From the NCBI RefSeq assembly GCF_004136575.1, contig NZ_NOIQ01000014.1:1-64000 (forward strand): a DNA stretch of 64,000 nt, read 5' to 3'. The DNA is from Rothia koreensis (GTDB lineage Bacteria > Actinomycetota > Actinomycetes > Actinomycetales > Micrococcaceae). The position numbers and the translations under genes were made by a program. The notes beneath the pieces were generated by a model that ran no database searches, was not told the origin of the DNA, and saw only the letters and a list, made by a program, of their open reading frames with translations. Positions 1-64,000 of the stretch are shown here, in pieces. How positions within the stretch are numbered: position 1 is the first letter of the stretch; every line of letters begins with the position of its first letter.

Positions 1-11
1 GTTGCTGAACT
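1..11. other. att core, left edge of copy 1
   Basis: GTTGCTGAACT opens the window and recurs at 8058 and 16115. The flank to its left is not visible, so this may be attL or another element-element junction. Confidence 0.6.
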
Positions 12-73
12 AATAGCTACCACCAAAGAACAACCGTACTTCCCTGCAATAGCAACGATGAGCACATTTTGGC

Positions 74-102
74 TACCCCTAAAATATGCCCATTTACCCC
101 TA
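74..102. repeat. Integrase arm-type sites, left arm (two TACCCCTA)
   Basis: TACCCCTA occurs at 74-81 and 95-102, in the non-coding strip between the att core and the integrase gene. The same octamer is paired near the other end of the element (7929, 7941). Two direct repeats on each side of the core are the layout expected for arm-binding sites of a lambda-type integrase. Function is inferred. Confidence 0.5.
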
Positions 103-111
103 GTAAGCGGG

Positions 112-1161
112 TCAACGTCTACGCATAGCTGACCCAATAGCAGACCGTGTAGCCTCGCCGTCATCCTCGAACAGGTGACCATACGTGTCGAGGGTGATCT
201 TCGCGCTCGAATGACGTAGGCGCTGCTGTACACGCTTCACATCGAGCCCCTGCTGAATCAACAGAGACGCATAATAGTGCCGCAGGTCGTGAAACCGGAG
301 CTTTCCGGTCGGCAAGCCGTCGACAGCCGCACGCGCACTCTTGAAATGAGCCTCGATCTGCGCGGGCGAAATACCCCGGCCAAGCCGACCCGGAACCACC
401 ATCGTCCACCCCGGCACCTGCTCCAAGTTCTCCCTCAACATCCCTGCCAGCTCCAGGGGTATCGGAATTGACGCCTTCGAGTCCGCAGTCTTCAACGGCA
501 CACCCCCATATTGGAGAGTCGGTCTCACGACGCCGTTCTCTAGGTCTACGTCCTGACGACGCAGCCCAGCCGCCTCCGCAATCCTCAGACCAGCAAACGC
601 CCCGAGCAGGACAGCCGACCTGGAATATTCCGGCATACCGTCATACAACGCCCACACCTGTTCTGTGGTGATGACATACGGCACCGACTTAGCTGGACCC
701 GGCGACGTCCGCCGCGAACACGGATTCCTTGCAAGGTACCCGTCATGCACGGCGTCTCCGAGAATCTGAGAGAGCCGGTTATGCAGCGCATAAATATAGG
801 ACCGCGAATAGCCCCGGTCGTGTAGCTGACCAACCCACTCGCGCACATCATCCGGTCGCAATGACGACAACCGCCGCGACCCAAGCATGCCCACGATGAC
901 CTTGCAATGAGTGACACCCATCTTCCGCGTACTAGGAGCATGGAGCGCATAGGACGATAACCACCGTTCGCACCATCGCTTGACCGTTACACGGCCTTTG
1001 AGCGGTTCGACCTCGCGCCCGGAGACTCTGGCGGCTATCTTTTCCTGGTACTTCTCTACAGCGTCCTGATAGGTCTTTGCAGTCGTCTCTCGCTGCTTGC
1101 CCTGGCGGTCGGTCCAGCGGACACGGTAGAGACCGTTCTTATCCTTCCGAGGTGTCGGCAT
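112..1161 (-). CDS. int: Tyrosine recombinase (phage integrase)
   Basis: This 349-residue site-specific recombinase integrates and excises the element. The N-terminal arm-binding part (residues 1-50) begins PTPRKDKNG. A SAM-like core-binding domain spans about 55-145. The catalytic domain carries R193 (AGLRIAE), K229, the HDLRH box with H291 and R294, H317 (RLRHSS) and the nucleophile Y327 (DTYGHLF), so all catalytic residues are present. The ATG at 1161 is chosen because GGAAG lies just upstream and family similarity starts there; a longer frame runs to 1302. The start overlaps the repressor end by 23 bp, so the two are probably co-transcribed. The gene ends about 110 bp from the att core, as is usual for integrases. 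Confidence 0.95.
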   Translation of the reverse strand: MPTPRKDKNGLYRVRWTDRQGKQRETTAKTYQDAVEKYQEKIAARVSGREVEPLKGRVTVKRWCERWLSSYALHAPSTRKMGVTHCKVIVGMLGSRRLSSLRPDDVREWVGQLHDRGYSRSYIYALHNRLSQILGDAVHDGYLARNPCSRRTSPGPAKSVPYVITTEQVWALYDGMPEYSRSAVLLGAFAGLRIAEAAGLRRQDVDLENGVVRPTLQYGGVPLKTADSKASIPIPLELAGMLRENLEQVPGWTMVVPGRLGRGISPAQIEAHFKSARAAVDGLPTGKLRFHDLRHYYASLLIQQGLDVKRVQQRLRHSSAKITLDTYGHLFEDDGEATRSAIGSAMRRR

Positions 1162-1666
1162 TGATCCGCTTCCAGCCCGGAGAAGCTGAATAGTCCGTGT
1201 GACCCCTCGTGACTGCGCTGTCGACAGTGGCCGAATCCAGTTGCCCTTGTCCGAAATCAGCGGCACGGCGCAGCGTATTCGGCCTGTCTGACTCAGGGGC
1301 ACGACTCAGGCAATCATTCACCGCAGACTGCAACCTCCCCCGCGCTTCCAGCAGGGAAGAAACACTGTCTTTCACTACCGTCCAATGGCGAGCAACCTCT
1401 AAATAGAGGTCCTGGACCTTTCTTGCGGGGCCAACGTCGGCAGGTATATCGAAGAAGTCCGACAGTTCCACCTTCAACAGTTTCGCGAGCTCTAGCGCCT
1501 CGACGAGACGCAATGACCTTTCGCCGTGCTCGATATTAAAAACTGTCGACGATGCCCACTTGAAGCCTCGATCCGACATCTCTTTAGCCAAGGTCTTTTG
1601 TGAGATTTCGCCTCGCAGTCGAGCGAGATTCTCACCAATCAGGGGATCTGTTGTCTGGGTGCTCAT
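1139..1666 (-). CDS. Cro/C1-type XRE repressor
   Basis: This 175-residue protein has an N-terminal XRE helix-turn-helix at about residues 10-73 (SQKTLAKEMSDRGF, then STVFNIEHGER), the fold of phage repressors. The remainder has no recognised domain and is helical and charged; no RecA-type cleavage site was identified. It is transcribed leftward, divergent from the excisionase gene, and its 3' end overlaps the integrase start. The likely role is to hold the element quiescent by binding the 1667-1802 intergenic region. The start at 1666 was preferred over an in-frame ATG at 1789, which would reach into the shared promoter region. Confidence 0.85.
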   Translation of the reverse strand: MSTQTTDPLIGENLARLRGEISQKTLAKEMSDRGFKWASSTVFNIEHGERSLRLVEALELAKLLKVELSDFFDIPADVGPARKVQDLYLEVARHWTVVKDSVSSLLEARGRLQSAVNDCLSRAPESDRPNTLRRAADFGQGQLDSATVDSAVTRGHTDYSASPGWKRINADTSEG

Positions 1667-1802
1667 GGAGTCGAGTCTACTGATCGAGAGGCGTTGGCGC
1701 TTGCGTTCCGATATCGATACTAATTGACAACTAGCGTACAGTCGTGATTCAGTATCACTACTGGTCCAGCACCGGACTACACAACTCAACTAGGAGTATC
1801 AA
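1667..1802. promoter_or_regulatory. Divergent repressor/excisionase control region
   Basis: This A/T-richer 136-bp strip separates leftward repressor and rightward excisionase genes. It contains TTGACA at 1724-1729, pointing right, with no strong -10 at ideal spacing. AGTATC-type hexamers recur on both strands and are possible operator halves. AGGAG sits seven bases before the excisionase ATG. By analogy with lysogeny switches it should hold the repressor's operators; this is inference. Confidence 0.55.
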
Positions 1803-2009
1803 ATGCATCAGAGCGAAAGCCCGCTCATCTCAATCAAGGACACGGCCCCGCTCGTCGGCAAGTCAGAAGCCAGCCTCAGGTGGGCAATCCACAACGGCAC
1901 CGCACCGCCCTCCGCGCTCATCATGGGACGCCGCGTCTTCCGTCGCGAACAAGTCCTCGAATGGATCGATCAGCAATTCGCAGAACAGAACGGACAGGAG
2001 ACCGCATGA
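1803..2009 (+). CDS. AlpA/MerR-type helix-turn-helix, probable excisionase
   Basis: This 68-residue protein has a winged-helix DNA-binding pattern: SIKDTAPLVGKSEASLRWAI, a wing, then GRRVFRREQVLEWIDQQ. That is the layout of phage excisionases and AlpA-like activators. It is the first gene of the rightward operon and lies opposite the repressor, the usual place for a recombination directionality factor. Its stop overlaps the next start (ATGA). It could instead be a transcriptional activator. Confidence 0.75.
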   Translation: MHQSESPLISIKDTAPLVGKSEASLRWAIHNGTAPPSALIMGRRVFRREQVLEWIDQQFAEQNGQETA

Positions 2010-2380
2010 GCACCCCCAGACACGAAAAAAGCGCCCTTCACACTGCACAGCTTGGCGGCAAAGACAGTGAGAAGGACGCCCACGAAACCACTCGCGAAAG
2101 AGTAGGAACTATGCCCAAGGCTACCATTCCCGCCCGCTTCCGTCAGGAGCACGAGGGCGAGGACGCTATCTTCCTCGCAAACGAACACACCGGCCGGTGG
2201 GTCGACGCCGAAGAGATCATCCTGCCCCACAACGGCACCGGCCTCACTCCACTGTTCAACCTCCAAGTCGGAGTCATCGAAGGCACTCTCCCCGAAATCA
2301 GGGAAGCAATCACCGAAGCCAGCAATTGGCTCCACCGCATCGAAGCGCAGCTGCCCGGAGGGACGGAGGTCAATCAATGA
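2006..2380 (+). CDS. Hypothetical protein of the replication operon
   Basis: This 124-residue protein is not recognised. ATG at 2006 overlaps the preceding stop and follows AGGAG. An internal ATG at 2111, also with AGGA before it, would give a 90-residue product starting PKATIPARF, which is where the sequence becomes more protein-like. The C-terminal half (RWVDAEEIILPHNGTG ... LPEIREAITEASNWLHRIEAQ) suggests a small alpha/beta domain ending in a helix. It is translationally coupled on both sides. Confidence 0.65.
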   Translation: MSTPRHEKSALHTAQLGGKDSEKDAHETTRERVGTMPKATIPARFRQEHEGEDAIFLANEHTGRWVDAEEIILPHNGTGLTPLFNLQVGVIEGTLPEIREAITEASNWLHRIEAQLPGGTEVNQ

Positions 2381-2760
2381 CCATCGACTTCCTTGCCAGT
2401 GTCCCGGCCACGATCGCAAACCATGCGCAGATGTGCCTCAGTAGCCCTGATGCCATCGTGCAGGGTGCGTACCTGACCGGGACCGTCATCGGGCAGGCCC
2501 AAGGGAAACAAGCTGTCCATGAGGCGCTGGAGACCGACGCACTGCATCGTGCGGAATCGTTCGCCACCGACCTCGGAGCGCGGCCGGCGTACCCGTGGGA
2601 GCGGCCCCACTGGGACCGGCGACGTCTCCGGCCGGAGCTGCCGGAATCCCTTACGGGGCGATGGCAGCCGAAACCGCAGCCGGTAGTAGATCAGTCCGGC
2701 CCGTGGCCGACTGTGATCCCACCGACTCATGAGCCGGTCCTACTGGCGGCAGCCGCCTAA
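2377..2760 (+). CDS. Hypothetical protein upstream of repA
   Basis: This 127-residue protein is not recognised. It starts at an ATGA overlap with the previous gene and has GGAGG about ten bases upstream. The N-terminal half looks helical; the C-terminal half is rich in Pro, Arg and Trp (RPAYPWERPHWDRRRLRPELPE) and is probably extended. It is followed by a hairpin and then the ATPase gene. Confidence 0.65.
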   Translation: MTIDFLASVPATIANHAQMCLSSPDAIVQGAYLTGTVIGQAQGKQAVHEALETDALHRAESFATDLGARPAYPWERPHWDRRRLRPELPESLTGRWQPKPQPVVDQSGPWPTVIPPTHEPVLLAAAA

Positions 2761-2776
2761 TCATCCCGTGTACAAG

Positions 2777-2809
2777 CCAGGCCGGGGACAAACATCGTCC
2801 CTGGCCTGG
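2777..2809 (+). terminator. Hairpin between the 127-residue gene and repA
   Basis: A 13-bp stem (CCAGGCCGGGGAC with GTCCCTGGCCTGG, one G-T pair) closes a seven-base loop. A short T-rich run (CCCTTTTCTC) follows some distance on. It could be a terminator, an attenuator or an RNA-processing hairpin controlling repA expression. Confidence 0.45.
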
Positions 2810-2860
2810 CACCACACACCCTTTTCTCTGTATCCCCTTCACGGGAAGGACAAGAATCTT

Positions 2861-4414
2861 TTGAACACATACGACGAAGCCCGAACCGAGCTGCGGGTCA
2901 CCTACGCCCACATGATTCAGCCCCACCGTCAACGGTGGCTCTGGGCACACGACGGAGCCGGCGTCATCCCACTCGGAACCGGGACCATAGCCGCCGGTAT
3001 CGGTGGCGAAGGAAAATCCACCTTCATGCTGGACCTGGCAGCGCAACTGACCCAGGGCACGCTTCCCGGTGATCTGTACGGGTCCAAAGAGAACGTAATC
3101 ATCTTCGGCCCCGAGGACGACTGGCCGACTGTAATGGTCCCGCGTCTGATGGCAGCAGGGGCTGACCTGTCACGTGTAGCCCAGGTCCAGGCCGCCACGA
3201 TCACGGAATCATTCACACGCGAACGGGAGTTGATCTTCCCGGTAGACCTCGGTCTGCTGCGTGAAGCCGTGAAGGAGACCGGGGCGCGGATGGTCATCAT
3301 CGACCCGGCCCCGAACCTCATGGACGGGGACATGAACAAGGTCCAAGACGTCCGCCGATCCTACGGCCCACTCATGGCCCTAGCCCAAGAACACGACCTA
3401 GCGATCATCCTGATCAACCATTTCGGCAAGGGCGCGGGCAACGTCGGAGCGAAGCTGTCAGGTTCGCACGCCTGGCGAGACCTCACCCGTTCCTACTTGG
3501 CCTTCGCATCCGACCCGGAAACCGGGGAACGAATCCTCACCCAGGATAAGAACAACTACGGGACCGGGCGCGGCTCGTGGAAGTTCGTTCTGGAATCGGT
3601 CGACGTACCGACTGAGGACGGGAACACGAATGTCGGCAAAGTCCGGTTCCTCGGTGCCTCAGAGGTCACGGTCGGGGAACTAATCAACCGGGATTCCCTG
3701 GCCGAGGAGGACCAAGAGGACCGCAACGCGGCCCAACAGTTCGTGTACGACTTCCTGGTCAATACCGAGGCCCAGGAGGCCAAGGCCGGTGCGGTAATCA
3801 AGGCCGGTCTCGCGGAGGGGTTTTCCACCAACGAGATCAAGGACGCACGCAGGCGTTCGAAGAGTCCGCGAATCCTCTCGGTCAAATCATCTTTCGGCGC
3901 TGGATGGGTTTGGCAGATCGACCCCGAAGGTGGCACCGAAAGTTCCCAAGGTGGCGAAGGTGGCGAAGGTGGCAGCACGTACGAGGTCGTGCCACCTTCC
4001 ACATCCGATACCCAAGGTGGCACGAAGGTGGCGTGTACTCAGGAAGTGCCACCTTCGCCACCTTCGGTCGAAACAGTGCCACCTTCGAGCACCGAGCCCG
4101 GAACCCACGAACCGCCCGAAGGTGTCACTCGAACACCCCAAGGTGTCGAAGGTGTCAAAGATGTCAGCGCACAAGAGCAAGTGACCCCTTCGAAGGTCAG
4201 TCCCGAAGGTGTCACCAAGGTGTCATGCACTCAGAACGTGACACCTTCGACCCCTTCGGGCGAAACAGTGACACCTTCGAGCGGTCCGGTGACCTGCACC
4301 AAGATGGACTGCACCCGAGACGCAGCCACCGGACACGAATGGTGCCAACACCACATCGATCTCAGACAACGCCGCCTCGACGTCGAGGCAAAAAGACAAG
4401 GAGACGCAGCGTGA
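2861..4414 (+). CDS. RepA/KaiC-like replicative ATPase
   Basis: This predicted 517-residue P-loop ATPase of the RecA-fold RepA/AAA_25 group is used as replication helicase by plasmids and satellites. Walker A is GIGGEGKST (residues 46-54). Walker B is MVIIDP (about 144-149). A sensor-like ILINHFGKG and SGSHAWRDLTRSYLAF follow. After residue about 355 comes a low-complexity tail whose DNA is a repeat field, then a possible Cys/His finger (CTKMDC ... EWCQHH). I chose TTG at 2861 because GGGAAGGA precedes it and the hairpin at 2777-2809 lies upstream; an in-frame ATG at 2729 overlaps the previous gene and adds 44 unlikely residues. It should drive autonomous replication of the excised element. 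Confidence 0.85.
   Translation: MNTYDEARTELRVTYAHMIQPHRQRWLWAHDGAGVIPLGTGTIAAGIGGEGKSTFMLDLAAQLTQGTLPGDLYGSKENVIIFGPEDDWPTVMVPRLMAAGADLSRVAQVQAATITESFTRERELIFPVDLGLLREAVKETGARMVIIDPAPNLMDGDMNKVQDVRRSYGPLMALAQEHDLAIILINHFGKGAGNVGAKLSGSHAWRDLTRSYLAFASDPETGERILTQDKNNYGTGRGSWKFVLESVDVPTEDGNTNVGKVRFLGASEVTVGELINRDSLAEEDQEDRNAAQQFVYDFLVNTEAQEAKAGAVIKAGLAEGFSTNEIKDARRRSKSPRILSVKSSFGAGWVWQIDPEGGTESSQGGEGGEGGSTYEVVPPSTSDTQGGTKVACTQEVPPSPPSVETVPPSSTEPGTHEPPEGVTRTPQGVEGVKDVSAQEQVTPSKVSPEGVTKVSCTQNVTPSTPSGETVTPSSGPVTCTKMDCTRDAATGHEWCQHHIDLRQRRLDVEAKRQGDAA
3926..4282 (+). repeat. Two-family iteron-like repeat field inside repA
   Basis: Two 165-bp segments (3926-4090 and 4118-4282) encode gaplessly alignable 55-residue stretches. 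The first carries ten octamers of AAGGTGGC (six direct, four inverted). The second carries seven of AAGGTGTC (five direct, two inverted) plus near variants. Within each segment all units, in either orientation, share that segment's version of the changed base pair. Dense iterons in or beside a rep gene are a common origin architecture; origin function here is inferred. Confidence 0.7.
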
Positions 4415-4605
4415 GACACGAACGCGAGAAAGACACCCGGATACGTGTCCGTGACTACACCTGGAACCCCCGCGAGGAAGCCACACGCGGTGTCGTCATC
4501 ATGCGCGGCCAATACATCCAAGCCTTCATCCCCTACCAGCACGTAGCCGCGTTCTCGGACCGGATGATCGATCTGCTCGAAACCTACGAAAACGAGAACC
4601 AATGA
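4411..4605 (+). CDS. Small hypothetical protein
   Basis: This 64-residue protein starts at GTG 4411, overlapping the ATPase stop, with AAGGAG eight bases before it. The sequence (RVRDYTWNPREEATRGVVIMRGQ ... then an amphipathic helix) suggests a compact beta-then-helix domain. No family recognised. Its stop overlaps the next ATG. Confidence 0.7.
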   Translation: MRHEREKDTRIRVRDYTWNPREEATRGVVIMRGQYIQAFIPYQHVAAFSDRMIDLLETYENENQ

Positions 4606-4769
4606 CCGGATACCACTGGAAGAAACCGACCAAGCAACCTGACCCCGCCACCCTGGTCGCGATCTTGTTGCAAGAGAATCGTCGCCTTCAACGCGAAAAC
4701 CACCGCCTCGAGCAGGAAAAACAATTTTGGCAATCCAGAGCTTGTTTCAGGCAAGGATGCCAGTCATGA
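4602..4769 (+). CDS. Very small coiled-coil protein
   Basis: This 55-residue frame, ATGA-coupled at both ends, has a central helix rich in Leu, Gln, Glu and Arg (LVAILLQENRRLQRENHRLE) that looks like a short leucine-zipper coiled coil, then a Cys-containing tail. Coupling to both neighbours is the main support. Function unknown; possibly a DNA-binding or assembly accessory. Confidence 0.6.
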   Translation: MTGYHWKKPTKQPDPATLVAILLQENRRLQRENHRLEQEKQFWQSRACFRQGCQS

Positions 4770-5068
4770 GGAAGGCAGAAGAAATGATAACCCCCGCAGA
4801 ATTACCAATCACTGTTTACCACAGAACCTACACTCTCGAAGCACCAGCGGAAGAAGGGCCAATCAAACTATCCCCAAGACAGTGGGGAACACTCTGCGGG
4901 CTCGTTTTCCAGCAACACGTCCCCGAGCCCGTAGAAGGAGCACCAGAAGCCGTGTGCACCGCATGCCGCTACGACTCTCTCGACCAGCACGGGCAACCGA
5001 CAGGGCAAATGAAAGCCGTAGGGCACACACGAGGCGAAGTCCGCGCACTCACCCTCGAGAGTAGATAA
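4766..5068 (+). CDS. Hypothetical protein with CxxC
   Basis: This 100-residue protein starts at the ATG overlapping the preceding TGA; an in-frame ATG at 4727 would overlap that gene by 43 bp. It contains a single CTAC motif and a charged, mostly soluble sequence (YHRTYTLEAPAEEGPIKLSP). No family recognised. It ends 14 bp before the scaffold-like gene, so it belongs to the same rightward operon. Confidence 0.65.
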   Translation: MRKAEEMITPAELPITVYHRTYTLEAPAEEGPIKLSPRQWGTLCGLVFQQHVPEPVEGAPEAVCTACRYDSLDQHGQPTGQMKAVGHTRGEVRALTLESR

Positions 5069-5082
5069 GGAGATAACGCATC

Positions 5083-5628
5083 ATGGCAAACACCGATTCA
5101 AACAACACCGAGGTCGAACAGAACGAAACGGCGAGACAGGCCGAAGCCGACCAGGCCGCTGACACCAGTCAGGAGCCCACCGAAGACCCAAGCACCACGG
5201 AAGACAACGCAGACACCGCCATGGAGCACCCAGGCGAGGATACGGCCGGCGACGACGGCCCGGACGACGAAGGCCAAGCATCGAAACTGCGAGCAGAAGC
5301 CACCAAATACCGCCGCCAGCTGCGCGAGACTCAAGCCCAATTGGAGACGATCACCAACCAACGCGAGACCCTCCTGCGCTCTTCCGTCGAAGCCCAGCTG
5401 CCCGAGCACCTGCCCGGAAAGTTGTTCTGGAAACTATCAGACGACCCCAAACAGTTCATGACCGAAGACGGCGACGTTGACAGCGAGAAGGTCGCTCAGA
5501 CGGCCACCGATATTGTCCAAGAGTTCGACCTAAAGCCCCGTGGACCGGTTGTCACAGCACAAGGACAACATAAGCAAGTGAAAATGCAGAATTCACTGGC
5601 AGACGCATTCAAGCCCAGGGACTTATAA
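5083..5628 (+). CDS. Acidic scaffold-like protein
   Basis: This 181-residue protein resembles phage capsid scaffolds in composition and layout. It has a very acidic disordered N-terminus (residues 1-65, many Asp, Glu and Thr), a coiled-coil helix at about 66-108 (KLRAEATKYRRQLRETQAQL), and a C-terminal part ending SLADAFKPRDL. AAGGAG precedes the ATG. It directly precedes the capsid gene, the usual position for a scaffold, which guides capsid-protein assembly. No protease signature is visible. The assignment rests on architecture and neighbourhood, not on recognised homology. Confidence 0.65.
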   Translation: MANTDSNNTEVEQNETARQAEADQAADTSQEPTEDPSTTEDNADTAMEHPGEDTAGDDGPDDEGQASKLRAEATKYRRQLRETQAQLETITNQRETLLRSSVEAQLPEHLPGKLFWKLSDDPKQFMTEDGDVDSEKVAQTATDIVQEFDLKPRGPVVTAQGQHKQVKMQNSLADAFKPRDL

Positions 5629-5645
5629 AAACCGAATAAATAGAT

Positions 5646-5830
5646 GCCCGGCCAAAGAAATGCTGTATAATAAACACTGTACGAGGCATTTCCGGCCGGG
5701 CGCCTACGAACCTCCGTACACGATCACCCCCAGGCGGGGTATCGCTGGAACGGCCAGGAGCCGCCGCGATTAGAAAACACTCAAGTTTCTAACGGGCGGC
5801 CCTACCTATATCGCCGTCCAGAAAGGTAGG
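5646..5830 (+). promoter_or_regulatory. Structured leader of the capsid gene
   Basis: Five consecutive inverted repeats fill this non-coding stretch. These are GCCCGGCC/GGCCGGGC (5646-5653 with 5694-5701, plus inner AAATGC/GCATTT); a CCCC/GGGG hairpin at 5722-5743; CTGG/CCAG at 5745-5757; TTAGAAA/TTTCTAA at 5770-5792 inside GCCGCC/GGCGGC; and CCTACC/GGTAGG (5801-5806 with 5825-5830). The last pairs with the ribosome-binding region AAAGGTAGG. A TATAAT-like hexamer sits in the first loop. It may be a promoter plus cis-acting RNA, or a packaging/non-coding RNA. Confidence 0.55.
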
Positions 5831-5838
5831 CACATCAC

Positions 5839-6711
5839 ATGGCTACCCCTAGCGAAAGCATCGAAACCTCAACCAAGGGCGCAGCAGCCTGGTCACCCGA
5901 CCGCACCGCATTCGCCCCAACCGACGCGATCCCAGAGGCCCTGATCCTCAACGCCACCACCGTCGTCGACACCAAAGCAGGAACCGACCGAGGCTCCGTC
6001 CTCGTCCCCTGGGTGGATGACTCCCCCGCAGCATTCAGCGACGAGGCCGCATACCTCAACCTCCAGGAACCGGCCCTGTCCCAGACACTGATCCACACCA
6101 AGAAGATCACCCAGATGATCTTCTTGTCCTCCGAGCTGTACCGCGAGAACGGCGGCGTCAACGCGCAGCTGATGTCCGACTCGTCCATGCGAGCCGTGAC
6201 CAAGGAAGCGAACAACGCCCTGATGTCACATACCGCGAGCGAGACTGTGCCGCTGACCGGCCTGGCAAACACCCCGGGCATCATCGACGGCGGCAACGTC
6301 ACTGACAAACTCGACCCGATCGCGGACGTCATCGCGCAGATCGAATCCAATGGCGGCACCGCCGGAATCGTTGTCGCACACCCGCTGGCCTGGGGGAAAC
6401 TGAGGAACCTGAAGTCAGGCAAAGACCTCAACTCCTCGTTGCTCGGTGCCGGAACCGAAGACATGGGCAAGTCCCTCTTCGGAGTCCCCGTCGTCACCTC
6501 ACCGGCTGTGGCCGAGGATGAGCTGGTCGTCATCGACCCGAGCGCGGTCCCGTCAGCTGTCTCGCCCGTCGAGGTTGCATCCTCCGATCAGGTGCTGTTC
6601 CACAGCGACTCGATCGCTCTGCGTGTGATCTTCCGTCTCGGCTGGGCGGTCATGCACCCGAAGCGACTGGGTAAGGTCACCGTCGCGAAGAAGGCAACGA
6701 CCACCAAGTAA
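5839..6711 (+). CDS. HK97-fold phage major capsid protein
   Basis: This 290-residue protein builds the shell of phage heads. Family features visible are the N-arm, the segment AALNLQEPALSQTLIHTKKITQMIFLSSEL characteristic of the E-loop/P-domain region in shorter form, the A-domain signature LANTPGI, and the C-terminal block DSIALRVIFRLGWAVMHPKRLGKVTV. It is near the low end of HK97-type lengths and lacks the long delta domain, consistent with use of a separate scaffold. AAGGTAGG precedes the ATG but can be sequestered by the leader. A strong terminator follows. No maturation protease or portal gene accompanies it, which is unusual. Confidence 0.9.
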   Translation: MATPSESIETSTKGAAAWSPDRTAFAPTDAIPEALILNATTVVDTKAGTDRGSVLVPWVDDSPAAFSDEAAYLNLQEPALSQTLIHTKKITQMIFLSSELYRENGGVNAQLMSDSSMRAVTKEANNALMSHTASETVPLTGLANTPGIIDGGNVTDKLDPIADVIAQIESNGGTAGIVVAHPLAWGKLRNLKSGKDLNSSLLGAGTEDMGKSLFGVPVVTSPAVAEDELVVIDPSAVPSAVSPVEVASSDQVLFHSDSIALRVIFRLGWAVMHPKRLGKVTVAKKATTTK

Positions 6712-6723
6712 GCCCCCTTGTCA

Positions 6724-6754
6724 GGCCGCGCCCCTCCACTCGAGGGGCGCGGCC
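6724..6754 (+). terminator. Terminator after the capsid gene
   Basis: A perfect 12-bp stem, GGCCGCGCCCCT with AGGGGCGCGGCC, closes a seven-base loop 12 bp after the capsid stop. There is no long T run, as is common in high-G+C genomes. Confidence 0.8.
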
Positions 6755-6983
6755 TCCATCGTGTCCAGGTCCAGTGGGCGCAGGCCCCAGGGGGCATCCG
6801 GTCCCCAGCGCCCTGCGGCGCCCCTCCCGGGCGTTGATAGGTCCCCCCGGGCTTTTCAGGACCACAGGGGCCGGGGTGGATTTTGTGGCGTTTGGTTCGT
6901 GTTGCCGAGGGCGCTGGTGGCGGTCAGAGCTGACATTTTTGTGCTTTGGGCTGCGCTCAGGTCGAATTCATTGTTGGTCTTAC

Positions 6984-6993
6984 TGTAACGTTA
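6984..6993. promoter_or_regulatory. Palindromic operator candidate before the zinc-ribbon gene
   Basis: GTAACGTTAC is a perfect 10-bp palindrome ending five bases before the ATG. It is preceded by TACTGT, a possible -10. The transcript would be nearly leaderless and a protein bound here would block it. Confidence 0.4.
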
Positions 6994-6998
6994 CGGTC

Positions 6999-7454
6999 AT
7001 GAGAACAGACGCATGCCCCCTCTGCGGGCACCTCTTCACCACTGACCGGCGTGCAGTACCGGAGCAAGTGGTTATCCGTGAGTCTGAGAAGCGCTCCTGG
7101 CGTGGCAGGAAGACACGCAGGGCCGTGGTGCCTGTCTGTGTTGAGTGCTTGTCAGAGCGTCGACAGCGGCCCTTGTTGGAGAACTGGCCGGGTGTGGTGG
7201 GTGTTGAGTTCCCGCAGTTCACCGATGGGTACATTCCGGGCGATTGTGAACAATGCGGGACGCCGTGTCTGGTGCGACCTAACAAGAAGCGTATACATGT
7301 CTATTGCTCTGAGCGGTGCCGGGTGGCATTGTACGCAGCGAGTGTTCCCAGAACTGTAACGGAGTGTTCCACGTGTGGTGCTGAGGTTGTCGGACGGAAG
7401 GGACGTCGTTACTGCTCTAATGCTTGTCGGCAGAAGGCTTACAGGGCGAGGTAG
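6999..7454 (+). CDS. Multi-zinc-ribbon protein
   Basis: This 151-residue protein is built from CxxC pairs: CPLCGH, CVEC, CEQCGTPC, CSERC, CSTCGAE and a C-terminal YCSNACRQKAYRAR motif common in small actinobacterial and phage zinc-finger proteins. It probably binds two or three zinc ions and nucleic acid, but its role is unknown. The ATG at 6999 is taken because the cysteine pattern starts there; the upstream in-frame extension is not protein-like. It has its own promoter region after the capsid terminator, and its last 38 bp overlap a convergent small gene. Confidence 0.75.
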   Translation: MRTDACPLCGHLFTTDRRAVPEQVVIRESEKRSWRGRKTRRAVVPVCVECLSERRQRPLLENWPGVVGVEFPQFTDGYIPGDCEQCGTPCLVRPNKKRIHVYCSERCRVALYAASVPRTVTECSTCGAEVVGRKGRRYCSNACRQKAYRAR

Positions 7455-7605
7455 CAAGACCGATCAGCGTCCGCACTGTTATGACACCGGCCAACACGAC
7501 GGTCAGTGCCGCTATTATGACGGTCAGCCACACGGGCTGATGAGTTGCGCAGGACAGTGCAGTCATGACTGCACCGAACGTTATAGCGGTGGTCTTGTTT
7601 TTCAT
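7417..7605 (-). CDS. Small membrane protein, possibly holin-like
   Basis: This 62-residue protein has two hydrophobic stretches (about residues 6-20 and 28-50), a basic start and a hydrophilic C-terminus. AAGGAG lies six bases before its ATG. Small two-helix proteins in phage right arms are often holins, but no family is recognised and no lysin is nearby, so function is open. It runs leftward, convergent with the zinc-ribbon gene. Confidence 0.55.
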   Translation of the reverse strand: MKNKTTAITFGAVMTALSCATHQPVWLTVIIAALTVVLAGVITVRTLIGLATSPCKPSADKH

Positions 7606-7667
7606 GGTTGACTCCTTCATGATTGGAAGGACCAGGGAGCCGAGTGGTGGCTCGACTCCCCAGACCC

Positions 7668-7766
7668 TTAGCCCTTGGGTTCGCGGAGGTCTCGGATAAG
7701 CCCGATGACTTCTCGTGCGATCTTGAGGACCAGGAGGGTTGCGGACAGGATAACTATTATCGTCAC
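7668..7766 (-). CDS. Tiny single-pass membrane peptide
   Basis: This is a 32-residue frame with GTG start (GGAAGG eight bases upstream). A hydrophobic helix (TIIVILSATLLVLKI) is followed by a charged amphipathic tail ending LREPKG. It lies upstream of the 62-residue membrane gene on the same strand, so the two may form a small operon. GTG at 7772 is an alternative start. Confidence 0.4.
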   Translation of the reverse strand: MTIIVILSATLLVLKIAREVIGLIRDLREPKG

Positions 7767-7790
7767 TACCACTCCCTTCCATTGAGTACC

Positions 7791-7829
7791 CCGGCCGGTT
7801 CAGGTGTTTCCTGGACCGGCCGGAGTTTT
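7791..7829 (+). terminator. Rho-independent terminator in the right arm
   Basis: A 14-bp stem with one mismatch (CCGGCCGGTTCAGG with CCTGGACCGGCCGG) and loop TGTTT is followed by AGTTTTT. It faces right and would insulate the att region and integrase from upstream transcription. Confidence 0.7.
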
Positions 7830-7853
7830 TCGTGGCGGCCCGGAAAAGTTCTT

Positions 7854-7865
7854 AACCGATCGGTT
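7854..7865. promoter_or_regulatory. Palindrome AACCGATCGGTT
   Basis: This perfect 12-bp palindrome lies upstream of the leftward small membrane genes. At 7896-7910 a second one, CTCGTGA-T-TCACGAG, follows. Either may bind a dimeric regulator or an accessory recombination protein. Confidence 0.3.
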
Positions 7866-7928
7866 GAGAAGGGTCCGGTGAGCACCCTCGCGGGAATCCT
7901 CGTGATTCACGAGGGTTTGGTGAGGTGT

Positions 7929-7948
7929 TACCCCTACTTCTACCCCTA
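7929..7948. repeat. Integrase arm-type sites, right arm (two TACCCCTA)
   Basis: TACCCCTA occurs at 7929-7936 and 7941-7948, about 110-130 bp left of the core at 8058. These partner the pair on the other side of the core at 8131 and 8152. Confidence 0.5.
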
Positions 7949-8057
7949 GCGTGCCTCAAGAACCACCAAATCTCCCCCACCATGTACAACACAATGTCAC
8001 GGACAGAACCACCGAAAACACGGGGCAACTACCAAACTCAACCACATCACGCGGCTA

Positions 8058-8068
8058 GTTGCTGAACT
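8058..8068. other. att core between the two copies (attP-like junction)
   Basis: GTTGCTGAACT is flanked on the left by the element's right end and on the right by its left end. This is the arrangement of a circular-form attP. The preceding bases match those before the core at 16115, and the following bases match those after position 11. Confidence 0.8.
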
Positions 8069-8130
8069 AATAGCTACCACCAAAGAACAACCGTACTTCC
8101 CTGCAATAGCAACGATGAGCACATTTTGGC

Positions 8131-8159
8131 TACCCCTAAAATATGCCCATTTACCCCTA
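8131..8159. repeat. Arm-type sites, left arm of copy 2
   Basis: TACCCCTA at 8131-8138 and 8152-8159, the twin of 74-102. Together with 7929-7948 they complete an attP-like region around 8058. Confidence 0.5.
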
Positions 8160-8168
8160 GTAAGCGGG

Positions 8169-9218
8169 TCAACGTCTACGCATAGCTGACCCAATAGCAG
8201 ACCGTGTAGCCTCGCCGTCATCCTCGAACAGGTGACCATACGTGTCGAGGGTGATCTTCGCGCTCGAATGACGTAGGCGCTGCTGTACACGCTTCACATC
8301 GAGCCCCTGCTGAATCAACAGAGACGCATAATAGTGCCGCAGGTCGTGAAACCGGAGCTTTCCGGTCGGCAAGCCGTCGACAGCCGCACGCGCACTCTTG
8401 AAATGAGCCTCGATCTGCGCGGGCGAAATACCCCGGCCAAGCCGACCCGGAACCACCATCGTCCACCCCGGCACCTGCTCCAAGTTCTCCCTCAACATCC
8501 CTGCCAGCTCCAGGGGTATCGGAATTGACGCCTTCGAGTCCGCAGTCTTCAACGGCACACCCCCATATTGGAGAGTCGGTCTCACGACGCCGTTCTCTAG
8601 GTCTACGTCCTGACGACGCAGCCCAGCCGCCTCCGCAATCCTCAGACCAGCAAACGCCCCGAGCAGGACAGCCGACCTGGAATATTCCGGCATACCGTCA
8701 TACAACGCCCACACCTGTTCTGTGGTGATGACATACGGCACCGACTTAGCTGGACCCGGCGACGTCCGCCGCGAACACGGATTCCTTGCAAGGTACCCGT
8801 CATGCACGGCGTCTCCGAGAATCTGAGAGAGCCGGTTATGCAGCGCATAAATATAGGACCGCGAATAGCCCCGGTCGTGTAGCTGACCAACCCACTCGCG
8901 CACATCATCCGGTCGCAATGACGACAACCGCCGCGACCCAAGCATGCCCACGATGACCTTGCAATGAGTGACACCCATCTTCCGCGTACTAGGAGCATGG
9001 AGCGCATAGGACGATAACCACCGTTCGCACCATCGCTTGACCGTTACACGGCCTTTGAGCGGTTCGACCTCGCGCCCGGAGACTCTGGCGGCTATCTTTT
9101 CCTGGTACTTCTCTACAGCGTCCTGATAGGTCTTTGCAGTCGTCTCTCGCTGCTTGCCCTGGCGGTCGGTCCAGCGGACACGGTAGAGACCGTTCTTATC
9201 CTTCCGAGGTGTCGGCAT
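8169..9218 (-). CDS. int: Tyrosine recombinase (copy 2)
   Basis: Identical in sequence to the integrase at 112-1161, with all catalytic residues intact. Both copies appear functional, so excision of one or both units should be possible. Confidence 0.95.
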   Translation of the reverse strand: MPTPRKDKNGLYRVRWTDRQGKQRETTAKTYQDAVEKYQEKIAARVSGREVEPLKGRVTVKRWCERWLSSYALHAPSTRKMGVTHCKVIVGMLGSRRLSSLRPDDVREWVGQLHDRGYSRSYIYALHNRLSQILGDAVHDGYLARNPCSRRTSPGPAKSVPYVITTEQVWALYDGMPEYSRSAVLLGAFAGLRIAEAAGLRRQDVDLENGVVRPTLQYGGVPLKTADSKASIPIPLELAGMLRENLEQVPGWTMVVPGRLGRGISPAQIEAHFKSARAAVDGLPTGKLRFHDLRHYYASLLIQQGLDVKRVQQRLRHSSAKITLDTYGHLFEDDGEATRSAIGSAMRRR

Positions 9219-9723
9219 TGATCCGCTTCCAGCCCGGAGAAGCTGAATAGTCCGTGTGACCCCTCGTGACTGCGCTGTCGACAGTGGCCGAATCCAGTTG
9301 CCCTTGTCCGAAATCAGCGGCACGGCGCAGCGTATTCGGCCTGTCTGACTCAGGGGCACGACTCAGGCAATCATTCACCGCAGACTGCAACCTCCCCCGC
9401 GCTTCCAGCAGGGAAGAAACACTGTCTTTCACTACCGTCCAATGGCGAGCAACCTCTAAATAGAGGTCCTGGACCTTTCTTGCGGGGCCAACGTCGGCAG
9501 GTATATCGAAGAAGTCCGACAGTTCCACCTTCAACAGTTTCGCGAGCTCTAGCGCCTCGACGAGACGCAATGACCTTTCGCCGTGCTCGATATTAAAAAC
9601 TGTCGACGATGCCCACTTGAAGCCTCGATCCGACATCTCTTTAGCCAAGGTCTTTTGTGAGATTTCGCCTCGCAGTCGAGCGAGATTCTCACCAATCAGG
9701 GGATCTGTTGTCTGGGTGCTCAT
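9196..9723 (-). CDS. Cro/C1-type XRE repressor (copy 2)
   Basis: Identical to the repressor at 1139-1666. Two copies double the repressor dose, which would be expected to reinforce immunity to the same element. Confidence 0.85.
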   Translation of the reverse strand: MSTQTTDPLIGENLARLRGEISQKTLAKEMSDRGFKWASSTVFNIEHGERSLRLVEALELAKLLKVELSDFFDIPADVGPARKVQDLYLEVARHWTVVKDSVSSLLEARGRLQSAVNDCLSRAPESDRPNTLRRAADFGQGQLDSATVDSAVTRGHTDYSASPGWKRINADTSEG

Positions 9724-9859
9724 GGAGTCGAGTCTACTGATCGAGAGGCGTTGGCGCTTGCGTTCCGATATCGATACTAATTGACAACTAGCGTACAGTC
9801 GTGATTCAGTATCACTACTGGTCCAGCACCGGACTACACAACTCAACTAGGAGTATCAA
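9724..9859. promoter_or_regulatory. Divergent repressor/excisionase control region (copy 2)
   Basis: Same sequence as 1667-1802, with TTGACA at 9781-9786. Confidence 0.55.
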
Positions 9860-10066
9860 ATGCATCAGAGCGAAAGCCCGCTCATCTCAATCAAGGACAC
9901 GGCCCCGCTCGTCGGCAAGTCAGAAGCCAGCCTCAGGTGGGCAATCCACAACGGCACCGCACCGCCCTCCGCGCTCATCATGGGACGCCGCGTCTTCCGT
10001 CGCGAACAAGTCCTCGAATGGATCGATCAGCAATTCGCAGAACAGAACGGACAGGAGACCGCATGA
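9860..10066 (+). CDS. Probable excisionase (copy 2)
   Basis: Identical to the 68-residue helix-turn-helix protein at 1803-2009. Confidence 0.75.
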   Translation: MHQSESPLISIKDTAPLVGKSEASLRWAIHNGTAPPSALIMGRRVFRREQVLEWIDQQFAEQNGQETA

Positions 10067-10437
10067 GCACCCCCAGACACGAAAAAAGCGCCCTTCACAC
10101 TGCACAGCTTGGCGGCAAAGACAGTGAGAAGGACGCCCACGAAACCACTCGCGAAAGAGTAGGAACTATGCCCAAGGCTACCATTCCCGCCCGCTTCCGT
10201 CAGGAGCACGAGGGCGAGGACGCTATCTTCCTCGCAAACGAACACACCGGCCGGTGGGTCGACGCCGAAGAGATCATCCTGCCCCACAACGGCACCGGCC
10301 TCACTCCACTGTTCAACCTCCAAGTCGGAGTCATCGAAGGCACTCTCCCCGAAATCAGGGAAGCAATCACCGAAGCCAGCAATTGGCTCCACCGCATCGA
10401 AGCGCAGCTGCCCGGAGGGACGGAGGTCAATCAATGA
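10063..10437 (+). CDS. Hypothetical protein (copy 2)
   Basis: Identical to the 124-residue product at 2006-2380; the alternative internal start is at 10168. Confidence 0.65.
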   Translation: MSTPRHEKSALHTAQLGGKDSEKDAHETTRERVGTMPKATIPARFRQEHEGEDAIFLANEHTGRWVDAEEIILPHNGTGLTPLFNLQVGVIEGTLPEIREAITEASNWLHRIEAQLPGGTEVNQ

Positions 10438-10817
10438 CCATCGACTTCCTTGCCAGTGTCCCGGCCACGATCGCAAACCATGCGCAGATGTGCCTCAGTA
10501 GCCCTGATGCCATCGTGCAGGGTGCGTACCTGACCGGGACCGTCATCGGGCAGGCCCAAGGGAAACAAGCTGTCCATGAGGCGCTGGAGACCGACGCACT
10601 GCATCGTGCGGAATCGTTCGCCACCGACCTCGGAGCGCGGCCGGCGTACCCGTGGGAGCGGCCCCACTGGGACCGGCGACGTCTCCGGCCGGAGCTGCCG
10701 GAATCCCTTACGGGGCGATGGCAGCCGAAACCGCAGCCGGTAGTAGATCAGTCCGGCCCGTGGCCGACTGTGATCCCACCGACTCATGAGCCGGTCCTAC
10801 TGGCGGCAGCCGCCTAA
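10434..10817 (+). CDS. Hypothetical protein upstream of repA (copy 2)
   Basis: Identical to the 127-residue product at 2377-2760. Confidence 0.65.
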   Translation: MTIDFLASVPATIANHAQMCLSSPDAIVQGAYLTGTVIGQAQGKQAVHEALETDALHRAESFATDLGARPAYPWERPHWDRRRLRPELPESLTGRWQPKPQPVVDQSGPWPTVIPPTHEPVLLAAAA

Positions 10818-10833
10818 TCATCCCGTGTACAAG

Positions 10834-10866
10834 CCAGGCCGGGGACAAACATCGTCCCTGGCCTGG
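10834..10866 (+). terminator. Hairpin upstream of repA (copy 2)
   Basis: Same 13-bp stem as 2777-2809. Confidence 0.45.
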
Positions 10867-10917
10867 CACCACACACCCTTTTCTCTGTATCCCCTTCACG
10901 GGAAGGACAAGAATCTT

Positions 10918-12471
10918 TTGAACACATACGACGAAGCCCGAACCGAGCTGCGGGTCACCTACGCCCACATGATTCAGCCCCACCGTCAACGGTGGCTCTG
11001 GGCACACGACGGAGCCGGCGTCATCCCACTCGGAACCGGGACCATAGCCGCCGGTATCGGTGGCGAAGGAAAATCCACCTTCATGCTGGACCTGGCAGCG
11101 CAACTGACCCAGGGCACGCTTCCCGGTGATCTGTACGGGTCCAAAGAGAACGTAATCATCTTCGGCCCCGAGGACGACTGGCCGACTGTAATGGTCCCGC
11201 GTCTGATGGCAGCAGGGGCTGACCTGTCACGTGTAGCCCAGGTCCAGGCCGCCACGATCACGGAATCATTCACACGCGAACGGGAGTTGATCTTCCCGGT
11301 AGACCTCGGTCTGCTGCGTGAAGCCGTGAAGGAGACCGGGGCGCGGATGGTCATCATCGACCCGGCCCCGAACCTCATGGACGGGGACATGAACAAGGTC
11401 CAAGACGTCCGCCGATCCTACGGCCCACTCATGGCCCTAGCCCAAGAACACGACCTAGCGATCATCCTGATCAACCATTTCGGCAAGGGCGCGGGCAACG
11501 TCGGAGCGAAGCTGTCAGGTTCGCACGCCTGGCGAGACCTCACCCGTTCCTACTTGGCCTTCGCATCCGACCCGGAAACCGGGGAACGAATCCTCACCCA
11601 GGATAAGAACAACTACGGGACCGGGCGCGGCTCGTGGAAGTTCGTTCTGGAATCGGTCGACGTACCGACTGAGGACGGGAACACGAATGTCGGCAAAGTC
11701 CGGTTCCTCGGTGCCTCAGAGGTCACGGTCGGGGAACTAATCAACCGGGATTCCCTGGCCGAGGAGGACCAAGAGGACCGCAACGCGGCCCAACAGTTCG
11801 TGTACGACTTCCTGGTCAATACCGAGGCCCAGGAGGCCAAGGCCGGTGCGGTAATCAAGGCCGGTCTCGCGGAGGGGTTTTCCACCAACGAGATCAAGGA
11901 CGCACGCAGGCGTTCGAAGAGTCCGCGAATCCTCTCGGTCAAATCATCTTTCGGCGCTGGATGGGTTTGGCAGATCGACCCCGAAGGTGGCACCGAAAGT
12001 TCCCAAGGTGGCGAAGGTGGCGAAGGTGGCAGCACGTACGAGGTCGTGCCACCTTCCACATCCGATACCCAAGGTGGCACGAAGGTGGCGTGTACTCAGG
12101 AAGTGCCACCTTCGCCACCTTCGGTCGAAACAGTGCCACCTTCGAGCACCGAGCCCGGAACCCACGAACCGCCCGAAGGTGTCACTCGAACACCCCAAGG
12201 TGTCGAAGGTGTCAAAGATGTCAGCGCACAAGAGCAAGTGACCCCTTCGAAGGTCAGTCCCGAAGGTGTCACCAAGGTGTCATGCACTCAGAACGTGACA
12301 CCTTCGACCCCTTCGGGCGAAACAGTGACACCTTCGAGCGGTCCGGTGACCTGCACCAAGATGGACTGCACCCGAGACGCAGCCACCGGACACGAATGGT
12401 GCCAACACCACATCGATCTCAGACAACGCCGCCTCGACGTCGAGGCAAAAAGACAAGGAGACGCAGCGTGA
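10918..12471 (+). CDS. RepA/KaiC-like replicative ATPase (copy 2)
   Basis: Identical to 2861-4414, including Walker motifs and the repeat-encoded tail. TTG is preferred as start; ATG at 10786 is the longer alternative. Confidence 0.85.
   Translation: MNTYDEARTELRVTYAHMIQPHRQRWLWAHDGAGVIPLGTGTIAAGIGGEGKSTFMLDLAAQLTQGTLPGDLYGSKENVIIFGPEDDWPTVMVPRLMAAGADLSRVAQVQAATITESFTRERELIFPVDLGLLREAVKETGARMVIIDPAPNLMDGDMNKVQDVRRSYGPLMALAQEHDLAIILINHFGKGAGNVGAKLSGSHAWRDLTRSYLAFASDPETGERILTQDKNNYGTGRGSWKFVLESVDVPTEDGNTNVGKVRFLGASEVTVGELINRDSLAEEDQEDRNAAQQFVYDFLVNTEAQEAKAGAVIKAGLAEGFSTNEIKDARRRSKSPRILSVKSSFGAGWVWQIDPEGGTESSQGGEGGEGGSTYEVVPPSTSDTQGGTKVACTQEVPPSPPSVETVPPSSTEPGTHEPPEGVTRTPQGVEGVKDVSAQEQVTPSKVSPEGVTKVSCTQNVTPSTPSGETVTPSSGPVTCTKMDCTRDAATGHEWCQHHIDLRQRRLDVEAKRQGDAA
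11983..12339 (+). repeat. Two-family iteron-like repeat field (copy 2)
   Basis: Same arrangement as 3926-4282, with segments at 11983-12147 and 12175-12339. The absence of differences between copies of so repetitive a tract argues that the duplication is recent or artefactual. Confidence 0.7.
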
Positions 12472-12662
12472 GACACGAACGCGAGAAAGACACCCGGATA
12501 CGTGTCCGTGACTACACCTGGAACCCCCGCGAGGAAGCCACACGCGGTGTCGTCATCATGCGCGGCCAATACATCCAAGCCTTCATCCCCTACCAGCACG
12601 TAGCCGCGTTCTCGGACCGGATGATCGATCTGCTCGAAACCTACGAAAACGAGAACCAATGA
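12468..12662 (+). CDS. Small hypothetical protein (copy 2)
   Basis: Identical to the 64-residue product at 4411-4605, GTG start. Confidence 0.7.
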   Translation: MRHEREKDTRIRVRDYTWNPREEATRGVVIMRGQYIQAFIPYQHVAAFSDRMIDLLETYENENQ

Positions 12663-12826
12663 CCGGATACCACTGGAAGAAACCGACCAAGCAACCTGAC
12701 CCCGCCACCCTGGTCGCGATCTTGTTGCAAGAGAATCGTCGCCTTCAACGCGAAAACCACCGCCTCGAGCAGGAAAAACAATTTTGGCAATCCAGAGCTT
12801 GTTTCAGGCAAGGATGCCAGTCATGA
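12659..12826 (+). CDS. Very small coiled-coil protein (copy 2)
   Basis: Identical to the 55-residue product at 4602-4769. Confidence 0.6.
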   Translation: MTGYHWKKPTKQPDPATLVAILLQENRRLQRENHRLEQEKQFWQSRACFRQGCQS

Positions 12827-13125
12827 GGAAGGCAGAAGAAATGATAACCCCCGCAGAATTACCAATCACTGTTTACCACAGAACCTACACTCTCGAAGCA
12901 CCAGCGGAAGAAGGGCCAATCAAACTATCCCCAAGACAGTGGGGAACACTCTGCGGGCTCGTTTTCCAGCAACACGTCCCCGAGCCCGTAGAAGGAGCAC
13001 CAGAAGCCGTGTGCACCGCATGCCGCTACGACTCTCTCGACCAGCACGGGCAACCGACAGGGCAAATGAAAGCCGTAGGGCACACACGAGGCGAAGTCCG
13101 CGCACTCACCCTCGAGAGTAGATAA
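12823..13125 (+). CDS. Hypothetical protein with CxxC (copy 2)
   Basis: Identical to the 100-residue product at 4766-5068. Confidence 0.65.
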   Translation: MRKAEEMITPAELPITVYHRTYTLEAPAEEGPIKLSPRQWGTLCGLVFQQHVPEPVEGAPEAVCTACRYDSLDQHGQPTGQMKAVGHTRGEVRALTLESR

Positions 13126-13139
13126 GGAGATAACGCATC

Positions 13140-13685
13140 ATGGCAAACACCGATTCAAACAACACCGAGGTCGAACAGAACGAAACGGCGAGACAGGCCG
13201 AAGCCGACCAGGCCGCTGACACCAGTCAGGAGCCCACCGAAGACCCAAGCACCACGGAAGACAACGCAGACACCGCCATGGAGCACCCAGGCGAGGATAC
13301 GGCCGGCGACGACGGCCCGGACGACGAAGGCCAAGCATCGAAACTGCGAGCAGAAGCCACCAAATACCGCCGCCAGCTGCGCGAGACTCAAGCCCAATTG
13401 GAGACGATCACCAACCAACGCGAGACCCTCCTGCGCTCTTCCGTCGAAGCCCAGCTGCCCGAGCACCTGCCCGGAAAGTTGTTCTGGAAACTATCAGACG
13501 ACCCCAAACAGTTCATGACCGAAGACGGCGACGTTGACAGCGAGAAGGTCGCTCAGACGGCCACCGATATTGTCCAAGAGTTCGACCTAAAGCCCCGTGG
13601 ACCGGTTGTCACAGCACAAGGACAACATAAGCAAGTGAAAATGCAGAATTCACTGGCAGACGCATTCAAGCCCAGGGACTTATAA
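13140..13685 (+). CDS. Acidic scaffold-like protein (copy 2)
   Basis: Identical to the product of 5083-5628. Confidence 0.65.
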   Translation: MANTDSNNTEVEQNETARQAEADQAADTSQEPTEDPSTTEDNADTAMEHPGEDTAGDDGPDDEGQASKLRAEATKYRRQLRETQAQLETITNQRETLLRSSVEAQLPEHLPGKLFWKLSDDPKQFMTEDGDVDSEKVAQTATDIVQEFDLKPRGPVVTAQGQHKQVKMQNSLADAFKPRDL

Positions 13686-13702
13686 AAACCGAATAAATAG
13701 AT

Positions 13703-13887
13703 GCCCGGCCAAAGAAATGCTGTATAATAAACACTGTACGAGGCATTTCCGGCCGGGCGCCTACGAACCTCCGTACACGATCACCCCCAGGCGGGGTATC
13801 GCTGGAACGGCCAGGAGCCGCCGCGATTAGAAAACACTCAAGTTTCTAACGGGCGGCCCTACCTATATCGCCGTCCAGAAAGGTAGG
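13703..13887 (+). promoter_or_regulatory. Structured leader of the capsid gene (copy 2)
   Basis: Same chain of five inverted repeats as 5646-5830. Confidence 0.55.
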
Positions 13888-13895
13888 CACATCAC

Positions 13896-14768
13896 ATGGC
13901 TACCCCTAGCGAAAGCATCGAAACCTCAACCAAGGGCGCAGCAGCCTGGTCACCCGACCGCACCGCATTCGCCCCAACCGACGCGATCCCAGAGGCCCTG
14001 ATCCTCAACGCCACCACCGTCGTCGACACCAAAGCAGGAACCGACCGAGGCTCCGTCCTCGTCCCCTGGGTGGATGACTCCCCCGCAGCATTCAGCGACG
14101 AGGCCGCATACCTCAACCTCCAGGAACCGGCCCTGTCCCAGACACTGATCCACACCAAGAAGATCACCCAGATGATCTTCTTGTCCTCCGAGCTGTACCG
14201 CGAGAACGGCGGCGTCAACGCGCAGCTGATGTCCGACTCGTCCATGCGAGCCGTGACCAAGGAAGCGAACAACGCCCTGATGTCACATACCGCGAGCGAG
14301 ACTGTGCCGCTGACCGGCCTGGCAAACACCCCGGGCATCATCGACGGCGGCAACGTCACTGACAAACTCGACCCGATCGCGGACGTCATCGCGCAGATCG
14401 AATCCAATGGCGGCACCGCCGGAATCGTTGTCGCACACCCGCTGGCCTGGGGGAAACTGAGGAACCTGAAGTCAGGCAAAGACCTCAACTCCTCGTTGCT
14501 CGGTGCCGGAACCGAAGACATGGGCAAGTCCCTCTTCGGAGTCCCCGTCGTCACCTCACCGGCTGTGGCCGAGGATGAGCTGGTCGTCATCGACCCGAGC
14601 GCGGTCCCGTCAGCTGTCTCGCCCGTCGAGGTTGCATCCTCCGATCAGGTGCTGTTCCACAGCGACTCGATCGCTCTGCGTGTGATCTTCCGTCTCGGCT
14701 GGGCGGTCATGCACCCGAAGCGACTGGGTAAGGTCACCGTCGCGAAGAAGGCAACGACCACCAAGTAA
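13896..14768 (+). CDS. HK97-fold major capsid protein (copy 2)
   Basis: Identical to the 290-residue capsid protein at 5839-6711. Confidence 0.9.
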   Translation: MATPSESIETSTKGAAAWSPDRTAFAPTDAIPEALILNATTVVDTKAGTDRGSVLVPWVDDSPAAFSDEAAYLNLQEPALSQTLIHTKKITQMIFLSSELYRENGGVNAQLMSDSSMRAVTKEANNALMSHTASETVPLTGLANTPGIIDGGNVTDKLDPIADVIAQIESNGGTAGIVVAHPLAWGKLRNLKSGKDLNSSLLGAGTEDMGKSLFGVPVVTSPAVAEDELVVIDPSAVPSAVSPVEVASSDQVLFHSDSIALRVIFRLGWAVMHPKRLGKVTVAKKATTTK

Positions 14769-14780
14769 GCCCCCTTGTCA

Positions 14781-14811
14781 GGCCGCGCCCCTCCACTCGA
14801 GGGGCGCGGCC
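14781..14811 (+). terminator. Terminator after the capsid gene (copy 2)
   Basis: Same 12-bp stem as 6724-6754. Confidence 0.8.
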
Positions 14812-15040
14812 TCCATCGTGTCCAGGTCCAGTGGGCGCAGGCCCCAGGGGGCATCCGGTCCCCAGCGCCCTGCGGCGCCCCTCCCGGGCGTTGATAGGTC
14901 CCCCCGGGCTTTTCAGGACCACAGGGGCCGGGGTGGATTTTGTGGCGTTTGGTTCGTGTTGCCGAGGGCGCTGGTGGCGGTCAGAGCTGACATTTTTGTG
15001 CTTTGGGCTGCGCTCAGGTCGAATTCATTGTTGGTCTTAC

Positions 15041-15050
15041 TGTAACGTTA
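15041..15050. promoter_or_regulatory. Palindromic operator candidate (copy 2)
   Basis: GTAACGTTAC as at 6984-6993, just before the zinc-ribbon start. Confidence 0.4.
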
Positions 15051-15055
15051 CGGTC

Positions 15056-15511
15056 ATGAGAACAGACGCATGCCCCCTCTGCGGGCACCTCTTCACCACT
15101 GACCGGCGTGCAGTACCGGAGCAAGTGGTTATCCGTGAGTCTGAGAAGCGCTCCTGGCGTGGCAGGAAGACACGCAGGGCCGTGGTGCCTGTCTGTGTTG
15201 AGTGCTTGTCAGAGCGTCGACAGCGGCCCTTGTTGGAGAACTGGCCGGGTGTGGTGGGTGTTGAGTTCCCGCAGTTCACCGATGGGTACATTCCGGGCGA
15301 TTGTGAACAATGCGGGACGCCGTGTCTGGTGCGACCTAACAAGAAGCGTATACATGTCTATTGCTCTGAGCGGTGCCGGGTGGCATTGTACGCAGCGAGT
15401 GTTCCCAGAACTGTAACGGAGTGTTCCACGTGTGGTGCTGAGGTTGTCGGACGGAAGGGACGTCGTTACTGCTCTAATGCTTGTCGGCAGAAGGCTTACA
15501 GGGCGAGGTAG
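15056..15511 (+). CDS. Multi-zinc-ribbon protein (copy 2)
   Basis: Identical to the 151-residue product at 6999-7454. Confidence 0.75.
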   Translation: MRTDACPLCGHLFTTDRRAVPEQVVIRESEKRSWRGRKTRRAVVPVCVECLSERRQRPLLENWPGVVGVEFPQFTDGYIPGDCEQCGTPCLVRPNKKRIHVYCSERCRVALYAASVPRTVTECSTCGAEVVGRKGRRYCSNACRQKAYRAR

Positions 15512-15662
15512 CAAGACCGATCAGCGTCCGCACTGTTATGACACCGGCCAACACGACGGTCAGTGCCGCTATTATGACGGTCAGCCACACGGGCTGATGA
15601 GTTGCGCAGGACAGTGCAGTCATGACTGCACCGAACGTTATAGCGGTGGTCTTGTTTTTCAT
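15474..15662 (-). CDS. Small membrane protein, possibly holin-like (copy 2)
   Basis: Identical to the 62-residue product at 7417-7605. Confidence 0.55.
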   Translation of the reverse strand: MKNKTTAITFGAVMTALSCATHQPVWLTVIIAALTVVLAGVITVRTLIGLATSPCKPSADKH

Positions 15663-15724
15663 GGTTGACTCCTTCATGATTGGAAGGACCAGGGAGCCGA
15701 GTGGTGGCTCGACTCCCCAGACCC

Positions 15725-15823
15725 TTAGCCCTTGGGTTCGCGGAGGTCTCGGATAAGCCCGATGACTTCTCGTGCGATCTTGAGGACCAGGAGGGTTGCG
15801 GACAGGATAACTATTATCGTCAC
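15725..15823 (-). CDS. Tiny single-pass membrane peptide (copy 2)
   Basis: Identical to the 32-residue frame at 7668-7766. Confidence 0.4.
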   Translation of the reverse strand: MTIIVILSATLLVLKIAREVIGLIRDLREPKG

Positions 15824-15847
15824 TACCACTCCCTTCCATTGAGTACC

Positions 15848-15886
15848 CCGGCCGGTTCAGGTGTTTCCTGGACCGGCCGGAGTTTT
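15848..15886 (+). terminator. Terminator in the right arm (copy 2)
   Basis: Same hairpin and T run as 7791-7829. Here it shields the truncated chromosomal gene from antisense transcription out of the element. Confidence 0.7.
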
Positions 15887-15985
15887 TCGTGGCGGCCCGG
15901 AAAAGTTCTTAACCGATCGGTTGAGAAGGGTCCGGTGAGCACCCTCGCGGGAATCCTCGTGATTCACGAGGGTTTGGTGAGGTGT

Positions 15986-16005
15986 TACCCCTACTTCTAC
16001 CCCTA
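15986..16005. repeat. Arm-type sites, right arm of copy 2
   Basis: TACCCCTA at 15986-15993 and 15998-16005, twin of 7929-7948, about 110-130 bp from the attR core. Confidence 0.5.
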
Positions 16006-16111
16006 GCGTGCCTCAAGAACCACCAAATCTCCCCCACCATGTACAACACAATGTCACGGACAGAACCACCGAAAACACGGGGCAACTACCAAACTCAACC
16101 ACATCACGCGG

Positions 16112-17659
16112 CTAGTTGCTGAACTCCTGGAAGACACCGCCGTCCACCAGTCCGCCGCTCTCGTTGTTCCTGGGAGTCCCGAATTTCGCGGCCCCTCCCT
16201 GGGCGTCGTAGAGCTCCTTGATCCCGTTGACCACCACGGGTCCGCTGTCGACCGACTCGACCGCGCTCACGGCCGCCTCCGCATTGATGCGTGAGTACCC
16301 GTTCACGCCGGCCCCGGTGCTGACCAGGGTGTTCCGGATGCTCTCCACGTCCAGCCCCGGGTCGCGCTGCTTCATCAGGGCGATGACGCCGGCGACGTGC
16401 GGTGCTGACATCGAGGTCCCGTTGAGGGGACCGTAGCTGGCCTGCGCGGGCGACTCGTTGCCGGTGTTGTACGTCGAGTAGATGTCCGCACCCGTGGTCC
16501 CGCCCGGCGCGAGGACATCCAGCATCGGACCCCAGTTCGAGTACCCGGTCATGACGTCGGTCGAGGCGGAGGCCCCGACGACGATCGCACCGAGACAATT
16601 CGCCGGTGTCACATCGTTCGCGTTGACCCCTGCATTTCCGGCGGCGACGACGACCGGAACATTCCGCGCGTGGGCGCCATCGACGGCGGACTTCATGGTC
16701 GCCGAACACTGCCCGTCCCAGGCGGCCGAAAAATTGACCACGGACGACGGATGGGGGTTGGCCGGCGCTCCCGCGACGGCTCCACCCGAGGCCCAGGTGA
16801 TGGCATCGGCGAAATCCGATTCGTAACCGGATGCCCCGATGCCGAGCGCGCGGACGGGTTCGATGGTGGCGTCGGGGGCGACGCCGGAAATCCCGATGCC
16901 GTTGTTGGTTGATGCCCCGGCAATCCCGGCGACGTGGGTCCCGTGCCAGTTCTCCGAAGCGTTGAGCACCCCGGGGTCGCTCGGGTCCCCATCGCGACCG
17001 TTCGCACCGTCCCTGTCGTAGTCGGGCGAAACGAAGTCGTATCCGCCGGTGACCTTCGCGTTGAGATCGGGGTGGTCCGTGATTCCGGTGTCAACCACGC
17101 CAATCGTCTGACCGGCGCCCGTCGCGTGCTGCCAGGCTCCAGAGGCGCCGATGGTTCTCAGGTTCCACTGGTTCGGCGAGTACATGGGGTCATTCGGGGT
17201 ACTGGGGTACGACGACGCCGCATTCTTGACGATCCTGTCCGGCTCCGCATACTCCACCGCGGGATCTTCCTCGAGTTTCGAGACGACCTCGTCCTGCGCG
17301 GTTGCATCCAGCTTCTTGGACATCTGCACGACGTCGGACTGGTTGGCCGTCGTCTTGAGAAGCTTCGAGGTTTCGGAGGGGGCGACGTCGTCCGTCTTCT
17401 GCAGGAGCTGGGACTTGGTGTCCTCCGGCGTGGAATCCTTGAACTTGACCACCAGGCGATCCGTGGTCGGTTCGACGGTCGAGGGGGTGTCCTCGGCCTG
17501 GCCAGAAGCCTGGGCGAGTGAAGAATCACCCGACGACTTGACCTGGGATTGTTGCTGATTCGTCGGTCCGCTCGGGGGAGCGGCGTAGGCGGAAGGAACG
17601 GTTGAGATGGCGATGCCTGCCACGAGGCAGATTCCGGCCACAGTGCGATATGTGCGCAT
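16112..17659 (-). pseudogene. Secreted S8 subtilisin-like peptidase, C-terminally truncated by the element
   Basis: The surviving 515 residues comprise a signal peptide (1-26, ending AYA), an inhibitor-I9-like propeptide (about 67-145) and a subtilase domain with catalytic D190 (VVDTG), H239 (HGTHVAG) and S416 (GTSMSAPH), plus N309 as probable oxyanion residue. After residue 478 starts an LGFP-type cell-wall repeat (GIKELYDAQGGAAKFGTPRN ... GGVFQEFSN). It stops at the point where such repeats normally continue with Gly and a Trp-containing strand. The TAG is element sequence beyond the att core. Catalysis may be intact; wall anchoring or substrate targeting is probably lost. AAGGG precedes the ATG. 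Confidence 0.88.
16115..16125. other. att core at element-chromosome junction (attR)
   Basis: Sequence left of and including GTTGCTGAACT matches the inter-copy junction. Immediately right of it (CCTGG) the sequence diverges into the peptidase gene. Read leftward, the core encodes the end of the peptidase, and the TAG stop at 16112-16114 is supplied by the element. Confidence 0.85.
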
Positions 17660-17796
17660 GTAAACCCTTGGTCAAAGGTGCGAGAGATGGAGTGATGAAT
17701 CGAGTGTCGAGGCCCCACCCGGGAATTCGGGGGTGAGTGGGGTCTCCCGCAAAATTTTTGTTCAGGGTTTGTCTCTTGTCAATTAAGGACTCGGGC

Positions 17797-18792
17797 TCAA
17801 ATACCGTACATTCGCCGGACGTACGTGCCGTAGAGCCGGCGATAGGCGGCGGGAGAGGCTTTGAGCAGAATTCCGGCGAACCCGAAAACAGGCTTGATTC
17901 GGAGGGCGGCCGCGATCTGATTCCAGGAAATTCTGCGTTGGCACTGGGAAATGATCTCGCCTCCCTCCGCCTTGTCGAGACCAATGGCCTGTTGGGCATT
18001 GTTGAGGTAGGTCAGTATGCAGGAAATCTTGAATGCACTGAGCCCTTGCGGCTCGTTCAGCAGGTGCCCGGCCTGTTGGCTCAGGTGTTCCAGGAGCCTG
18101 TCGCTTTCCTCGACCGGTACGACCTTCCCCCATGTCGCCGAGTTCGCGTCGACCGTGTACTCGTACAGGGAGGGCTCAATCACGGCCGTCCGTTCCGAGC
18201 CGGTGTACGCCCCCAGGCAGAAGACGGCGTCCTCGGCCCGGTGAATGTCCATGGGGAAACGGACGTCCGTGATGGCATCAACGGAGATCAGCTTGTCCCA
18301 GACATACGGCGTCAGGTTGTCCTCGAGGAGTTCGAGGCCGGCCTGCTTCCCTGTGCGCACTCCCGTTGATCCGGCCGAACGGTCCCGGTGGGACCCGTCC
18401 GTGCTCACCAGGGTGTGCCCGCAGACCACCAGATCGGCGTCGTGCGTCTGGGCGAAAGCGTGCATGGTGGACAGGAAATTCGGACGGTAGCGGTCGTCCG
18501 AGTCGATGAACGTGACCCATCGGCCCTTTGCCTCGTCCAGCGCCTGATTGCGAACCCCGGAGACGCCGAGGTTGGTTCGATTGTCGAAGACCCTGACGCG
18601 GGAGTCCGGGTTCTCGGACAGGAATCGATGAATTGTCTCCGACGACTGGTCCGGGGAGGCGTCGATCATGACCAGCAGCTCGAAGTCCGGGTCGGTCTGG
18701 GCGAGAACTGAGGTGATCGCCGAGACAACGCGTTTCTCCGTGTTGTAGACCGGCATGATGACGGATGTCCGAGGGCTCTGGGGTGAAGTCAC
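17797..18792 (-). CDS. Family 2 glycosyltransferase
   Basis: This 331-residue GT-A transferase has a nucleotide-sugar fold in residues 8-110 (SVIMPVYNTEKRVVSAITSV, then DSDD as the metal-binding DxD at about 97-100) and an ED pair in AEDAVFCLG. It has no membrane helices, so it is cytoplasmic and probably adds a sugar to a wall, teichoic or exopolysaccharide acceptor that cannot be named. It stands alone between the peptidase and an antiterminator gene, all leftward. Confidence 0.88.
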   Translation of the reverse strand: MTSPQSPRTSVIMPVYNTEKRVVSAITSVLAQTDPDFELLVMIDASPDQSSETIHRFLSENPDSRVRVFDNRTNLGVSGVRNQALDEAKGRWVTFIDSDDRYRPNFLSTMHAFAQTHDADLVVCGHTLVSTDGSHRDRSAGSTGVRTGKQAGLELLEDNLTPYVWDKLISVDAITDVRFPMDIHRAEDAVFCLGAYTGSERTAVIEPSLYEYTVDANSATWGKVVPVEESDRLLEHLSQQAGHLLNEPQGLSAFKISCILTYLNNAQQAIGLDKAEGGEIISQCQRRISWNQIAAALRIKPVFGFAGILLKASPAAYRRLYGTYVRRMYGI

Positions 18793-18889
18793 GGTCTTCC
18801 TTCTGTCGGGAGCGCTGAAGGCGCAGGATCGCCCTCATATTCTAAGGTTGCCAATGGGTCTTCCGAGAATCTGTCGCCGACGCCACGGC

Positions 18890-19765
18890 TCAGGAAGCAT
18901 GGTGCGCCGACGAGCTTTCGCCCCACAGGTCCGTGGCGAGTCGAGCGATATGCATCGTCAAATAGGTGTGCTCGTCCTCCGTCAGCTCCTGGTCCATATG
19001 CATTTGCAGGAGCAGGGACACCTTGTGGGCGCAGTCGTAGGCTCGGGGGTATCCACGGCGGACGGCGTCCTGAACGGCAGGAAACGCAGCGTCCTGGGCC
19101 CTGGTGGCCTTCCCCTGCTCGGCGCGGACGAAGAGGTAGCGCAGGTGGGTCACGAATCGGGCCACGGAAAGGTGCGACTGATTCACCTGGTACCCGTAGG
19201 CGGAGGAAATGATCTCGAAGATCTGGGCGAAGACTTCCGTCATTTTGAAGGTCTTCACGAGGTCAGCGGTCGCGAACTGGGAATTGACCAGGTGCAGGGC
19301 CAGCGGCGTCGCCTCGTCCTCGGGGAGATCCGAATCGAAGCGCTCGTTGATCACGCGAATGGCTTTTTTCCCGAAGGCGACTTCTTTCGGATACAGCTGA
19401 CCGACTTCGACGCTCAACGGGTATTCGATGCGGAGCCCGTCCCTCGCGCGAACCAGGGCGTAATTGATGTGGTCGGCGAGCGGGAGGATGAAGGAATGGG
19501 AAATGTCCGACTGCAGGTGTTCCCTCGCCATGGTCTCGAGTTCCGTCGCCACGGACAGGACATCGGCAGGGATATCGGACAAGAGGGCCGTGAGATGATC
19601 TTCCCCCTGATTTTCGGGGACAAATCTTTGTTCGACCCTGTCCGGGTCCACGGGGTCTCCCCGTTTTTTGCCGAAAGCCAGGCCTCGGCCGATCATGACC
19701 ACATTGTCGCCGGAATCTTCACATGCGAGGACCACATTGTTGTTGTAAATGCGGTGGATTCGCAT
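18890..19765 (-). CDS. BglG/LicT-family transcriptional antiterminator
   Basis: The 291-residue protein has an RNA-binding CAT domain (residues 1-55, starting RIHRIYNNNVVLA) and two PTS-regulation domains with the phosphorylatable histidines in place: H99 (DHIN) and H158 in PRD1, H207 (THLRYL) and H272 (MHIARL) in PRD2. Such proteins bind a hairpin overlapping a terminator and allow read-through of sugar-PTS operons when the PTS is active on substrate. No PTS permease or glucosidase lies beside it, so its target is elsewhere. I did not find a clear antiterminator hairpin in the 97-bp gap downstream. Confidence 0.92.
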   Translation of the reverse strand: MRIHRIYNNNVVLACEDSGDNVVMIGRGLAFGKKRGDPVDPDRVEQRFVPENQGEDHLTALLSDIPADVLSVATELETMAREHLQSDISHSFILPLADHINYALVRARDGLRIEYPLSVEVGQLYPKEVAFGKKAIRVINERFDSDLPEDEATPLALHLVNSQFATADLVKTFKMTEVFAQIFEIISSAYGYQVNQSHLSVARFVTHLRYLFVRAEQGKATRAQDAAFPAVQDAVRRGYPRAYDCAHKVSLLLQMHMDQELTEDEHTYLTMHIARLATDLWGESSSAHHAS

Positions 19766-19861
19766 CCTTGAGTCTTCCTTCCTCCCGGCGCGGTGGAAGT
19801 TGTGTGCCCCGCCGCTTCCCGGTTCATCTTACGGCGGGGCAGAGGATTGTCAGTGCGTTCT

Positions 19862-20650
19862 TCAGAACTCCATGAGCGGGAATCCGATGAGAATCACCAG
19901 GACCGCGATCAATAGCGCGAAACCGATGACGAGCAGGCCGGTCAACAAAACCTTGCTGGTTGTGCTTCCGGGGTACTTGGGGCGGCGGGGCTCCTGTGGG
20001 CGCTTGTTCTGAGGTGTGCCCGCGGATTTCTTGCCCTGACCCGACCCGGGTGCGGCTGTCTGGTTCCCGCCGTTCCGAGGCGTCGCGGCCTGGTTCTTGC
20101 CGGTTGCACCGGTGTTCGCCGTGCCGGCATCTCCCGTACTCGACGTCGAGCTGGCGGCCGCTGCGGCGGCGGCCGACGTGCCAGGGCCCTTGGCGTTGTT
20201 GGGACGCTCCTGCGGAGCCTGTTTGCCCTGTTCCTGAGAGGGTTCGGCGGCTCCACCGTTCGCCTTCGACGACGCCGCGGGCCGCTCCGTCCGGTTGTTT
20301 CCCGCCGTGGTGCCGGCCTTGTTGCGCGTCTGGGCCGGGCCCGGCGACTTGGGGGATCCGGTCTGCTTCGATGCCTTGCGGTTCGACCGTTTGCGACCGG
20401 ACGCCTGGGACTTGCCGGATCCGCGAGGGGACTGGGACTTGCCGGATCCGCCGGACTTGCCGGGCCCGTCGGATCGTGAGGGCTTTTTCGGTCCGCCGGA
20501 CGTCTGGGACGTTGCGGACTTGTCGGCGGGTGCAGTCCCCGCGCTCTCGGGCCCGGGGGATGCGGGGCGGGACGATGTGTCTCTGCCCGGTCGAGACGCG
20601 GAGTCGGACGTCGCGGACTTCTTGGGTTTCGGCTCGCGAGAATCGGCCAT
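19862..20650 (-). CDS. Disordered Lys/Pro/Ser/Gly-rich protein with C-terminal membrane anchor
   Basis: Of 262 residues the first 220 or so are low-complexity (KPKKSATSDSASRPG-like, many Pro, Gly, Ser, Lys, Asn) and strongly basic. The last 35 form one hydrophobic helix (VLLTGLLVIGFALLIAVLVI), giving a tail-anchored topology. AAGGAG lies eight bases before the ATG at 20650, favoured over an in-frame start at 20677. The basic, flexible domain would face the cytoplasm if tail-anchored. No family recognised. Confidence 0.7.
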   Translation of the reverse strand: MADSREPKPKKSATSDSASRPGRDTSSRPASPGPESAGTAPADKSATSQTSGGPKKPSRSDGPGKSGGSGKSQSPRGSGKSQASGRKRSNRKASKQTGSPKSPGPAQTRNKAGTTAGNNRTERPAASSKANGGAAEPSQEQGKQAPQERPNNAKGPGTSAAAAAAASSTSSTGDAGTANTGATGKNQAATPRNGGNQTAAPGSGQGKKSAGTPQNKRPQEPRRPKYPGSTTSKVLLTGLLVIGFALLIAVLVILIGFPLMEF

Positions 20651-20915
20651 GGCTCTCCTTCCAGAATTGTGCTCCACCCTACACAGTCGAAAGGCTTCGA
20701 ATACACCTGGGGCGGGCCATGGCGTGCCTTGTCAGGGCCGGTTTGGCTATTCTGACGACGCTACTCCGACCGGCTCCACGAGTTCGGCGGGGTGGTCCTC
20801 GGCGCGGTGAGCTGAGGACATTGCAGCCTTCGTCCGTTGTCGCTGTTTCTTGCTGCGAACGGTATCCTGGTCCGAGCCTTGGCCGTGGAATCGTCCCAGA
20901 CGAAAGGATCACGGC

Positions 20916-21038
20916 ATGGCAGCACAGCATCCTGGGACTGATACTTCGCGGGGGCTCACTATTGAGGAGAAGCGGCAGCTCCTCGAGGATTCGCAAGCAC
21001 GTCTTGCCGGAGTGAACAAGCTCCTCGAGGACCGGTGA
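20916..21038 (+). CDS. Small 40-residue protein
   Basis: The frame starts at ATG 20916 after AAAGGA and encodes a short soluble protein with a charged helix (TIEEKRQLLEDSQARLAGVN). TATCCT about 45 bp upstream could be a -10. It is the only rightward frame with a clear ribosome-binding site in this gap. Function unknown. Confidence 0.5.
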   Translation: MAAQHPGTDTSRGLTIEEKRQLLEDSQARLAGVNKLLEDR

Positions 21039-21321
21039 GCCACTACCCTCTTTCCGTGGATGACGTGCTTGAAGTCCACGCGATGATTCTTCCCTCCGCC
21101 CCTGTTCGCGACGAAGGTGCATTGATCAGCGCGCATATGAAACCGCTCCACTAGGGGTTACCTCAGAATTCTCCCTCCAGGCGCACACGTCGTCGTCATG
21201 ATGCTCTCCTGCATTGCGGTCAAACAGTCTTCCGGAGAAACGGTGGTTACCGGATTGTCTGAGCTGCAGGGCCCGAAACGATGCGGACGCCGCGGCGTCA
21301 GCCGATGGCAGGAGGCTGGCC
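21039..21321. other. Intergenic, no feature recognised
   Basis: This is 283 bp between the 40-residue gene and the end of hutC. I see no hairpin with T run, no repeat and no convincing frame. Confidence 0.5.
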
Positions 21322-22071
21322 TCAGGACTGCCCGAATTCCCCTTCCAGTCGGCCTCGGGACCCCGGTTGCACGAGTCGGGCCAGGCTGACCAGGCCGTCC
21401 TTGGACCAGGTGCGACGTCGAACCAGAAGGCAGGGTTCGGACGCGTCGATCTCCAAGAGGCGGCATTCCTCGTTGGTTCCCAGAACCGCCTCGACGATGT
21501 GCTTGCCCCTGACCAACGGGGCCACGCGCGTGAGGTAGTCATTCGGAGTGGTGGTCGTGAAGTCTTGGTCGAGGTAGTCCGGCGCCTCCGAGGGGGCGAC
21601 GAAACGATCCTCTATTTGCAGGGGAGCGTCGTTGTCGTAGTGGACGACGAGCGAGTGGAACACCGTACCCGTGATCCCCTCCGCGGACAGCCAAGGGGCG
21701 TCCTCCTCAACGGTCTCTTCCCGCGCGAACAACACGTCGGTGCGGTGGGAATGGCCTCGCTCGTGGATTTCGTCCGCAATATTACGGATCTCGACCAGGG
21801 ACGACGGCATCTTGAAATCGGCAATGAAGGTGCCGACGCCGCGGACGCGTTTGAGCACGCCCTCCGTGGTGAGTTCCCGGTAGGCGCGGTTGATGGTCAT
21901 GCGCGAGAGGTCGAGGGCTTCGACGAGTTCGTTCTCGGAAGGAACCTGTTCGCCGGCCGACCACGTTCCGGACTCGACGCCGGTGACGATGGCTTCCATG
22001 ATTCGGCGGTAGGCCGGCCCGCTGTGCGTTCCTTGGGCGAGGTACGACCTCGTGAGCTCTTGGGTATCCAC
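21322..22071 (-). CDS. hutC: GntR/HutC-family repressor of histidine utilisation
   Basis: The 249-residue regulator has an N-terminal winged helix (YRRIMEAIVTGVESGTW ... PSENELVEALDLSRMTINRAYREL) and a C-terminal UTRA ligand domain. In HutC proteins that domain binds urocanate and releases DNA. GTG at 22071 is chosen because GAGGAA lies upstream; an in-frame ATG at 22149 would run through the operators. It is divergent from hutUIGH, with two palindromes in the shared promoter region, the standard autoregulated arrangement. Confidence 0.9.
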   Translation of the reverse strand: MDTQELTRSYLAQGTHSGPAYRRIMEAIVTGVESGTWSAGEQVPSENELVEALDLSRMTINRAYRELTTEGVLKRVRGVGTFIADFKMPSSLVEIRNIADEIHERGHSHRTDVLFAREETVEEDAPWLSAEGITGTVFHSLVVHYDNDAPLQIEDRFVAPSEAPDYLDQDFTTTTPNDYLTRVAPLVRGKHIVEAVLGTNEECRLLEIDASEPCLLVRRRTWSKDGLVSLARLVQPGSRGRLEGEFGQS

Positions 22072-22086
22072 AGGTTCCTCGTCTGC

Positions 22087-22125
22087 TTGACATCGGGTTG
22101 TATATACAGGATTATACGACGTATA
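22087..22125 (+). promoter_or_regulatory. hut promoter with two HutC-like operators
   Basis: TTGACA (22087-22092), a 17-base spacer and GATTAT (22110-22115) form a sigma-A-type promoter for hutU. The palindrome TGTATATACA (22099-22108) lies in the spacer, and TATACG-A-CGTATA (22113-22125) covers the -10 and start. TGTATATACA matches the known HutC operator core. A bound dimer at either would exclude polymerase and also control hutC. Confidence 0.75.
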
Positions 22126-22237
22126 GAACTTTTGTGATCCACATTGCATCGAGGTGACGCCGGAAGCGTCCCATCGAGCTGGTGTCCGTGGGCCACGTGC
22201 CCAGGATGCCCCGTATCAGCCGTAAGGAGAAAACGAC

Positions 22238-23920
22238 ATGCACGAGGTTTCTTCGCCCGAGCACCAGGCCCGCCCGGTTTCTGCGCCTCGCGGAACCGAA
22301 CTCAACACCCTGGGGTGGCAGCAGGAAGGCGCTCTGCGCATGCTCATGAACAACCTTGATCCCGAGGTTGCCGAGCATCCGGATGCCCTCGTGGTCTACG
22401 GCGGCACCGGGCAGGCTGCCCGCACCTGGGAGGCCTACGACGGCATCGTCCGCACGCTGAAGACCCTGAAGTCGGATGAAACCCTTCTGGTCCAGTCGGG
22501 CAAGCCGGTCGGCGTCTTCCGGACCAACGAGTGGGCCCCTCGCGTGCTGATCGCCAACTCCAACCTCGTGGGCGACTGGGCCAACTGGGAGGACTTCCGC
22601 AAGCTCGAGGCCGAAGGCCTCATGATGTACGGCCAGATGACCGCGGGCTCCTGGATCTACATCGGAACCCAGGGAATTCTTCAGGGAACCTTCGAGACCT
22701 TCGGCGCCGTCGCCCGCAAACGATTCGACGGGACACTTGCCGGAACCATCACGCTGACCGCTGGGCTCGGCGGAATGGGCGGGGCCCAGCCTCTGGCCGT
22801 GACGATGAACGAGGGCGTTGCGATCTGCGTGGACTGCGACGTCACGCGCATCGACCGCCGCATCGAACACCGGTACCTGGACGTCAAGGCAGACAATCTG
22901 GACCACGCCCTGGAGCTGGCCATCGAGGCCCGTGACGCCAAGAAGCCGTTGTCCATCGGCCTGGAAGGCAATGCGGCGGAGATCTTCCCCGAGCTCCTCA
23001 AGCGCGACGCCCCGATCGACATCGTGACCGACCAGACCTCCGCACACGATCCGCTGGCCTACCTCCCCACGGAGATCCCGTTCGCCGAGATGAAGCAGGA
23101 GGCGCAGCGCGACCCCCAGCTGTTCACCAAGAAGTCCCGCGAGTCGATGGCCGCACAGGTGCAGGCCATGGTCGAGTTCCAGGACCGCGGCGCCGAGGTC
23201 TTCGACTACGGCAACTCGATCCGGGACGAGGCCCGCAAGGCCGGCTACGATCGTGCCTTCGAGTTCCCGGGCTTCGTGCCCGCTTACATTCGCCCGCTGT
23301 TCGAAGAAGGCCTGGGCCCGTTCCGCTGGGCGGCGCTGTCCGGGGACCCCAAGGACATCGAGGCCACCGACCGGGCGCTCTTGGAGCTCTTCCCGGAGAA
23401 CGACCACCTGCGTCGCTGGATCACGATGGCCGAAGAAAAGGTCGCCTACGAGGGCCTTCCCGCACGGATTTGCTGGCTCGGTTACGGCGAGCGTCACCGC
23501 GCAGGCCTCAAATTCAACGAAATGGTGGCCAACGGTGAGCTCTCGGCCCCCGTCGCCATCGGCCGCGACCACCTTGACTCCGGATCCGTGGCCTCGCCGT
23601 ATCGTGAGACCGAGGCCATGAAGGACGGTTCGGACGCCGTCGCGGACTGGCCCCTGCTCAACGCGCTGGTCAACACCTCCTCCGGGGCATCGTGGGTCTC
23701 GATCCACCACGGTGGTGGTGTCGGCATGGGGCGTTCCATCCACGCCGGCCAGGTGTGCATCGCGGACGGCAGCGAGTTGGCAGCGCAGAAGCTCGAACGG
23801 GTTCTGACCAATGACCCCGGGATGGGCGTGATCCGCCACGTGGACGCGGGATACGAACACGCGGCAAACGTTGCCGAGGAGCGCGGCGTCCGCATCCCGA
23901 TGACGGAAGGCAATGCATGA
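22238..23920 (+). CDS. hutU: Urocanate hydratase
   Basis: The 560-residue enzyme converts urocanate to imidazolone propionate using tightly bound NAD as electrophile. Length and motifs fit the family: YGGTGQAAR near residue 55, [10 protein letters not shown] for NAD binding, and the C-terminal [22 protein letters not shown] region. AAGGAG lies eight bases before the ATG. It is first gene of the hut operon; its stop overlaps hutI by four bases. The chromosomal order U-I-G-H puts the second step first. Confidence 0.97.
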
Positions 23921-25110
23921 CATCGACTCTGCTGACAGGCATATCCGAACTCGTGACCAACGACCCCGGGCTCGGGCGGGGAAAGCTCGGGATCGTGGAC
24001 GAGGCGGCCGTGGTCATCGAGGACGACGCCGTCGTCTGGGTCGGGCCAGCGGCCGAGGCCCCGTCCACGGATGCCAAGCACGACTTCCACGGCAGGGCCG
24101 TCCTGCCCGGTTTCGTGGAATCGCACTCCCACATGGTGTTCTCCGGGGACCGGTCGGAAGAGTTCGCGGCGCGGATGGCCGGCGAGAAGTACACCGCCGG
24201 CGGCATCCGCGGCACGGTCAAACACACCCGTCAGGCCTCCGAAGAGGAACTCCGGGCCAACATGCGTCGCCTGCTCGACGAATCGCTGCGTTCGGGAACC
24301 ACCACGGTCGAGTGCAAGTCCGGGTACGGTCAATCGGTCGAGGCCGAGTTGCGCAGCCTCGAGGTCGCACGGTCGCTGACGGACGAGGTCACCCTGCTCG
24401 CGGCCCACGTGGTGCCCCCGGAATACGAAGGAGATACCGAGGAATACGTGCGGGTTGCCTGCGAGGAGATCATTCCCCGGTGCGCACCGCTCGCCCGGTG
24501 GATCGATGTCTTCTGCGAACAGGGTGCCTTCGACGAGGACCAGTCGCGCCGCGTCCTCCAGACAGGCATCGATCACGGGCTCACCCCCCGCGTCCACGGG
24601 AATCAACTGCATCAGGGGCCGGGCGTCCGGCTCGCGGTGGAGCTCGGCGCGGCCTCCGTGGACCACGTGGTCCACATCGATTCCGAGGACATCGAGGCCC
24701 TCGCCGGAAGCGAGACCGTGGCCACGCTCCTGCCCGGAGCCGATTTCTCGACCCGCAATGCCTATCCGGATGCACGCGGACTGATCGACGCCGGGGTCAC
24801 CGTGGCTCTCGGCGCGGACTGCAACCCCGGAACCAGCTACACCACCAACATGCCGTTCTGCATCGCCATTGCCGTGCGGGACCTCCACATGACCGCCGAC
24901 GAGGCAGTCTGGGCCGCAACGGCCGGCGGTGCCCGCGCGCTCCGACGGGACGATGTCGGAGTCGTGCGCCCGGGCGCGCGGGCCGACCTCATGGCCCTCG
25001 ACGCGCCGAACCATCTTCACCTGGCGTATCGCCCGGGGGTTCCCCTGATCTCGTCGGTGTGGCAGGCAGGTCGGCTCAAGTACTCGGCATCGGAGGTCAA
25101 GCATGACTGA
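23917..25110 (+). CDS. hutI: Imidazolonepropionase
   Basis: The 397-residue amidohydrolase opens the imidazolone ring to give N-formimidoyl-L-glutamate. The metal-binding HxH is H70/H72 ([12 protein letters not shown]). Further ligands lie in [15 protein letters not shown] and the Asp of [12 protein letters not shown]. It is coupled to hutU by ATGA and overlaps hutG by eight bases. Confidence 0.97.
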
Positions 25111-26113
25111 CAGCACGGCACCCGAACTGCGCGTCGACGAGCCCGCGCCCGCCTGGACCGGGAGAACCGACGGTCAGGGCACCGAACACCTCCGGTGGCA
25201 CCAGGTGGTGCGCCCCTACGAGGGAGCCCGCACGGAGGATCGGGGTGGCGTCGTCTTCCTCGGCTTCTCGAGCGACGAGGGCGTCGAACGCAACAAGGGA
25301 CGTCGGGGCGCATCGGAAGGCCCGAAGGCGTTGCGCGGAGCCCTCGGCGGGCTCGCCGTAGCCGGCAAGGACTCCGAGATCCGGGCCTGGGATGCAGGCA
25401 CGGTCGCCGTCACGGACGACCGGATGGAGGAAGGCCAGGAGCGCTTGGGCGCGGCCGTGACCACGCTGCTGGACGAGGGTCGGCTACCCATCGTCCTGGG
25501 CGGCGGCCATGAGATCGCGTTCGGAACCTACCAAGGCGTCTCGAACTCCGTCGTTCGGAAGGGCAAGAAACTCGGTGTTCTGAACCTGGACGCCCACTTC
25601 GATCTCCGCTTCGACCCGGTCCCTTCGTCGGGCACCCCGTTCCGCCAGATGCTCGAAGCCGAGGAAGCGGCCGGCACGTCGATGCAGTACGCCGTCCTGG
25701 GGATCAGCCAGCCGAGCAACACGCAGATCCTCTTCGACACCGCCGAGAAGTACGGTGTCCAGTACATGCTCGATGAAGACTGCTCCGTCACGAATTCACC
25801 GGAAGTCCGCCGTTTCGTCGAATCCTTCCTGGACGGCGTGGACCTGGTGTACCTGACCATCGACCTCGACGGCCTCCCGGCATCGACCGCCCCAGGGGTC
25901 AGCGCCCCCGCGGCCTACGGTGTTCCGCTCGAGATCGTCCAACTGGCCTGCGACATCGTTGCGGCGAGCGGCAAGCTCGCCGTGTGCGACGTCGCCGAGC
26001 TGAACCCGAAGTACGACGTCGACGGCCGGACCGCACGCAGCGCCGCGCGCCTGGTCCACCGAATCGCCACCACCGCGCAGAACACGAGTGCGCACAAGCA
26101 GGAGGAGCAATGA
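25103..26113 (+). CDS. hutG: Formimidoylglutamase
   Basis: The 336-residue ureohydrolase (arginase fold) splits N-formimidoylglutamate to glutamate and formamide. Mn ligands are visible: H136 (GGGHEIAFG), D163/H165/D167 (NLDAHFD) and D254/D256 (IDLDGLPASTAPGVSAP). Its presence instead of a deiminase indicates the one-step final route of histidine breakdown. The start overlaps hutI, the end overlaps hutH. Confidence 0.95.
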   Translation: MTDSTAPELRVDEPAPAWTGRTDGQGTEHLRWHQVVRPYEGARTEDRGGVVFLGFSSDEGVERNKGRRGASEGPKALRGALGGLAVAGKDSEIRAWDAGTVAVTDDRMEEGQERLGAAVTTLLDEGRLPIVLGGGHEIAFGTYQGVSNSVVRKGKKLGVLNLDAHFDLRFDPVPSSGTPFRQMLEAEEAAGTSMQYAVLGISQPSNTQILFDTAEKYGVQYMLDEDCSVTNSPEVRRFVESFLDGVDLVYLTIDLDGLPASTAPGVSAPAAYGVPLEIVQLACDIVAASGKLAVCDVAELNPKYDVDGRTARSAARLVHRIATTAQNTSAHKQEEQ

Positions 26114-27684
26114 GCGAAAACCAGCACAGCCACGGGGAGCAGGGCCGGCACGAAGTCGTCGTCGGCGTCGGCCCCGTCAGCATCCAGGACATCGTCGACG
26201 TCGCGCGTCACGATGCCCCGGTGCGCATCTCCGACGACGCTCTCGAGGCCATCGCCGAATCGAGCGCGCGGATTCGTGAACTGGCCGGTTTCGAACGTCC
26301 CGTGTACGGGGTCTCCACCGGATTCGGTGCGCTCGCGACCCGCCACATCCCGCAGAACATGCGGCGCCAGCTCCAGCGGAGCCTGATCCGCTCGCACGCC
26401 GCAGGGTCTGGTCCCGAAGTCGAGCGCGAAGTCATCCGGGCCTTGATGCTGCTCCGCCTGTCCACTCTGGCCACGGGACGCACCGGGGTTCGCCCCGAGG
26501 TCGCGCAGGCCTACGCCGGAATGCTCTCGGCAGGAATCACCCCCGTGGTGCACGAATACGGATCACTGGGTTGCTCAGGCGACCTGGCGCCCCTGGCCCA
26601 CTGCGCGCTCGCCGTGATCGGCGAAGGGCCCGTCAGGACCAGGGACGGAGAGCTCACGACCTCGGCCGAAGCCCTCTCCGAGGCCGGTCTGGAGCCCGTG
26701 GAACTTGCGGAGAAGGAAGGCCTCGCCCTCATCAACGGCACCGACGGCATGCTGGGGCAGCTGGTCCTGGCCATCTCCGATTTGGACCGCCTGATGAGGT
26801 TGGCCGACCTGGCCGCGGCAATGTCGGTCGAGGGGCAGCTCGGCACGGACCGGGTGTTCCGAGCAGACCTCCAGGCGCTTCGCCCGCACCCCGGTCAGGC
26901 AGCCTCCGCGGCGAACATGGCCGCGATCCTCGCCGATTCCGGAATCGTGTTCAGCCACAAGGGCGATGACTGCACCTACGTCCAGGATGCCTACTCCCTT
27001 CGGTGCTCGCCCCAGGTGGCCGGCGCGGCCCGGGACACGATCGAGCACGCTCGCATGGTCGCCGGCCGCGAACTCGCCTCGGCGGTGGACAACCCCGTGG
27101 TCACCCTGGACGGTCGCGTCGAGTCCAACGGCAATTTCCACGGCGCACCCGTCGCCTACGTGCTGGACTTCCTGGCGATCGCCGTTGCCGACGCCGCCTC
27201 CATCTCGGAACGCCGCACCGACCGTTTCCTCGACGCCGCAAGGAACCGGGGCCTGCCTCCGTTCCTGGCGGACGACGCCGGTGTCGACTCCGGCCACATG
27301 ATTGCCCAGTACACTCAGGCGGCCGTGGTTTCCGAGCTGAAGCGTCTCGCGAATCCGGCCTCGGTCGATTCGATACCGTCTTCGGCCATGCAGGAGGACC
27401 ACGTCTCGATGGGCTGGTCCGCCGCGCGCAAGTTGCGCAAGGCCATCGACGGTCTGACCCGGGTCCTCGCGATCGAGATCCTGACGGCCGCGCGTGGCAT
27501 CGACCTGCGGGAACCCGAGGCATCGCCGGCAACGGCCCGCGTCATCGCAGCCATCCGGGCGTCCGGGGTCCAGGGACCGGGCACGGACCGGTTCCTCGCG
27601 CCGGAAATCGAGAGCGTCGTCCAGCTCGTCTCCTCCGGGGCCCTTCTGGACGTCGTCGAATCGGTCACGGGCAGGCTCCAGTAA
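26110..27684 (+). CDS. hutH: Histidine ammonia-lyase
   Basis: The 524-residue enzyme deaminates histidine to urocanate, the pathway entry step. The MIO-forming triad is Cys155-Ser156-Gly157 in GSLGCSGDLAPLAH, where many HutH have Ala-Ser-Gly; Cys-Ser-Gly is also known in actinobacterial HutH. ATG at 26110 is chosen for the ATGA overlap with hutG. It is last in the operon and followed by a hairpin. Confidence 0.96.
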   Translation: MSENQHSHGEQGRHEVVVGVGPVSIQDIVDVARHDAPVRISDDALEAIAESSARIRELAGFERPVYGVSTGFGALATRHIPQNMRRQLQRSLIRSHAAGSGPEVEREVIRALMLLRLSTLATGRTGVRPEVAQAYAGMLSAGITPVVHEYGSLGCSGDLAPLAHCALAVIGEGPVRTRDGELTTSAEALSEAGLEPVELAEKEGLALINGTDGMLGQLVLAISDLDRLMRLADLAAAMSVEGQLGTDRVFRADLQALRPHPGQAASAANMAAILADSGIVFSHKGDDCTYVQDAYSLRCSPQVAGAARDTIEHARMVAGRELASAVDNPVVTLDGRVESNGNFHGAPVAYVLDFLAIAVADAASISERRTDRFLDAARNRGLPPFLADDAGVDSGHMIAQYTQAAVVSELKRLANPASVDSIPSSAMQEDHVSMGWSAARKLRKAIDGLTRVLAIEILTAARGIDLREPEASPATARVIAAIRASGVQGPGTDRFLAPEIESVVQLVSSGALLDVVESVTGRLQ

Positions 27685-27695
27685 CCCGTCACGGC

Positions 27696-27729
27696 GCGTC
27701 CGGCGCTCGCTCCACCGAGTGTCGGACGC
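27696..27729. terminator. Terminator-like hairpin between hutH and the convergent operon
   Basis: GCGTCCG and CTCG pair with CGAG and CGGACGC around a three-base internal bulge and a short loop, right after hutH. It lies between convergent genes and could serve both. Confidence 0.6.
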
Positions 27730-27745
27730 GTCGCCCCGGAGGCGC

Positions 27746-28123
27746 CTACTCGGTCTCGCGAACGATGATCTGGTGGGAACCGGGTGCGATACCGCGCTCA
27801 ATGAGCGTGTGATTGACCCTGGAGGCCACCTCCTGGGAAACCATCAAGGGGTTGCCCGGTGCCTCGCGACTCACCCACACGGCAACCGTGAGCGAAGCCT
27901 TCCCGTCCACCTGGTCCAGGCGCAGTCCCTGTGTGTCGGGAGCCTGGTCTTCCGCCGACGTCGACTTCTTCCACAGTGTCCGCAGAAAATCGCCGACGCT
28001 GGGCTCCCGCCTCGCGACGCCGGGCACCGCGTCGACCGTCCGGGCCACCTCTGCGAGAAGGTCGGTCGATCCGGCCTCCTCTGTCGGGGAAACCGGAGAA
28101 CCCGTCGAGTGATGACTAGTCAT
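27746..28123 (-). CDS. Hypothetical protein of the envelope-stress operon
   Basis: The 125-residue soluble protein has a C-terminal alpha/beta stretch (GLRLDQVDGKASLTVAVWVSREAP ... EVASRVNHTLIERGI) resembling the strand-helix pattern of Asp23-type domains, though I cannot confirm the family. ATG at 28123 overlaps the anti-sigma stop by eight bases. It is last in the leftward sigma/anti-sigma operon. Confidence 0.7.
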   Translation of the reverse strand: MTSHHSTGSPVSPTEEAGSTDLLAEVARTVDAVPGVARREPSVGDFLRTLWKKSTSAEDQAPDTQGLRLDQVDGKASLTVAVWVSREAPGNPLMVSQEVASRVNHTLIERGIAPGSHQIIVRETE

Positions 28124-28667
28124 AGTGCACATCCTCTACCGTGAAGTCGACTTCGGCCACGTGAGCGCCGAGTTTGCGGGCCACTGCGTCGATGACGGCG
28201 TCGCGAACGTTCCGGTCGAGATTCTCGACCACCGCGTCCGGGGCCATCACCACACCGATCGAGAGGCCCAGAATCTGGTGGCCGTGATCGGGGGTCGCAA
28301 TGGTCCTGACCCTGCACCGGCGCGCCGTGAAGCCCGGGAACGTGTCCACCGTTTCACGTGCTGTGCGGGCGATCAGCATCTCGCTGAAGGAGACGGTCGC
28401 CGCAGGTTCGCGATGCACCGGTATGTCCGCTCCGCGGCGAAGATTGCTACGGGCAAAGTCGACGATGCGGCGTCGAACATGCGGCTCGATCTCCAGGGAA
28501 CTGTCCGCCTCCTTCGCCTCGCGGGCCAAGCGATCGAGTTGTTTCAATCGCTCGCGGACCTCGCCGCAGTAGGGGCAGTCGCGTTGGTGGGCATCGGGCT
28601 CGGAGTCGACGGTCTCGCACACCGACTCGACCGTGCGCCCGCACTCGAGTGACTCGTCGTCCGTCAT
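28116..28667 (-). CDS. Zinc anti-sigma factor joined to Asp23-like domain
   Basis: The 183-residue protein carries the zinc anti-sigma signature H27-x3-C31-x2-C34 (HQRDCPYC) in a helical N-terminal domain. From about residue 75 follows an Asp23/Gls24-like alpha/beta segment (ETVDTFPGFTARRCRVRT ... NVRDAVIDAVARKLGAHVAEVDFTVEDVHYD). No transmembrane helix is seen, so it is cytoplasmic. It is coupled by ATGA to the upstream sigma gene, its expected partner. The fusion would link sigma release to the Asp23 proteins made by the facing operon; that link is inference. Confidence 0.75.
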   Translation of the reverse strand: MTDDESLECGRTVESVCETVDSEPDAHQRDCPYCGEVRERLKQLDRLAREAKEADSSLEIEPHVRRRIVDFARSNLRRGADIPVHREPAATVSFSEMLIARTARETVDTFPGFTARRCRVRTIATPDHGHQILGLSIGVVMAPDAVVENLDRNVRDAVIDAVARKLGAHVAEVDFTVEDVHYD

Positions 28668-29245
28668 TGCCACTCCTTCATCTCGTTGGCCAACGTCTTG
28701 CGTGCTCGCGCCAGACGGCCCCGCACCGTGGCTTCAGGGATCGCCAGCGTCTGCGATATCTCGCCGTAGGAAAGTTCCGTCTGTTCCCGGAGAATCCAGC
28801 AGGCGCGTTGCTCGGCAGGGAGCTTCTGCAACATCGCCGACAGGGCGTCCATGCTCGAACTGTTCTCCGCGGCGCGCTGCGGATCCGAGGACGCCCGGGT
28901 ATCCGTCCACACGGGATTTCCCTCGGGTGCCTCGTCGATCGGAACCGTGGAATCGCGCCGCGGTGACCTGAGGATGTCCCTGCACTTGTTCACGGCCTGC
29001 CGGTACAGCCACGTCGGGAAGGCCTGTGGGGTCTCCAGGAGGTCGAGCTTGACCCACGCGTTCATGAGGGACTCCTGGGCGACGTCCTCCGCATCGGCCC
29101 GATTCCCGAGCATGCGGAACGCCAATCGCAACAGCGGCGCCTGGTAGGTGTCCACGAGTCGTTCAAAGGAATCAACGTCGCCGTCCTGTGCGCGGAGAAC
29201 GAGCGTGGTGATGCGCTCGGAAGAGCCATTCCTGTCCGAACTCAT
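28664..29245 (-). CDS. ECF-type RNA polymerase sigma factor
   Basis: The 193-residue sigma-70 family protein has region 2 (FERLVDTYQAPLLRLAFRMLGNRADAEDVAQESLMNAW) and region 4 (LPAEQRACWILREQTELSYGEISQTLAIPEATVRGRLARARKTL). The short linker and lack of regions 1 and 3 place it in the ECF group. GAGGGGG precedes the ATG at 29245; an in-frame ATG lies at 29305. It is divergent from the Asp23 operon and overlaps its anti-sigma gene, implying stress-controlled expression of both. Confidence 0.93.
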   Translation of the reverse strand: MSSDRNGSSERITTLVLRAQDGDVDSFERLVDTYQAPLLRLAFRMLGNRADAEDVAQESLMNAWVKLDLLETPQAFPTWLYRQAVNKCRDILRSPRRDSTVPIDEAPEGNPVWTDTRASSDPQRAAENSSSMDALSAMLQKLPAEQRACWILREQTELSYGEISQTLAIPEATVRGRLARARKTLANEMKEWQ

Positions 29246-29430
29246 AGTCCCCCTCGACGTCGATCCATTTTTTTGCCGCAATCGGCCGTATCCCTCACGG
29301 ACCATACTTCCAGAATGGCCGGGGAAACTGCACCCCGAAAAAACTTCGAAAAACTTCGTGACGAATCCGCACGCGGCCCGTCAGTATAAGTACAAGCCCG
29401 TTTCGACCAGAACTTAGGGAGTTAGAAATC
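29246..29430. promoter_or_regulatory. Divergent promoter region, sigma operon / Asp23 operon
   Basis: This 185-bp region contains a tandem AAAAACTTCG repeat near 29340 and TATAAG with CGTC nearby, about 35 bp before the asp23 start. GGGAG lies at the ribosome-binding position. The CGTC could be an ECF -10, with the ECF sigma reading this operon; the matching -35 is not obvious. Confidence 0.4.
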
Positions 29431-29892
29431 ATGGCTACCGAAAACAACGTCAAGACCGCACAGCAGGGCAATGAGGCCGAGCGGAACAGCCCGTTGCAGA
29501 CGTCCAAGGGCAACACGACCATCAACGACACCGTGGTGCAGAAGCTCGCCGGAGTCTCCGCCCGCGAGGTCCCCGGTGTCTACTCGATGGGCAACGCTGC
29601 CCGCCGCGCCTTCGATTCGATCTCCGAGCGCATCCCCGGATCGCAGACCAACGTCTCCGGCGGCGTCTCCGTCGAGAAGGGCGAGAAGCAGGCGGCCATC
29701 GACCTGAGCATCGTCATCGAGTACGGCACCTCCGTGGTCGACGTCGCCGACGGCATCCGTCGCAACGTGATCCGCACGGTCGAGCAGGCCACCGGATTGC
29801 AGGTCATCGAGGTCAACATCGATGTCACCGACGTCCACCTCCCGAACGAGGAGGACGACGACAAGGACTCCACCGACCGCGAACTCCAGTAA
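29431..29892 (+). CDS. Asp23/Gls24 family envelope stress protein
   Basis: This 153-residue protein is a clear Asp23 domain (TTINDTVVQKLAGVSAREVPGV ... AIDLSIVIEYGTSVVDVADGIRRNVIRTVEQATGLQVIEVNIDVTDVHL) with flexible acidic ends. In Firmicutes, Asp23 coats the inner membrane through the AmaP anchor and responds to envelope or alkaline stress. It is first gene of a five-gene rightward operon that also encodes membrane partners. Confidence 0.93.
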   Translation: MATENNVKTAQQGNEAERNSPLQTSKGNTTINDTVVQKLAGVSAREVPGVYSMGNAARRAFDSISERIPGSQTNVSGGVSVEKGEKQAAIDLSIVIEYGTSVVDVADGIRRNVIRTVEQATGLQVIEVNIDVTDVHLPNEEDDDKDSTDRELQ

Positions 29893-29956
29893 TGAGAACG
29901 GGCCCCGGAGCCGAGGCTTCGGGGCCTGCCCTCGCACCATGGAAAGGGATATCAGC

Positions 29957-30139
29957 ATGAAACCGAGCCAATTGGGACTCATCGTCGGTCTGGCGTTGGG
30001 CGCGATCGCCTTCTTCGGCGGATTCTTCGCATTCCTCGTCTCCGCCGTCTTCGCCGTGATCGGTGCGGCCGTCGGGCTCTTCCTGGAGGGTCGGCTGGAT
30101 CTTCGCTCCATGACGGGCCGCGGCTCTGACAGGAGGTAG
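29957..30139 (+). CDS. Small DUF2273-like membrane protein
   Basis: The 60-residue protein has two membrane helices (LGLIVGLALGAIAFFGGFFAFLVSAVFAVIGAAVGLFL) and a basic C-terminus. Size, topology and place between Asp23 genes fit DUF2273 proteins that accompany Asp23 in stress operons. ATG 29957 is taken; ATG 29939 is an alternative. Confidence 0.75.
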   Translation: MKPSQLGLIVGLALGAIAFFGGFFAFLVSAVFAVIGAAVGLFLEGRLDLRSMTGRGSDRR

Positions 30140-30141
30140 AG

Positions 30142-30570
30142 ATGATGGCCAGCGCACATCGGCCGGCTCCGTCCCATCGCGAGGACACAGGGTCGGCTGA
30201 CGGTTCCTCATCGGCGGAGAGCCGCGGGGGTCTCGTCATCGCGGACCGTGTGGTCGAGAAGATCGCCGCGCAATGCGCCTCGGAGATCCCCGGTATCGGG
30301 GGTCGAGAGGGAGGTTTCCTCGGTGTGGGAAGCCACGCGGATCTGGATTCCCGGCCGCGTGTCAGGGTCGAACTGACCGGTTCGATCGCCGTACTGAGCG
30401 TGGATCTGGGCATCGAGTACCCGCTTCCCATCGAGGAAACAACCGAAAGAGTCCGAGAGACTCTCGTGCGCAGAGTGTCCGACCTGGCCGGCGTCGACGT
30501 CCGGCAGGTGGATATCAGGGTCACGTACCTCGTGCCTCAACGGGGCCGGAAGGAAAGGGTATTGCTGTGA
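30142..30570 (+). CDS. Second Asp23/Gls24 family protein
   Basis: The 142-residue Asp23 domain protein (LVIADRVVEKIAAQCASEIPGI ... VRVELTGSIAVLSVDLGIEYPLPIEETTERVRETLVRRVSDLAGVDVRQVDIRVTYL) has a disordered N-terminal 30 residues. Two adjacent ATG codons are available. It lies three bases after the DUF2273-like gene and overlaps the next start, so the operon is tightly coupled. Confidence 0.88.
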   Translation: MMASAHRPAPSHREDTGSADGSSSAESRGGLVIADRVVEKIAAQCASEIPGIGGREGGFLGVGSHADLDSRPRVRVELTGSIAVLSVDLGIEYPLPIEETTERVRETLVRRVSDLAGVDVRQVDIRVTYLVPQRGRKERVLL

Positions 30571-31130
30571 AATCACTTCGACGGCGCCCCTCTCGCGCCA
30601 TACCATCCGTCGTGGTGCTGGTCCTTGTGCTGATTGTGGGCGTTGGCCTGCTGTGGGCCGGGATCCAGAAGCTGTCCACGGGACAGTGGTGGCCGCAGCT
30701 GAGCAGTGCCGCGGATTCCGCATCCTCCGCCTCCTGGAACTCTCCCTGGGGGTGGGGCGCGGCCGCTGTTGCCGTGGTTCTCGGACTCGTCCTGCTCCTG
30801 TGCGCAGTATTGCCCGGCGGGTTCAACGCGGCACGCCTGAACAGGCAGCAGGTGGACGCTGACTACAGCGGCGCTCCGATCGAGGCCGTGATCGGCAACC
30901 GAGGTCTGGCCACGCTGGCCTCATCCGCGGCGGCCCAGATCGACGGCGTGTCGGGAGTCAAATCATCGGCCACGGCCAAGACCGTGATCGTTCGCGTGAC
31001 GACGCCGTTGCACGAGAGTTCCGAACTCGTGGGCGAGGTCAAGGCCGCGGTCGAGGAGCGACTCGCATCGGCGGATCTCACACGATTCCCGAAGGTGCGG
31101 GTCAGCGCACAGAGCAAGGACGTGTCATGA
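30567..31130 (+). CDS. Membrane protein with alkaline-shock-type domain (DUF6286-like)
   Basis: The 187-residue protein starts at GTG overlapping the previous stop. It has two membrane helices (about residues 13-32 and 60-85) followed by an alpha/beta domain (PIEAVIGNRGLATLASSAAAQIDGVSGVKSSATAKTVIVRVTTP) that resembles a diverged Asp23 fold. It probably tethers Asp23 proteins to the membrane. Confidence 0.75.
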   Translation: MKSLRRRPSRAIPSVVVLVLVLIVGVGLLWAGIQKLSTGQWWPQLSSAADSASSASWNSPWGWGAAAVAVVLGLVLLLCAVLPGGFNAARLNRQQVDADYSGAPIEAVIGNRGLATLASSAAAQIDGVSGVKSSATAKTVIVRVTTPLHESSELVGEVKAAVEERLASADLTRFPKVRVSAQSKDVS

Positions 31131-31732
31131 AGAAAACCGCTGGATCATTCAACAGAACATGGCTCGCGATCATCGGCGTGGTCCTTCTCGCGGCCGGCGT
31201 GCTGTGGGGAATCGTGGCCGCGGGACTGCTGGCCTCCTCCGGCGCCTCGAGCGGGCACTGGGGCCCATCCGGCAAGCCCTTCCAGGGAGCATCGTCCGCG
31301 CTCGACGGAACCTGGCTCGCGCCCGTGCTCATCGTGGCGGGTGCAGTCCTCGTGATCCTTGCGCTCTGGTGGCTCGTCCGCCAGATCCCGAGGAGCGAGA
31401 AGGCCTCGACGTTCCGCTTCCACAAGGATCCCAAGCGCGGATTCACGCAGGTGGAGCCCAAAGTCATCACCGATGCGGTGGCGGCGCACCTCGAAGACCT
31501 GACGTACGTCACGGACGCGAAGGCAGGCCTCAAGGGCCAGCGAACCAATGCCGATCTCGTCCTGGACGTCACGGTCAACGAGCGTGCCGACCTCGCCGAT
31601 GTCACACGGGAAATCCGAGAACAGGTGCTTCCCTCGGTGAAGTCCGCGCTGGGCAGCCCCCTGGGCAGCGTCGGGATCGTCTACGCCGTCTCCCGACAGT
31701 CGCGGTCCAAGCGACAGGTCAAGCTGCAGTAG
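31127..31732 (+). CDS. AmaP-like membrane anchor of the Asp23 system
   Basis: The 201-residue protein has two helices (about 12-37 and 64-84) and a cytoplasmic C-terminal domain (PKVITDAVAAHLEDLTYVTDAKAGLKGQRTNADLVLDVTVNERADLADVTREI). This is the AmaP layout: an alkaline-shock membrane anchor. It is last in the operon, starts by ATGA overlap, and is followed by strong hairpins. Confidence 0.8.
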   Translation: MKKTAGSFNRTWLAIIGVVLLAAGVLWGIVAAGLLASSGASSGHWGPSGKPFQGASSALDGTWLAPVLIVAGAVLVILALWWLVRQIPRSEKASTFRFHKDPKRGFTQVEPKVITDAVAAHLEDLTYVTDAKAGLKGQRTNADLVLDVTVNERADLADVTREIREQVLPSVKSALGSPLGSVGIVYAVSRQSRSKRQVKLQ

Positions 31733-31839
31733 GGGTCGAGTCGTGGAGTTTCCTGGACCGGGCGTGGCGCTCGCGGCACGCCCGGCCGGGGAGTATTGGG
31801 GGACTCCACGACTCCGGAGCCCGGTATCGGGCAGATGAC

Positions 31840-31870
31840 AAGGCCTGCGGGTTCCAACCCGCAGGCCTTT
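31840..31870 (+). terminator. Terminator of the Asp23 operon
   Basis: Perfect 12-bp stem AAGGCCTGCGGG with CCCGCAGGCCTT, loop TTCCAA, followed by Ts. The loop region looks like a tRNA T-arm but no tRNA surrounds it. Confidence 0.85.
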
Positions 31871-32041
31871 CCTGTGTCCTTGATGTTCCGGTTTTCTGCC
31901 CCTTTTCGGGCGGATTTCCGGGCGTATCAGGCGCACCGACGGGTTGCGTACTCCATCGAACTCGGCACCACATTTTGTCTCAATATTCATGTGATTTCCG
32001 GAGTATATATTCGGCCGGAGCAATGCGTGAATTTTGGACTA

Positions 32042-32069
32042 TTGTTGTTCGGGGCTGACCAGGTATCCT
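32042..32069 (+). promoter_or_regulatory. Candidate promoter of the glsB-type gene
   Basis: TTGTTG, a 16-base spacer and TATCCT, about 50 bp before the ATG, in unusually A/T-rich DNA for this genome. Confidence 0.4.
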
Positions 32070-32121
32070 TGAAAGAGAGCCAACACCAGAAACATATAAT
32101 TGCTCGCGAAAGGTATATATC

Positions 32122-32394
32122 ATGGGACTCGGTTTTATTGGCTGGATCGTTATTGGAATTATCGTCGGCGCTCTCGCCAAGCTCATCATGCCGGGGCGCC
32201 AGGGTGGCGGGATCATCGTCACGATGATCCTCGGCATCGTCGGCGGCCTGCTGGGCGGCTGGTTGGGCGGCGCCATCTTCGGCGTCCACGGCAATGGGTT
32301 CTTCTCATTGACCACATGGATTCTCGCCCTCGTCGGCTCGTTGATCGTGCTCTTCATCTGGGGCCTGATCTTCGGTCGGAAGAACAAGGCATAG
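32122..32394 (+). CDS. glsB: GlsB/YeaQ/YmgE-family stress membrane protein
   Basis: This 90-residue protein has three membrane helices and the family's glycine-rich core (IVIGIIVGALAKLIMPGRQGGG ... GIVGGLLGGWLGGAIFG ... GSLIVLFIWGLIFGRKNKA). GlsB proteins go with Gls24/Asp23 in stress loci. AAAGG precedes the ATG. It has its own promoter and terminator, so it can be expressed apart from the Asp23 operon. Confidence 0.93.
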   Translation: MGLGFIGWIVIGIIVGALAKLIMPGRQGGGIIVTMILGIVGGLLGGWLGGAIFGVHGNGFFSLTTWILALVGSLIVLFIWGLIFGRKNKA

Positions 32395-32417
32395 CCCGAA
32401 GCTTTCTCTGAACCGGA

Positions 32418-32451
32418 AGAGGGGCGGACTGTTCACAGTCCGCCCCTCTTT
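32418..32451. terminator. Terminator after glsB
   Basis: A perfect 14-bp stem, AGAGGGGCGGACTG with CAGTCCGCCCCTCT, closes loop TTCA and is followed by Ts. It sits between convergent genes. Confidence 0.9.
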
Positions 32452-32528
32452 GTGTGTTCAAAACCTGGGCCGCGGCCCGAGCGGTGTCGCTGGGAGGCCG
32501 TCGACCCGCTCTCTTGAGGCACCGGGAC

Positions 32529-33593
32529 TCAGTCGTCTTCGTCCTTGTCCTTGCTCAGAACCCGCTGGCGTTCGCGGCGTCCGTGGGTCATTTGTTGCAG
32601 GTCGGCCTCGGAGTCGAATCCGGATCCCAGCCCACCCGCAATGACGCCCATGGACGCGCTGAGCCACGCGATGTTGAAGTAATTCCCCGGTTGGGTGGGG
32701 ATCCCCAGCGTTTCCTGCATGAATCCGGGGCTGATCACCACGAGGCCGCCGAGCAGAATGAGAATGAACAAGGCGATGTAGAGGATCGAAATCGCAATCA
32801 CCAGCGTCACCACCGTGGAGATGTTGTAGAGGGCGACGACCCGGGCGAGACGGTCGTGGATCGGCCTGTCCCACAGCTGGTTGCGGAGGATGAGCCAGGT
32901 GGTCATGACCAAGATCGCGACCAGCGTGATGATCGCCATCCTCAGACTGGACAGCGACTCCGCCATCTGCCAGATCGAGTTGTAGAAGATGCCGAACGCC
33001 CCGGCCGCGGAGGCCGCCGTCAGCGCGCTGGAGAGCTTGGGCGCGGTCTTCCAGGGTCGATTGGAGCGCACCATGCCCAAGATCGTGCGGGGAACGCCGG
33101 TCCACGTGTTGGAGTAGAGCCGCGTGAACGAGTCATCGCCCTCGCTGCTCCATTCGTTCCAGTTCTGGACGTGTTCGCCGTCGGACGTGGAATTCTGGAT
33201 CAAGGACTCCACACCGCGGCCAATGGTGCTCACGAGGCGGCGTCGGGGGTAGAGCATTCCCATGGGCGGGCAGGAAACCACCAGGATGCCGCGGTCGAAA
33301 TCGATCTGCGCGACCACGGGGTGCCTGCCGTGGTGCAGGGGCATCTCGGTGAGAAGGATCCGGACGGCGTAGTCGATGTCGCGCGCGTCGTCGGGGAGGT
33401 CGAGGTCGCTGGTGATCTGGTTCTCCGGGGTGATCGGGATCAGATGCTTGATGTGTTTGATGTCGACCTCGTGGCCGACCACCGTGTTCAGCTCGGTTTG
33501 GATGTCCGGCAGGAAGTGTTTGATCCTTGCGGTCGGGACCCCCGGATCTGAGACCACGAGGATGCTCGGTTTCGAATCGGATGGTGTACTCAA
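32529..33593 (-). CDS. Conserved membrane protein of unknown function
   Basis: The 354-residue protein has a soluble N-terminal domain (about 1-185; KPSILVVSDPGVPTARIKHFLPDIQTEL) and then four membrane helices (about 194-215, 217-237, 259-290, 310-330), ending in a charged cytoplasmic tail. The N-terminus has an alpha/beta pattern, but I do not recognise a family. It is transcribed alone. Confidence 0.75.
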   Translation of the reverse strand: MSTPSDSKPSILVVSDPGVPTARIKHFLPDIQTELNTVVGHEVDIKHIKHLIPITPENQITSDLDLPDDARDIDYAVRILLTEMPLHHGRHPVVAQIDFDRGILVVSCPPMGMLYPRRRLVSTIGRGVESLIQNSTSDGEHVQNWNEWSSEGDDSFTRLYSNTWTGVPRTILGMVRSNRPWKTAPKLSSALTAASAAGAFGIFYNSIWQMAESLSSLRMAIITLVAILVMTTWLILRNQLWDRPIHDRLARVVALYNISTVVTLVIAISILYIALFILILLGGLVVISPGFMQETLGIPTQPGNYFNIAWLSASMGVIAGGLGSGFDSEADLQQMTHGRRERQRVLSKDKDEDD

Positions 33594-34022
33594 GAATTCA
33601 GCTCCTCTATTCCCTGGTCAGGGCAGGCTTGTTGGTCGCCAGGATAATTCGGGTCCTGCGAAAAGCGAAGGGTGCGGCACGCGGTGATGTCCGGGCGCTC
33701 CATGGCAGCAGCATCGCACGGGGTTCCCGGCACTGCATCACGGAATGAGGGGGATTTGCCGTTTCCGCCGTTGGGTGGCGGTCAAGTGAGGGGCCGGTAC
33801 GAAAGCAACAGCTTCAGTACCGGCCCGGTACCCGGGCAGGTGAAGCGTACAAGATCTCTGCCCGGGGTAACCCCCGAGCGGCTCTTGAGCCAACACGCCG
33901 CTCGAGCACTATTTATTCTAATGAATCCGCTCTGACCTGGGCAAATGCACTTCTCGGAGCCTTGTTGGGGCACCCGCGGCGAGGGGTTACGGTCCCGTGC
34001 GGCGGAGCGTAGGGTCGAGACC
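33594..34022. other. Intergenic region with hairpins
   Basis: This is 429 bp between divergent genes. GGCCGGTAC pairs with GTACCGGCC around 33791-33825, and a second weaker GGGC/GCCC hairpin follows; an A/T-rich patch (TATTTATTCTAATGAATCC) lies near 33910. These could be promoters or a terminator for the leftward membrane gene's antisense side. No convincing gene. Confidence 0.4.
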
Positions 34023-34538
34023 ATGGATGCGATCGAACTCTTGAAGGATCTGGCCAACCGTCCGTCCGAAGTCGCCGCCCGGCTCAAGGACAGAGTCAGG
34101 GATGAGATGCTCAATGTCCATCCCGGCGAGCACGACAATTCGGTCGCATGGTTGCTCTGGCACACCGCGCGCGAGATCGACGAGCAGGTCAGCGCCCTGT
34201 CCGGGCAGGAGACCGTCTGGGTCTCGCAGAACTTCGACGAACGATTCGGGCTGGATCTGGAACCGCACGAATTGGGCTTCGGCCAGTCGGCGGAGAGGGC
34301 ACGTTCCATCGTCGTCGACGATGCCGGCCTCCTCTTTGAGCACCTCGACGCCGTGGTCGCGGCCGAGCAGGACTACATCGATACGTTGGGCCCCGCTGAC
34401 CTCGACGACATCATCGACGAGCAGTGGGATCCTCCGGTCAGCCGGGGCGCCCGCCTGGTCAGCGTCACCGAGGACGCCCTGCAGCATCTGGGGCAGGCCA
34501 CCTACGTCACCGGGATGGACGCCTCAGTCTTCCGGTGA
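34023..34538 (+). CDS. DinB-like / DUF664 family protein
   Basis: The 171-residue four-helix protein has the DinB pattern (HDNSVAWLLWHTAREIDEQVSAL near residues 36-60 and a distal VTEDALQHLGQATYVTG). In actinobacteria this superfamily includes mycothiol-dependent transferases; the metal-ligand set is only partly evident (H36, H48, H157). ATG 34023 is chosen; ATG 33945 gives an unlikely extension. Its 3' end overlaps the convergent kinase gene by 15 bp. Confidence 0.75.
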   Translation: MDAIELLKDLANRPSEVAARLKDRVRDEMLNVHPGEHDNSVAWLLWHTAREIDEQVSALSGQETVWVSQNFDERFGLDLEPHELGFGQSAERARSIVVDDAGLLFEHLDAVVAAEQDYIDTLGPADLDDIIDEQWDPPVSRGARLVSVTEDALQHLGQATYVTGMDASVFR

Positions 34539-36077
34539 CGGTCCCATCCCGCTCGTGGTCGTGTCGTTCTCGTCAGAGTCCTCGGCCTCGAGCAGCAGCG
34601 GCAGCCTCACCTCGAATTCGGTGTTCCCCGGCCGAGAGGTGAAGGAGACGGTGCCGGCGTGGGCCTCGACGATCGCCTTGACGATCGGCAACCCCAAGCC
34701 CGAGGTGCCGACCTCGCCGGATCGCGCCTGGTCGGCACGCGCGAACCGCGCAAAGATCTTGTCCTGGAATTCCGGATCGATCCCGGGGCCGTCGTCGGCG
34801 ACCCTCAGGATCGCGTCGCGGTGGTTTGCCGAGGCGTACAGCCCCGTGGAGACCCGAGTTCCCGGGTCCGTGTGCTTGCGGGCGTTCGAGAGCAGATTCA
34901 ACAGGACCTGCTGGATCTGCCTCCGGTCCGCCCGGATCGTGACGGGCTCCTCCGGCAGGGCCAGCTCCCATTCGTGGTCCGGCGCGGCGACCTGGAGGTC
35001 CGAAACGTTCTCGACCACGAGTTCGGTCAGGTCCACCGCCTCCTTCTCCGGCGGGCGGCCTTCGTCCAGCCGGGCCAGAAGCAACAGATCCTCCACGAGT
35101 CCTGACATGCGTTGGGACTGGGAGTCGATGCGGGCCAGGGACTTCTCCCCATTCGGGGTGAAGTCCTCGGTCCACTTCAGAAGGTCCGAGTAACCGCGGA
35201 TCGCGGCGAGCGGCGTGCGAAGCTCGTGCGAGGCGTTGGCGATGAACTCCCGCATCCGGTCCTCGGACTTCTGCCGAGCCGTGAGCGCGGCGCCCACGTT
35301 GTCGAGCATCCGGTTCAGGGCATGTCCGACGGCGCCCACCTCCGTGTCCTGGTGGGCGTCCCTGCGGGCCACGCGGCTGGCACCAGGAAGCTGCCCCGAC
35401 TCCAAGTCGAGCCTCGACACACTGGTCGCAACCGCCGACACGCGCTCGAGGGGTTTCATGGTGCGTCTGACCGCGACCGACCCCAACAAACCCACCAGGA
35501 GCAGAGCAGCAACCGAAACTCCCACCATGATCGCGACCAGAATATTCAGGGTTCGCTGAACATTCTTGAGGGGCAGTCCGGTCACGACCACCTGGCCCGT
35601 GTGGTCGACGTCGGAGACCACCAGGTACTTGCCCTTCGACAGATCGACCTTGGTGGCCGGACTCCCGGGCTCGAGATTCTTCAGGGCCTCGCGATCCGAG
35701 TCGGTCAGATTCACCACGGATCCGCCCGTGTCCAGGATGCCGCCCGCGAGGAACCGGCCGTCGTCGATCCTTGCGTTGAGCGTTCCCGCCGCCTGTCCGG
35801 GCGCGTTCAGGGGATTGGGTGCCCCTTGAGGGACGTCGCCGGCGTCGCCCGGTCGGACGCCCGAGAAATTCGTGGCCCGATCCGAGGCTTCCGTCAGCTG
35901 GGAACCGAGTTGATTGGTCAGCGTCGCGTTCATGGCCCCGTAGCTCACGACACCGATCACGATGCTGGCCAGCCCGAGGAGCAGCATCAGGATCAGGATG
36001 AGTCGGGTTCTCAGGCGCCACGCGCGGCCCCTCCGAGGAGTCGTCGAATCGCTGTCCCTGCCGGTGGCCTGCCGCAT
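34524..36077 (-). CDS. Membrane sensor histidine kinase
   Basis: The 517-residue kinase has helix 1 (about 23-46), a roughly 125-residue extracytoplasmic sensor domain, helix 2 (about 178-202), a HAMP linker, a dimerisation domain with the phospho-accepting H284 (FIANASHELRTPLAAIRGY), and an ATP-binding domain with N box (LLNLLSNARKH), DDGPGI and TSGLGLPIV. The ATG overlaps the regulator's TGA, so the pair is one operon. Layout resembles actinobacterial TrcS/TcrY-type kinases; the signal is unknown. Confidence 0.95.
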   Translation of the reverse strand: MRQATGRDSDSTTPRRGRAWRLRTRLILILMLLLGLASIVIGVVSYGAMNATLTNQLGSQLTEASDRATNFSGVRPGDAGDVPQGAPNPLNAPGQAAGTLNARIDDGRFLAGGILDTGGSVVNLTDSDREALKNLEPGSPATKVDLSKGKYLVVSDVDHTGQVVVTGLPLKNVQRTLNILVAIMVGVSVAALLLVGLLGSVAVRRTMKPLERVSAVATSVSRLDLESGQLPGASRVARRDAHQDTEVGAVGHALNRMLDNVGAALTARQKSEDRMREFIANASHELRTPLAAIRGYSDLLKWTEDFTPNGEKSLARIDSQSQRMSGLVEDLLLLARLDEGRPPEKEAVDLTELVVENVSDLQVAAPDHEWELALPEEPVTIRADRRQIQQVLLNLLSNARKHTDPGTRVSTGLYASANHRDAILRVADDGPGIDPEFQDKIFARFARADQARSGEVGTSGLGLPIVKAIVEAHAGTVSFTSRPGNTEFEVRLPLLLEAEDSDENDTTTSGMGPSPED

Positions 36078-36835
36078 CACACCGCCGGCTTGATGACGTA
36101 TCCGGCGCCCCGGACCGTGTGGATCATCGGGTCGCGGCCGACGTCGATCTTCTTGCGGAGATACGAGATGTACAACTCGACGATGTTGGCCTGGCCGCCG
36201 AAATCGTACTTCCACACGTTGTCCAGGATCTGTGCCTTCGAGACGACCCGCCGAGGGTTCTCCATGAGGTACCGCAACAGGTCGAACTGGGTCGCCGTCA
36301 ATTGGATCTCTTCCCCACCGCGCGTGACCTCCCGGGTGTCCTGATTGAGCACGAGGTCTCCGACCACGAGCTCGGCGTCGTCGGCCGCCGCCACCCCGGA
36401 GCGCTGGACCAGGCGGTGCAGGCGGATCATGACCTCTTCCATCGAGAAGGGCTTGGTCACGTAGTCGTCCGCGCCGGCCGCGAGGCCCTCGATCCGATCG
36501 TCCACGGCATCCTTGGCCGTGAGGAAAAGGCACGGCACCTCGGGTTGGGTGCGTCGAATGCGGGACAGTACCTCGAGCCCATCGAAGCCCGGCATCATGA
36601 TGTCCAGCACCAGCACATCGGGCAGGAACCGGCGGGCCGTATCGAGCGCGGAGGGGCCGTCGCCCGCCTGCCGGACGTCCCAGCCGATCATGCGGAGACC
36701 GACGCCGACGAGTTCGGCGAGCATGGCTTCGTCGTCGACCACGAGGGCACGAATCGGACTGCCGTCCGGGTGCTCCAGCAAGGGAAGGTTCTTGGCGACC
36801 TGCGCGGCCGAGGAGGACGAAGGGGATTGGCTCAT
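36077..36835 (-). CDS. OmpR/PhoB-family response regulator
   Basis: The 252-residue regulator has a receiver domain with D34/D35 acid pair, phospho-acceptor D78 (LVLDIMMPGFDG) and the conserved Lys in DYVTKPF. The winged-helix output domain runs from about 155 (LTATQFDLLRYLMENPRRVVSKAQILDNVW). ATG 36835 follows GGAG. It is partner of the downstream kinase and divergent from the Gly-rich protein gene, a likely target. Confidence 0.95.
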   Translation of the reverse strand: MSQSPSSSSAAQVAKNLPLLEHPDGSPIRALVVDDEAMLAELVGVGLRMIGWDVRQAGDGPSALDTARRFLPDVLVLDIMMPGFDGLEVLSRIRRTQPEVPCLFLTAKDAVDDRIEGLAAGADDYVTKPFSMEEVMIRLHRLVQRSGVAAADDAELVVGDLVLNQDTREVTRGGEEIQLTATQFDLLRYLMENPRRVVSKAQILDNVWKYDFGGQANIVELYISYLRKKIDVGRDPMIHTVRGAGYVIKPAV

Positions 36836-37047
36836 GGCTCCAAGAATAATCCCGCAGACGGCATGCCGGGAGGCCGAAAGCGCGAATTCCCGGAGCTCAC
36901 AGACACGCCTTCGACCGGACACAGGCCATTCACAAGATGCAGGGAAAGAGTCGGGGACCAACGGGTCGAGGACCTACCGGATGACCCGCTGGATCGGCCG
37001 CCAGGACGACCAGGCGGAAGGCCATCCGGTCGACAGAAAGGCTGTAC

Positions 37048-37653
37048 ATGACCTCGAAGAGAATGAACACATCATGGAACGTCCATCCGGATCGGACGAC
37101 GCACCCGGCCACACCCGCCGCTGGCCGGCCCGCGTGGGGAGCCCCCGCCTCGGAATGGAATGAGTACCGTGGGGCGGCAATCCCGAAGGGTCCCGCGAGC
37201 ACGGCCAAGACGGCGGTGGCCACGGCTGCGCTCGCGCTCGCCGTCACCGGGGGTGCAACGGCAACAGCATACGGGCTCTCCACGGCGGGGGAGACCTCGT
37301 CCGATTCCCAACAGGCCGGAGAAACTCAGGGGGCGAGCGATGCCCAAGGTTCCGGCGGTTCCGGCAACGCCGCAGGCTCTGGGCAAGACGGCGGCGACGG
37401 CGGTCAGGCCGATGCGGGTGGACAGGGCTCGACCGGCGCAGGCGGTTCGACGAACGGTCAGGGCGCCCCCGGACAGGGCAACGGAGAGAGCGGCGCTGCT
37501 GACGGCGACACCGACGGGGATGGTGCCAACGGCGGTTCCGGCGCCGGCAATGATCCGGGAGGCGGGTCGAAGCAGGCACCGGGTGCCGGCGATCCACCAG
37601 GTGGCGGAGCGGACGGGCAGAAGCCCGCGGGCTCGGGCGGCACCGGGGCGTGA
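37048..37653 (+). CDS. Gly/Gln/Asp-rich membrane-anchored protein
   Basis: The 201-residue protein has a short cytoplasmic N-terminus (1-50), one helix (about 53-76; AVATAALALAVTGGATATAYG) and a roughly 120-residue exported tail dominated by Gly, Ala, Gln, Ser and Asp with no cysteines. Composition matches the low-complexity insert and tail of the GT39 enzyme encoded at 39443. It lies divergent from the two-component genes. Function unknown. Confidence 0.75.
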   Translation: MTSKRMNTSWNVHPDRTTHPATPAAGRPAWGAPASEWNEYRGAAIPKGPASTAKTAVATAALALAVTGGATATAYGLSTAGETSSDSQQAGETQGASDAQGSGGSGNAAGSGQDGGDGGQADAGGQGSTGAGGSTNGQGAPGQGNGESGAADGDTDGDGANGGSGAGNDPGGGSKQAPGAGDPPGGGADGQKPAGSGGTGA

Positions 37654-38004
37654 ATACTCCGTGGTGTATTGCATGCAGTTTCATTCGTCGGAGACGATGC
37701 GCCGGTGAAGATCTTGCGATAGGGTTGGTGACCGGAGATAATTCTTGTACCGCTGGGTAACCGGTCGGTACGCTCATCGCCCCGAGCCCTCTCCCTAGGG
37801 CCTTATGAAGTTTTAAACTTTTAAGGTACGCTCGGGGTCGAAGAGGCCCGTGTTTGTGGTTGTGGTTCCCCCAAACACGGGCCTCTTCTCTGTCCACAGT
37901 CCGTTTGGCCAGGCGCCCCCCCCCGGAGCCCCTCGGAATCAGTCACAGGAGCGGCACAGCAGAGCCCCATCGACGACATAAGTCCGACGTGAACCGTTGG
38001 ATGC
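37654..38004. other. Intergenic with long hairpin
   Basis: This stretch contains the 16-bp stem at 37841-37887, an A/T-rich patch (GTTTTAAACTTTTAA) just before it and a possible untranslated leader of the GT2-GtrA gene. No small gene is convincing. Confidence 0.6.
37841..37887. terminator. 16-bp perfect stem-loop
   Basis: AAGAGGCCCGTGTTTG pairs perfectly with CAAACACGGGCCTCTT around a 15-base loop. TTCTC follows on the right. It may terminate the Gly-rich gene or regulate the following GT2-GtrA gene. Confidence 0.65.
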
Positions 38005-39408
38005 ATGATCACATCAACCAGCAGCGCAACGACAGGCCGCAGCCGCACTCTCGATCCCACGGAGCCCACGGCAACCACGGAGCCCTTGGACCGCCTCGGA
38101 GGAAAAACTCCCCCGGAATCCGACCGGGCAGTAACTTCGCCCGCGGCGTCGTCCAGAATCACAGACATCGGTCGGCGGGCAATTGACACGGACGCCTCCG
38201 AAACCGTCCTGGACATCACCATCCCGGTATACAACGAGGAGAAGGACATCGAGACCTGCATCCGCAGGCTCGGCAACTACTTGGAAGGACATTTTCCCTA
38301 TTCCTTCTCCGTCACGGTCGCGGACAATGCCTCGACCGACCAGACCCTGGTGATCGCGGAGCGGCTCGCCCGGGAACTGCCCCACGTGCGGGTCGTGCAC
38401 CTGGACGAAAAAGGGCGAGGCAACGCCCTCCGGCGGGTGTGGAGCGAGCCCAACGCCGCCGTCCTCGTGTACATGGACGTGGACCTCTCGACCGACCTCG
38501 CCGCCCTTCAGCCGCTGGTGGCACCACTGCTCACCGGTCACTCCGATCTCGCGATCGGGAGCCGGCTCGCTCGTAACGCCCGGGTGGTGCGGGGCGCCAA
38601 GAGGGAATTCATTTCTCGTAGTTACAATCTCCTGCTCCGCACGTTCATGGGCGCCCACTTTTCCGATGCACAATGCGGGTTCAAGGCCATTCGGGCCGAC
38701 GTCGCCCGTCAGCTCATCCCCCACACCGGCGACGGCGCGTGGTTCTTCGACACCGAGATGCTCGTGCTTGCCGAGAGAATCGGCCTGCGCGTTGCCGAGG
38801 TTCCCGTGGACTGGACGGATGACCCCGACAGCTCGGTCGACGTCGTCAGAACCGCCACCGACGACCTCAAAGGCATGGTTCGACTCTCCGCGGCCATGGC
38901 CAACGGCAGGATCCCGATCTCGGCGCTGCGTGAGGAATTGGGCCGCGGCGCGATCGCCGGCCAGACGAACAATCTCTTCGGCCAGGTCGTGAGGTTCTGC
39001 GTCGTCGGAGTCGGATCGACCCTCGCCTACATCGTGGTCTTCCTGCTTCTCCGTTCGGCGTTGGGCGCGCAATGGGCCAATTTTGCCGCGCTGCTGATCA
39101 CGGCCGTGGCCAATACCGGGGTCAACAGGTTCTTCACCTTCGGTGTGACCGGCCGGAACAAGGCCATGACCCATCACGTCCAGGGCCTGCTCGTCTTCGG
39201 GCTGGGATGGGCACTGACTTCGGGGGCCCTGTGGGGCGTCCACCAATTGCGGGGCGATCACGCCGTCGTCGAGACGGGCGCGCTGGTCATGGCCAACCTG
39301 ATGGCCACTTTGCTGAAGTTCCTCATGTTCCGGTGGTGGGTCTTCCGCCCCGATGCGGAATCCAAGCGCACGAACGAAGCCGACGACGCCGCGCGGACCG
39401 CCGCGTAA
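38005..39408 (+). CDS. GT2 glycosyltransferase fused to GtrA-like membrane domain
   Basis: The 467-residue protein has a DPM-synthase-like GT2 domain (about 68-310; DITIPVYNEEKDIETCIRRL, metal site YMDVDLSTDL, GSRLARNARVVRGAKREFISRSYN) followed by a four-helix GtrA domain (about 325-450). It should load a sugar, probably mannose, onto a polyprenyl phosphate and help flip it for the neighbouring GT39 enzyme. The first 65 residues are disordered, so the start is uncertain. The gene precedes the GT39 gene by 34 bp. Confidence 0.9.
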   Translation: MITSTSSATTGRSRTLDPTEPTATTEPLDRLGGKTPPESDRAVTSPAASSRITDIGRRAIDTDASETVLDITIPVYNEEKDIETCIRRLGNYLEGHFPYSFSVTVADNASTDQTLVIAERLARELPHVRVVHLDEKGRGNALRRVWSEPNAAVLVYMDVDLSTDLAALQPLVAPLLTGHSDLAIGSRLARNARVVRGAKREFISRSYNLLLRTFMGAHFSDAQCGFKAIRADVARQLIPHTGDGAWFFDTEMLVLAERIGLRVAEVPVDWTDDPDSSVDVVRTATDDLKGMVRLSAAMANGRIPISALREELGRGAIAGQTNNLFGQVVRFCVVGVGSTLAYIVVFLLLRSALGAQWANFAALLITAVANTGVNRFFTFGVTGRNKAMTHHVQGLLVFGLGWALTSGALWGVHQLRGDHAVVETGALVMANLMATLLKFLMFRWWVFRPDAESKRTNEADDAARTAA

Positions 39409-39442
39409 CCGGCCCGCCCGAATCGACCGACCCAGGAATGCG

Positions 39443-41620
39443 ATGACTCCTTCAACTATCACCAGACATGCCATGACCAGGACCGCACCGACCGCGGAGG
39501 CGCCGAACGCCGACCCCGTGCCGCGCCGTCGGCCCATACTCTTTCGAAGGGAACCCGGGGAGCCCGCCTGGATCAACCCCGCCATCGCGGCGATGATGGT
39601 CGCTGCGACGACTGTCTACCTCTGGAATCTGACGATTTCCGGTTACGGGAACAGTTTCTACGCAGCAACGGTCAGAGCCGGGAGCACCTCGTGGACCTCT
39701 ATGCTCTTCGGGTCACTGGATGCCAACAATGGCATCACGGTGGACAAACCCCCGGCGGCCTACTGGATACCATCCCTCTTCGCCCGCGTCTTCGGCTTCA
39801 GTTCCTTCACGGTCCTGCTCCCGCAGGCCCTCATGGGAATCGCCACGGTGTGGGTCCTGTACTTGGCCGTCCGGCGGACCAACGGCAAGATCGCGGGGCT
39901 CGTCGCCGGATCGACGCTGACCCTCACCCCGGTCGCCGTGATGATGTTCAGGTTCAACAACCCGGATGCCATGCTGACGCTCTGCCTGGTGCTGGGAGCC
40001 TACTTCACGATCCGCGCGATCCAGTCCGACCGCGCCGCGAGGTTCGCATCGGCTGGGTGGATGCTCGGGGCCGGGCTGATCCTCGGCCTGGCGTTCCTGG
40101 TCAAGATGCTTCAGGGGTTCATGACCATTCCGGCTCTCGTGGTGGCTTTCGCGATCGCGGCCCAAGCCGGCTGGCTGCGAAAGATCCGCGACGTCGTCGT
40201 GGCCGGTATCGGCGTGTGCCTCCCCGTGGGTGCCTATGCGGCAGTCTTCGCGTGGTGGCCCGAGGGATCACGTCCGTACATGGCCGGAACGGAATCGAAC
40301 TCGTTCTGGGAGCTGGTCATGGGCTACAACGGCCTGGCCAGGATCTTCGGAAATTCCGGTGGCGGGGGCGCGCCGGGCGGCGCGAGTGACCAGGCCGCGG
40401 AGACCGCCGGTGGCGGCGCGGCGGCCGGGGCCGCGGCGGGCGGAGCCCCCGGTGGCGGCGGGCCCGGCGGCGGCACGATGTTCGGCGGCGACGTCGGAAT
40501 CTTCCGCATGTTCAATTCCGGGTTCGGCGCCGAGATCTCCTGGCTGATTCCGGCCGCGGTGATCATTCTGGTCGCCGGCTTCTGGCTGACGCGCCGCGCG
40601 CGGCGGACCGACGACACGCGGGCAGCACTCATCGTGTGGGGCGGCTGGCTGATCGTCAACGCCGGGGTCTTCTCCTTCATGGAAGGGACCATCCACCCGT
40701 ATTACGTGGTGGTTCTGTCTCCTGCGGTGGCCGCAATCGTCGGCATCGGCGTCGCCGAATTCTGGCGAGGACGGCGGAACTCGGTGACCCGGCGAACCGC
40801 CGCTCTTGCTCTGCTGGCGACCGTCATCTGGAGTTTCGCCCTGATGCAGCGCGAGGCCCCCGATTGGCTGCCGTGGCTCCGGTGGGTGCTTCTGATCGGC
40901 GGCTCGGTGACTTCCGTCCTGATTTTCGTGGGACTGCCGAGGTCCGGGACCGGCTCGGTCCGACGCGGCGCAGCGGTTCTGGCGGTGGCGGCCCTCGTCT
41001 TCGGCGGTCTGGGCTCCGGAGCCTGGGCCCTGGCCACGGTCGGCAATGCGCACAATGGGTCGATTCCGACGTCGGGCCCCTCGGCCGCGGGCGAGAAGGG
41101 CGGAATGGGCCAAGGCGCCGGAGGCCCTCAGAATGGCGCAGGAGGCCAAGGACAGGGCGTCGGCCAGGACGGCCAGAATCAGGTGGACCAACAGGCAGGA
41201 CAGGGGCAGGGTGCCCAACAGGATGGACAGGGCCAGTCCTCGCAACCCGGTGGCGGAGCCAACGGCGGCGGAATGGGCGGAGAAGAAGCGAACAGCGAGC
41301 TCACCGACCTTCTCAAGAACGCCGGGACGGAATACTCCGCCGCGACGGTCGGCGCGACGAGTGCCGCGAGCTACATGCTGTCCTCGGATACCGAGGTCCT
41401 GGACATCGGCGGCTGGATGGGGTCCGACCCCTACCCGACCGTCGACGAGTTCAAGTCCATGGTCGATGACGGACGGATCCGGTACTTCGTGGCCGGCGGC
41501 ATGGGCGGCGGCGGAATGGGGGAGTCGTCGTCCTCCGAAATCCAGGAATGGGTCAAGGCCCACTACGAGGCCTCGACCGTCGGCGGCACGACGGTCTACG
41601 ACCTGACCAAGGAAAAGTAA
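39443..41620 (+). CDS. GT39 (PMT/ArnT-like) membrane glycosyltransferase
   Basis: The 725-residue polytopic enzyme is expected to move a sugar from a polyprenyl-phosphate donor onto exported protein or glycan. Signature LDANNGITVDKPPAAYW follows the first helix; about ten to twelve helices follow. A Gly/Ala-rich loop (about 310-345, GGGGAPGGAS-like) and a long Gly/Gln-rich exported stretch (about 550-640) precede a C-terminal soluble domain (NSELTDLLKNAGTEYSAATVGATSAASYMLSS) seen in actinobacterial GT39 proteins. AGGA precedes ATG 39443; ATG 39473 is possible. It pairs with the GT2-GtrA gene. Confidence 0.92.
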   Translation: MTPSTITRHAMTRTAPTAEAPNADPVPRRRPILFRREPGEPAWINPAIAAMMVAATTVYLWNLTISGYGNSFYAATVRAGSTSWTSMLFGSLDANNGITVDKPPAAYWIPSLFARVFGFSSFTVLLPQALMGIATVWVLYLAVRRTNGKIAGLVAGSTLTLTPVAVMMFRFNNPDAMLTLCLVLGAYFTIRAIQSDRAARFASAGWMLGAGLILGLAFLVKMLQGFMTIPALVVAFAIAAQAGWLRKIRDVVVAGIGVCLPVGAYAAVFAWWPEGSRPYMAGTESNSFWELVMGYNGLARIFGNSGGGGAPGGASDQAAETAGGGAAAGAAAGGAPGGGGPGGGTMFGGDVGIFRMFNSGFGAEISWLIPAAVIILVAGFWLTRRARRTDDTRAALIVWGGWLIVNAGVFSFMEGTIHPYYVVVLSPAVAAIVGIGVAEFWRGRRNSVTRRTAALALLATVIWSFALMQREAPDWLPWLRWVLLIGGSVTSVLIFVGLPRSGTGSVRRGAAVLAVAALVFGGLGSGAWALATVGNAHNGSIPTSGPSAAGEKGGMGQGAGGPQNGAGGQGQGVGQDGQNQVDQQAGQGQGAQQDGQGQSSQPGGGANGGGMGGEEANSELTDLLKNAGTEYSAATVGATSAASYMLSSDTEVLDIGGWMGSDPYPTVDEFKSMVDDGRIRYFVAGGMGGGGMGESSSSEIQEWVKAHYEASTVGGTTVYDLTKEK

Positions 41621-41638
41621 GAGCCGCGCAGGTCGCGT

Positions 41639-41679
41639 CGCCTCCCGGCCCCCGAGGTTCGCTCTGGGGCCGGGAGGCG
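41639..41679. terminator. Terminator between convergent GT39 and tetR genes
   Basis: Perfect 14-bp stem CGCCTCCCGGCCCC with GGGGCCGGGAGGCG, 18 bp after the GT39 stop; probably works in both directions. Confidence 0.75.
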
Positions 41680-41695
41680 GGCGGCCGCTGGTCGG

Positions 41696-42292
41696 TCAGT
41701 CGTCCATGTGCTTGATGCCGCCCCAGGTGAAGCGGACCAGAACGTCACTGAGCCTCTTCTGCTCTTCGGGAGTCTCGGCGGTGGAAATCACCTTCGAGGC
41801 CGTCAGGGCCGCACTGATGATGGCCTCCGCGCAGAGACGGCAGGCGGCTTCCTCCGTGAATTTCGATTCCTCGCGCAGAACCTCGGTGAGGGTGTCGACG
41901 AGACGATCGCGCAACTTTCCGACGCGTTGGTCGACCGCCTTGGTGTTGAGCATGTCCGACTCGAACAGGATCGTGTACCGATCGGGCTCCTGGATCACGA
42001 AATCGGTCAGGACGTGGATGGAACTTTCCGTGCGCTCTTCGGAGGCCAAGTCCGCGTGGAGAGGCGTGTACATCATGGACAGGAACTGTTCGGAGCAGTC
42101 CTCGATAACGGCCAGGTACAGATCGTCCTTGCTCTTGAAATATCGATACAGGAACGGCTTGGACAGGTTCGAGGTCTCCGCGATCTCATCCATCGTGGTG
42201 CTGTGAAATCCTTGATGGGCAAAGGCCTTCAGCGCCGTTCCGAGAATCAGTTCGCGTGCTTGTTCGTGTTCCATACGCCGTTTCCGGGGCAT
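41696..42292 (-). CDS. TetR-family transcriptional regulator
   Basis: The 198-residue regulator has an N-terminal helix-turn-helix (ARELILGTALKAFAHQGFHSTTMDEIAETSNLSKPFLYRYFKSKDDLY) and an all-helical ligand domain. GGAGGAG precedes ATG 42292, preferred over ATG 42325. Target and ligand unknown; neighbours give no clear partner. Confidence 0.92.
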   Translation of the reverse strand: MPRKRRMEHEQARELILGTALKAFAHQGFHSTTMDEIAETSNLSKPFLYRYFKSKDDLYLAVIEDCSEQFLSMMYTPLHADLASEERTESSIHVLTDFVIQEPDRYTILFESDMLNTKAVDQRVGKLRDRLVDTLTEVLREESKFTEEAACRLCAEAIISAALTASKVISTAETPEEQKRLSDVLVRFTWGGIKHMDD

Positions 42293-42395
42293 GTCATCTC
42301 CTCCGAATATGTGTGATGTCTGCACCCTCCCCGGCCAATATTCTTCGATAAAAAGCTATTCGCGCGGCACGCATTGAACGGTGAGGCCGGTCGGT

Positions 42396-43667
42396 TTACG
42401 CCTTCGATTTTTTCAAGATTTCTATCATAAACCGTTCACAGGCTTCGATCTGGGACAACTCGACCCATTCATTTTCCGTATGGGCCTGAGCAATGGACCC
42501 GGGGCCGCACACGATGGCCGGAATTCCGGCGGCAAAATATTGACCGCCTTCGGTCCCGTAGGAGACATACGGCGACTCGCCGCCGCCATCGAGCACCGCG
42601 CCGAGTTCTTCGGCGAATTTCACGATCGGGGCATCGGCGTCGGTATTCAACGCGGGGACCTGAGCCAGGAGCTCGAAATCCACACCGACCTTGCCCAGGG
42701 CCTTCTCGTCCGCACCACCGAACGAGCGCACGCGGTCGATCTCCTGTTCGAGAGCCGGCTCGACGGTGGTGCGGAGGTACTCGCGGATGCGTTCGGCCAG
42801 GTCGTCCGGGTCGATGCCGGGGACAATCCGGAAGTCGTATTCCAGCACGCAACGATCGGCCACGATGTTGTAGGCCGATCCTCCCTGCGCGAAGTTCACG
42901 CCTCCGGTGGTGTAGGTGATGTTGAAGCCTTCCTTCCGGGGGCCGTTGTCCCGCAGGTCGTCGACCAGCCCGTTGAAGAAGTGGATGAATTCGCCGGCGT
43001 GCCTCACGGCGTTGATTCCCAGGGGTGCCAGGGAAGAGTGCTTGGGGACGCCGCGGAACGTCAGGCGGCCGCGTTGGGGTGCCTTGTGGGCCACCACAAT
43101 GTTCATCAGCGTCGGTTCGCCCACGATCGCGTACTGGGGCCGGACGCCGCGTTCCACGAATTCCTCGATCATGCGGGGCGCGCCCAGGCATCCGAGCTCT
43201 TCGTCATAGGTGAAGGCGAAGTGAATCGGGTCGGAGAGTTCCTGCTCGACCACGCGCGGAAGCAGCCAGAGCGCGACGCCGATGAAGGATTTCATGTCGG
43301 CGCCGCCGCGGGCGTAGAGCTTGCCGTCCCTGATGGTCGGCACGAACGGATCCGTGTCCCACGGTTGGCCCTCGACCGGAACGACGTCGGTGTGGCCGGA
43401 CAGGACCACGCCGCCACTCGTGCGACCGTCGGCGGCCGGGACGGTCGCAAAAAGATTGGCTCGCTCGCCGTCGTCGGAATACGTGCGGTGTGTCGGGATC
43501 GAATGGCGCTCGAACTGCTCCTCGATGTACTCGATCAGGTCGAGATTCGAGGTCTCACTCACCGTGGGAAAACGGAGGAGCCGGTCGATCTGCTCGAAGG
43601 AGGAGGGGAGGGCCGCCGGCCCGGAAGTGTGCACGGTCTGTTCAGTGGAAACCTTGTCAACGCCCAT
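42396..43667 (-). CDS. argE: M20 peptidase, acetylornithine deacetylase-like
   Basis: The 423-residue zinc hydrolase matches ArgE. Ligands and catalytic residues visible are H92/D94 (LSGHTDVVP), D124 (GGADMKSF), the catalytic Glu pair in YDEELGCLG, and the late His in AQAHTENEW. ArgE releases ornithine from N-acetylornithine; related M20 enzymes use other acyl amino acids, so the exact substrate is not certain. It is not next to other arg genes. Confidence 0.85.
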   Translation of the reverse strand: MGVDKVSTEQTVHTSGPAALPSSFEQIDRLLRFPTVSETSNLDLIEYIEEQFERHSIPTHRTYSDDGERANLFATVPAADGRTSGGVVLSGHTDVVPVEGQPWDTDPFVPTIRDGKLYARGGADMKSFIGVALWLLPRVVEQELSDPIHFAFTYDEELGCLGAPRMIEEFVERGVRPQYAIVGEPTLMNIVVAHKAPQRGRLTFRGVPKHSSLAPLGINAVRHAGEFIHFFNGLVDDLRDNGPRKEGFNITYTTGGVNFAQGGSAYNIVADRCVLEYDFRIVPGIDPDDLAERIREYLRTTVEPALEQEIDRVRSFGGADEKALGKVGVDFELLAQVPALNTDADAPIVKFAEELGAVLDGGGESPYVSYGTEGGQYFAAGIPAIVCGPGSIAQAHTENEWVELSQIEACERFMIEILKKSKA

Positions 43668-43983
43668 AGGCCCAGCCTAGTCCGTGGCTCGCCGGCGGAA
43701 AGAAGTTCGTTTCGTGCGATGGCGAGGGCCTCGCTGCTCGAAGAGAAGCGCTGGGTTGCCGTGTGCCGACGGCATCAAAATTGGGGGATCAGATGCCGTA
43801 GTGATTTTCGGTGATTGAATGACGCGATCGGTCTATGGGGGTCTGACCGCATCTCACCGAATTGCCGCACTGTGCACACGAGCAACCCAGCCCCACAAAG
43901 CTAGCCTGTCCGCGAGCGACCACAATAATTATTTCAACAAATTACGGAGAAAATATTTTTCCTGACAGCGGACTGGACAGTAA
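43668..43983. other. Intergenic, A/T-rich right half
   Basis: This is 316 bp upstream of argE and downstream of the leftward flavin reductase. The right half (about 43920-43960) is strikingly A/T-rich and contains AAAATATTTTTC, possibly the tail of a flavin-reductase terminator or an argE promoter zone. No gene seen. Confidence 0.45.
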
Positions 43984-44505
43984 CTAAATTATGTATGAGT
44001 GTTCGCCCAAAGAATGGAATGCTCTTCGGTGATAAACCAAGGGAGTTCCCGGATCGTCGTTCCGTGCGGCTTCGATGACCTCGGCGGTGAAAACCAGGGC
44101 GGGGCCGGCCTGGGCCTGCGTCAGGGTGCGGCACCGGAGCACACGGCTCACGTCCGTGAGCAAGGGTTCACCGGTGGGCAGGGTCTCCCAGTTCATGACG
44201 TCGCCGAAGCGGGGCGCGCCGTGAGTCGCGAAGGTCTTGGCCAGTTCCACGTTCTCCGCGTCCAGGAGGTGAACCAGGTAGGTGTCTGCGTCGGCTATGT
44301 GAGCCGCCGACCCGCGCCGAGCGGCCAGGGAGAACCCCAGGATGGCGGGGTCGGCGGATATGGAGGAAACGGACGAGGCGGTCAGGCCCACCGGCCCTTC
44401 CTCGTCGGTGGCCGTAATGATGGCGACGCCCGCGGGGTGGTGCCCGAAGATCTCCTTGAAGATCTCGGAGATGGTCTCCCTGTTCTCTGGACTCGCGTCA
44501 GTCAT
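43984..44505 (-). CDS. Flavin reductase-like FMN-binding protein
   Basis: The 173-residue split-barrel protein has the family signature (FGHHPAGVAIITATDEEGPVGLTASSVSSISADPAILGFSLA) and ends with the usual YHRRAFHSL stretch. It reduces flavin with NAD(P)H or serves as the small component of a monooxygenase; no oxygenase partner lies alongside. Cytoplasmic. Confidence 0.9.
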   Translation of the reverse strand: MTDASPENRETISEIFKEIFGHHPAGVAIITATDEEGPVGLTASSVSSISADPAILGFSLAARRGSAAHIADADTYLVHLLDAENVELAKTFATHGAPRFGDVMNWETLPTGEPLLTDVSRVLRCRTLTQAQAGPALVFTAEVIEAARNDDPGTPLVYHRRAFHSLGEHSYII

Positions 44506-44703
44506 CGATCATCCTTTCAGCGGGTTCGCTCCAGATTCCCGCTAGGCCTGCCTTTCGTCTCACGATAGAGCGGCCGTCCGGCGCCACGCAGGCGAAGACG
44601 TATTCTTACGTCTCATCTCCCAATGTGACCGCAGTGTGAATTCGCGCGGTCTCGGATGCTGGGGGTTGGCTCCTCGCGCGAGGGGCTGCGGCGTCGTCGG
44701 CCG

Positions 44704-46059
44704 TTACCGGGCATCGGCGGAAACCGTCGGTTCCGCTTCCCGACGTCCGACCGAGATGTAGTGGAACCCGCCTTCTGCCACGCGGGACGGATCGTAGAGG
44801 TTCCTGCCGTCGACAATGACTCGGCCACGCATTCGGGACGCGAGACGATCGGGATCGAACATGCGAAACTCTTCCCACTCGGTGCAAATAGCCAAGGCGT
44901 CCGCGCCGGTGAGCGCGTCCAGGTTGCCGCCGGTGAAGACCACCCGGTCGGCCTGACGGCCCAGGGCGGCCCGGAAGGTCTCCATGGCCACCGGATCGTA
45001 TGCCCGAACATTGGCGCCGGCCTCGATGAGGGAACGAACCAGGTCGAGGGAAGGCGCTTCCCGGACGTCGTCGGTCTTCGGCTTGAACGCGAGGCCCCAG
45101 ACGGCCACCGTCGCACCCTCGAGGGAAGGTACGGCCCTGGCCAGCTTGCGGAACAAGGACGCCTTCTGCGTCACGTTCACGGCGTCGACGGCGTCGAGGA
45201 TACGCGGCTGACACCCCGTGGTCCGGGCGGTGTGGGCGAGCGCGGCGACATCCTTGGGGAAACACGACCCGCCGTATCCGGCACCGGCATAGAGGAACGG
45301 GTATCCGATGCGCGAGTCCGATCCGATACCCACACGGATCTTCTCGACGTCGGCCCCGGTCGCCTCCGCGATGGTCGCGATTTCATTCATGAAGCTGATC
45401 TTGGTGGCGAGCATCGCGTTCGCGGCATACTTGGTCAACTCGGCCGACGGGACATCCATGGCCAGGATCTTCTCGTGTTGCCAGTTGAGGGGCTTGTACA
45501 CGTCGCGCATCGTCTGCTCATCCTCCGGACACGACGTGCCGATCACGATCCGCTCGCTGTGCTTGAAGTCCTGGATCGCGGCCCCTTCTTTCAAGAACTC
45601 CGGGTTGGAGCACACGGTGATCGTGGGGCGATTCTCGCGGTGCGACAAGGCATCGTCCACGATGTCTTGGACGCGCGCGGCGGTGCCGACCGGAACCGTG
45701 GACTTGTTGGCGATCAGGAGCCGATTCTCGGTGAGCCGACCGATGTCACGGGCCACGGCGTCGACATAGGTCAGGTCCGCGGAACCGTCCGGGCTCTGGG
45801 GTGTTCCCACTGCTATGAAAGCTACTCGGGCATCGCGGAGCCCCTCGGCGGCGTCGTCCGTGAAGTTCAGGCGACCCTGAGCCGTATTGGCACGGATCAT
45901 GTCCTCGAGGCCGGGCTCCCAGATGGGGCAGCCCCCGGACCGGAGCATGTCGACACGGGTTCGATCGACATCGATGCAGGTGACGTGGTGCCCACCGTCG
46001 GCAAGGCAGGCCCCGGTCACGAGCCCGACGTATCCCGAACCAAAAATTGCGATTCTCAT
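44704..46059 (-). CDS. ugd: UDP-glucose 6-dehydrogenase family
   Basis: The 451-residue enzyme oxidises a nucleotide sugar, most likely UDP-glucose to UDP-glucuronate, in two NAD-dependent steps. An N-terminal Rossmann motif (GSGYVGLVTGACLA), STVPVGT, K210/K220 region (ELTKYAANAMLATKISFMNEI) and catalytic C266 (GYGGSCFPKD) are present, with a C-terminal UDP-binding domain. GDP-mannose dehydrogenase is the main alternative. It may feed capsule or wall polymers. Confidence 0.93.
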   Translation of the reverse strand: MRIAIFGSGYVGLVTGACLADGGHHVTCIDVDRTRVDMLRSGGCPIWEPGLEDMIRANTAQGRLNFTDDAAEGLRDARVAFIAVGTPQSPDGSADLTYVDAVARDIGRLTENRLLIANKSTVPVGTAARVQDIVDDALSHRENRPTITVCSNPEFLKEGAAIQDFKHSERIVIGTSCPEDEQTMRDVYKPLNWQHEKILAMDVPSAELTKYAANAMLATKISFMNEIATIAEATGADVEKIRVGIGSDSRIGYPFLYAGAGYGGSCFPKDVAALAHTARTTGCQPRILDAVDAVNVTQKASLFRKLARAVPSLEGATVAVWGLAFKPKTDDVREAPSLDLVRSLIEAGANVRAYDPVAMETFRAALGRQADRVVFTGGNLDALTGADALAICTEWEEFRMFDPDRLASRMRGRVIVDGRNLYDPSRVAEGGFHYISVGRREAEPTVSADAR

Positions 46060-46939
46060 GTCTGCTTTCCTTGTATGTGATGGCCCGTGCCGCGGGCCGG
46101 CGGGTCTCTCGACGCTTCACGGTAGGTTTGCCCAGACGAACGCGAGCTGAACTGCCCGTGACCTCTCCCAGAAGGTCTGCGGAAGGAGCATCGCGGCGCT
46201 GGGGCGGTGGTGCACTCGTTGGGGGTCCGAAGGGCAGGACTTCTCGACGTGCAGAGCTGCCGGGGGTCTTCCTGAAGGGTTGTCCGTGCACTGCACGTGG
46301 ACGGTGGTTCTCTCGTCGGGCAGGGGGAGGGCGCGCGGCCTTGTAGCCCACATCCAGGGGATTGGCCTCGGCCGCTGGGCCAGGGGCCTCGCTGATCCTT
46401 GACCAGCATCCTTCGTGGCGCTGGGGGCCTCGGCCCGACACCTGCCACACGTCAGGATTTGCCATGAGAGCCGGAGGCTCATTGCCCGTTCTTGACCCAC
46501 GACGGTCGGGCCGATGGTCGGGTGCCGCCCCGATGAGGCCCGAGCCATTCGAATATCAATCGGAGGTGTCGCACGGCGATGGCGGGAGGTTCCAGTGAAA
46601 CCTGGACAGCCCCCAGTGCGGTTCTCCTGATGCTCACACGGATGACAGTGCCCTTCAGGTATTCCTCACCGGAGGAGCGCAAGGGCACGATTCGCGCCCT
46701 GCTCATCCCCCTTGGGGGCGGCGAGCCAGTGAGCTCCTGCGCAGAGGAGGTCGCTGCCTACGCGACGGTAGTCGGAATCCGGAGGAGTGGTGTGCGAGTG
46801 GGAGAAAGACACTACTTAATCTTTCCTATGTAACTGATAAGGATACCTTGAACATAAACATAGTAGCGTTCAAACTCCAGGCATGAACGGCGCCCGTGGC
46901 AGCAGCGCACGCGGCGTCACAGGAGAAAGAGGCAGATGC
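46060..46939. other. 880-bp gene-poor region
   Basis: Several overlapping open frames exist on both strands but none has a clear ribosome-binding site plus recognisable protein sequence. The longest leftward frames are 46117-46548 and 46479-46706; rightward ones are 46362-46598 and 46579-46833. Composition is irregular, rich in Arg and Pro codons in all frames, which fits decayed coding DNA such as an insertion-sequence remnant. The last 60 bp before 46880 are A/T-rich. No inverted-repeat ends were found. Confidence 0.4.
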
Positions 46940-47710
46940 CTACCCCAGGATCAGGTGACCTGCGATGAAGAACATGAGCAGTGCGATGAAGCCGTCGAGG
47001 ATCCTCCACGTTCCGGGGCGCGCGAAGAAGGGGCGAAGGAGCCGCGCTCCGAAGCCGAGGGCGAAGAACCACACGGTTGAGCCCAATACGGCTCCCACGA
47101 AGAAGAGCCACCGACCCGGATCGCCCTGTTGGTTGCCGACCGACCCGATCAGCACCATGGTGTCCAGGTACGTGTGCGGATTCAGAAAGGTCATCGCGGC
47201 GCAGGTGAGAAGCAGGGCCAGCACGCTGGGTTCCGACGTCGTTGCCCTGCGAGCGGTGGAACGGGCGCGGGCCTTCGCGCGCCTCTTCACGGCGACGCCG
47301 CCCCGGTGCGTCGCGTCGACCTCGTCTCGCTCGAGATCCTGGACGGTCGAACCTTCGTCAGGAACTCTCGCGCCGGGCCCGATGGCGTCCTGCGGCGTCA
47401 CCACCAAGGCCTCACCGCTGGGCCAGATCGCCCTCTTGGCGGCCATCAGGCCGTAGCCGAGCAGAAAGGCCACGCCCGCCCAGAGCAGCACGGTCTGCAC
47501 CCACGGAACCTCCTGGACCAGGTAGCCCATTCCGCCGATGCCGGCCGCGTACAGCAGGGCATCGGCAGCGATGCAGAAGATGATGATCGGCATCATCGGG
47601 CGTCCCAGGATCCCCTGCTTCAGAATGAACGCATTTTGCGCGCCAATGGCCGTGATGAGGGCGAGAGTCGTCCCGAGGCCCAGGAGAATCAGCGAGAAGT
47701 CGATGGTCAT
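46940..47710 (-). CDS. lysE: LysE-family amino-acid exporter
   Basis: The 256-residue transporter has the N-terminal LysE pattern (LGLGTTLALITAIGAQNAFILKQGILGR) and six membrane helices with a long basic cytoplasmic loop (about 120-160). LysE exports lysine and arginine. It is divergent from a LysG-type regulator gene, the arrangement known from Corynebacterium, where LysG activates lysE when basic amino acids accumulate. Confidence 0.92.
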   Translation of the reverse strand: MTIDFSLILLGLGTTLALITAIGAQNAFILKQGILGRPMMPIIIFCIAADALLYAAGIGGMGYLVQEVPWVQTVLLWAGVAFLLGYGLMAAKRAIWPSGEALVVTPQDAIGPGARVPDEGSTVQDLERDEVDATHRGGVAVKRRAKARARSTARRATTSEPSVLALLLTCAAMTFLNPHTYLDTMVLIGSVGNQQGDPGRWLFFVGAVLGSTVWFFALGFGARLLRPFFARPGTWRILDGFIALLMFFIAGHLILG

Positions 47711-47789
47711 GGAACCACGGTAGGACGGCCGCAGGAAACAGTACAGCTAAACTTTTTCAGGATACCTTAGATCATCTTAGGATGAGGCC
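47711..47789. promoter_or_regulatory. lysE-lysG intergenic control region
   Basis: This 79-bp divergent region contains AGGATACCTT at 47759-47768; the same decamer recurs at 46840-46849, below lysE. LysG binding sites are expected here. Confidence 0.5.
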
Positions 47790-48707
47790 ATGAGGAGATT
47801 TACCGCCGAGCAGCTCAGAACCTTCGCCACCGTGGTGGAAGAAAAAACCTTCGAAGAAGCCGCACCAGTATTGGGGGTCTCCGCGTCCGCCGTATCGCAA
47901 CGAATCAAGGCCATGGAGCAATCGTGTGGGCAGATCCTCCTCCGGCGGTCCAACCCTGTCGAACCCACCGACCCCGGGGCCACGGTCCTCCGGCTCGCGA
48001 AGCAGATCGAACTGCTGACCGTGGAGTCGGAACGAGAACTCACCGGCGGGGACCAGGCTCGGCGACTCGCGATCGCGTCCAACTCGGATTCACTGGCCAC
48101 CTGGCTCTTGGACGCGCTCGCCTCGGTGCCCCGTGACGAGCGCATCTACTGCGAGGTCCACCGAGAGGACGAAAGACATTCCTCGGCCCTGCTGCGGTCC
48201 GGATCGGTCATGGGCGCGCTCACCGTGGATCCCCAACCGGTTCAGGGGTGTTCCGTGGAAGTCCTGGGATCCACGCGTTACTTCATTGCCGCGTCCCCGG
48301 ACTTCATCGACCACTTCTTTCCTGGGGCCGACGGCCTCCCGCACATGCTCACGGAACAGCGGCTTCGCGAGGCACCGGTGATCCAGTTCGAGCGCAAGGA
48401 CATCATGCTCGATGACATGGTCCAGCTGCTCGCGGAGAGCCACGGTCTCAGGCCGCAGATGCAGGCTCCCCGCGTGTACATCCCTTCATCGACCCAGTAC
48501 TACCGTTCGGTTCTTCTGGGCATGGGGTGGGGAGCCGTGCCCGACCTTCAGGCGGAGGAAGCGCTCGAACGGGGTGAGCTCATCAAGCTCGTCGACCGGC
48601 CCATCGACATCCCCATCTACTGGCAACGGTGGACGATCGATTCGCCGGCGCTCCAGACGCTCACCGAAGCCATCAGGGCCACGGCCCACGCTCGCCTCCG
48701 CCAATGA
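47790..48707 (+). CDS. lysG: LysR-type activator (LysG/ArgP)
   Basis: The 305-residue LysR protein has an N-terminal winged helix (FTAEQLRTFATVVEEKTFEEAAPVLGVSASAVSQRIKAMEQ) and a periplasmic-binding-like effector domain. Motifs and the divergent lysE identify it as the LysG/ArgP group, which senses basic amino acids. It is transcribed alone, toward the convergent oxidoreductase gene. Confidence 0.93.
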   Translation: MRRFTAEQLRTFATVVEEKTFEEAAPVLGVSASAVSQRIKAMEQSCGQILLRRSNPVEPTDPGATVLRLAKQIELLTVESERELTGGDQARRLAIASNSDSLATWLLDALASVPRDERIYCEVHREDERHSSALLRSGSVMGALTVDPQPVQGCSVEVLGSTRYFIAASPDFIDHFFPGADGLPHMLTEQRLREAPVIQFERKDIMLDDMVQLLAESHGLRPQMQAPRVYIPSSTQYYRSVLLGMGWGAVPDLQAEEALERGELIKLVDRPIDIPIYWQRWTIDSPALQTLTEAIRATAHARLRQ

Positions 48708-48794
48708 CGGCGAACGCCGTTCCGGGGCTGCCCCCATCTCGGGGCGAAGCGAATCGACCGGACACGGCGTGCCCGGCGCCAGCGTGAGGTGCTT

Positions 48795-50408
48795 CTATCG
48801 ACTCAGGTACTCCGCGGCCGTCTCGCCCGCGATGCGGCCCGAGTTGAACGCGAAGGCAAGGGTCAGGCCGTCGATCTGAGGGTACGTGCCTCCGTAGAAA
48901 CCGGTGGTTTCGTTGCCGCCGGCGAACAGGCCGGGAACCGGAACACTGTGCGCATCCAGAACGCGGGCACGTTCGTCGATACGGATTCCGCCCAGCGTCC
49001 CGCGGATGGTGTTGACCACCTTGACGGCGTAGAACGGCCCCTCGCTCACTCGGTGGCGGAGTATCGAGGCGGGAGTGAAGAATTCGTCGTCGTCGCCGTT
49101 CTCCACGGCTTCGTTGTAACGGTCGACGGTCGCGGCGAACTCTTGCGCCTGGAAACCGACGGCGCCGGCCAACTCCTCGACGGAAGTGCCCATGTAAGCC
49201 GATCCGCAATCCACGGCTTCGCCCAGGGCCTCCACGAGTTGCGGCTGGGCCGGAGTGCCCACGGTCCCGGGAGGCAGTGGTGCGCCGTGGTCCTCGGCCG
49301 GCGAGAGATCGAGCCCGTCCGAGGACAGCTTCTCGACCGTTTCCGAATCCAGAATCATCCAGAAATGACCGCCCTGCTGGTAGACCGCCGACCCGCGCTG
49401 CCCGAACCGATAGGTCACGGCCTCGTCGATGAACCGTTTGCCTGCGGTGTTGACCCACAACAAGGGAAGGTTCGCGAGGACTGCGAGTGCGCGGGAGGAA
49501 AAGCGCCCGGGGACCGTGAAGCTCGGGATGTCCAAGGTCCGGTCGGCGGTCGCGACGCCGCCTGCCGCAGAGGCGATGTCCAGGCCGGTTCCCACGGACT
49601 TGCGTTCCCCGGTGAAGTGGAGGGTCGAAGCGTCAATGGGGCCGAGTTCCTTCTGGACCAGCTCGAGGTTCCCGACGAATCCTCCCGTGCCGATCACGAC
49701 GGCACGCGCACGGATGTCGACATGGATGGGGGCGGAGTTTTCGTCCGAGGCGAGATCCTCCGTCGCGTCCTTGCTGAGCGCGGTCGGGGTGGAGATCGGC
49801 TTTCCGGCCTCCGTCTTGTCGGCCCGGATGCCCAGGATTTCTCCCTCGTCGCCGATCTCGATGGAGGTCGCCGCGGTTTCGGTCAGGAGGGTTCCGCCCA
49901 TGGCTTCGAAGGACTTCAGCATCTTCTTGAACCCGCCGAATTTGGAGGCGTACCGGTGGTACGTGCGCGCGTTGCGATGGGCCGTCAGGATCCCCGTTTC
50001 GGCGCGGACCGGGGCGACGTGGGCGTCGTCGTGCTCGGCCAGGGTGGTTTTGAGCCCGTGCCCTTCGAGCCAGGAGACGGTTTCGCCCGATCGTCCGACG
50101 ACGGCGCGCACCAATTTCTCGTTGCACCGGTGACGGTTGTACTCGGTGATCGCGTGGAAGGCGTCCTGCACGCTGAAGGTCTCGCCGGCCTCGCGCTGTT
50201 GATCCGACTCGTAGGCGGCGAAGCCGGTGGCGCCGAACATCGCGGCCCCGCCCGGGCGGTTGCCCTTTTCGAGCAGGACAACCCTGATTCCCTGTTCGGC
50301 CGCGGCCAGTGCTGCTGCAATTCCTGTGCCGCCCGCACCGAGCACGACGAGATCTGCCTCGTACTGCTCGGATTCTTCGCGGGGCTCAAACACGGGTGCG
50401 GTAGTCAC
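48795..50408 (-). CDS. FAD-dependent oxidoreductase, fumarate-reductase-like
   Basis: The 537-residue FAD_binding_2 flavoprotein has the dinucleotide motif GAGGTGIAAALAAAEQG near residue 24 and VVIGTGGF further in. It shares its C-terminal pattern (YGGTYPQIDGLTLAFAFNSGRIAGE) with fumarate reductases and 3-ketosteroid dehydrogenases. No signal peptide or heme domain is seen, so it is a cytoplasmic enzyme; substrate unknown. An inverted repeat lies 16 bp before the start. Confidence 0.85.
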   Translation of the reverse strand: MTTAPVFEPREESEQYEADLVVLGAGGTGIAAALAAAEQGIRVVLLEKGNRPGGAAMFGATGFAAYESDQQREAGETFSVQDAFHAITEYNRHRCNEKLVRAVVGRSGETVSWLEGHGLKTTLAEHDDAHVAPVRAETGILTAHRNARTYHRYASKFGGFKKMLKSFEAMGGTLLTETAATSIEIGDEGEILGIRADKTEAGKPISTPTALSKDATEDLASDENSAPIHVDIRARAVVIGTGGFVGNLELVQKELGPIDASTLHFTGERKSVGTGLDIASAAGGVATADRTLDIPSFTVPGRFSSRALAVLANLPLLWVNTAGKRFIDEAVTYRFGQRGSAVYQQGGHFWMILDSETVEKLSSDGLDLSPAEDHGAPLPPGTVGTPAQPQLVEALGEAVDCGSAYMGTSVEELAGAVGFQAQEFAATVDRYNEAVENGDDDEFFTPASILRHRVSEGPFYAVKVVNTIRGTLGGIRIDERARVLDAHSVPVPGLFAGGNETTGFYGGTYPQIDGLTLAFAFNSGRIAGETAAEYLSR

Positions 50409-50423
50409 ATGTCCTCCATCGGT

Positions 50424-50437
50424 TTAGGTGTACCTAA
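50424..50437. promoter_or_regulatory. TTAGGT-GT-ACCTAA inverted repeat
   Basis: Six-base arms separated by GT lie directly upstream of the oxidoreductase start. The arms resemble the core of DtxR/IdeR iron boxes, but spacing is shorter than the 19-bp consensus, so another regulator is possible. Confidence 0.45.
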
Positions 50438-50599
50438 CAGGGTAGATGGAAATCTCGTGGTGTGACAGGTGTGCGGCGGCGTCGAGGCCCGGACGTCATC
50501 GAGGGAAAATTTCCGTCATGACTTGCCGCTGCCGCGCAACGGAAAGCTCGCGTGGGGTCGGGAATAGATGTCGACGCCAGGGGGTTACGGTGGAAAAGG

Positions 50600-50616
50600 T
50601 TTACTTGTAAAGTAAA
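50600..50616. promoter_or_regulatory. TTTACTT-GTA-AAGTAAA operator candidate
   Basis: A perfect inverted repeat with three-base centre lies 33 bp before the yceI start, probably overlapping the promoter. Such sites suit MarR-type repressors, but no regulator gene is adjacent. Confidence 0.55.
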
Positions 50617-50648
50617 TGGCGAACACAGATCGAGAAAGGATCATCACC

Positions 50649-51188
50649 ATGACCGCATTCAACGAGCTCACCCCCGGCACCTGGACCTTCGACCCCGCTC
50701 ACTCCGAGGTCGAGTTCACCGTCCGCCACGCAGGGATCTCGAAGGTGCGCGGCACCTTCAACGAGGTCTCCGCAGATCTCAACGTCGGCGAGGAATCCTC
50801 CGTGACCGCCTCCGTGAACGTCGGATCCCTGGATACCGGCAACGCCGACCGCGACGCGCACGTCAAGGGAGCCGACTTCTTCGACACCGAGAACCACCCG
50901 GAAATGACCTTCACCTCGACGTCGATCGAGTCCGATGGCGAAGACTTCACCCTCAACGGTGACCTGACCATCAAGGGCGAGACCCGTCCCGTGTCCTTCA
51001 CGGGCGAGTTCGGCGGCGTCGCCGTCGACCCGTTCGGTGCGACCCGCGCTGGCTTCTCGGTGGCGGCGTCGATCTCCCGCAAGGAATTCGGCATCACCTG
51101 GAACGCAGCCCTGGAGACCGGTGGAGTCCTGGTGTCCGACAAGGTCACGATCTCGCTCGACGTCGCATTCGTGGCTCCGACCGCGTGA
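50649..51188 (+). CDS. YceI-family lipocalin-like protein
   Basis: The 179-residue beta-barrel protein shows the YceI pattern (GTWTFDPAHSEVEFTVRHAGISKVRGTF ... SLDTGNADRDAHVKGADFFDTENHPEMTFTSTSIE ... LTIKGETRPVSFTGEF). YceI proteins bind polyisoprenoid-type lipids. No signal peptide, so cytoplasmic here. AAAGGA precedes ATG 50649; ATG 50616 overlaps the palindrome and is disfavoured. Confidence 0.93.
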   Translation: MTAFNELTPGTWTFDPAHSEVEFTVRHAGISKVRGTFNEVSADLNVGEESSVTASVNVGSLDTGNADRDAHVKGADFFDTENHPEMTFTSTSIESDGEDFTLNGDLTIKGETRPVSFTGEFGGVAVDPFGATRAGFSVAASISRKEFGITWNAALETGGVLVSDKVTISLDVAFVAPTA

Positions 51189-51213
51189 TGAAAGCCTGAC
51201 GGCATCCCAGCCC

Positions 51214-51257
51214 GCGCAAGGCCTCCCGACCTCCTTCCGAGGCGGGAGGCCTTGCGC
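51214..51257. terminator. Terminator after the yceI gene
   Basis: Perfect 15-bp stem GCGCAAGGCCTCCCG with CGGGAGGCCTTGCGC and a 14-base loop. Confidence 0.8.
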
Positions 51258-51329
51258 CGTTCGGGCGTCCTCGACCGTGCGCTACGGTCGAAGGAGATAC
51301 ATTGACCGACCCGCCGACGGAGGTTCGCC

Positions 51330-52007
51330 ATGGCGACGCTCGAAGACTGGACGAAAGCCCACCGATCGTGGGTCGATGACTTCGTTCTGAGCCTCAGGAG
51401 CGCGGGGGCGACGTCGGAGGAGATCGCCGACCGTCTCTCCGCCGTGCACGCCCAGTGCGACGACGTCGACCGGTTCCCCGAGGACGAGTACGGCGACGCC
51501 GAAAGCTACGTGCGGTCCTTGGGATTCGAACCCAAGTCCACGGAGAAGCGAGGAATTCTCCACATCGCCCTGCCCGTCGTCGTGCAGGTTCTCCTGCTGC
51601 TCGTGGGTTCCTACGCGATCCGCGACTGGATCACGGGCACCGACCTCGTGGTCAACATGGGCACCCTGATCTGCTGGATCGTTCTGGTCGCGCTGGTTGG
51701 GGTCACCACGGCGACGACGGCCTGGGGGAGCACCGCGATCTACAACGCATGGGTCTTCGGCATCGTCTTCGGAATCGCCATCGTCATGGGCGTCGCCGGC
51801 GCGGTCCTGTCGCGGGCCGACCTCCCCATGGTCTTTTCCGGGACCCCGGTGCTGCTGGCCGTGGTCGCGATCCTCGGGGTTCTGGCCATCGCGGTGACCT
51901 CCACGCTGCGACTCAAACGCTCGACGTCGCCCCTTGTCCTGGCAGTGTTCTGGGTGATCCCCCTGTTCATGGCGATCGACGCCGGGTTCACCGCCCTGAA
52001 CGCCTGA
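51330..52007 (+). CDS. Membrane protein with HAAS-like N-terminal domain
   Basis: The 225-residue protein begins with a helical domain (WVDDFVLSLRSAGATSEEIADRLSAVHAQCDD) typical of HAAS/DUF1700-type regulators of PadR-linked membrane proteins. Five hydrophobic helices follow (about 78-218). No PadR gene is adjacent. It ends next to the inverted repeat array. Function unknown. Confidence 0.75.
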   Translation: MATLEDWTKAHRSWVDDFVLSLRSAGATSEEIADRLSAVHAQCDDVDRFPEDEYGDAESYVRSLGFEPKSTEKRGILHIALPVVVQVLLLLVGSYAIRDWITGTDLVVNMGTLICWIVLVALVGVTTATTAWGSTAIYNAWVFGIVFGIAIVMGVAGAVLSRADLPMVFSGTPVLLAVVAILGVLAIAVTSTLRLKRSTSPLVLAVFWVIPLFMAIDAGFTALNA

Positions 52008-52065
52008 GTCCGGTTCGGTCTCGCGGGGCTCGCGGGGGGGGGGTCGGCCGCGGCTGCGCCCCCCG

Positions 52066-52149
52066 GCCTCGGCCCCGGCTGGCCGCGCGACCCCCGGCCT
52101 CTCGCCGCGGCGAGACCCCCGGCGGGCCTCGGCCCCGGCTGGCCGCGAG
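52066..52149. repeat. GC-rich direct repeat leading into the array
   Basis: GCCTCGGCCCCGGCTGGCC occurs twice, about 60 bp apart, in an extremely GC-rich stretch that includes a homopolymeric G run near 52035. The second copy abuts the first unit of the array. Confidence 0.6.
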
Positions 52150-52641
52150 GTGGCAATCTTGTGCGGCTCTGACCCCGCGAGGTGGCAGTATTGTGCGCCC
52201 CTGGCCCGCGAGGCGGCAGTATTGTGCGTTGCCCTCCGCGAAGTGGCAATCACGTGCGTCGCTGATCCGCGAGGTGGCAGCTTTGTGCGCTCACCCCCGC
52301 GAGGTGGCAATCACGTGCGTTTCGGCCCGCGAAGTGGCAATTCCGTGCGGAATTAGGCCCGATTTCCGCACGGAATTGCCACCTCGGCGCCGGAAGTGCA
52401 CGTGATTGCCACTTCGGCGCCGGAAGTGCACGAAATTGCCACTTCGACCGCGGGGCTGGCGCCGGAACTGCACAAGACTGCCACTTCGACCGCGGGGCGG
52501 TCCTGGAGCTGCACGTGGTTGCCACCTCGGCCCCGAAAGTGCACGAAGCTGCCACTTCGACGGAGGGCTGGCGCCGGAACTGCACAAGACTGCCACTTCG
52601 ACCGCGGGGCGGCCCTGGAAGTACACGAAATTGCCACTTCG
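52144..52641. repeat. Array of 15 short repeats in opposed orientation
   Basis: Seven rightward units of CGCGARGTGGCA-N5-GTGCG start at 52144, 52176, 52207, 52237, 52268, 52298 and 52328. Eight inverted units (YRCAC-N5-TGCCACYTCG) start at 52367, 52397, 52427, 52469, 52510, 52540, 52581 and 52622. Spacing is 30-32 bp in the first half and alternates between 30 and 41-42 bp in the second. The halves meet at the hairpin 52332-52384. The array occupies the space between convergent genes. Open frames through it are by-products. Confidence 0.85.
52333..52381. repeat. Central hairpin of the array
   Basis: GTGGCAATTCCGTGCGGAA pairs perfectly over 19 bp with TTCCGCACGGAATTGCCAC around an 11-base loop, at the point where repeat orientation flips. 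Confidence 0.85.
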
Positions 52642-52666
52642 ACCCCGAGGACGGCGCCAAAACCCG

Positions 52667-53050
52667 CTATGAAACCAATTTCTGGATCACGAAGTAGATC
52701 GCCGGGACCAGAACGAGCAGGAGGAGAGCCCACCGCCGGAGTCGGGTTTCGGTTTTTGCGGCCCTGATGTCGGGTCGGGGTTCCTGCGCGTGGGCGTCGG
52801 CATCCGCGTCGGGCTCGCTCCTCAAGTGAGCGACCGGCCCGGGATCCGGTTCGTCGCCACGAACGACGTCGTCGCCGCGCCCGTCTCCACGCGCATCCCC
52901 ACGCGCGTCCCCGCGCCCGTCGCCGGTCCCGCCGGTCCCGCCGCGCCCATCCCCGCGCCCGTCCTCGGTCCCGCCGCTGGTGCCGTCCACCGCGTCGGGG
53001 TCACGCTCCGGCTCGTCCTCGGGGCCGAGGGGAGACCGGTCAACGGCCAC
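52667..53050 (-). CDS. Low-complexity tail-anchored protein
   Basis: The 127-residue frame starts at GTG 53050, just after the crgA stop. Residues 1-95 are Gly/Asp/Arg-rich with GDGRGD- and GDARGD-like repeats. A C-terminal helix (RWALLLLVLVPAIYFVIQKLVS) suggests a tail anchor. Ribosome-binding site is weak; the membrane helix and position after crgA support it. Confidence 0.5.
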   Translation of the reverse strand: MAVDRSPLGPEDEPERDPDAVDGTSGGTEDGRGDGRGGTGGTGDGRGDARGDARGDGRGDDVVRGDEPDPGPVAHLRSEPDADADAHAQEPRPDIRAAKTETRLRRWALLLLVLVPAIYFVIQKLVS

Positions 53051-53551
53051 TCAGCGCCACCTGGTGGTCATGATGAGTCCGATCATCATCAGTCCGATGC
53101 CGATTGCGATGTTCCAGAAACTGAGGTCCGGAATGGGGAGGGCCTGGTTGGAGATGTAGAACGTCATGATCCACAGCAACCCGATGATCATGAAGCCCAG
53201 CATGATCGCGATGTACCACGTGGGGGTCGGCGAGGACTGCCGGATGTTGGAGGTCATGTCGTCAGCGATCTTGCGGAGACGCTCGTCCTCGGCGCTCTCG
53301 TGCGACCGCTTGGATTTCGCGGTCGAGCGGGTCTCCGAGGTCTCGGTCTCGTCCTGCTTGTCGGCCACGAGGGTGGTCTGGCGGTCCGTTTCGGCGACGG
53401 CGTCGCCGGTGTCGTTCGACGCGGCGTCGGTTGCAGAACCCGCGACGCTCGAGCCGGAGCGGCGCGATCCGAAGCGCCCGCGCCGGGCCTTCTTGTCGGG
53501 CGACGTGCCGCCGGTGGGCGTGTCCTCGCCGTTGTTCTTGTCCTCGGCCAT
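53051..53551 (-). CDS. crgA: Cell division protein CrgA
   Basis: This 166-residue CrgA has the conserved C-terminal domain of two helices (TPTWYIAIMLGFMIIGLLWIMTFYI and LPIPDLSFWNIAIGIGLMMIGLIMTTRWR). CrgA coordinates FtsZ, FtsI and wall synthesis at the septum and pole in actinobacteria. The N-terminal 100 residues are a disordered extension, longer than in mycobacteria. AGGAGG precedes ATG 53551. It is divergent from the sortase gene. Confidence 0.95.
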   Translation of the reverse strand: MAEDKNNGEDTPTGGTSPDKKARRGRFGSRRSGSSVAGSATDAASNDTGDAVAETDRQTTLVADKQDETETSETRSTAKSKRSHESAEDERLRKIADDMTSNIRQSSPTPTWYIAIMLGFMIIGLLWIMTFYISNQALPIPDLSFWNIAIGIGLMMIGLIMTTRWR

Positions 53552-53752
53552 TCTCGGTCCTCCTGGAATCCCGCGTTCGACGACCGCGGTGTCCACATCA
53601 GGTATGATTCTTGCGCGCAACGGCCCGTCTTCGGCGTCCGTTCGCCTGATTGTCGAGTCTAACCAATCCGCCAGGGTGTTGCCGATACGGGCAGGTGGAT
53701 TCACAGCTCGCCCCAATGATTTTGGCAACACATTCTGCGCCTGGAGGTAGAC

Positions 53753-54505
53753 GTGTCGGCCCGTGAGAGGCCCGAATGCGCCGGACGACGTCGCGGCGGA
53801 GTCGTGGGAACAGTGGTCCAGGTCTTCGGTGAGCTTCTCATCACTGCCGGACTCGTGCTGGTTCTTTTCGTCGCCTGGCAGCTGTGGTGGACCAACCTGG
53901 AATCCGACCGGACGCAGGCCGACGCCGTCGCCCACCTCAAGGACGATTTCCGCTCCTCGCCGCCCGAAGACACGAAGGGCGACTCGGAGAACCCCGTCGT
54001 CGACGCCGCCCCGGGCCACGGGCAAGGCATCGGCATCATGTACATTCCGCGATTCGGGCACGACTACGAACGCCCGATCATGCAGGGAACGGGACGCGAC
54101 GTCCTGGACACCTTGGGCATCGGGCACTACGAATCCAGCGCCATGCCGGGGGACGTGGGCAACTTCGCCGTGGCTGGACATCGCCAGACCAACGGCAAGG
54201 TTTTCGACCAGATCGACCAGTTGGTGGCCGGGGACCGCATCTACGTCAGGACCGCTTCGGGCTACTACACCTACGTTTTCCGAAACAACGAAATCGTGCT
54301 CCCCTCCGCCACGGACGTGACCGCCCCCGTTCCCGGGAACCCCGGGGCGGAACCCCAGGACCGACTCATGACGCTGACCAGTTGCAACCCCCGTTTCGGG
54401 TCGTCCGAACGGATCATCGCCTACGCTGTCTATGAGGGATGGCGGCCCCAGGCGGAGGGCCCGCCCACGGAGATTGCCGACCAGGTGGGAGAGGACGGAA
54501 AATAG
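53753..54505 (+). CDS. srtE: Class E sortase
   Basis: The 250-residue transpeptidase anchors surface proteins to the wall. An N-terminal helix (about 22-45) and a sortase barrel are present with catalytic H143 (AGHRQT), C211 (TLTSCNPRFG) and R220. GTG 53753 follows GGAGG. Class E enzymes next to pabA and pknB are standard in actinobacteria. It may be co-transcribed with the small membrane gene and pabA. Confidence 0.93.
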   Translation: MSARERPECAGRRRGGVVGTVVQVFGELLITAGLVLVLFVAWQLWWTNLESDRTQADAVAHLKDDFRSSPPEDTKGDSENPVVDAAPGHGQGIGIMYIPRFGHDYERPIMQGTGRDVLDTLGIGHYESSAMPGDVGNFAVAGHRQTNGKVFDQIDQLVAGDRIYVRTASGYYTYVFRNNEIVLPSATDVTAPVPGNPGAEPQDRLMTLTSCNPRFGSSERIIAYAVYEGWRPQAEGPPTEIADQVGEDGK

Positions 54506-54667
54506 ATGTACGGCTGGATCTTCGCCCACATGCCAGGTCCCTTGTGGGTCCGGATCATCATTGCGATTGTTCTGGTGGTTGCGGTGGTCTGCCTCATGGT
54601 GGAGTACCTGTTTCCCTGGCTTGCCGAGTACAGCCCGCTGAGCCCCAATGTGACCGTCGACGAGTAG
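54506..54667 (+). CDS. Small single-pass membrane protein
   Basis: The 53-residue frame begins right after the sortase stop. It has one helix (IIIAIVLVVAVVCLMVEYLF) followed by a short outside tail (LSPNVTVDE). Tight packing between sortase and pabA and a clean hydrophobic segment support it. Probably a conserved partner in this operon; function unknown. Confidence 0.75.
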   Translation: MYGWIFAHMPGPLWVRIIIAIVLVVAVVCLMVEYLFPWLAEYSPLSPNVTVDE

Positions 54668-54676
54668 GAGAATCCC

Positions 54677-55315
54677 ATGACCATCAAGATCCTTGTGGTG
54701 GACAACTACGACAGCTTCGTCTTCACCCTCGTCGGATACGTCCAACAGTTCGGGGCGGAGACCACCGTGATCCGCAACGACGATCTGACCTCGGCCGAGG
54801 CCAGGGACTTGGCCGAACAGCACGACGGCGTCCTGCTCTCGCCCGGCCCCGGCGCACCCGCCGAGGCCGGTGTCTGCATCGACCTCATCAACTGGGCCAC
54901 CGAGCGCGACAAACCTCTCTTCGGGGTGTGCCTCGGTCACCAGGCGATTGCCGAGGCCTTCGGCGGGACTGTGACCCATTCGCCCGAACTCATGCACGGC
55001 AAGACGTCCCGGTTGACCCACAACTCTACCTCGGTCTTTTCGGGGGTCAGGACCCCGTTCACGGCAACCCGATACCATTCGCTGGCGATCCAGGACGGGA
55101 CCCTGCCGGAGGTCCTGGAAGCCACCGCCTGGACCGAGTCGGGCATCATCATGGGCGTGCGTCACCGCACGGCCCCGATCCACGGGGTGCAGTTCCACCC
55201 CGAATCGGTGCTGACGGAGGACGGCTACCTGATGGTGGGGAACTGGCTCGAATCCCTCGGGCTCTCGGGGGCCGTCATGAAGGGCCGCGACCTGTCCCCG
55301 TTGATCGAGGCGTGA
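54677..55315 (+). CDS. pabA: Aminodeoxychorismate/anthranilate synthase glutaminase subunit
   Basis: The 212-residue class-I glutamine amidotransferase supplies ammonia to PabB or TrpE. Its triad is C85 (FGVCLGHQ) with His and Glu in GVQFHPESV; VDNYDSFVFTL and LLSPGPGAP are family marks. The copy next to pknB in actinobacteria is annotated as trpG or pabA; no trp genes adjoin, so the folate role is likelier. AGGAG precedes the ATG. Confidence 0.92.
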   Translation: MTIKILVVDNYDSFVFTLVGYVQQFGAETTVIRNDDLTSAEARDLAEQHDGVLLSPGPGAPAEAGVCIDLINWATERDKPLFGVCLGHQAIAEAFGGTVTHSPELMHGKTSRLTHNSTSVFSGVRTPFTATRYHSLAIQDGTLPEVLEATAWTESGIIMGVRHRTAPIHGVQFHPESVLTEDGYLMVGNWLESLGLSGAVMKGRDLSPLIEA

Positions 55316-55359
55316 TCACGGCCCGGTGACCCATTGCCGGTCCCCGGTCGGACCAGGAG

Positions 55360-57627
55360 TCACCGCGGTTGGCTGGGGCTGGGCGACGGCGAGGCGTTCG
55401 AGGGGCTGCTGCTGGGAGACGGGCTGTTCCCCGGCTTGTCGTTCCCGTTCCCGTTGGCGTTGTTGTTGCCGTTCCCATTGTTGCCACGGTCATTGCCCGA
55501 GCCGTTGTTCGACCCTGAACCGTTGGTTCCCTGACCCGACCCGTTCGAGGTGCCGTGGCTGCTCGAGGGGCTGGGGGACGGCGTCGACGTCGGCCGCGGG
55601 CCCGAGGAAACGGTGATCGTGACCGTGGAGCCCTGGGCGATGGACGTTCCGCCCTGGGCCGATTGTCGGACGACGGTTCCGGCGGGCTGACTCGAGTTCT
55701 CGGTCGTGATCTCCGTGGAGAGCAGGGTGTCCTTGCCGGTCAGCTCGGCCACGGCCTCGTCGCGGGTCTTGCCGACGACGTCGGGGACCTGGACCTTGCC
55801 GGTGGAGAGCACCAGGTTCACGGTGCTGCCGGCCTTGACCTGCTCGCCCAGGTTCGGATGGGTCCCCACCACGAGACCGGCCTGGATGGTCGGGTTGTTG
55901 GCGGTCTCGACGCGTCCGGCCTTGAGCCCCAGCTCCTCGAGGCGGGAGCGGACATAGGCCTCCGACTGGCCGGCGAGGTCATCGGGCAGACTGAGGTTCT
56001 CCGGGCCCTTGGACACGTGCAGGGTCACGGTCGAATCCTTCTCGACTTCGGTTCCCTTGCTCGGGTCCGTCTTGATGGCGTTTCCGCTCTCGACCTTGTC
56101 CGAGAAGTCTTCCGAGACCTTGACCTTCAGCCCCTCGTTGCGGAGGCGGTTCTCGGCGTCGGATTCGGACTGGTTCTCGACCGCGGGCACATTGACGTAG
56201 ACCGGCTTGTTGAGTTCGTTCTGATAGTAGAGCCAGGCACCCAGGGCGGTGGCCGCCAGCAGGAAGATGATGAGTCCGAGGATCACGTTCTTCCACGCCG
56301 CACGACGCCGCTTCCTGGCGGCCAAGGCCTTGTGCCGCTCGTAGTCGTACAACTCCTCGTCGGTGTATTCATCCTGTGCCGAAGGGAAGAAGCCCGAGAC
56401 GCTGGAGTCCTCCATCTGGGGAGTGCGCCCTTCGTGCATGGTGTATTCCGAGTCCTGGCTGCCCGCCGAGTCCTCGGGAGAGTTCAGGGAGGACGTGTAC
56501 GCGTGGTCGCCGTTTGCGACGTTCGCATCGTCCGCCGACCGCGATGCGGCTGCCCCGGCGCCTGCGGCCGTTGCTCCCGCGGCAATGCCGGTCACACCGC
56601 CGATGGCCTGCGTGGGATCTTCAGCGGGGTTTCCGGCGTGGTCCACGCTGATCCCGTGCGAGGCGTTCTGGAGGGCGAAGGAGAAGTCCTCGGCGGATTG
56701 GAAACGGTCCGCCCGGTTCTTCTCCAAGGAGCGGAGGGCGAGGGCATCCAGCGCCGGCGAGATCTCCGGTCGGAACGTGCTCGGCGGCTCCGCGGTATCG
56801 CGCATGTGCTGCTCCATGACCTCAACGCTCGACGAGCCGTCGAAGGGCGGCCGTCCAGCGAGCATCTGATAGAGCAGGCACCCGACCGCGTACAGGTCGG
56901 AGCGTTCGTCGGCGGTTTCTCCCCGCGCCTGTTCGGGGGAAATGTACCTGGCCGTGCCCATGATCGTCTGTGCCTCGGTCAGGGGACGCGCGGTCTCGGT
57001 CATGGCCCGGGCGATGCCGAAGTCCATGACCTTGATCCTGGCCGGACGGCCCAGGGCCTCGTCCTCTTCGGTGCGGTCGAGGACCATGACGTTCCCGGGC
57101 TTGATGTCCCGGTGGATGATGCCGCGCTCGTGGCTGTACTGCAGCGCGTCCAGAATCCCTTCGGCGTAACTGAGGGCGTCGTCGATCGGGAGTTGACCCT
57201 TCTCGGACAGGACGTCCTTCAGTGTGTTCCCGTTCAGGCGTTCCATCACCATGTACGGGACCGAGTCCGAGTCGACCTCTTCGACGGGTTCGACGTCGTC
57301 TTCGGGATGCTCCGGTTCGACCTTGGGCATCGGCGCCGTCGCTTCCGGGTCCTCCAATGCCTTTTCCTCGGTCACGGGGCTGAAGGTCCCCGTGTCGAAA
57401 ACGGCGATCACGGTCGGGTGGTTCATCGAGGCAATGGCCTCGGCCTCCCGACGGAAGCGAGTGCGGAACACGCCGTTCTCCGCGTGCTCGGGACGCAAGA
57501 CTTTGATGGCCACCTGACGGCCGAGGCGATTGTCTTCGGCGGCGTAGACGGTGGCCATGCCGCCGGAGCCCAGGATCTCACCCAGTTCGTACCGGTGGTC
57601 GAGAATACGTGGAACGCGCAGATTCAT
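55360..57627 (-). CDS. pknB: PASTA-domain Ser/Thr protein kinase PknB
   Basis: The 755-residue kinase has an N-terminal catalytic domain with Gly loop GSGGMATVY, K42, HRDIKPGN (D173) and DFGIA (D202). Its long juxtamembrane linker is followed by one helix (about 445-465) and extracellular PASTA repeats that sense wall precursors. The tail is rich in Asn, Gly, Ser and Pro. An acidic insert of about 40 residues (83-122) interrupts the N lobe and a smaller one precedes DFG. It starts ten bases after the pknA stop. Confidence 0.96.
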   Translation of the reverse strand: MNLRVPRILDHRYELGEILGSGGMATVYAAEDNRLGRQVAIKVLRPEHAENGVFRTRFRREAEAIASMNHPTVIAVFDTGTFSPVTEEKALEDPEATAPMPKVEPEHPEDDVEPVEEVDSDSVPYMVMERLNGNTLKDVLSEKGQLPIDDALSYAEGILDALQYSHERGIIHRDIKPGNVMVLDRTEEDEALGRPARIKVMDFGIARAMTETARPLTEAQTIMGTARYISPEQARGETADERSDLYAVGCLLYQMLAGRPPFDGSSSVEVMEQHMRDTAEPPSTFRPEISPALDALALRSLEKNRADRFQSAEDFSFALQNASHGISVDHAGNPAEDPTQAIGGVTGIAAGATAAGAGAAASRSADDANVANGDHAYTSSLNSPEDSAGSQDSEYTMHEGRTPQMEDSSVSGFFPSAQDEYTDEELYDYERHKALAARKRRRAAWKNVILGLIIFLLAATALGAWLYYQNELNKPVYVNVPAVENQSESDAENRLRNEGLKVKVSEDFSDKVESGNAIKTDPSKGTEVEKDSTVTLHVSKGPENLSLPDDLAGQSEAYVRSRLEELGLKAGRVETANNPTIQAGLVVGTHPNLGEQVKAGSTVNLVLSTGKVQVPDVVGKTRDEAVAELTGKDTLLSTEITTENSSQPAGTVVRQSAQGGTSIAQGSTVTITVSSGPRPTSTPSPSPSSSHGTSNGSGQGTNGSGSNNGSGNDRGNNGNGNNNANGNGNDKPGNSPSPSSSPSNASPSPSPSQPR

Positions 57628-57636
57628 AGGTTTCAG

Positions 57637-59490
57637 TTATTCGTTGGAGCCTTGGGTGCCGTCTCCCGACGGCTCATCCCGGTGGTCGTTCTCGGGTGCC
57701 GCAGATGGTGCGGCCTGTGGTGAGCCGGTCGACGGGGCTGACGGTTCGCTCGGCTGAGGGGTGGGCGTGGTTGTGGAGGGCTCCTGGCTCGGATTCTCCG
57801 GGGCGGGAGCGGACGATGAGGTCTTCCCGGAGCCCGTGGACACGTAGACGTCCACGTTGGAGCCGACCGTCACCTTGTTGCCCTCGCTCGGCGAGGTCCG
57901 AATGACCTTGTCGGCGGATTGCTCGCTCGAGTTCTCGTCGTGGCGGGTCACGTTGACGCCCAGTTGCGTGATTTCGTCGATCACCGTCTGCGCATCCTGG
58001 CCCACCATCTTGTTCGGCAGGGTCACCGATTCGGGACCTGTCGAGTACACCACGGTCACGTTCGAACCTGCGGCGACCTCACCTTCGGGGGACACCTCGA
58101 GCACGGAGTTCTTCTCCTCGCTCGAGCTCTTGCCCTCGGAGTGGACGGACAAGCCCATGCTGGCGAGCTGGGAGACGACGTCGTCCAGTTTCTTGCCCTT
58201 GTAGTCGGAGGACTTGATGGTGAGCATCTTCGCCGAACTCGAACTGGAGGTCGGGTGCGATGAGGACGACGGCGCGCTCGTGGCGGCCGGGCCCGCGGTG
58301 CTCGGGGAGGCCGATGCGTCCGTGCCGGAGCCGGACTGAACGACCCACCAGATCCCCAGACCAGCGGCCAGCAGCAGGACCAGGAGCGGGACGAGCCACT
58401 TCCACACGGCCGTGCCCTGACGGGACTTCTTCTCGCCCTTGTCCGTGTAGTCGCCCTGGTACTGGAGGGACCGGGGCTCGCCCACGGCGGGCAACTGCGA
58501 GGTCGTCGGTTGCGGCTGGTATCCGGCCGCCGACGCACCGGAACCGAACTGCCGCGTCGCGTCCGTGCTGCCCATCGACTCCGTGGGGGTCACCGGCTGC
58601 GTCTGTCCGGTATCGGTGCTGATCGGAAGGTAGGTCGACAGGCCGGGGACGGCCTTGACCGCAGCCTTGAGGTCGTTGCGCCGGATGGCGTCCACCGCGC
58701 TGGCCAACGTGGTCGCGTTCGCCGGTCGTTGTGCCGGGTCCTTGGACAGCAGGCACATGATCATCGCCTGCGCCGGTACGGGAACCGACTTGGGCAGGGA
58801 CGGCGGCGGATCGTTGACCTGGGCCAACGCGATCGCGATCTGGGATTCGCCCGTGAAGGGGCGCTTGCCTGCGAGGCACTCGTACCCGATGATGCCCAGC
58901 GAGTACAGGTCCGACGACGCCGTGGCGGTCTGCCCGGTTGCCTGCTCCGGGGCAAGATACTGGGCGGTGCCCATGACCTGCCCGGTCGCCGTCAGCGGAA
59001 CCTGGTCGGCGAGGCGGGCGATGCCGAAATCGGTCACCTTCACGCGGTTGTCCGGCGTGATCATGATGTTTCCGGGCTTGACGTCGCGGTGCACGAGACC
59101 CTGGGCGTGCGCGGCCGCCAGAGCACGCGCCGTCTGGGCGATGATATTGAGCGTGCGGTCCGCCGGGAGGGTCTTCTCCCGTTCGATGATGTTGGACAGA
59201 GGTTCCCCGGGGACCAGCTCCATGACCAGGTAGGCCGAGCCTTCTTCCTCGCCGTAGTCGAAGACGTTGGCGACGCCCGGGTGGTTCAGCAACGCCGTGT
59301 GCCGTGCCTCCGCGCGGAAACGCTCGAGGAAGCCCGGGTCGCCGGTGTATTCCTCTTTCAGGATCTTGACGGCGACGATGCGGCCCAGGACCTTGTCCTT
59401 GGCCTTCCAGACCTCGCCCATGCCTCCGACGGCGATGCGTTCGGTCAGGCCGTAGCGACCACCGAGGGTCGTCGATGATGAGGGCCTCAC
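57637..59490 (-). CDS. pknA: Ser/Thr protein kinase, PknA-type with PASTA repeats
   Basis: The 617-residue kinase has K42, HRDVKPGN (D136), DFGIARLA and APEQATG. One helix (about 366-388) follows a linker; two PASTA-like repeats ([24 protein letters not shown] and [23 protein letters not shown]) and a Ser/Pro-rich tail follow. Classical mycobacterial PknA lacks PASTA repeats, so this one may sense wall fragments too. Overlaps pbpA by four bases. Confidence 0.94.
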
Positions 59491-60929
59491 TGATTCAACA
59501 CCGCCTCGAAAAGTTGCTTGGCACCGGGGCTCGTGAGCTGGGCTCCTGTGACCGCGTCTACATCTTCATAGACAATAGCAACAGCTAGTTCCGGGTCGTC
59601 CGCCGGCGCGAAGCCGGTGAACCATGCTTGGTTGTTCCCGTCCGTGCCGGTCTCGGCGGTACCGGTCTTGCCTGCGACCTTGGTTCCGTCCACCTGGGCC
59701 CCGGACGCGATGCCGTTGTCGACGTCGTTGACCATCCAGTCGCGCACCTGGTGAGCGACGTCGGGCGAGGTCGACTCGCGCAGCTTCTCCGCGGAGAAAT
59801 CGTAGAGCGTGCTCAAGCTGTTCGACCGAACGGTCTTGACCATGTTCGGTTTCATCTGGACGCCGTCATTGGCGATAGCGGAAGACATCATGGCCACCTG
59901 CATCGGGGTGGATTTGACGTCGTACTGACCGATCGAAGACAACGCGAGCTCGCTCTTGGACATGCCACTGGGGAAGTTTGATGGGGTGACCTTCAACGGA
60001 ACGGACAGATCCTGTCCGTAGCCGAAGTTCTTGGCCGTCTTGGCAATCTTATCCTCACCGAGGTCCATGGCGATCTGAGCGAACGGAGTGTTGCAGGACT
60101 GCTCCAGAGCCCACTGGATATCCGCCTTGGAACGGGACGCGCATTGGCCGTTGACGTAGTTCGGCAAGGTTGTGTCCGTGCCCGGCAGGGGCAGGTTCTG
60201 CGGGTTGTCCAGCTCGGAATCCTTGTTGTACTTCCCGGATTCCAGGGCCGCGACGGCGTCCATGATCTTGAACGTCGAACCCGGCGAGTAGAGGTCCCCC
60301 GACACCGCGCGGTTGTACAACGGCTTGTCCTGGTCCTGGTTCAGCTCGGAATAGGACTGGATGACCGACTTCGAGTCGTGGGAGGAGAGCTGGTTCGGAT
60401 CGTAGCTCGGTGCCGAGACCATCGCCTTGATCTCACCCGTCTTGGGGTTCATCGCGACGATCGACCCCTTGTGCCCCGACATCAACTCGGTCGCCTTCTT
60501 CTGCAACTTCGGATCGATCGTCAGCTCCACCGAGGCCCCGTGGGTCTCCTTGTTGGAGAAGATCTGCGCGATGCGGTCGTAGAACTGCGAGTCAGACTTG
60601 CCGGACAGTTCCTCGCCGAGCGCGGATTCGAGCCCGGTGGAGCCGTACACCATCGAGAAGTAGCCGGTCAGGGCGGCGTATTCGTCCGTCTGCGAGTACT
60701 CGCGCTTGTATCCGAAGCTGTCGTCCGAGGGGACGGACTGCGCAATTTCGGACCCGTTCACGAGGATGGAGCCACGGGCGGAGCCGTACTGGTCGTACAG
60801 CTGCCGGGAGTTCCAGGGATTGTCCTCAAGGGCGCCGGCGTGGATGAACTGAACGTATGTCAGGGAACCGACGAGGAGGATGAACACGCCCGCGACGGCG
60901 AGCCATGTTCTTCGGATGGCCTGATTCAC
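59487..60929 (-). CDS. pbpA: Class B penicillin-binding protein PbpA
   Basis: The 480-residue transpeptidase crosslinks peptidoglycan. An N-terminal anchor helix (9-28) precedes the catalytic domain with S218-T-F-K221, S278-C-N280 and K421-T-G. It is coupled to rodA (ATGA overlap), the glycosyltransferase with which it forms a synthase pair, and is followed by the kinase genes that regulate wall growth. Confidence 0.96.
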
Positions 60930-62425
60930 GAGTGACCTCCTGCTGTATGTGGGGAAGAAGCAGTTTCCTCATGAGAAGACGAACCAAGTTTGGAGATGGC
61001 CGCGGTGGCCCCCAACTGACCGGTGTCCGCAATGTCCTCGGCGTCGCCGGCGTCCTCGTTGACCACGCGCGGCGAGCGGGCCGAATGGGAGATTGCGAGC
61101 AGCAGCCCGACGATGAACCAGTTCGCCAGGAGGGACGAACCACCGGCGGACATGAACGGCGTCGTCAGTCCGGTCAGGGGGATCAAACGGGTCACGCCAC
61201 CGATCACCACGAACAGTTGCAGGACCATGGCGGCGGAGAGGCCCGCTGCCAAGAGCTTGCCGAAGGCGTCCGGGGTGCCCAATGCCGCGCGGAAGCCGCG
61301 AGAGACCAGCATCAGGAACAGCATCAGGATCGCGCCGAGACCCAGGAGGCCCAGCTCCTCGCCGATTGCGGTCACGATCATGTCGGAGTTCGCGAAAGAG
61401 ACGAGATCCGGTCGTCCGTTGCCGAGGCCGCGACCGAACAACCCGCCCGAGGCGAGGCCGAACAGGCCCTGGATGATCTGGCCGGAACCGCCGGCCTGCT
61501 GGTTGTAGACCGCGGGGTCGAAGGCGTGGAGCCAGGAGTCGATGCGGACGGTGACGTGGCTGATGGTCTTGTACGCGAAGAAACCGCCGATGGCCACGAG
61601 GACCAGCCCGACGCCGACCCAAGTGAACCGGTTGGTTGCCAAGTACAGCATCGCCAGGAAAAGCCCGAAGAAGAGGATGGCCGAGCCCAGATCGTGCTGG
61701 ACCACCAGCACGCCGATGCTCACGAGCCAGGCCACGAACATCGGGGCGAAGTCCTTGAAACGCGGCAGGCGAACCCTGCCGATCTTCTTTCCGGCCAGGA
61801 GGATGAGGTCACGGTTGGTCGAAAGATACCCGGCGAAGAATATGGCCAGCGTGATCTTGGCGACCTCTCCCGGCTGGAAGGTGCGCCCGCCGATCGAGAT
61901 CCAGATCCGGGCGCCGTTGATCTCCGTCCCGAGGCCGGGCACGAGCGGCAGCAGCAGGAGGAAGATCGAGGCGGCAAGGCTGATGTAGGTCACCCGGACC
62001 AGGACCCGGTGGTCGGTGAGGAACCAGAGCGCGGCGGCGCACGCGATCATCGCGACGGCGCTCCAGGCCGTCTGGGAGCCGACCGAGGAGTTCGGCGTCG
62101 TGAGATCGATCCGATAGATCATCGTCAGGCCGATTCCGTTGAGAACCACGACAATGGGCAGGATGAAGGGATCCGCGTACCGCGCCTTGAGGTGGAGGAT
62201 CACGTGGATGATCAGGGAGCCCACGATCAGCACTGCCGCGGCAGCGACGATGCGATGGTCCCATGAGGCCGTATTGCCCAGGTCCACGAGGCACATCGCG
62301 CCGATGGCGACGATCCACGAGAGGACCAGCAACAGCAGCTCGAAGAACCGCCGCGGCTTGGGGACATGCTGCTCGGCGTCGGGAGCGGTGGACTGCTCCT
62401 GCGAAGACTGTGCACGTGTTGTCAC
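60926..62425 (-). CDS. rodA: SEDS glycosyltransferase RodA/FtsW
   Basis: The 499-residue polytopic SEDS protein polymerises lipid II. Family motifs include GARIWISIGGRTFQPGEVAKI, QHDLGSAILFFGLFLAM, YQQ-like VYNQQAGGSGQIIQGLFGLASGGLFGRGLG and PFMSAGGSSLLANW. About ten helices plus a disordered C-terminal tail. It lies between the phosphatase and pbpA genes with four-base overlaps at both ends. Confidence 0.96.
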   Translation of the reverse strand: MTTRAQSSQEQSTAPDAEQHVPKPRRFFELLLLVLSWIVAIGAMCLVDLGNTASWDHRIVAAAAVLIVGSLIIHVILHLKARYADPFILPIVVVLNGIGLTMIYRIDLTTPNSSVGSQTAWSAVAMIACAAALWFLTDHRVLVRVTYISLAASIFLLLLPLVPGLGTEINGARIWISIGGRTFQPGEVAKITLAIFFAGYLSTNRDLILLAGKKIGRVRLPRFKDFAPMFVAWLVSIGVLVVQHDLGSAILFFGLFLAMLYLATNRFTWVGVGLVLVAIGGFFAYKTISHVTVRIDSWLHAFDPAVYNQQAGGSGQIIQGLFGLASGGLFGRGLGNGRPDLVSFANSDMIVTAIGEELGLLGLGAILMLFLMLVSRGFRAALGTPDAFGKLLAAGLSAAMVLQLFVVIGGVTRLIPLTGLTTPFMSAGGSSLLANWFIVGLLLAISHSARSPRVVNEDAGDAEDIADTGQLGATAAISKLGSSSHEETASSPHTAGGHS

Positions 62426-64000
62426 TGGTTGTCACCTCCCTGGTCGTTGCGATCGGGCTTCTGATCATCATTCCCCGAATCCGAGGATTTATCACCGGAC
62501 GGCGGGGCACTCGATACCGTTCCCTGCGGCGCCGGACTGGGATCGTCTCCCTGGGCGCCCAGGTCGAGATCCGAGATGACCCGTTCGGCTTCGGCCTTCG
62601 ACGAGGTGTGGATCCCTTCCTTGACGCGGGACTTGGAATAGTTCGGCAGTTGGGAGACCTTCACGTCGGTCTCCTTCTCCAGGCTGTTCAGATGCAACGG
62701 CCCGAGAGACTGGTCCACGCCGCGATAGATGGCAACCTTGCCTTCGTTCACGCCGACGTAATACTGGTTGTTGACCCACGTGAGACCGGCCCACGCGGCG
62801 CCGACGATCAGCACCGCGATGAACGCCCAAATGAAGGCGGCCAAGCCCCAGCGACGTTTGCGACGTCGTGGGCTGTCCAGCTCCTCCAGGAGCTCGTCCG
62901 GGAGTTCCTCGCCTTCGTCCGTGTCCATCGAGGGCGTTCGCGCCAGAGTCGCCCTGCGCTGCACGGTCGCATCCGTGACGGTGGGGATCTGGCCCGTGTG
63001 GGTCGCCGACGATGCCGCCCCCACCAGAAGGTGCGGCCGTTCTTCGAGCTCGCGACGCAGTACGGAGGCCGAGCTCTCTTCCTGCTGGCTGGCTTCCTCC
63101 AGGTCGATGCCCGAGCGCTGGACCATGGCGTTCAGCACGGAGTCGGAGAACGAATCTCCCCGCCACCTGCCGTGCCGGAGGGTGTGCCGGAAGCTCTCGC
63201 CCCTCTGGCGAGGAAGACGACGCCGCCACGGCGCTCGCCTGTCCTCGGGGTCGTCCCCAGGGTCCTGCTCACCCGAGTGCGACCCGTGGGAGGTGCTTCC
63301 GACGCCGGCGACGTCGTCCGGGCCCACGTCGGAGGCGCCGGTTTCCGGGGAGGTTTCTTCCCAGGGCGCCAGTCCGGAGTCGTCATCAATCTCCCGGAAC
63401 TCGGGCCAGCCGTGATCCGCCTCCGGGTCGGAGGTGCCGGAACCGGACGCCGGTGCCTGGGGTTCCTCCGAAACGCCCTCCGGGTGCTCGTCCGCGCGAC
63501 TGTCCCGACCGACGGCGTCGAGACGGCTCGTCACCGCGTTGGCGAGGTTGGCGGAGTCGTTGATCTCGACGACGGCCACGGTGACGTTGTCGGGTGCGCC
63601 GCCGTCGAGGGTCAGTTCCACGAGGGATTCGCAGATCTCCTGGAGGTCATTGGTGGATCCGAGGATGGATTCGATCACTTCGTCGGACACGACGCCGGAC
63701 AGGCCGTCCGAGCACAGCAACCATCGGTCTCCGACCTGCGCGTCCACGCGTTTGAGCTCGAGCTCCGGGGAGGCGTCCGTGTCGCCGAGGACGCGCATGA
63801 TCACGTTCTTGTGCGGGTGATTCTCCGCTTCCTCCGGCTTCAGCCTGCCTTCCTCGACCAGGCGCTGAACGAAGGTGTGGTCCGTGGTCATCTGCTCGAA
63901 CTTCTTGCCGCGGAGCCGGTAGGCGCGGGAATCACCGATGTGGGCGAGCTCGAGTTCGTCGCCGTCCACCAGGAGGGCCGTGCAGGTGGTGCCCATGCCC
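62422..64000 (-). CDS. pstP: PP2C-type Ser/Thr phosphatase PstP, 5' end outside window
   Basis: At least 525 residues are visible. GMGTTCTALL, HIGDSRAYRL, LLCSDGLSGVV and GAPDNVTVAVVEI give the metal-binding Asp residues of PP2C. The N-terminal RSDRG...DGMGG part lies beyond 64000. A disordered linker of some 200 residues, longer than usual, precedes one helix (WGLAAFIWAFIAVLIVGAAWAGLTW) and an extracellular domain. It reverses phosphorylation by PknA/PknB. Confidence 0.94.
   Translation of the reverse strand, partial: GMGTTCTALLVDGDELELAHIGDSRAYRLRGKKFEQMTTDHTFVQRLVEEGRLKPEEAENHPHKNVIMRVLGDTDASPELELKRVDAQVGDRWLLCSDGLSGVVSDEVIESILGSTNDLQEICESLVELTLDGGAPDNVTVAVVEINDSANLANAVTSRLDAVGRDSRADEHPEGVSEEPQAPASGSGTSDPEADHGWPEFREIDDDSGLAPWEETSPETGASDVGPDDVAGVGSTSHGSHSGEQDPGDDPEDRRAPWRRRLPRQRGESFRHTLRHGRWRGDSFSDSVLNAMVQRSGIDLEEASQQEESSASVLRRELEERPHLLVGAASSATHTGQIPTVTDATVQRRATLARTPSMDTDEGEELPDELLEELDSPRRRKRRWGLAAFIWAFIAVLIVGAAWAGLTWVNNQYYVGVNEGKVAIYRGVDQSLGPLHLNSLEKETDVKVSQLPNYSKSRVKEGIHTSSKAEAERVISDLDLGAQGDDPSPAPQGTVSSAPPSGDKSSDSGNDDQKPDRNDQGGDNQ

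Follow-up and report, generated by a model that had tools for sequence, protein, structure and literature searches.

Two arrays of octamers differing at one base pair within the replication gene of a virus-like element of Rothia koreensis, and an initiator residue that may read that base pair

At the start of the 64,000-nucleotide stretch of Rothia koreensis DNA analysed here, which we call the window, lies a small, virus-like DNA element whose arrays of repeated sites sit within its own replication gene, rep, and the comparison of these arrays with those of related elements suggests that one amino acid of the Rep protein, residue 372, reads base 7 of the repeated octamer. Our best reading of these sequences is an origin-like iteron module inside the initiator gene, here with two specificities and perhaps caught in the middle of a switch from one to the other. 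We consider it probable that this explanation holds as a whole, namely that the winged helix of Rep reads the octamers through residue 372, with array 1 as its own target and array 2 being an array of the Asn type. The main limitation is the comparative nature of all the evidence. The features concerned are listed here by window position.

1 to 11, plus strand: att core GTTGCTGAACT, repeated at 8058-8068 and 16115-16125
112 to 1302, minus strand: tyrosine integrase gene, by protein-family match
2861 to 4414, plus strand: rep gene, a RecA-fold helicase-like ATPase with a C-terminal winged helix (AAA_25, E=6e-23)
2918 to 3436, plus strand: ATPase (AAA_25) domain of Rep, by family match
3704 to 3919, plus strand: predicted winged-helix domain, the proposed iteron reader (AlphaFold full-length and domain models)
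3842 to 3844, plus strand: codon of Asp372 (numbered by the longest ORF), the recognition-helix residue that predicts iteron position 7
3927 to 4085, plus strand: array 1, made up of ten AAGGTGGC units (6 direct, 4 inverted); of the Asp type and the predicted target of the element's own Rep
4119 to 4277, plus strand: array 2, seven AAGGTGTC, one AAGATGTC and two AAGGGGTC units in the same layout as array 1; predicted Asn-type specificity
4300 to 4411, plus strand: Cys/His-rich Rep tail after the arrays, with similar tails in several relatives (by inspection)
4411 to 4605, plus strand: small gene after rep, with similar ORFs after rep in Rothia halotolerans and Kocuria marina (by inspection)
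5083 to 5628, plus strand: scaffold-like gene, weak match (PHROG head scaffolding, E=7e-5)
5839 to 6711, plus strand: HK97-type major capsid protein gene (Phage_capsid, E=9e-16)
11984 to 12334, plus strand: arrays 1 and 2 as they recur in the second element copy, which is identical to the first

The mobile element is 8,057 bp long and is present as two exact tandem copies spanning 1-16125, the identical run reaching 8,068 bp with the 11-bp att core included; the contig begins exactly on an att core, and the tandem arrangement may reflect either a real tandem integration or an effect of assembly. A gene at 16112-17659 on the minus strand, with a product resembling a subtilisin-type protease (by inspection), has its final codons overlapped by the core, which suggests its 3' end as the insertion site of the element. 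Ten proteins were scanned from one element copy, and six of them had a function-naming match: the tyrosine integrase, an HTH repressor, the AAA_25 ATPase, the weakly matched scaffold-like protein, the HK97 major capsid protein and an HNH endonuclease, with weak matches or none in the other four. The integrase and the repressor-like HTH ORF (HTH_3 below the Pfam cut-off; PHROG repressor, E=1.6e-7) are on the minus strand and rep is on the plus strand. The small gene at 4411-4605 had neither a Pfam nor a PHROG match, and an Rfam scan of positions 1-8200 returned no match at gathering scores.

The longest open reading frame of rep starts at 2729, and we prefer the TTG start at 2861 because of a GGAAGG upstream of it (by inspection). 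A profile built from the relatives has its better score with RadA (1.6e-7) and also matches the RSF1010 RepA helicase (PDB 1g8y, 3.4e-5), so it points to the wider RecA-like group as a whole; the full-length AlphaFold model also finds RecA-fold matches, at a low overall confidence (mean pLDDT 59). The likeness to RSF1010 RepA lies in the sequence of the ATPase part; RSF1010 RepA is not known to have an iteron-binding winged helix, and the RSF1010 iterons are bound by RepC. The second domain of the window's protein is predicted to consist of three helices and a wing, to follow the ATPase and to end directly before array 1, and its separate model reaches a mean pLDDT of 83.5; its best PDB folds are forkhead winged helices, at a weak E of 0.011, with MarR-type folds lower and none below 0.001. 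In both structure models residue 372 lies in the third helix of this predicted winged helix, the recognition helix, where it is the residue preceding an Ala-Arg pair.

The ten exact AAGGTGGC and seven exact AAGGTGTC octamers (the latter 5 direct and 2 inverted) were confirmed where the original prediction, made from the letters of the window, had placed them. Array 2 contains in addition three degenerate units, AAGATGTC at 4158 and AAGGGGTC at 4183 and 4249 on the minus strand, and because all three carry the T as well, the switch extends to 10/10 units. The arrays lie in two 168-bp copies at 3923 and 4115, offset by 192 start to start and 75% identical, and in a fixed, ungapped register every one of the ten units has its counterpart: position 7 differs in 10/10 units, the other unit positions in 3/70 and the positions outside the units in 29/85, a placement of differences with a chance probability of 1.7e-10. 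The pattern AAGGTGKC matches 36 times in the window vs 3.8 expected, a number reached by 0/100 shuffles, and all but two of these matches, those at 19017 and 54107, fall within the arrays or within the exact second element copy at +8057 (34/36). Neither AAGGTGGC nor AAGGTGTC was found elsewhere in the 8,057-bp element, and across the host genome the exact 17-base sequence formed by two neighbouring units was found 8 times, each time in the arrays or their second copy. The GC content through the arrays is 0.56-0.62, with the nearest dip, to 0.49, at 4726-4875, and no AT-rich tract is evident next to the arrays in the GC profile around them; the gap of 24 bp between the aligned segments is itself GC-rich (17/24, by inspection). 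A 233-aa open frame at 3904-4605, in another reading frame, crosses both arrays into the next small gene, and it is probably a by-product of stop-free repeats.

The uniform switch had been read as turning Gly into Val in direct units and Pro into Thr in inverted ones, and these two changes are indeed found, in 5 and 4 units, respectively; a third change, Ala to Ser in one direct unit that lies in another frame (4025/4217), had been missed. The same base pair is thus switched on both strands and in three codon contexts, which indicates that it is constrained as DNA, and this strand and codon evidence supports the earlier proposal of a constraint at the DNA level, with two distinct binding-site arrays, rather than selection on the protein. 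It could still be argued that the repeats encode a low-complexity linker peptide and that their uniformity in DNA is a by-product of repeat expansion, given that the 9-bp period keeps the frame and that orientation-linked variants in the loci L025, L040 and L170 could serve to avoid Leu, Trp or Cys codons (by inspection). Against this, a single base pair changes alike on either strand with three different amino acid outcomes, and the spacers have diverged, so the units were not recently copied as a block. On the strand and codon evidence we rejected protein selection as the cause, and we regard it as extremely improbable.

A third state of the same array is found in Rothia halotolerans (L012; also G009/L015), the closest relative of the full gene found, with 84% identity over 341 residues. 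It has a single array, whose ten units keep the order, orientation and spacing of those in the window, and position 7 is C in 10/10 of them (nine exact AAGGTGCC and one TAGGTGCC). The three arrays, ungapped, therefore carry G, T and C at position 7, each in 10/10 units, with few other differences within the units: array 1 differs from the R. halotolerans array at 1/70 of the other unit positions and 35/85 spacer positions, and array 2 at 4/70 and 38/85. Spacer identity between arrays 1 and 2 is 54/81 by pairwise alignment and 56/85 in the fixed register, and that between array 1 and R. halotolerans is 55/79 and 50/85, respectively. The divergence within the window's gene is therefore about that between the arrays of different elements, which points to array 2 as either an old duplicate or an acquisition from a related element.

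Relatives of Rep were found in 14/395 genomes of the family and 13/396 of the order (E 1e-30), 5/394 of the class (1e-40) and 13/398 of the family of the genome G750 (1e-55), in samples that overlap and include the window's own genome. We examined 46 tails of rep, that of the window and those of 45 relatives, with three duplicates dropped, and in 25/46, the window included, the 3' end holds a repeated octamer beyond at least 99% of 200 shuffles; by this exact-match test the other 21/46 had no significant repeated octamer. The iterons vary by element. In some they read AAGGTG, then G, T or C, then C; in three loci (two of genus g5, the genus of Kocuria marina, and one viral contig) they are CATAGATCC or CATGGATCC, with a variant in L165; and in others they are GAGCCAACTG, TGCACCAACTG and more. 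In the tails of L025, L040 and L170 the iteron variants track orientation and not array (e.g., GAGCCAACTG direct and GAGCCGACTG inverted), which may be explained by codon choice. Protein searches gave 84 phage and 12 plasmid records below 60% identity, and distant DNA searches with 3600-4414 had no match in plasmids or phages. Forty-three Microbacterium records matched, and the two phages examined both have arrays at the 3' end of a gene annotated as primase/helicase, GTGTGACA in BabyDotz and GAGTGACA in Fransoyer (L249, L250). In a Mycobacterium phage, a Streptomyces plasmid and pCG2 no significant array was found in the stretch tested, and in pCG2 ACATACAT repeats are located after the gene. 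Among viral contigs, a 17-base pattern gave at least 120 stretches, none of which encodes a relative at E 1e-5, and a 19-base pattern gave 94; tblastn over both pattern sets returned the L169 contig again (as L219), L243 and one weak match (L055). L243 provides a second rep gene with two iteron families in its tail (4423-4626), four exact AAGGGAGC followed by five exact AAGGTGCC.

The relation between the residue and the base was tabulated for the 13 elements, the window included, that have at least four exact AAGGTGNC octamers, giving 14 arrays because the window has two. The original prediction had proposed aligning homologous genes to see whether each array keeps its own uniform octamer, and this comparison bore it out: 89/91 exact AAGGTGNC octamers agree with the majority base of the array they belong to, the arrays differing in which base this is, and the two exceptions are one T each among the C units of L024 and L163. 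Octamers with one mismatch are less uniform, L020 having two with C and L024 three with G vs the majority, and off-base octamers of this kind occur in L015, L020, L023, L024, L029 and array 2. By majority base, residue 372 predicts position 7 in these elements: Asp with G (the window, L029, L254), Asn with T (L017, L020, L022, L023), Lys with C (L015, L024) and His also with C (L018, L019, L163, L169). Array 1 and the arrays of the 12 relatives all fit residue 372 of their own gene, and array 2 is the sole array of the 14 that does not.

Among 258 variable columns, residue 372 is the best predictor of the base, with a normalised score of 0.88, all 1.53 bits and 0/2000 permutations reaching it; the exact label chance is 3.3e-5 per column, or about 0.009 when multiplied by 258. 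Residue 119, in the ATPase, also accounts for all 1.53 bits, with nine residue types, a score of 0.75 and a permutation p of 0.001, and residue 85 has a permutation p of 0.0045. Ten of the elements, among them the close kin L018 and L019, were used to notice the rule, which was written down before L163, L169 and L254 were read, and these three fit it by majority: L163 His with C (4 C, 1 T), L169 His with C (7/7) and L254 Asp with G (5/5). A tree of the ATPase requires at least 6 changes of the base and at least 7 of the residue, and phylogenetically independent pairs agree in 2/2, 2/2 and 3/3 cases, too few for significance. Left out of the table were L031 (Asp; three exact units with G, G and T), L166 (Asp; two degenerate units, both G, by inspection), L255 (Lys; AAGATTCC), L258 (Asn; another iteron) and L243, the last for its divergent domain: it has Arg, which would fit the C of its five exact AAGGTGCC, yet its AAGGGAGC array has G there. 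The copy at L019, a homologue in the genome G065, has one in-frame TAA and so may be broken. A published recognition code pairs Asp with C, Asn with A and Lys or His with G, as given in the part of the source available (PMC12264921), and, read on the complementary strand, these pairs match the residue-base pairs found here.

Identity along the genes was also compared block by block. In L169 and L170, two viral contigs from one metagenome, it is 75-100% per 20-residue block over the first 260 residues, 10-45% through the winged helix and array, and high again downstream (1012/1299 aligned bases); between the window and Kocuria marina (L016) there is a like drop, from 75-100% to 0-65%. From these drops, winged helix and array appear to move together, swapped between elements as a cassette. 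This bears on the alternative that the sites serve a transcriptional regulator or a partition protein and not Rep, for which one could invoke the small genes beside rep that have no assigned function; given that base 7 covaries with the recognition-helix residue of Rep itself and that, from one close relative to another, the winged helix changes along with the array, we hold that alternative to be very improbable. The ATPase and small DNA-binding proteins had originally been put forward as the binders of the two arrays, and of this proposal the part concerning the ATPase fits the present evidence, which points to its winged helix, with only one array as the matching target.

In the mechanism that we favour, the 3' end of rep would double as an iteron array, and the winged helix encoded just upstream of it would bind the octamers, with residue 372 contacting base pair 7 on the complementary strand (Asp-C, Asn-A, Lys/His-G). 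The window's protein has Asp372 and is thus expected to read array 1. By using array 1 (AAGGTGGC), this Asp372 Rep would load the helicase and start the replication of the excised element; that such an array is both the site of Rep binding and of helicase loading is suggested by the parallel with lambda O, SaPI Rep and PLE RepA. Array 2 (AAGGTGTC) would be a complete Asn-type array, derived from duplication or from recombination with a related element and retained beside array 1, and it might be read by the Asn-type Rep of another element or bound weakly, as an auxiliary site, by the element's own Rep. A donor element for array 2 was sought and none was found, and a resident second Rep reading it was considered and set aside, as a search of the host genome (E 0.01) gave only a 24% match (E=1.6e-4). 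More tentatively, and we would call this doubtful at present, the initiator of this family may shift its origin specificity by one residue of the recognition helix together with a uniform one-base change of the iterons, with the element of the window as an intermediate that has both old and new arrays and could cross without losing replication.

Two other accounts of array 2 have to be weighed. One Rep might read both arrays, array 1 strongly for initiation and array 2 more weakly as an accessory or inhibitory site for copy control, as with RctB, the initiator of Vibrio chromosome 2, for which two kinds of site are described in the available text of PMC5395669. Array 2 has kept its layout and seven perfect units, and the host genome, where that 24% match is the best found, has no second Rep of the family, so that no resident Asn-type reader is known; in the other elements, however, T-type arrays pair with Asn in 4/4 cases, and, by inspection, a second array is present in the window alone among the 13 AAGGTGNC elements, so that two tiers are not a general feature of the group. 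We judge this account possible, without giving it our preference. Array 2 might, on the other hand, be left over from a former specificity of the Asn type, or have arisen by chance recombination, and have no present function. A second change in 3/10 of its units, vs 0/10 in array 1, would agree with this, as would the exchange of winged helix and array between elements; but all three changed units still have their T, and T-bearing units with one mismatch make up 3/9 in L022 and 5/11 in L023. We considered a decay of array 2 and did not conclude it, given that these T-type arrays are about as degenerate; array 2 being no more degenerate than they are, nothing shows it to be idle, and we think a functionless relic somewhat unlikely. 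The preferred reading thus remains an Asp-type Rep with array 1 as its target and a retained Asn-type array beside it.

As in iteron-type origins, an array of short repeats of one sequence lies near an initiator gene, and the repeats are specific to each element and matched to its own initiator (array 1 and the arrays of the 12 relatives). The lambda O protein serves as a loader of the helicase and has its binding domain at the N-terminus, whereas here we find a helicase-like ATPase with a C-terminal winged helix and two iteron specificities in one gene. The lambdoid O/ori system is nevertheless similar in having its iterons inside the initiator gene, where they encode part of the initiator, and the number of iteron units varies between phages, according to the available part of PMC7466680. 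In SaPI Rep and the PICIs, as far as described in the parts available of PMC7581432 and PMC6092414, the initiator is also a helicase, whose C-terminal domain recognises iterons at the gene's 3' end, as is proposed here for Rep, and the origins of E. coli PICIs have two iteron sets; those origins are, however, just downstream of the gene, their two sets flanking an AT-rich region, whereas both arrays of the window are within the coding region of rep, and the PICI helicases belong to DUF927 and D5-type families and the window's Rep to AAA_25.

The PLE RepA offers another likeness, since its DNA-binding domain and origin covary and are swapped as a module, and the nuclease Odn of ICP1 mimics the specificity of RepA and thereby selects for iteron change in PLE (PMC8263062, in the part available). 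It differs in its RepA_N domain and in its iterons of about 30 bp in a noncoding origin, and neither a single-residue code nor a two-specificity origin was found in the accessible text of PMC8263062. The IncU plasmid RA3 has a repB-oriV whose minimal oriV includes one putative iteron, a truncated repeat, that lies within the initiator gene at its 3' end (PMC9455977, from the text available). RepAM of the AICEs was considered as a precedent, and the word "iteron" is absent from the main text of PMC3218068. No paper on an in-gene or two-specificity iteron origin of this kind, on a residue-iteron code or on this type of element was among the literature matches listed, which cover titles and the beginnings of abstracts and leave most subscription papers outside their scope. 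Iterons within the gene, those downstream of it in PICIs and the swapping of modules are, of course, already known; as far as the searches show, and among the matches listed, what appears to be new is the rule linking a single residue to a single base in this Rep family, the switch of all ten units alike and the gene with two specificities.

It is difficult to see by what single steps an initiator and its site, present in ten or more copies, could change specificity together, and here the residue, the sites and an element with both types of site are all within one short gene. If the rule is true, the incompatibility between such elements would be predictable, and one could also predict which Rep, of a helper or of a rival, would be able to use the origin of a given element or to attack it.
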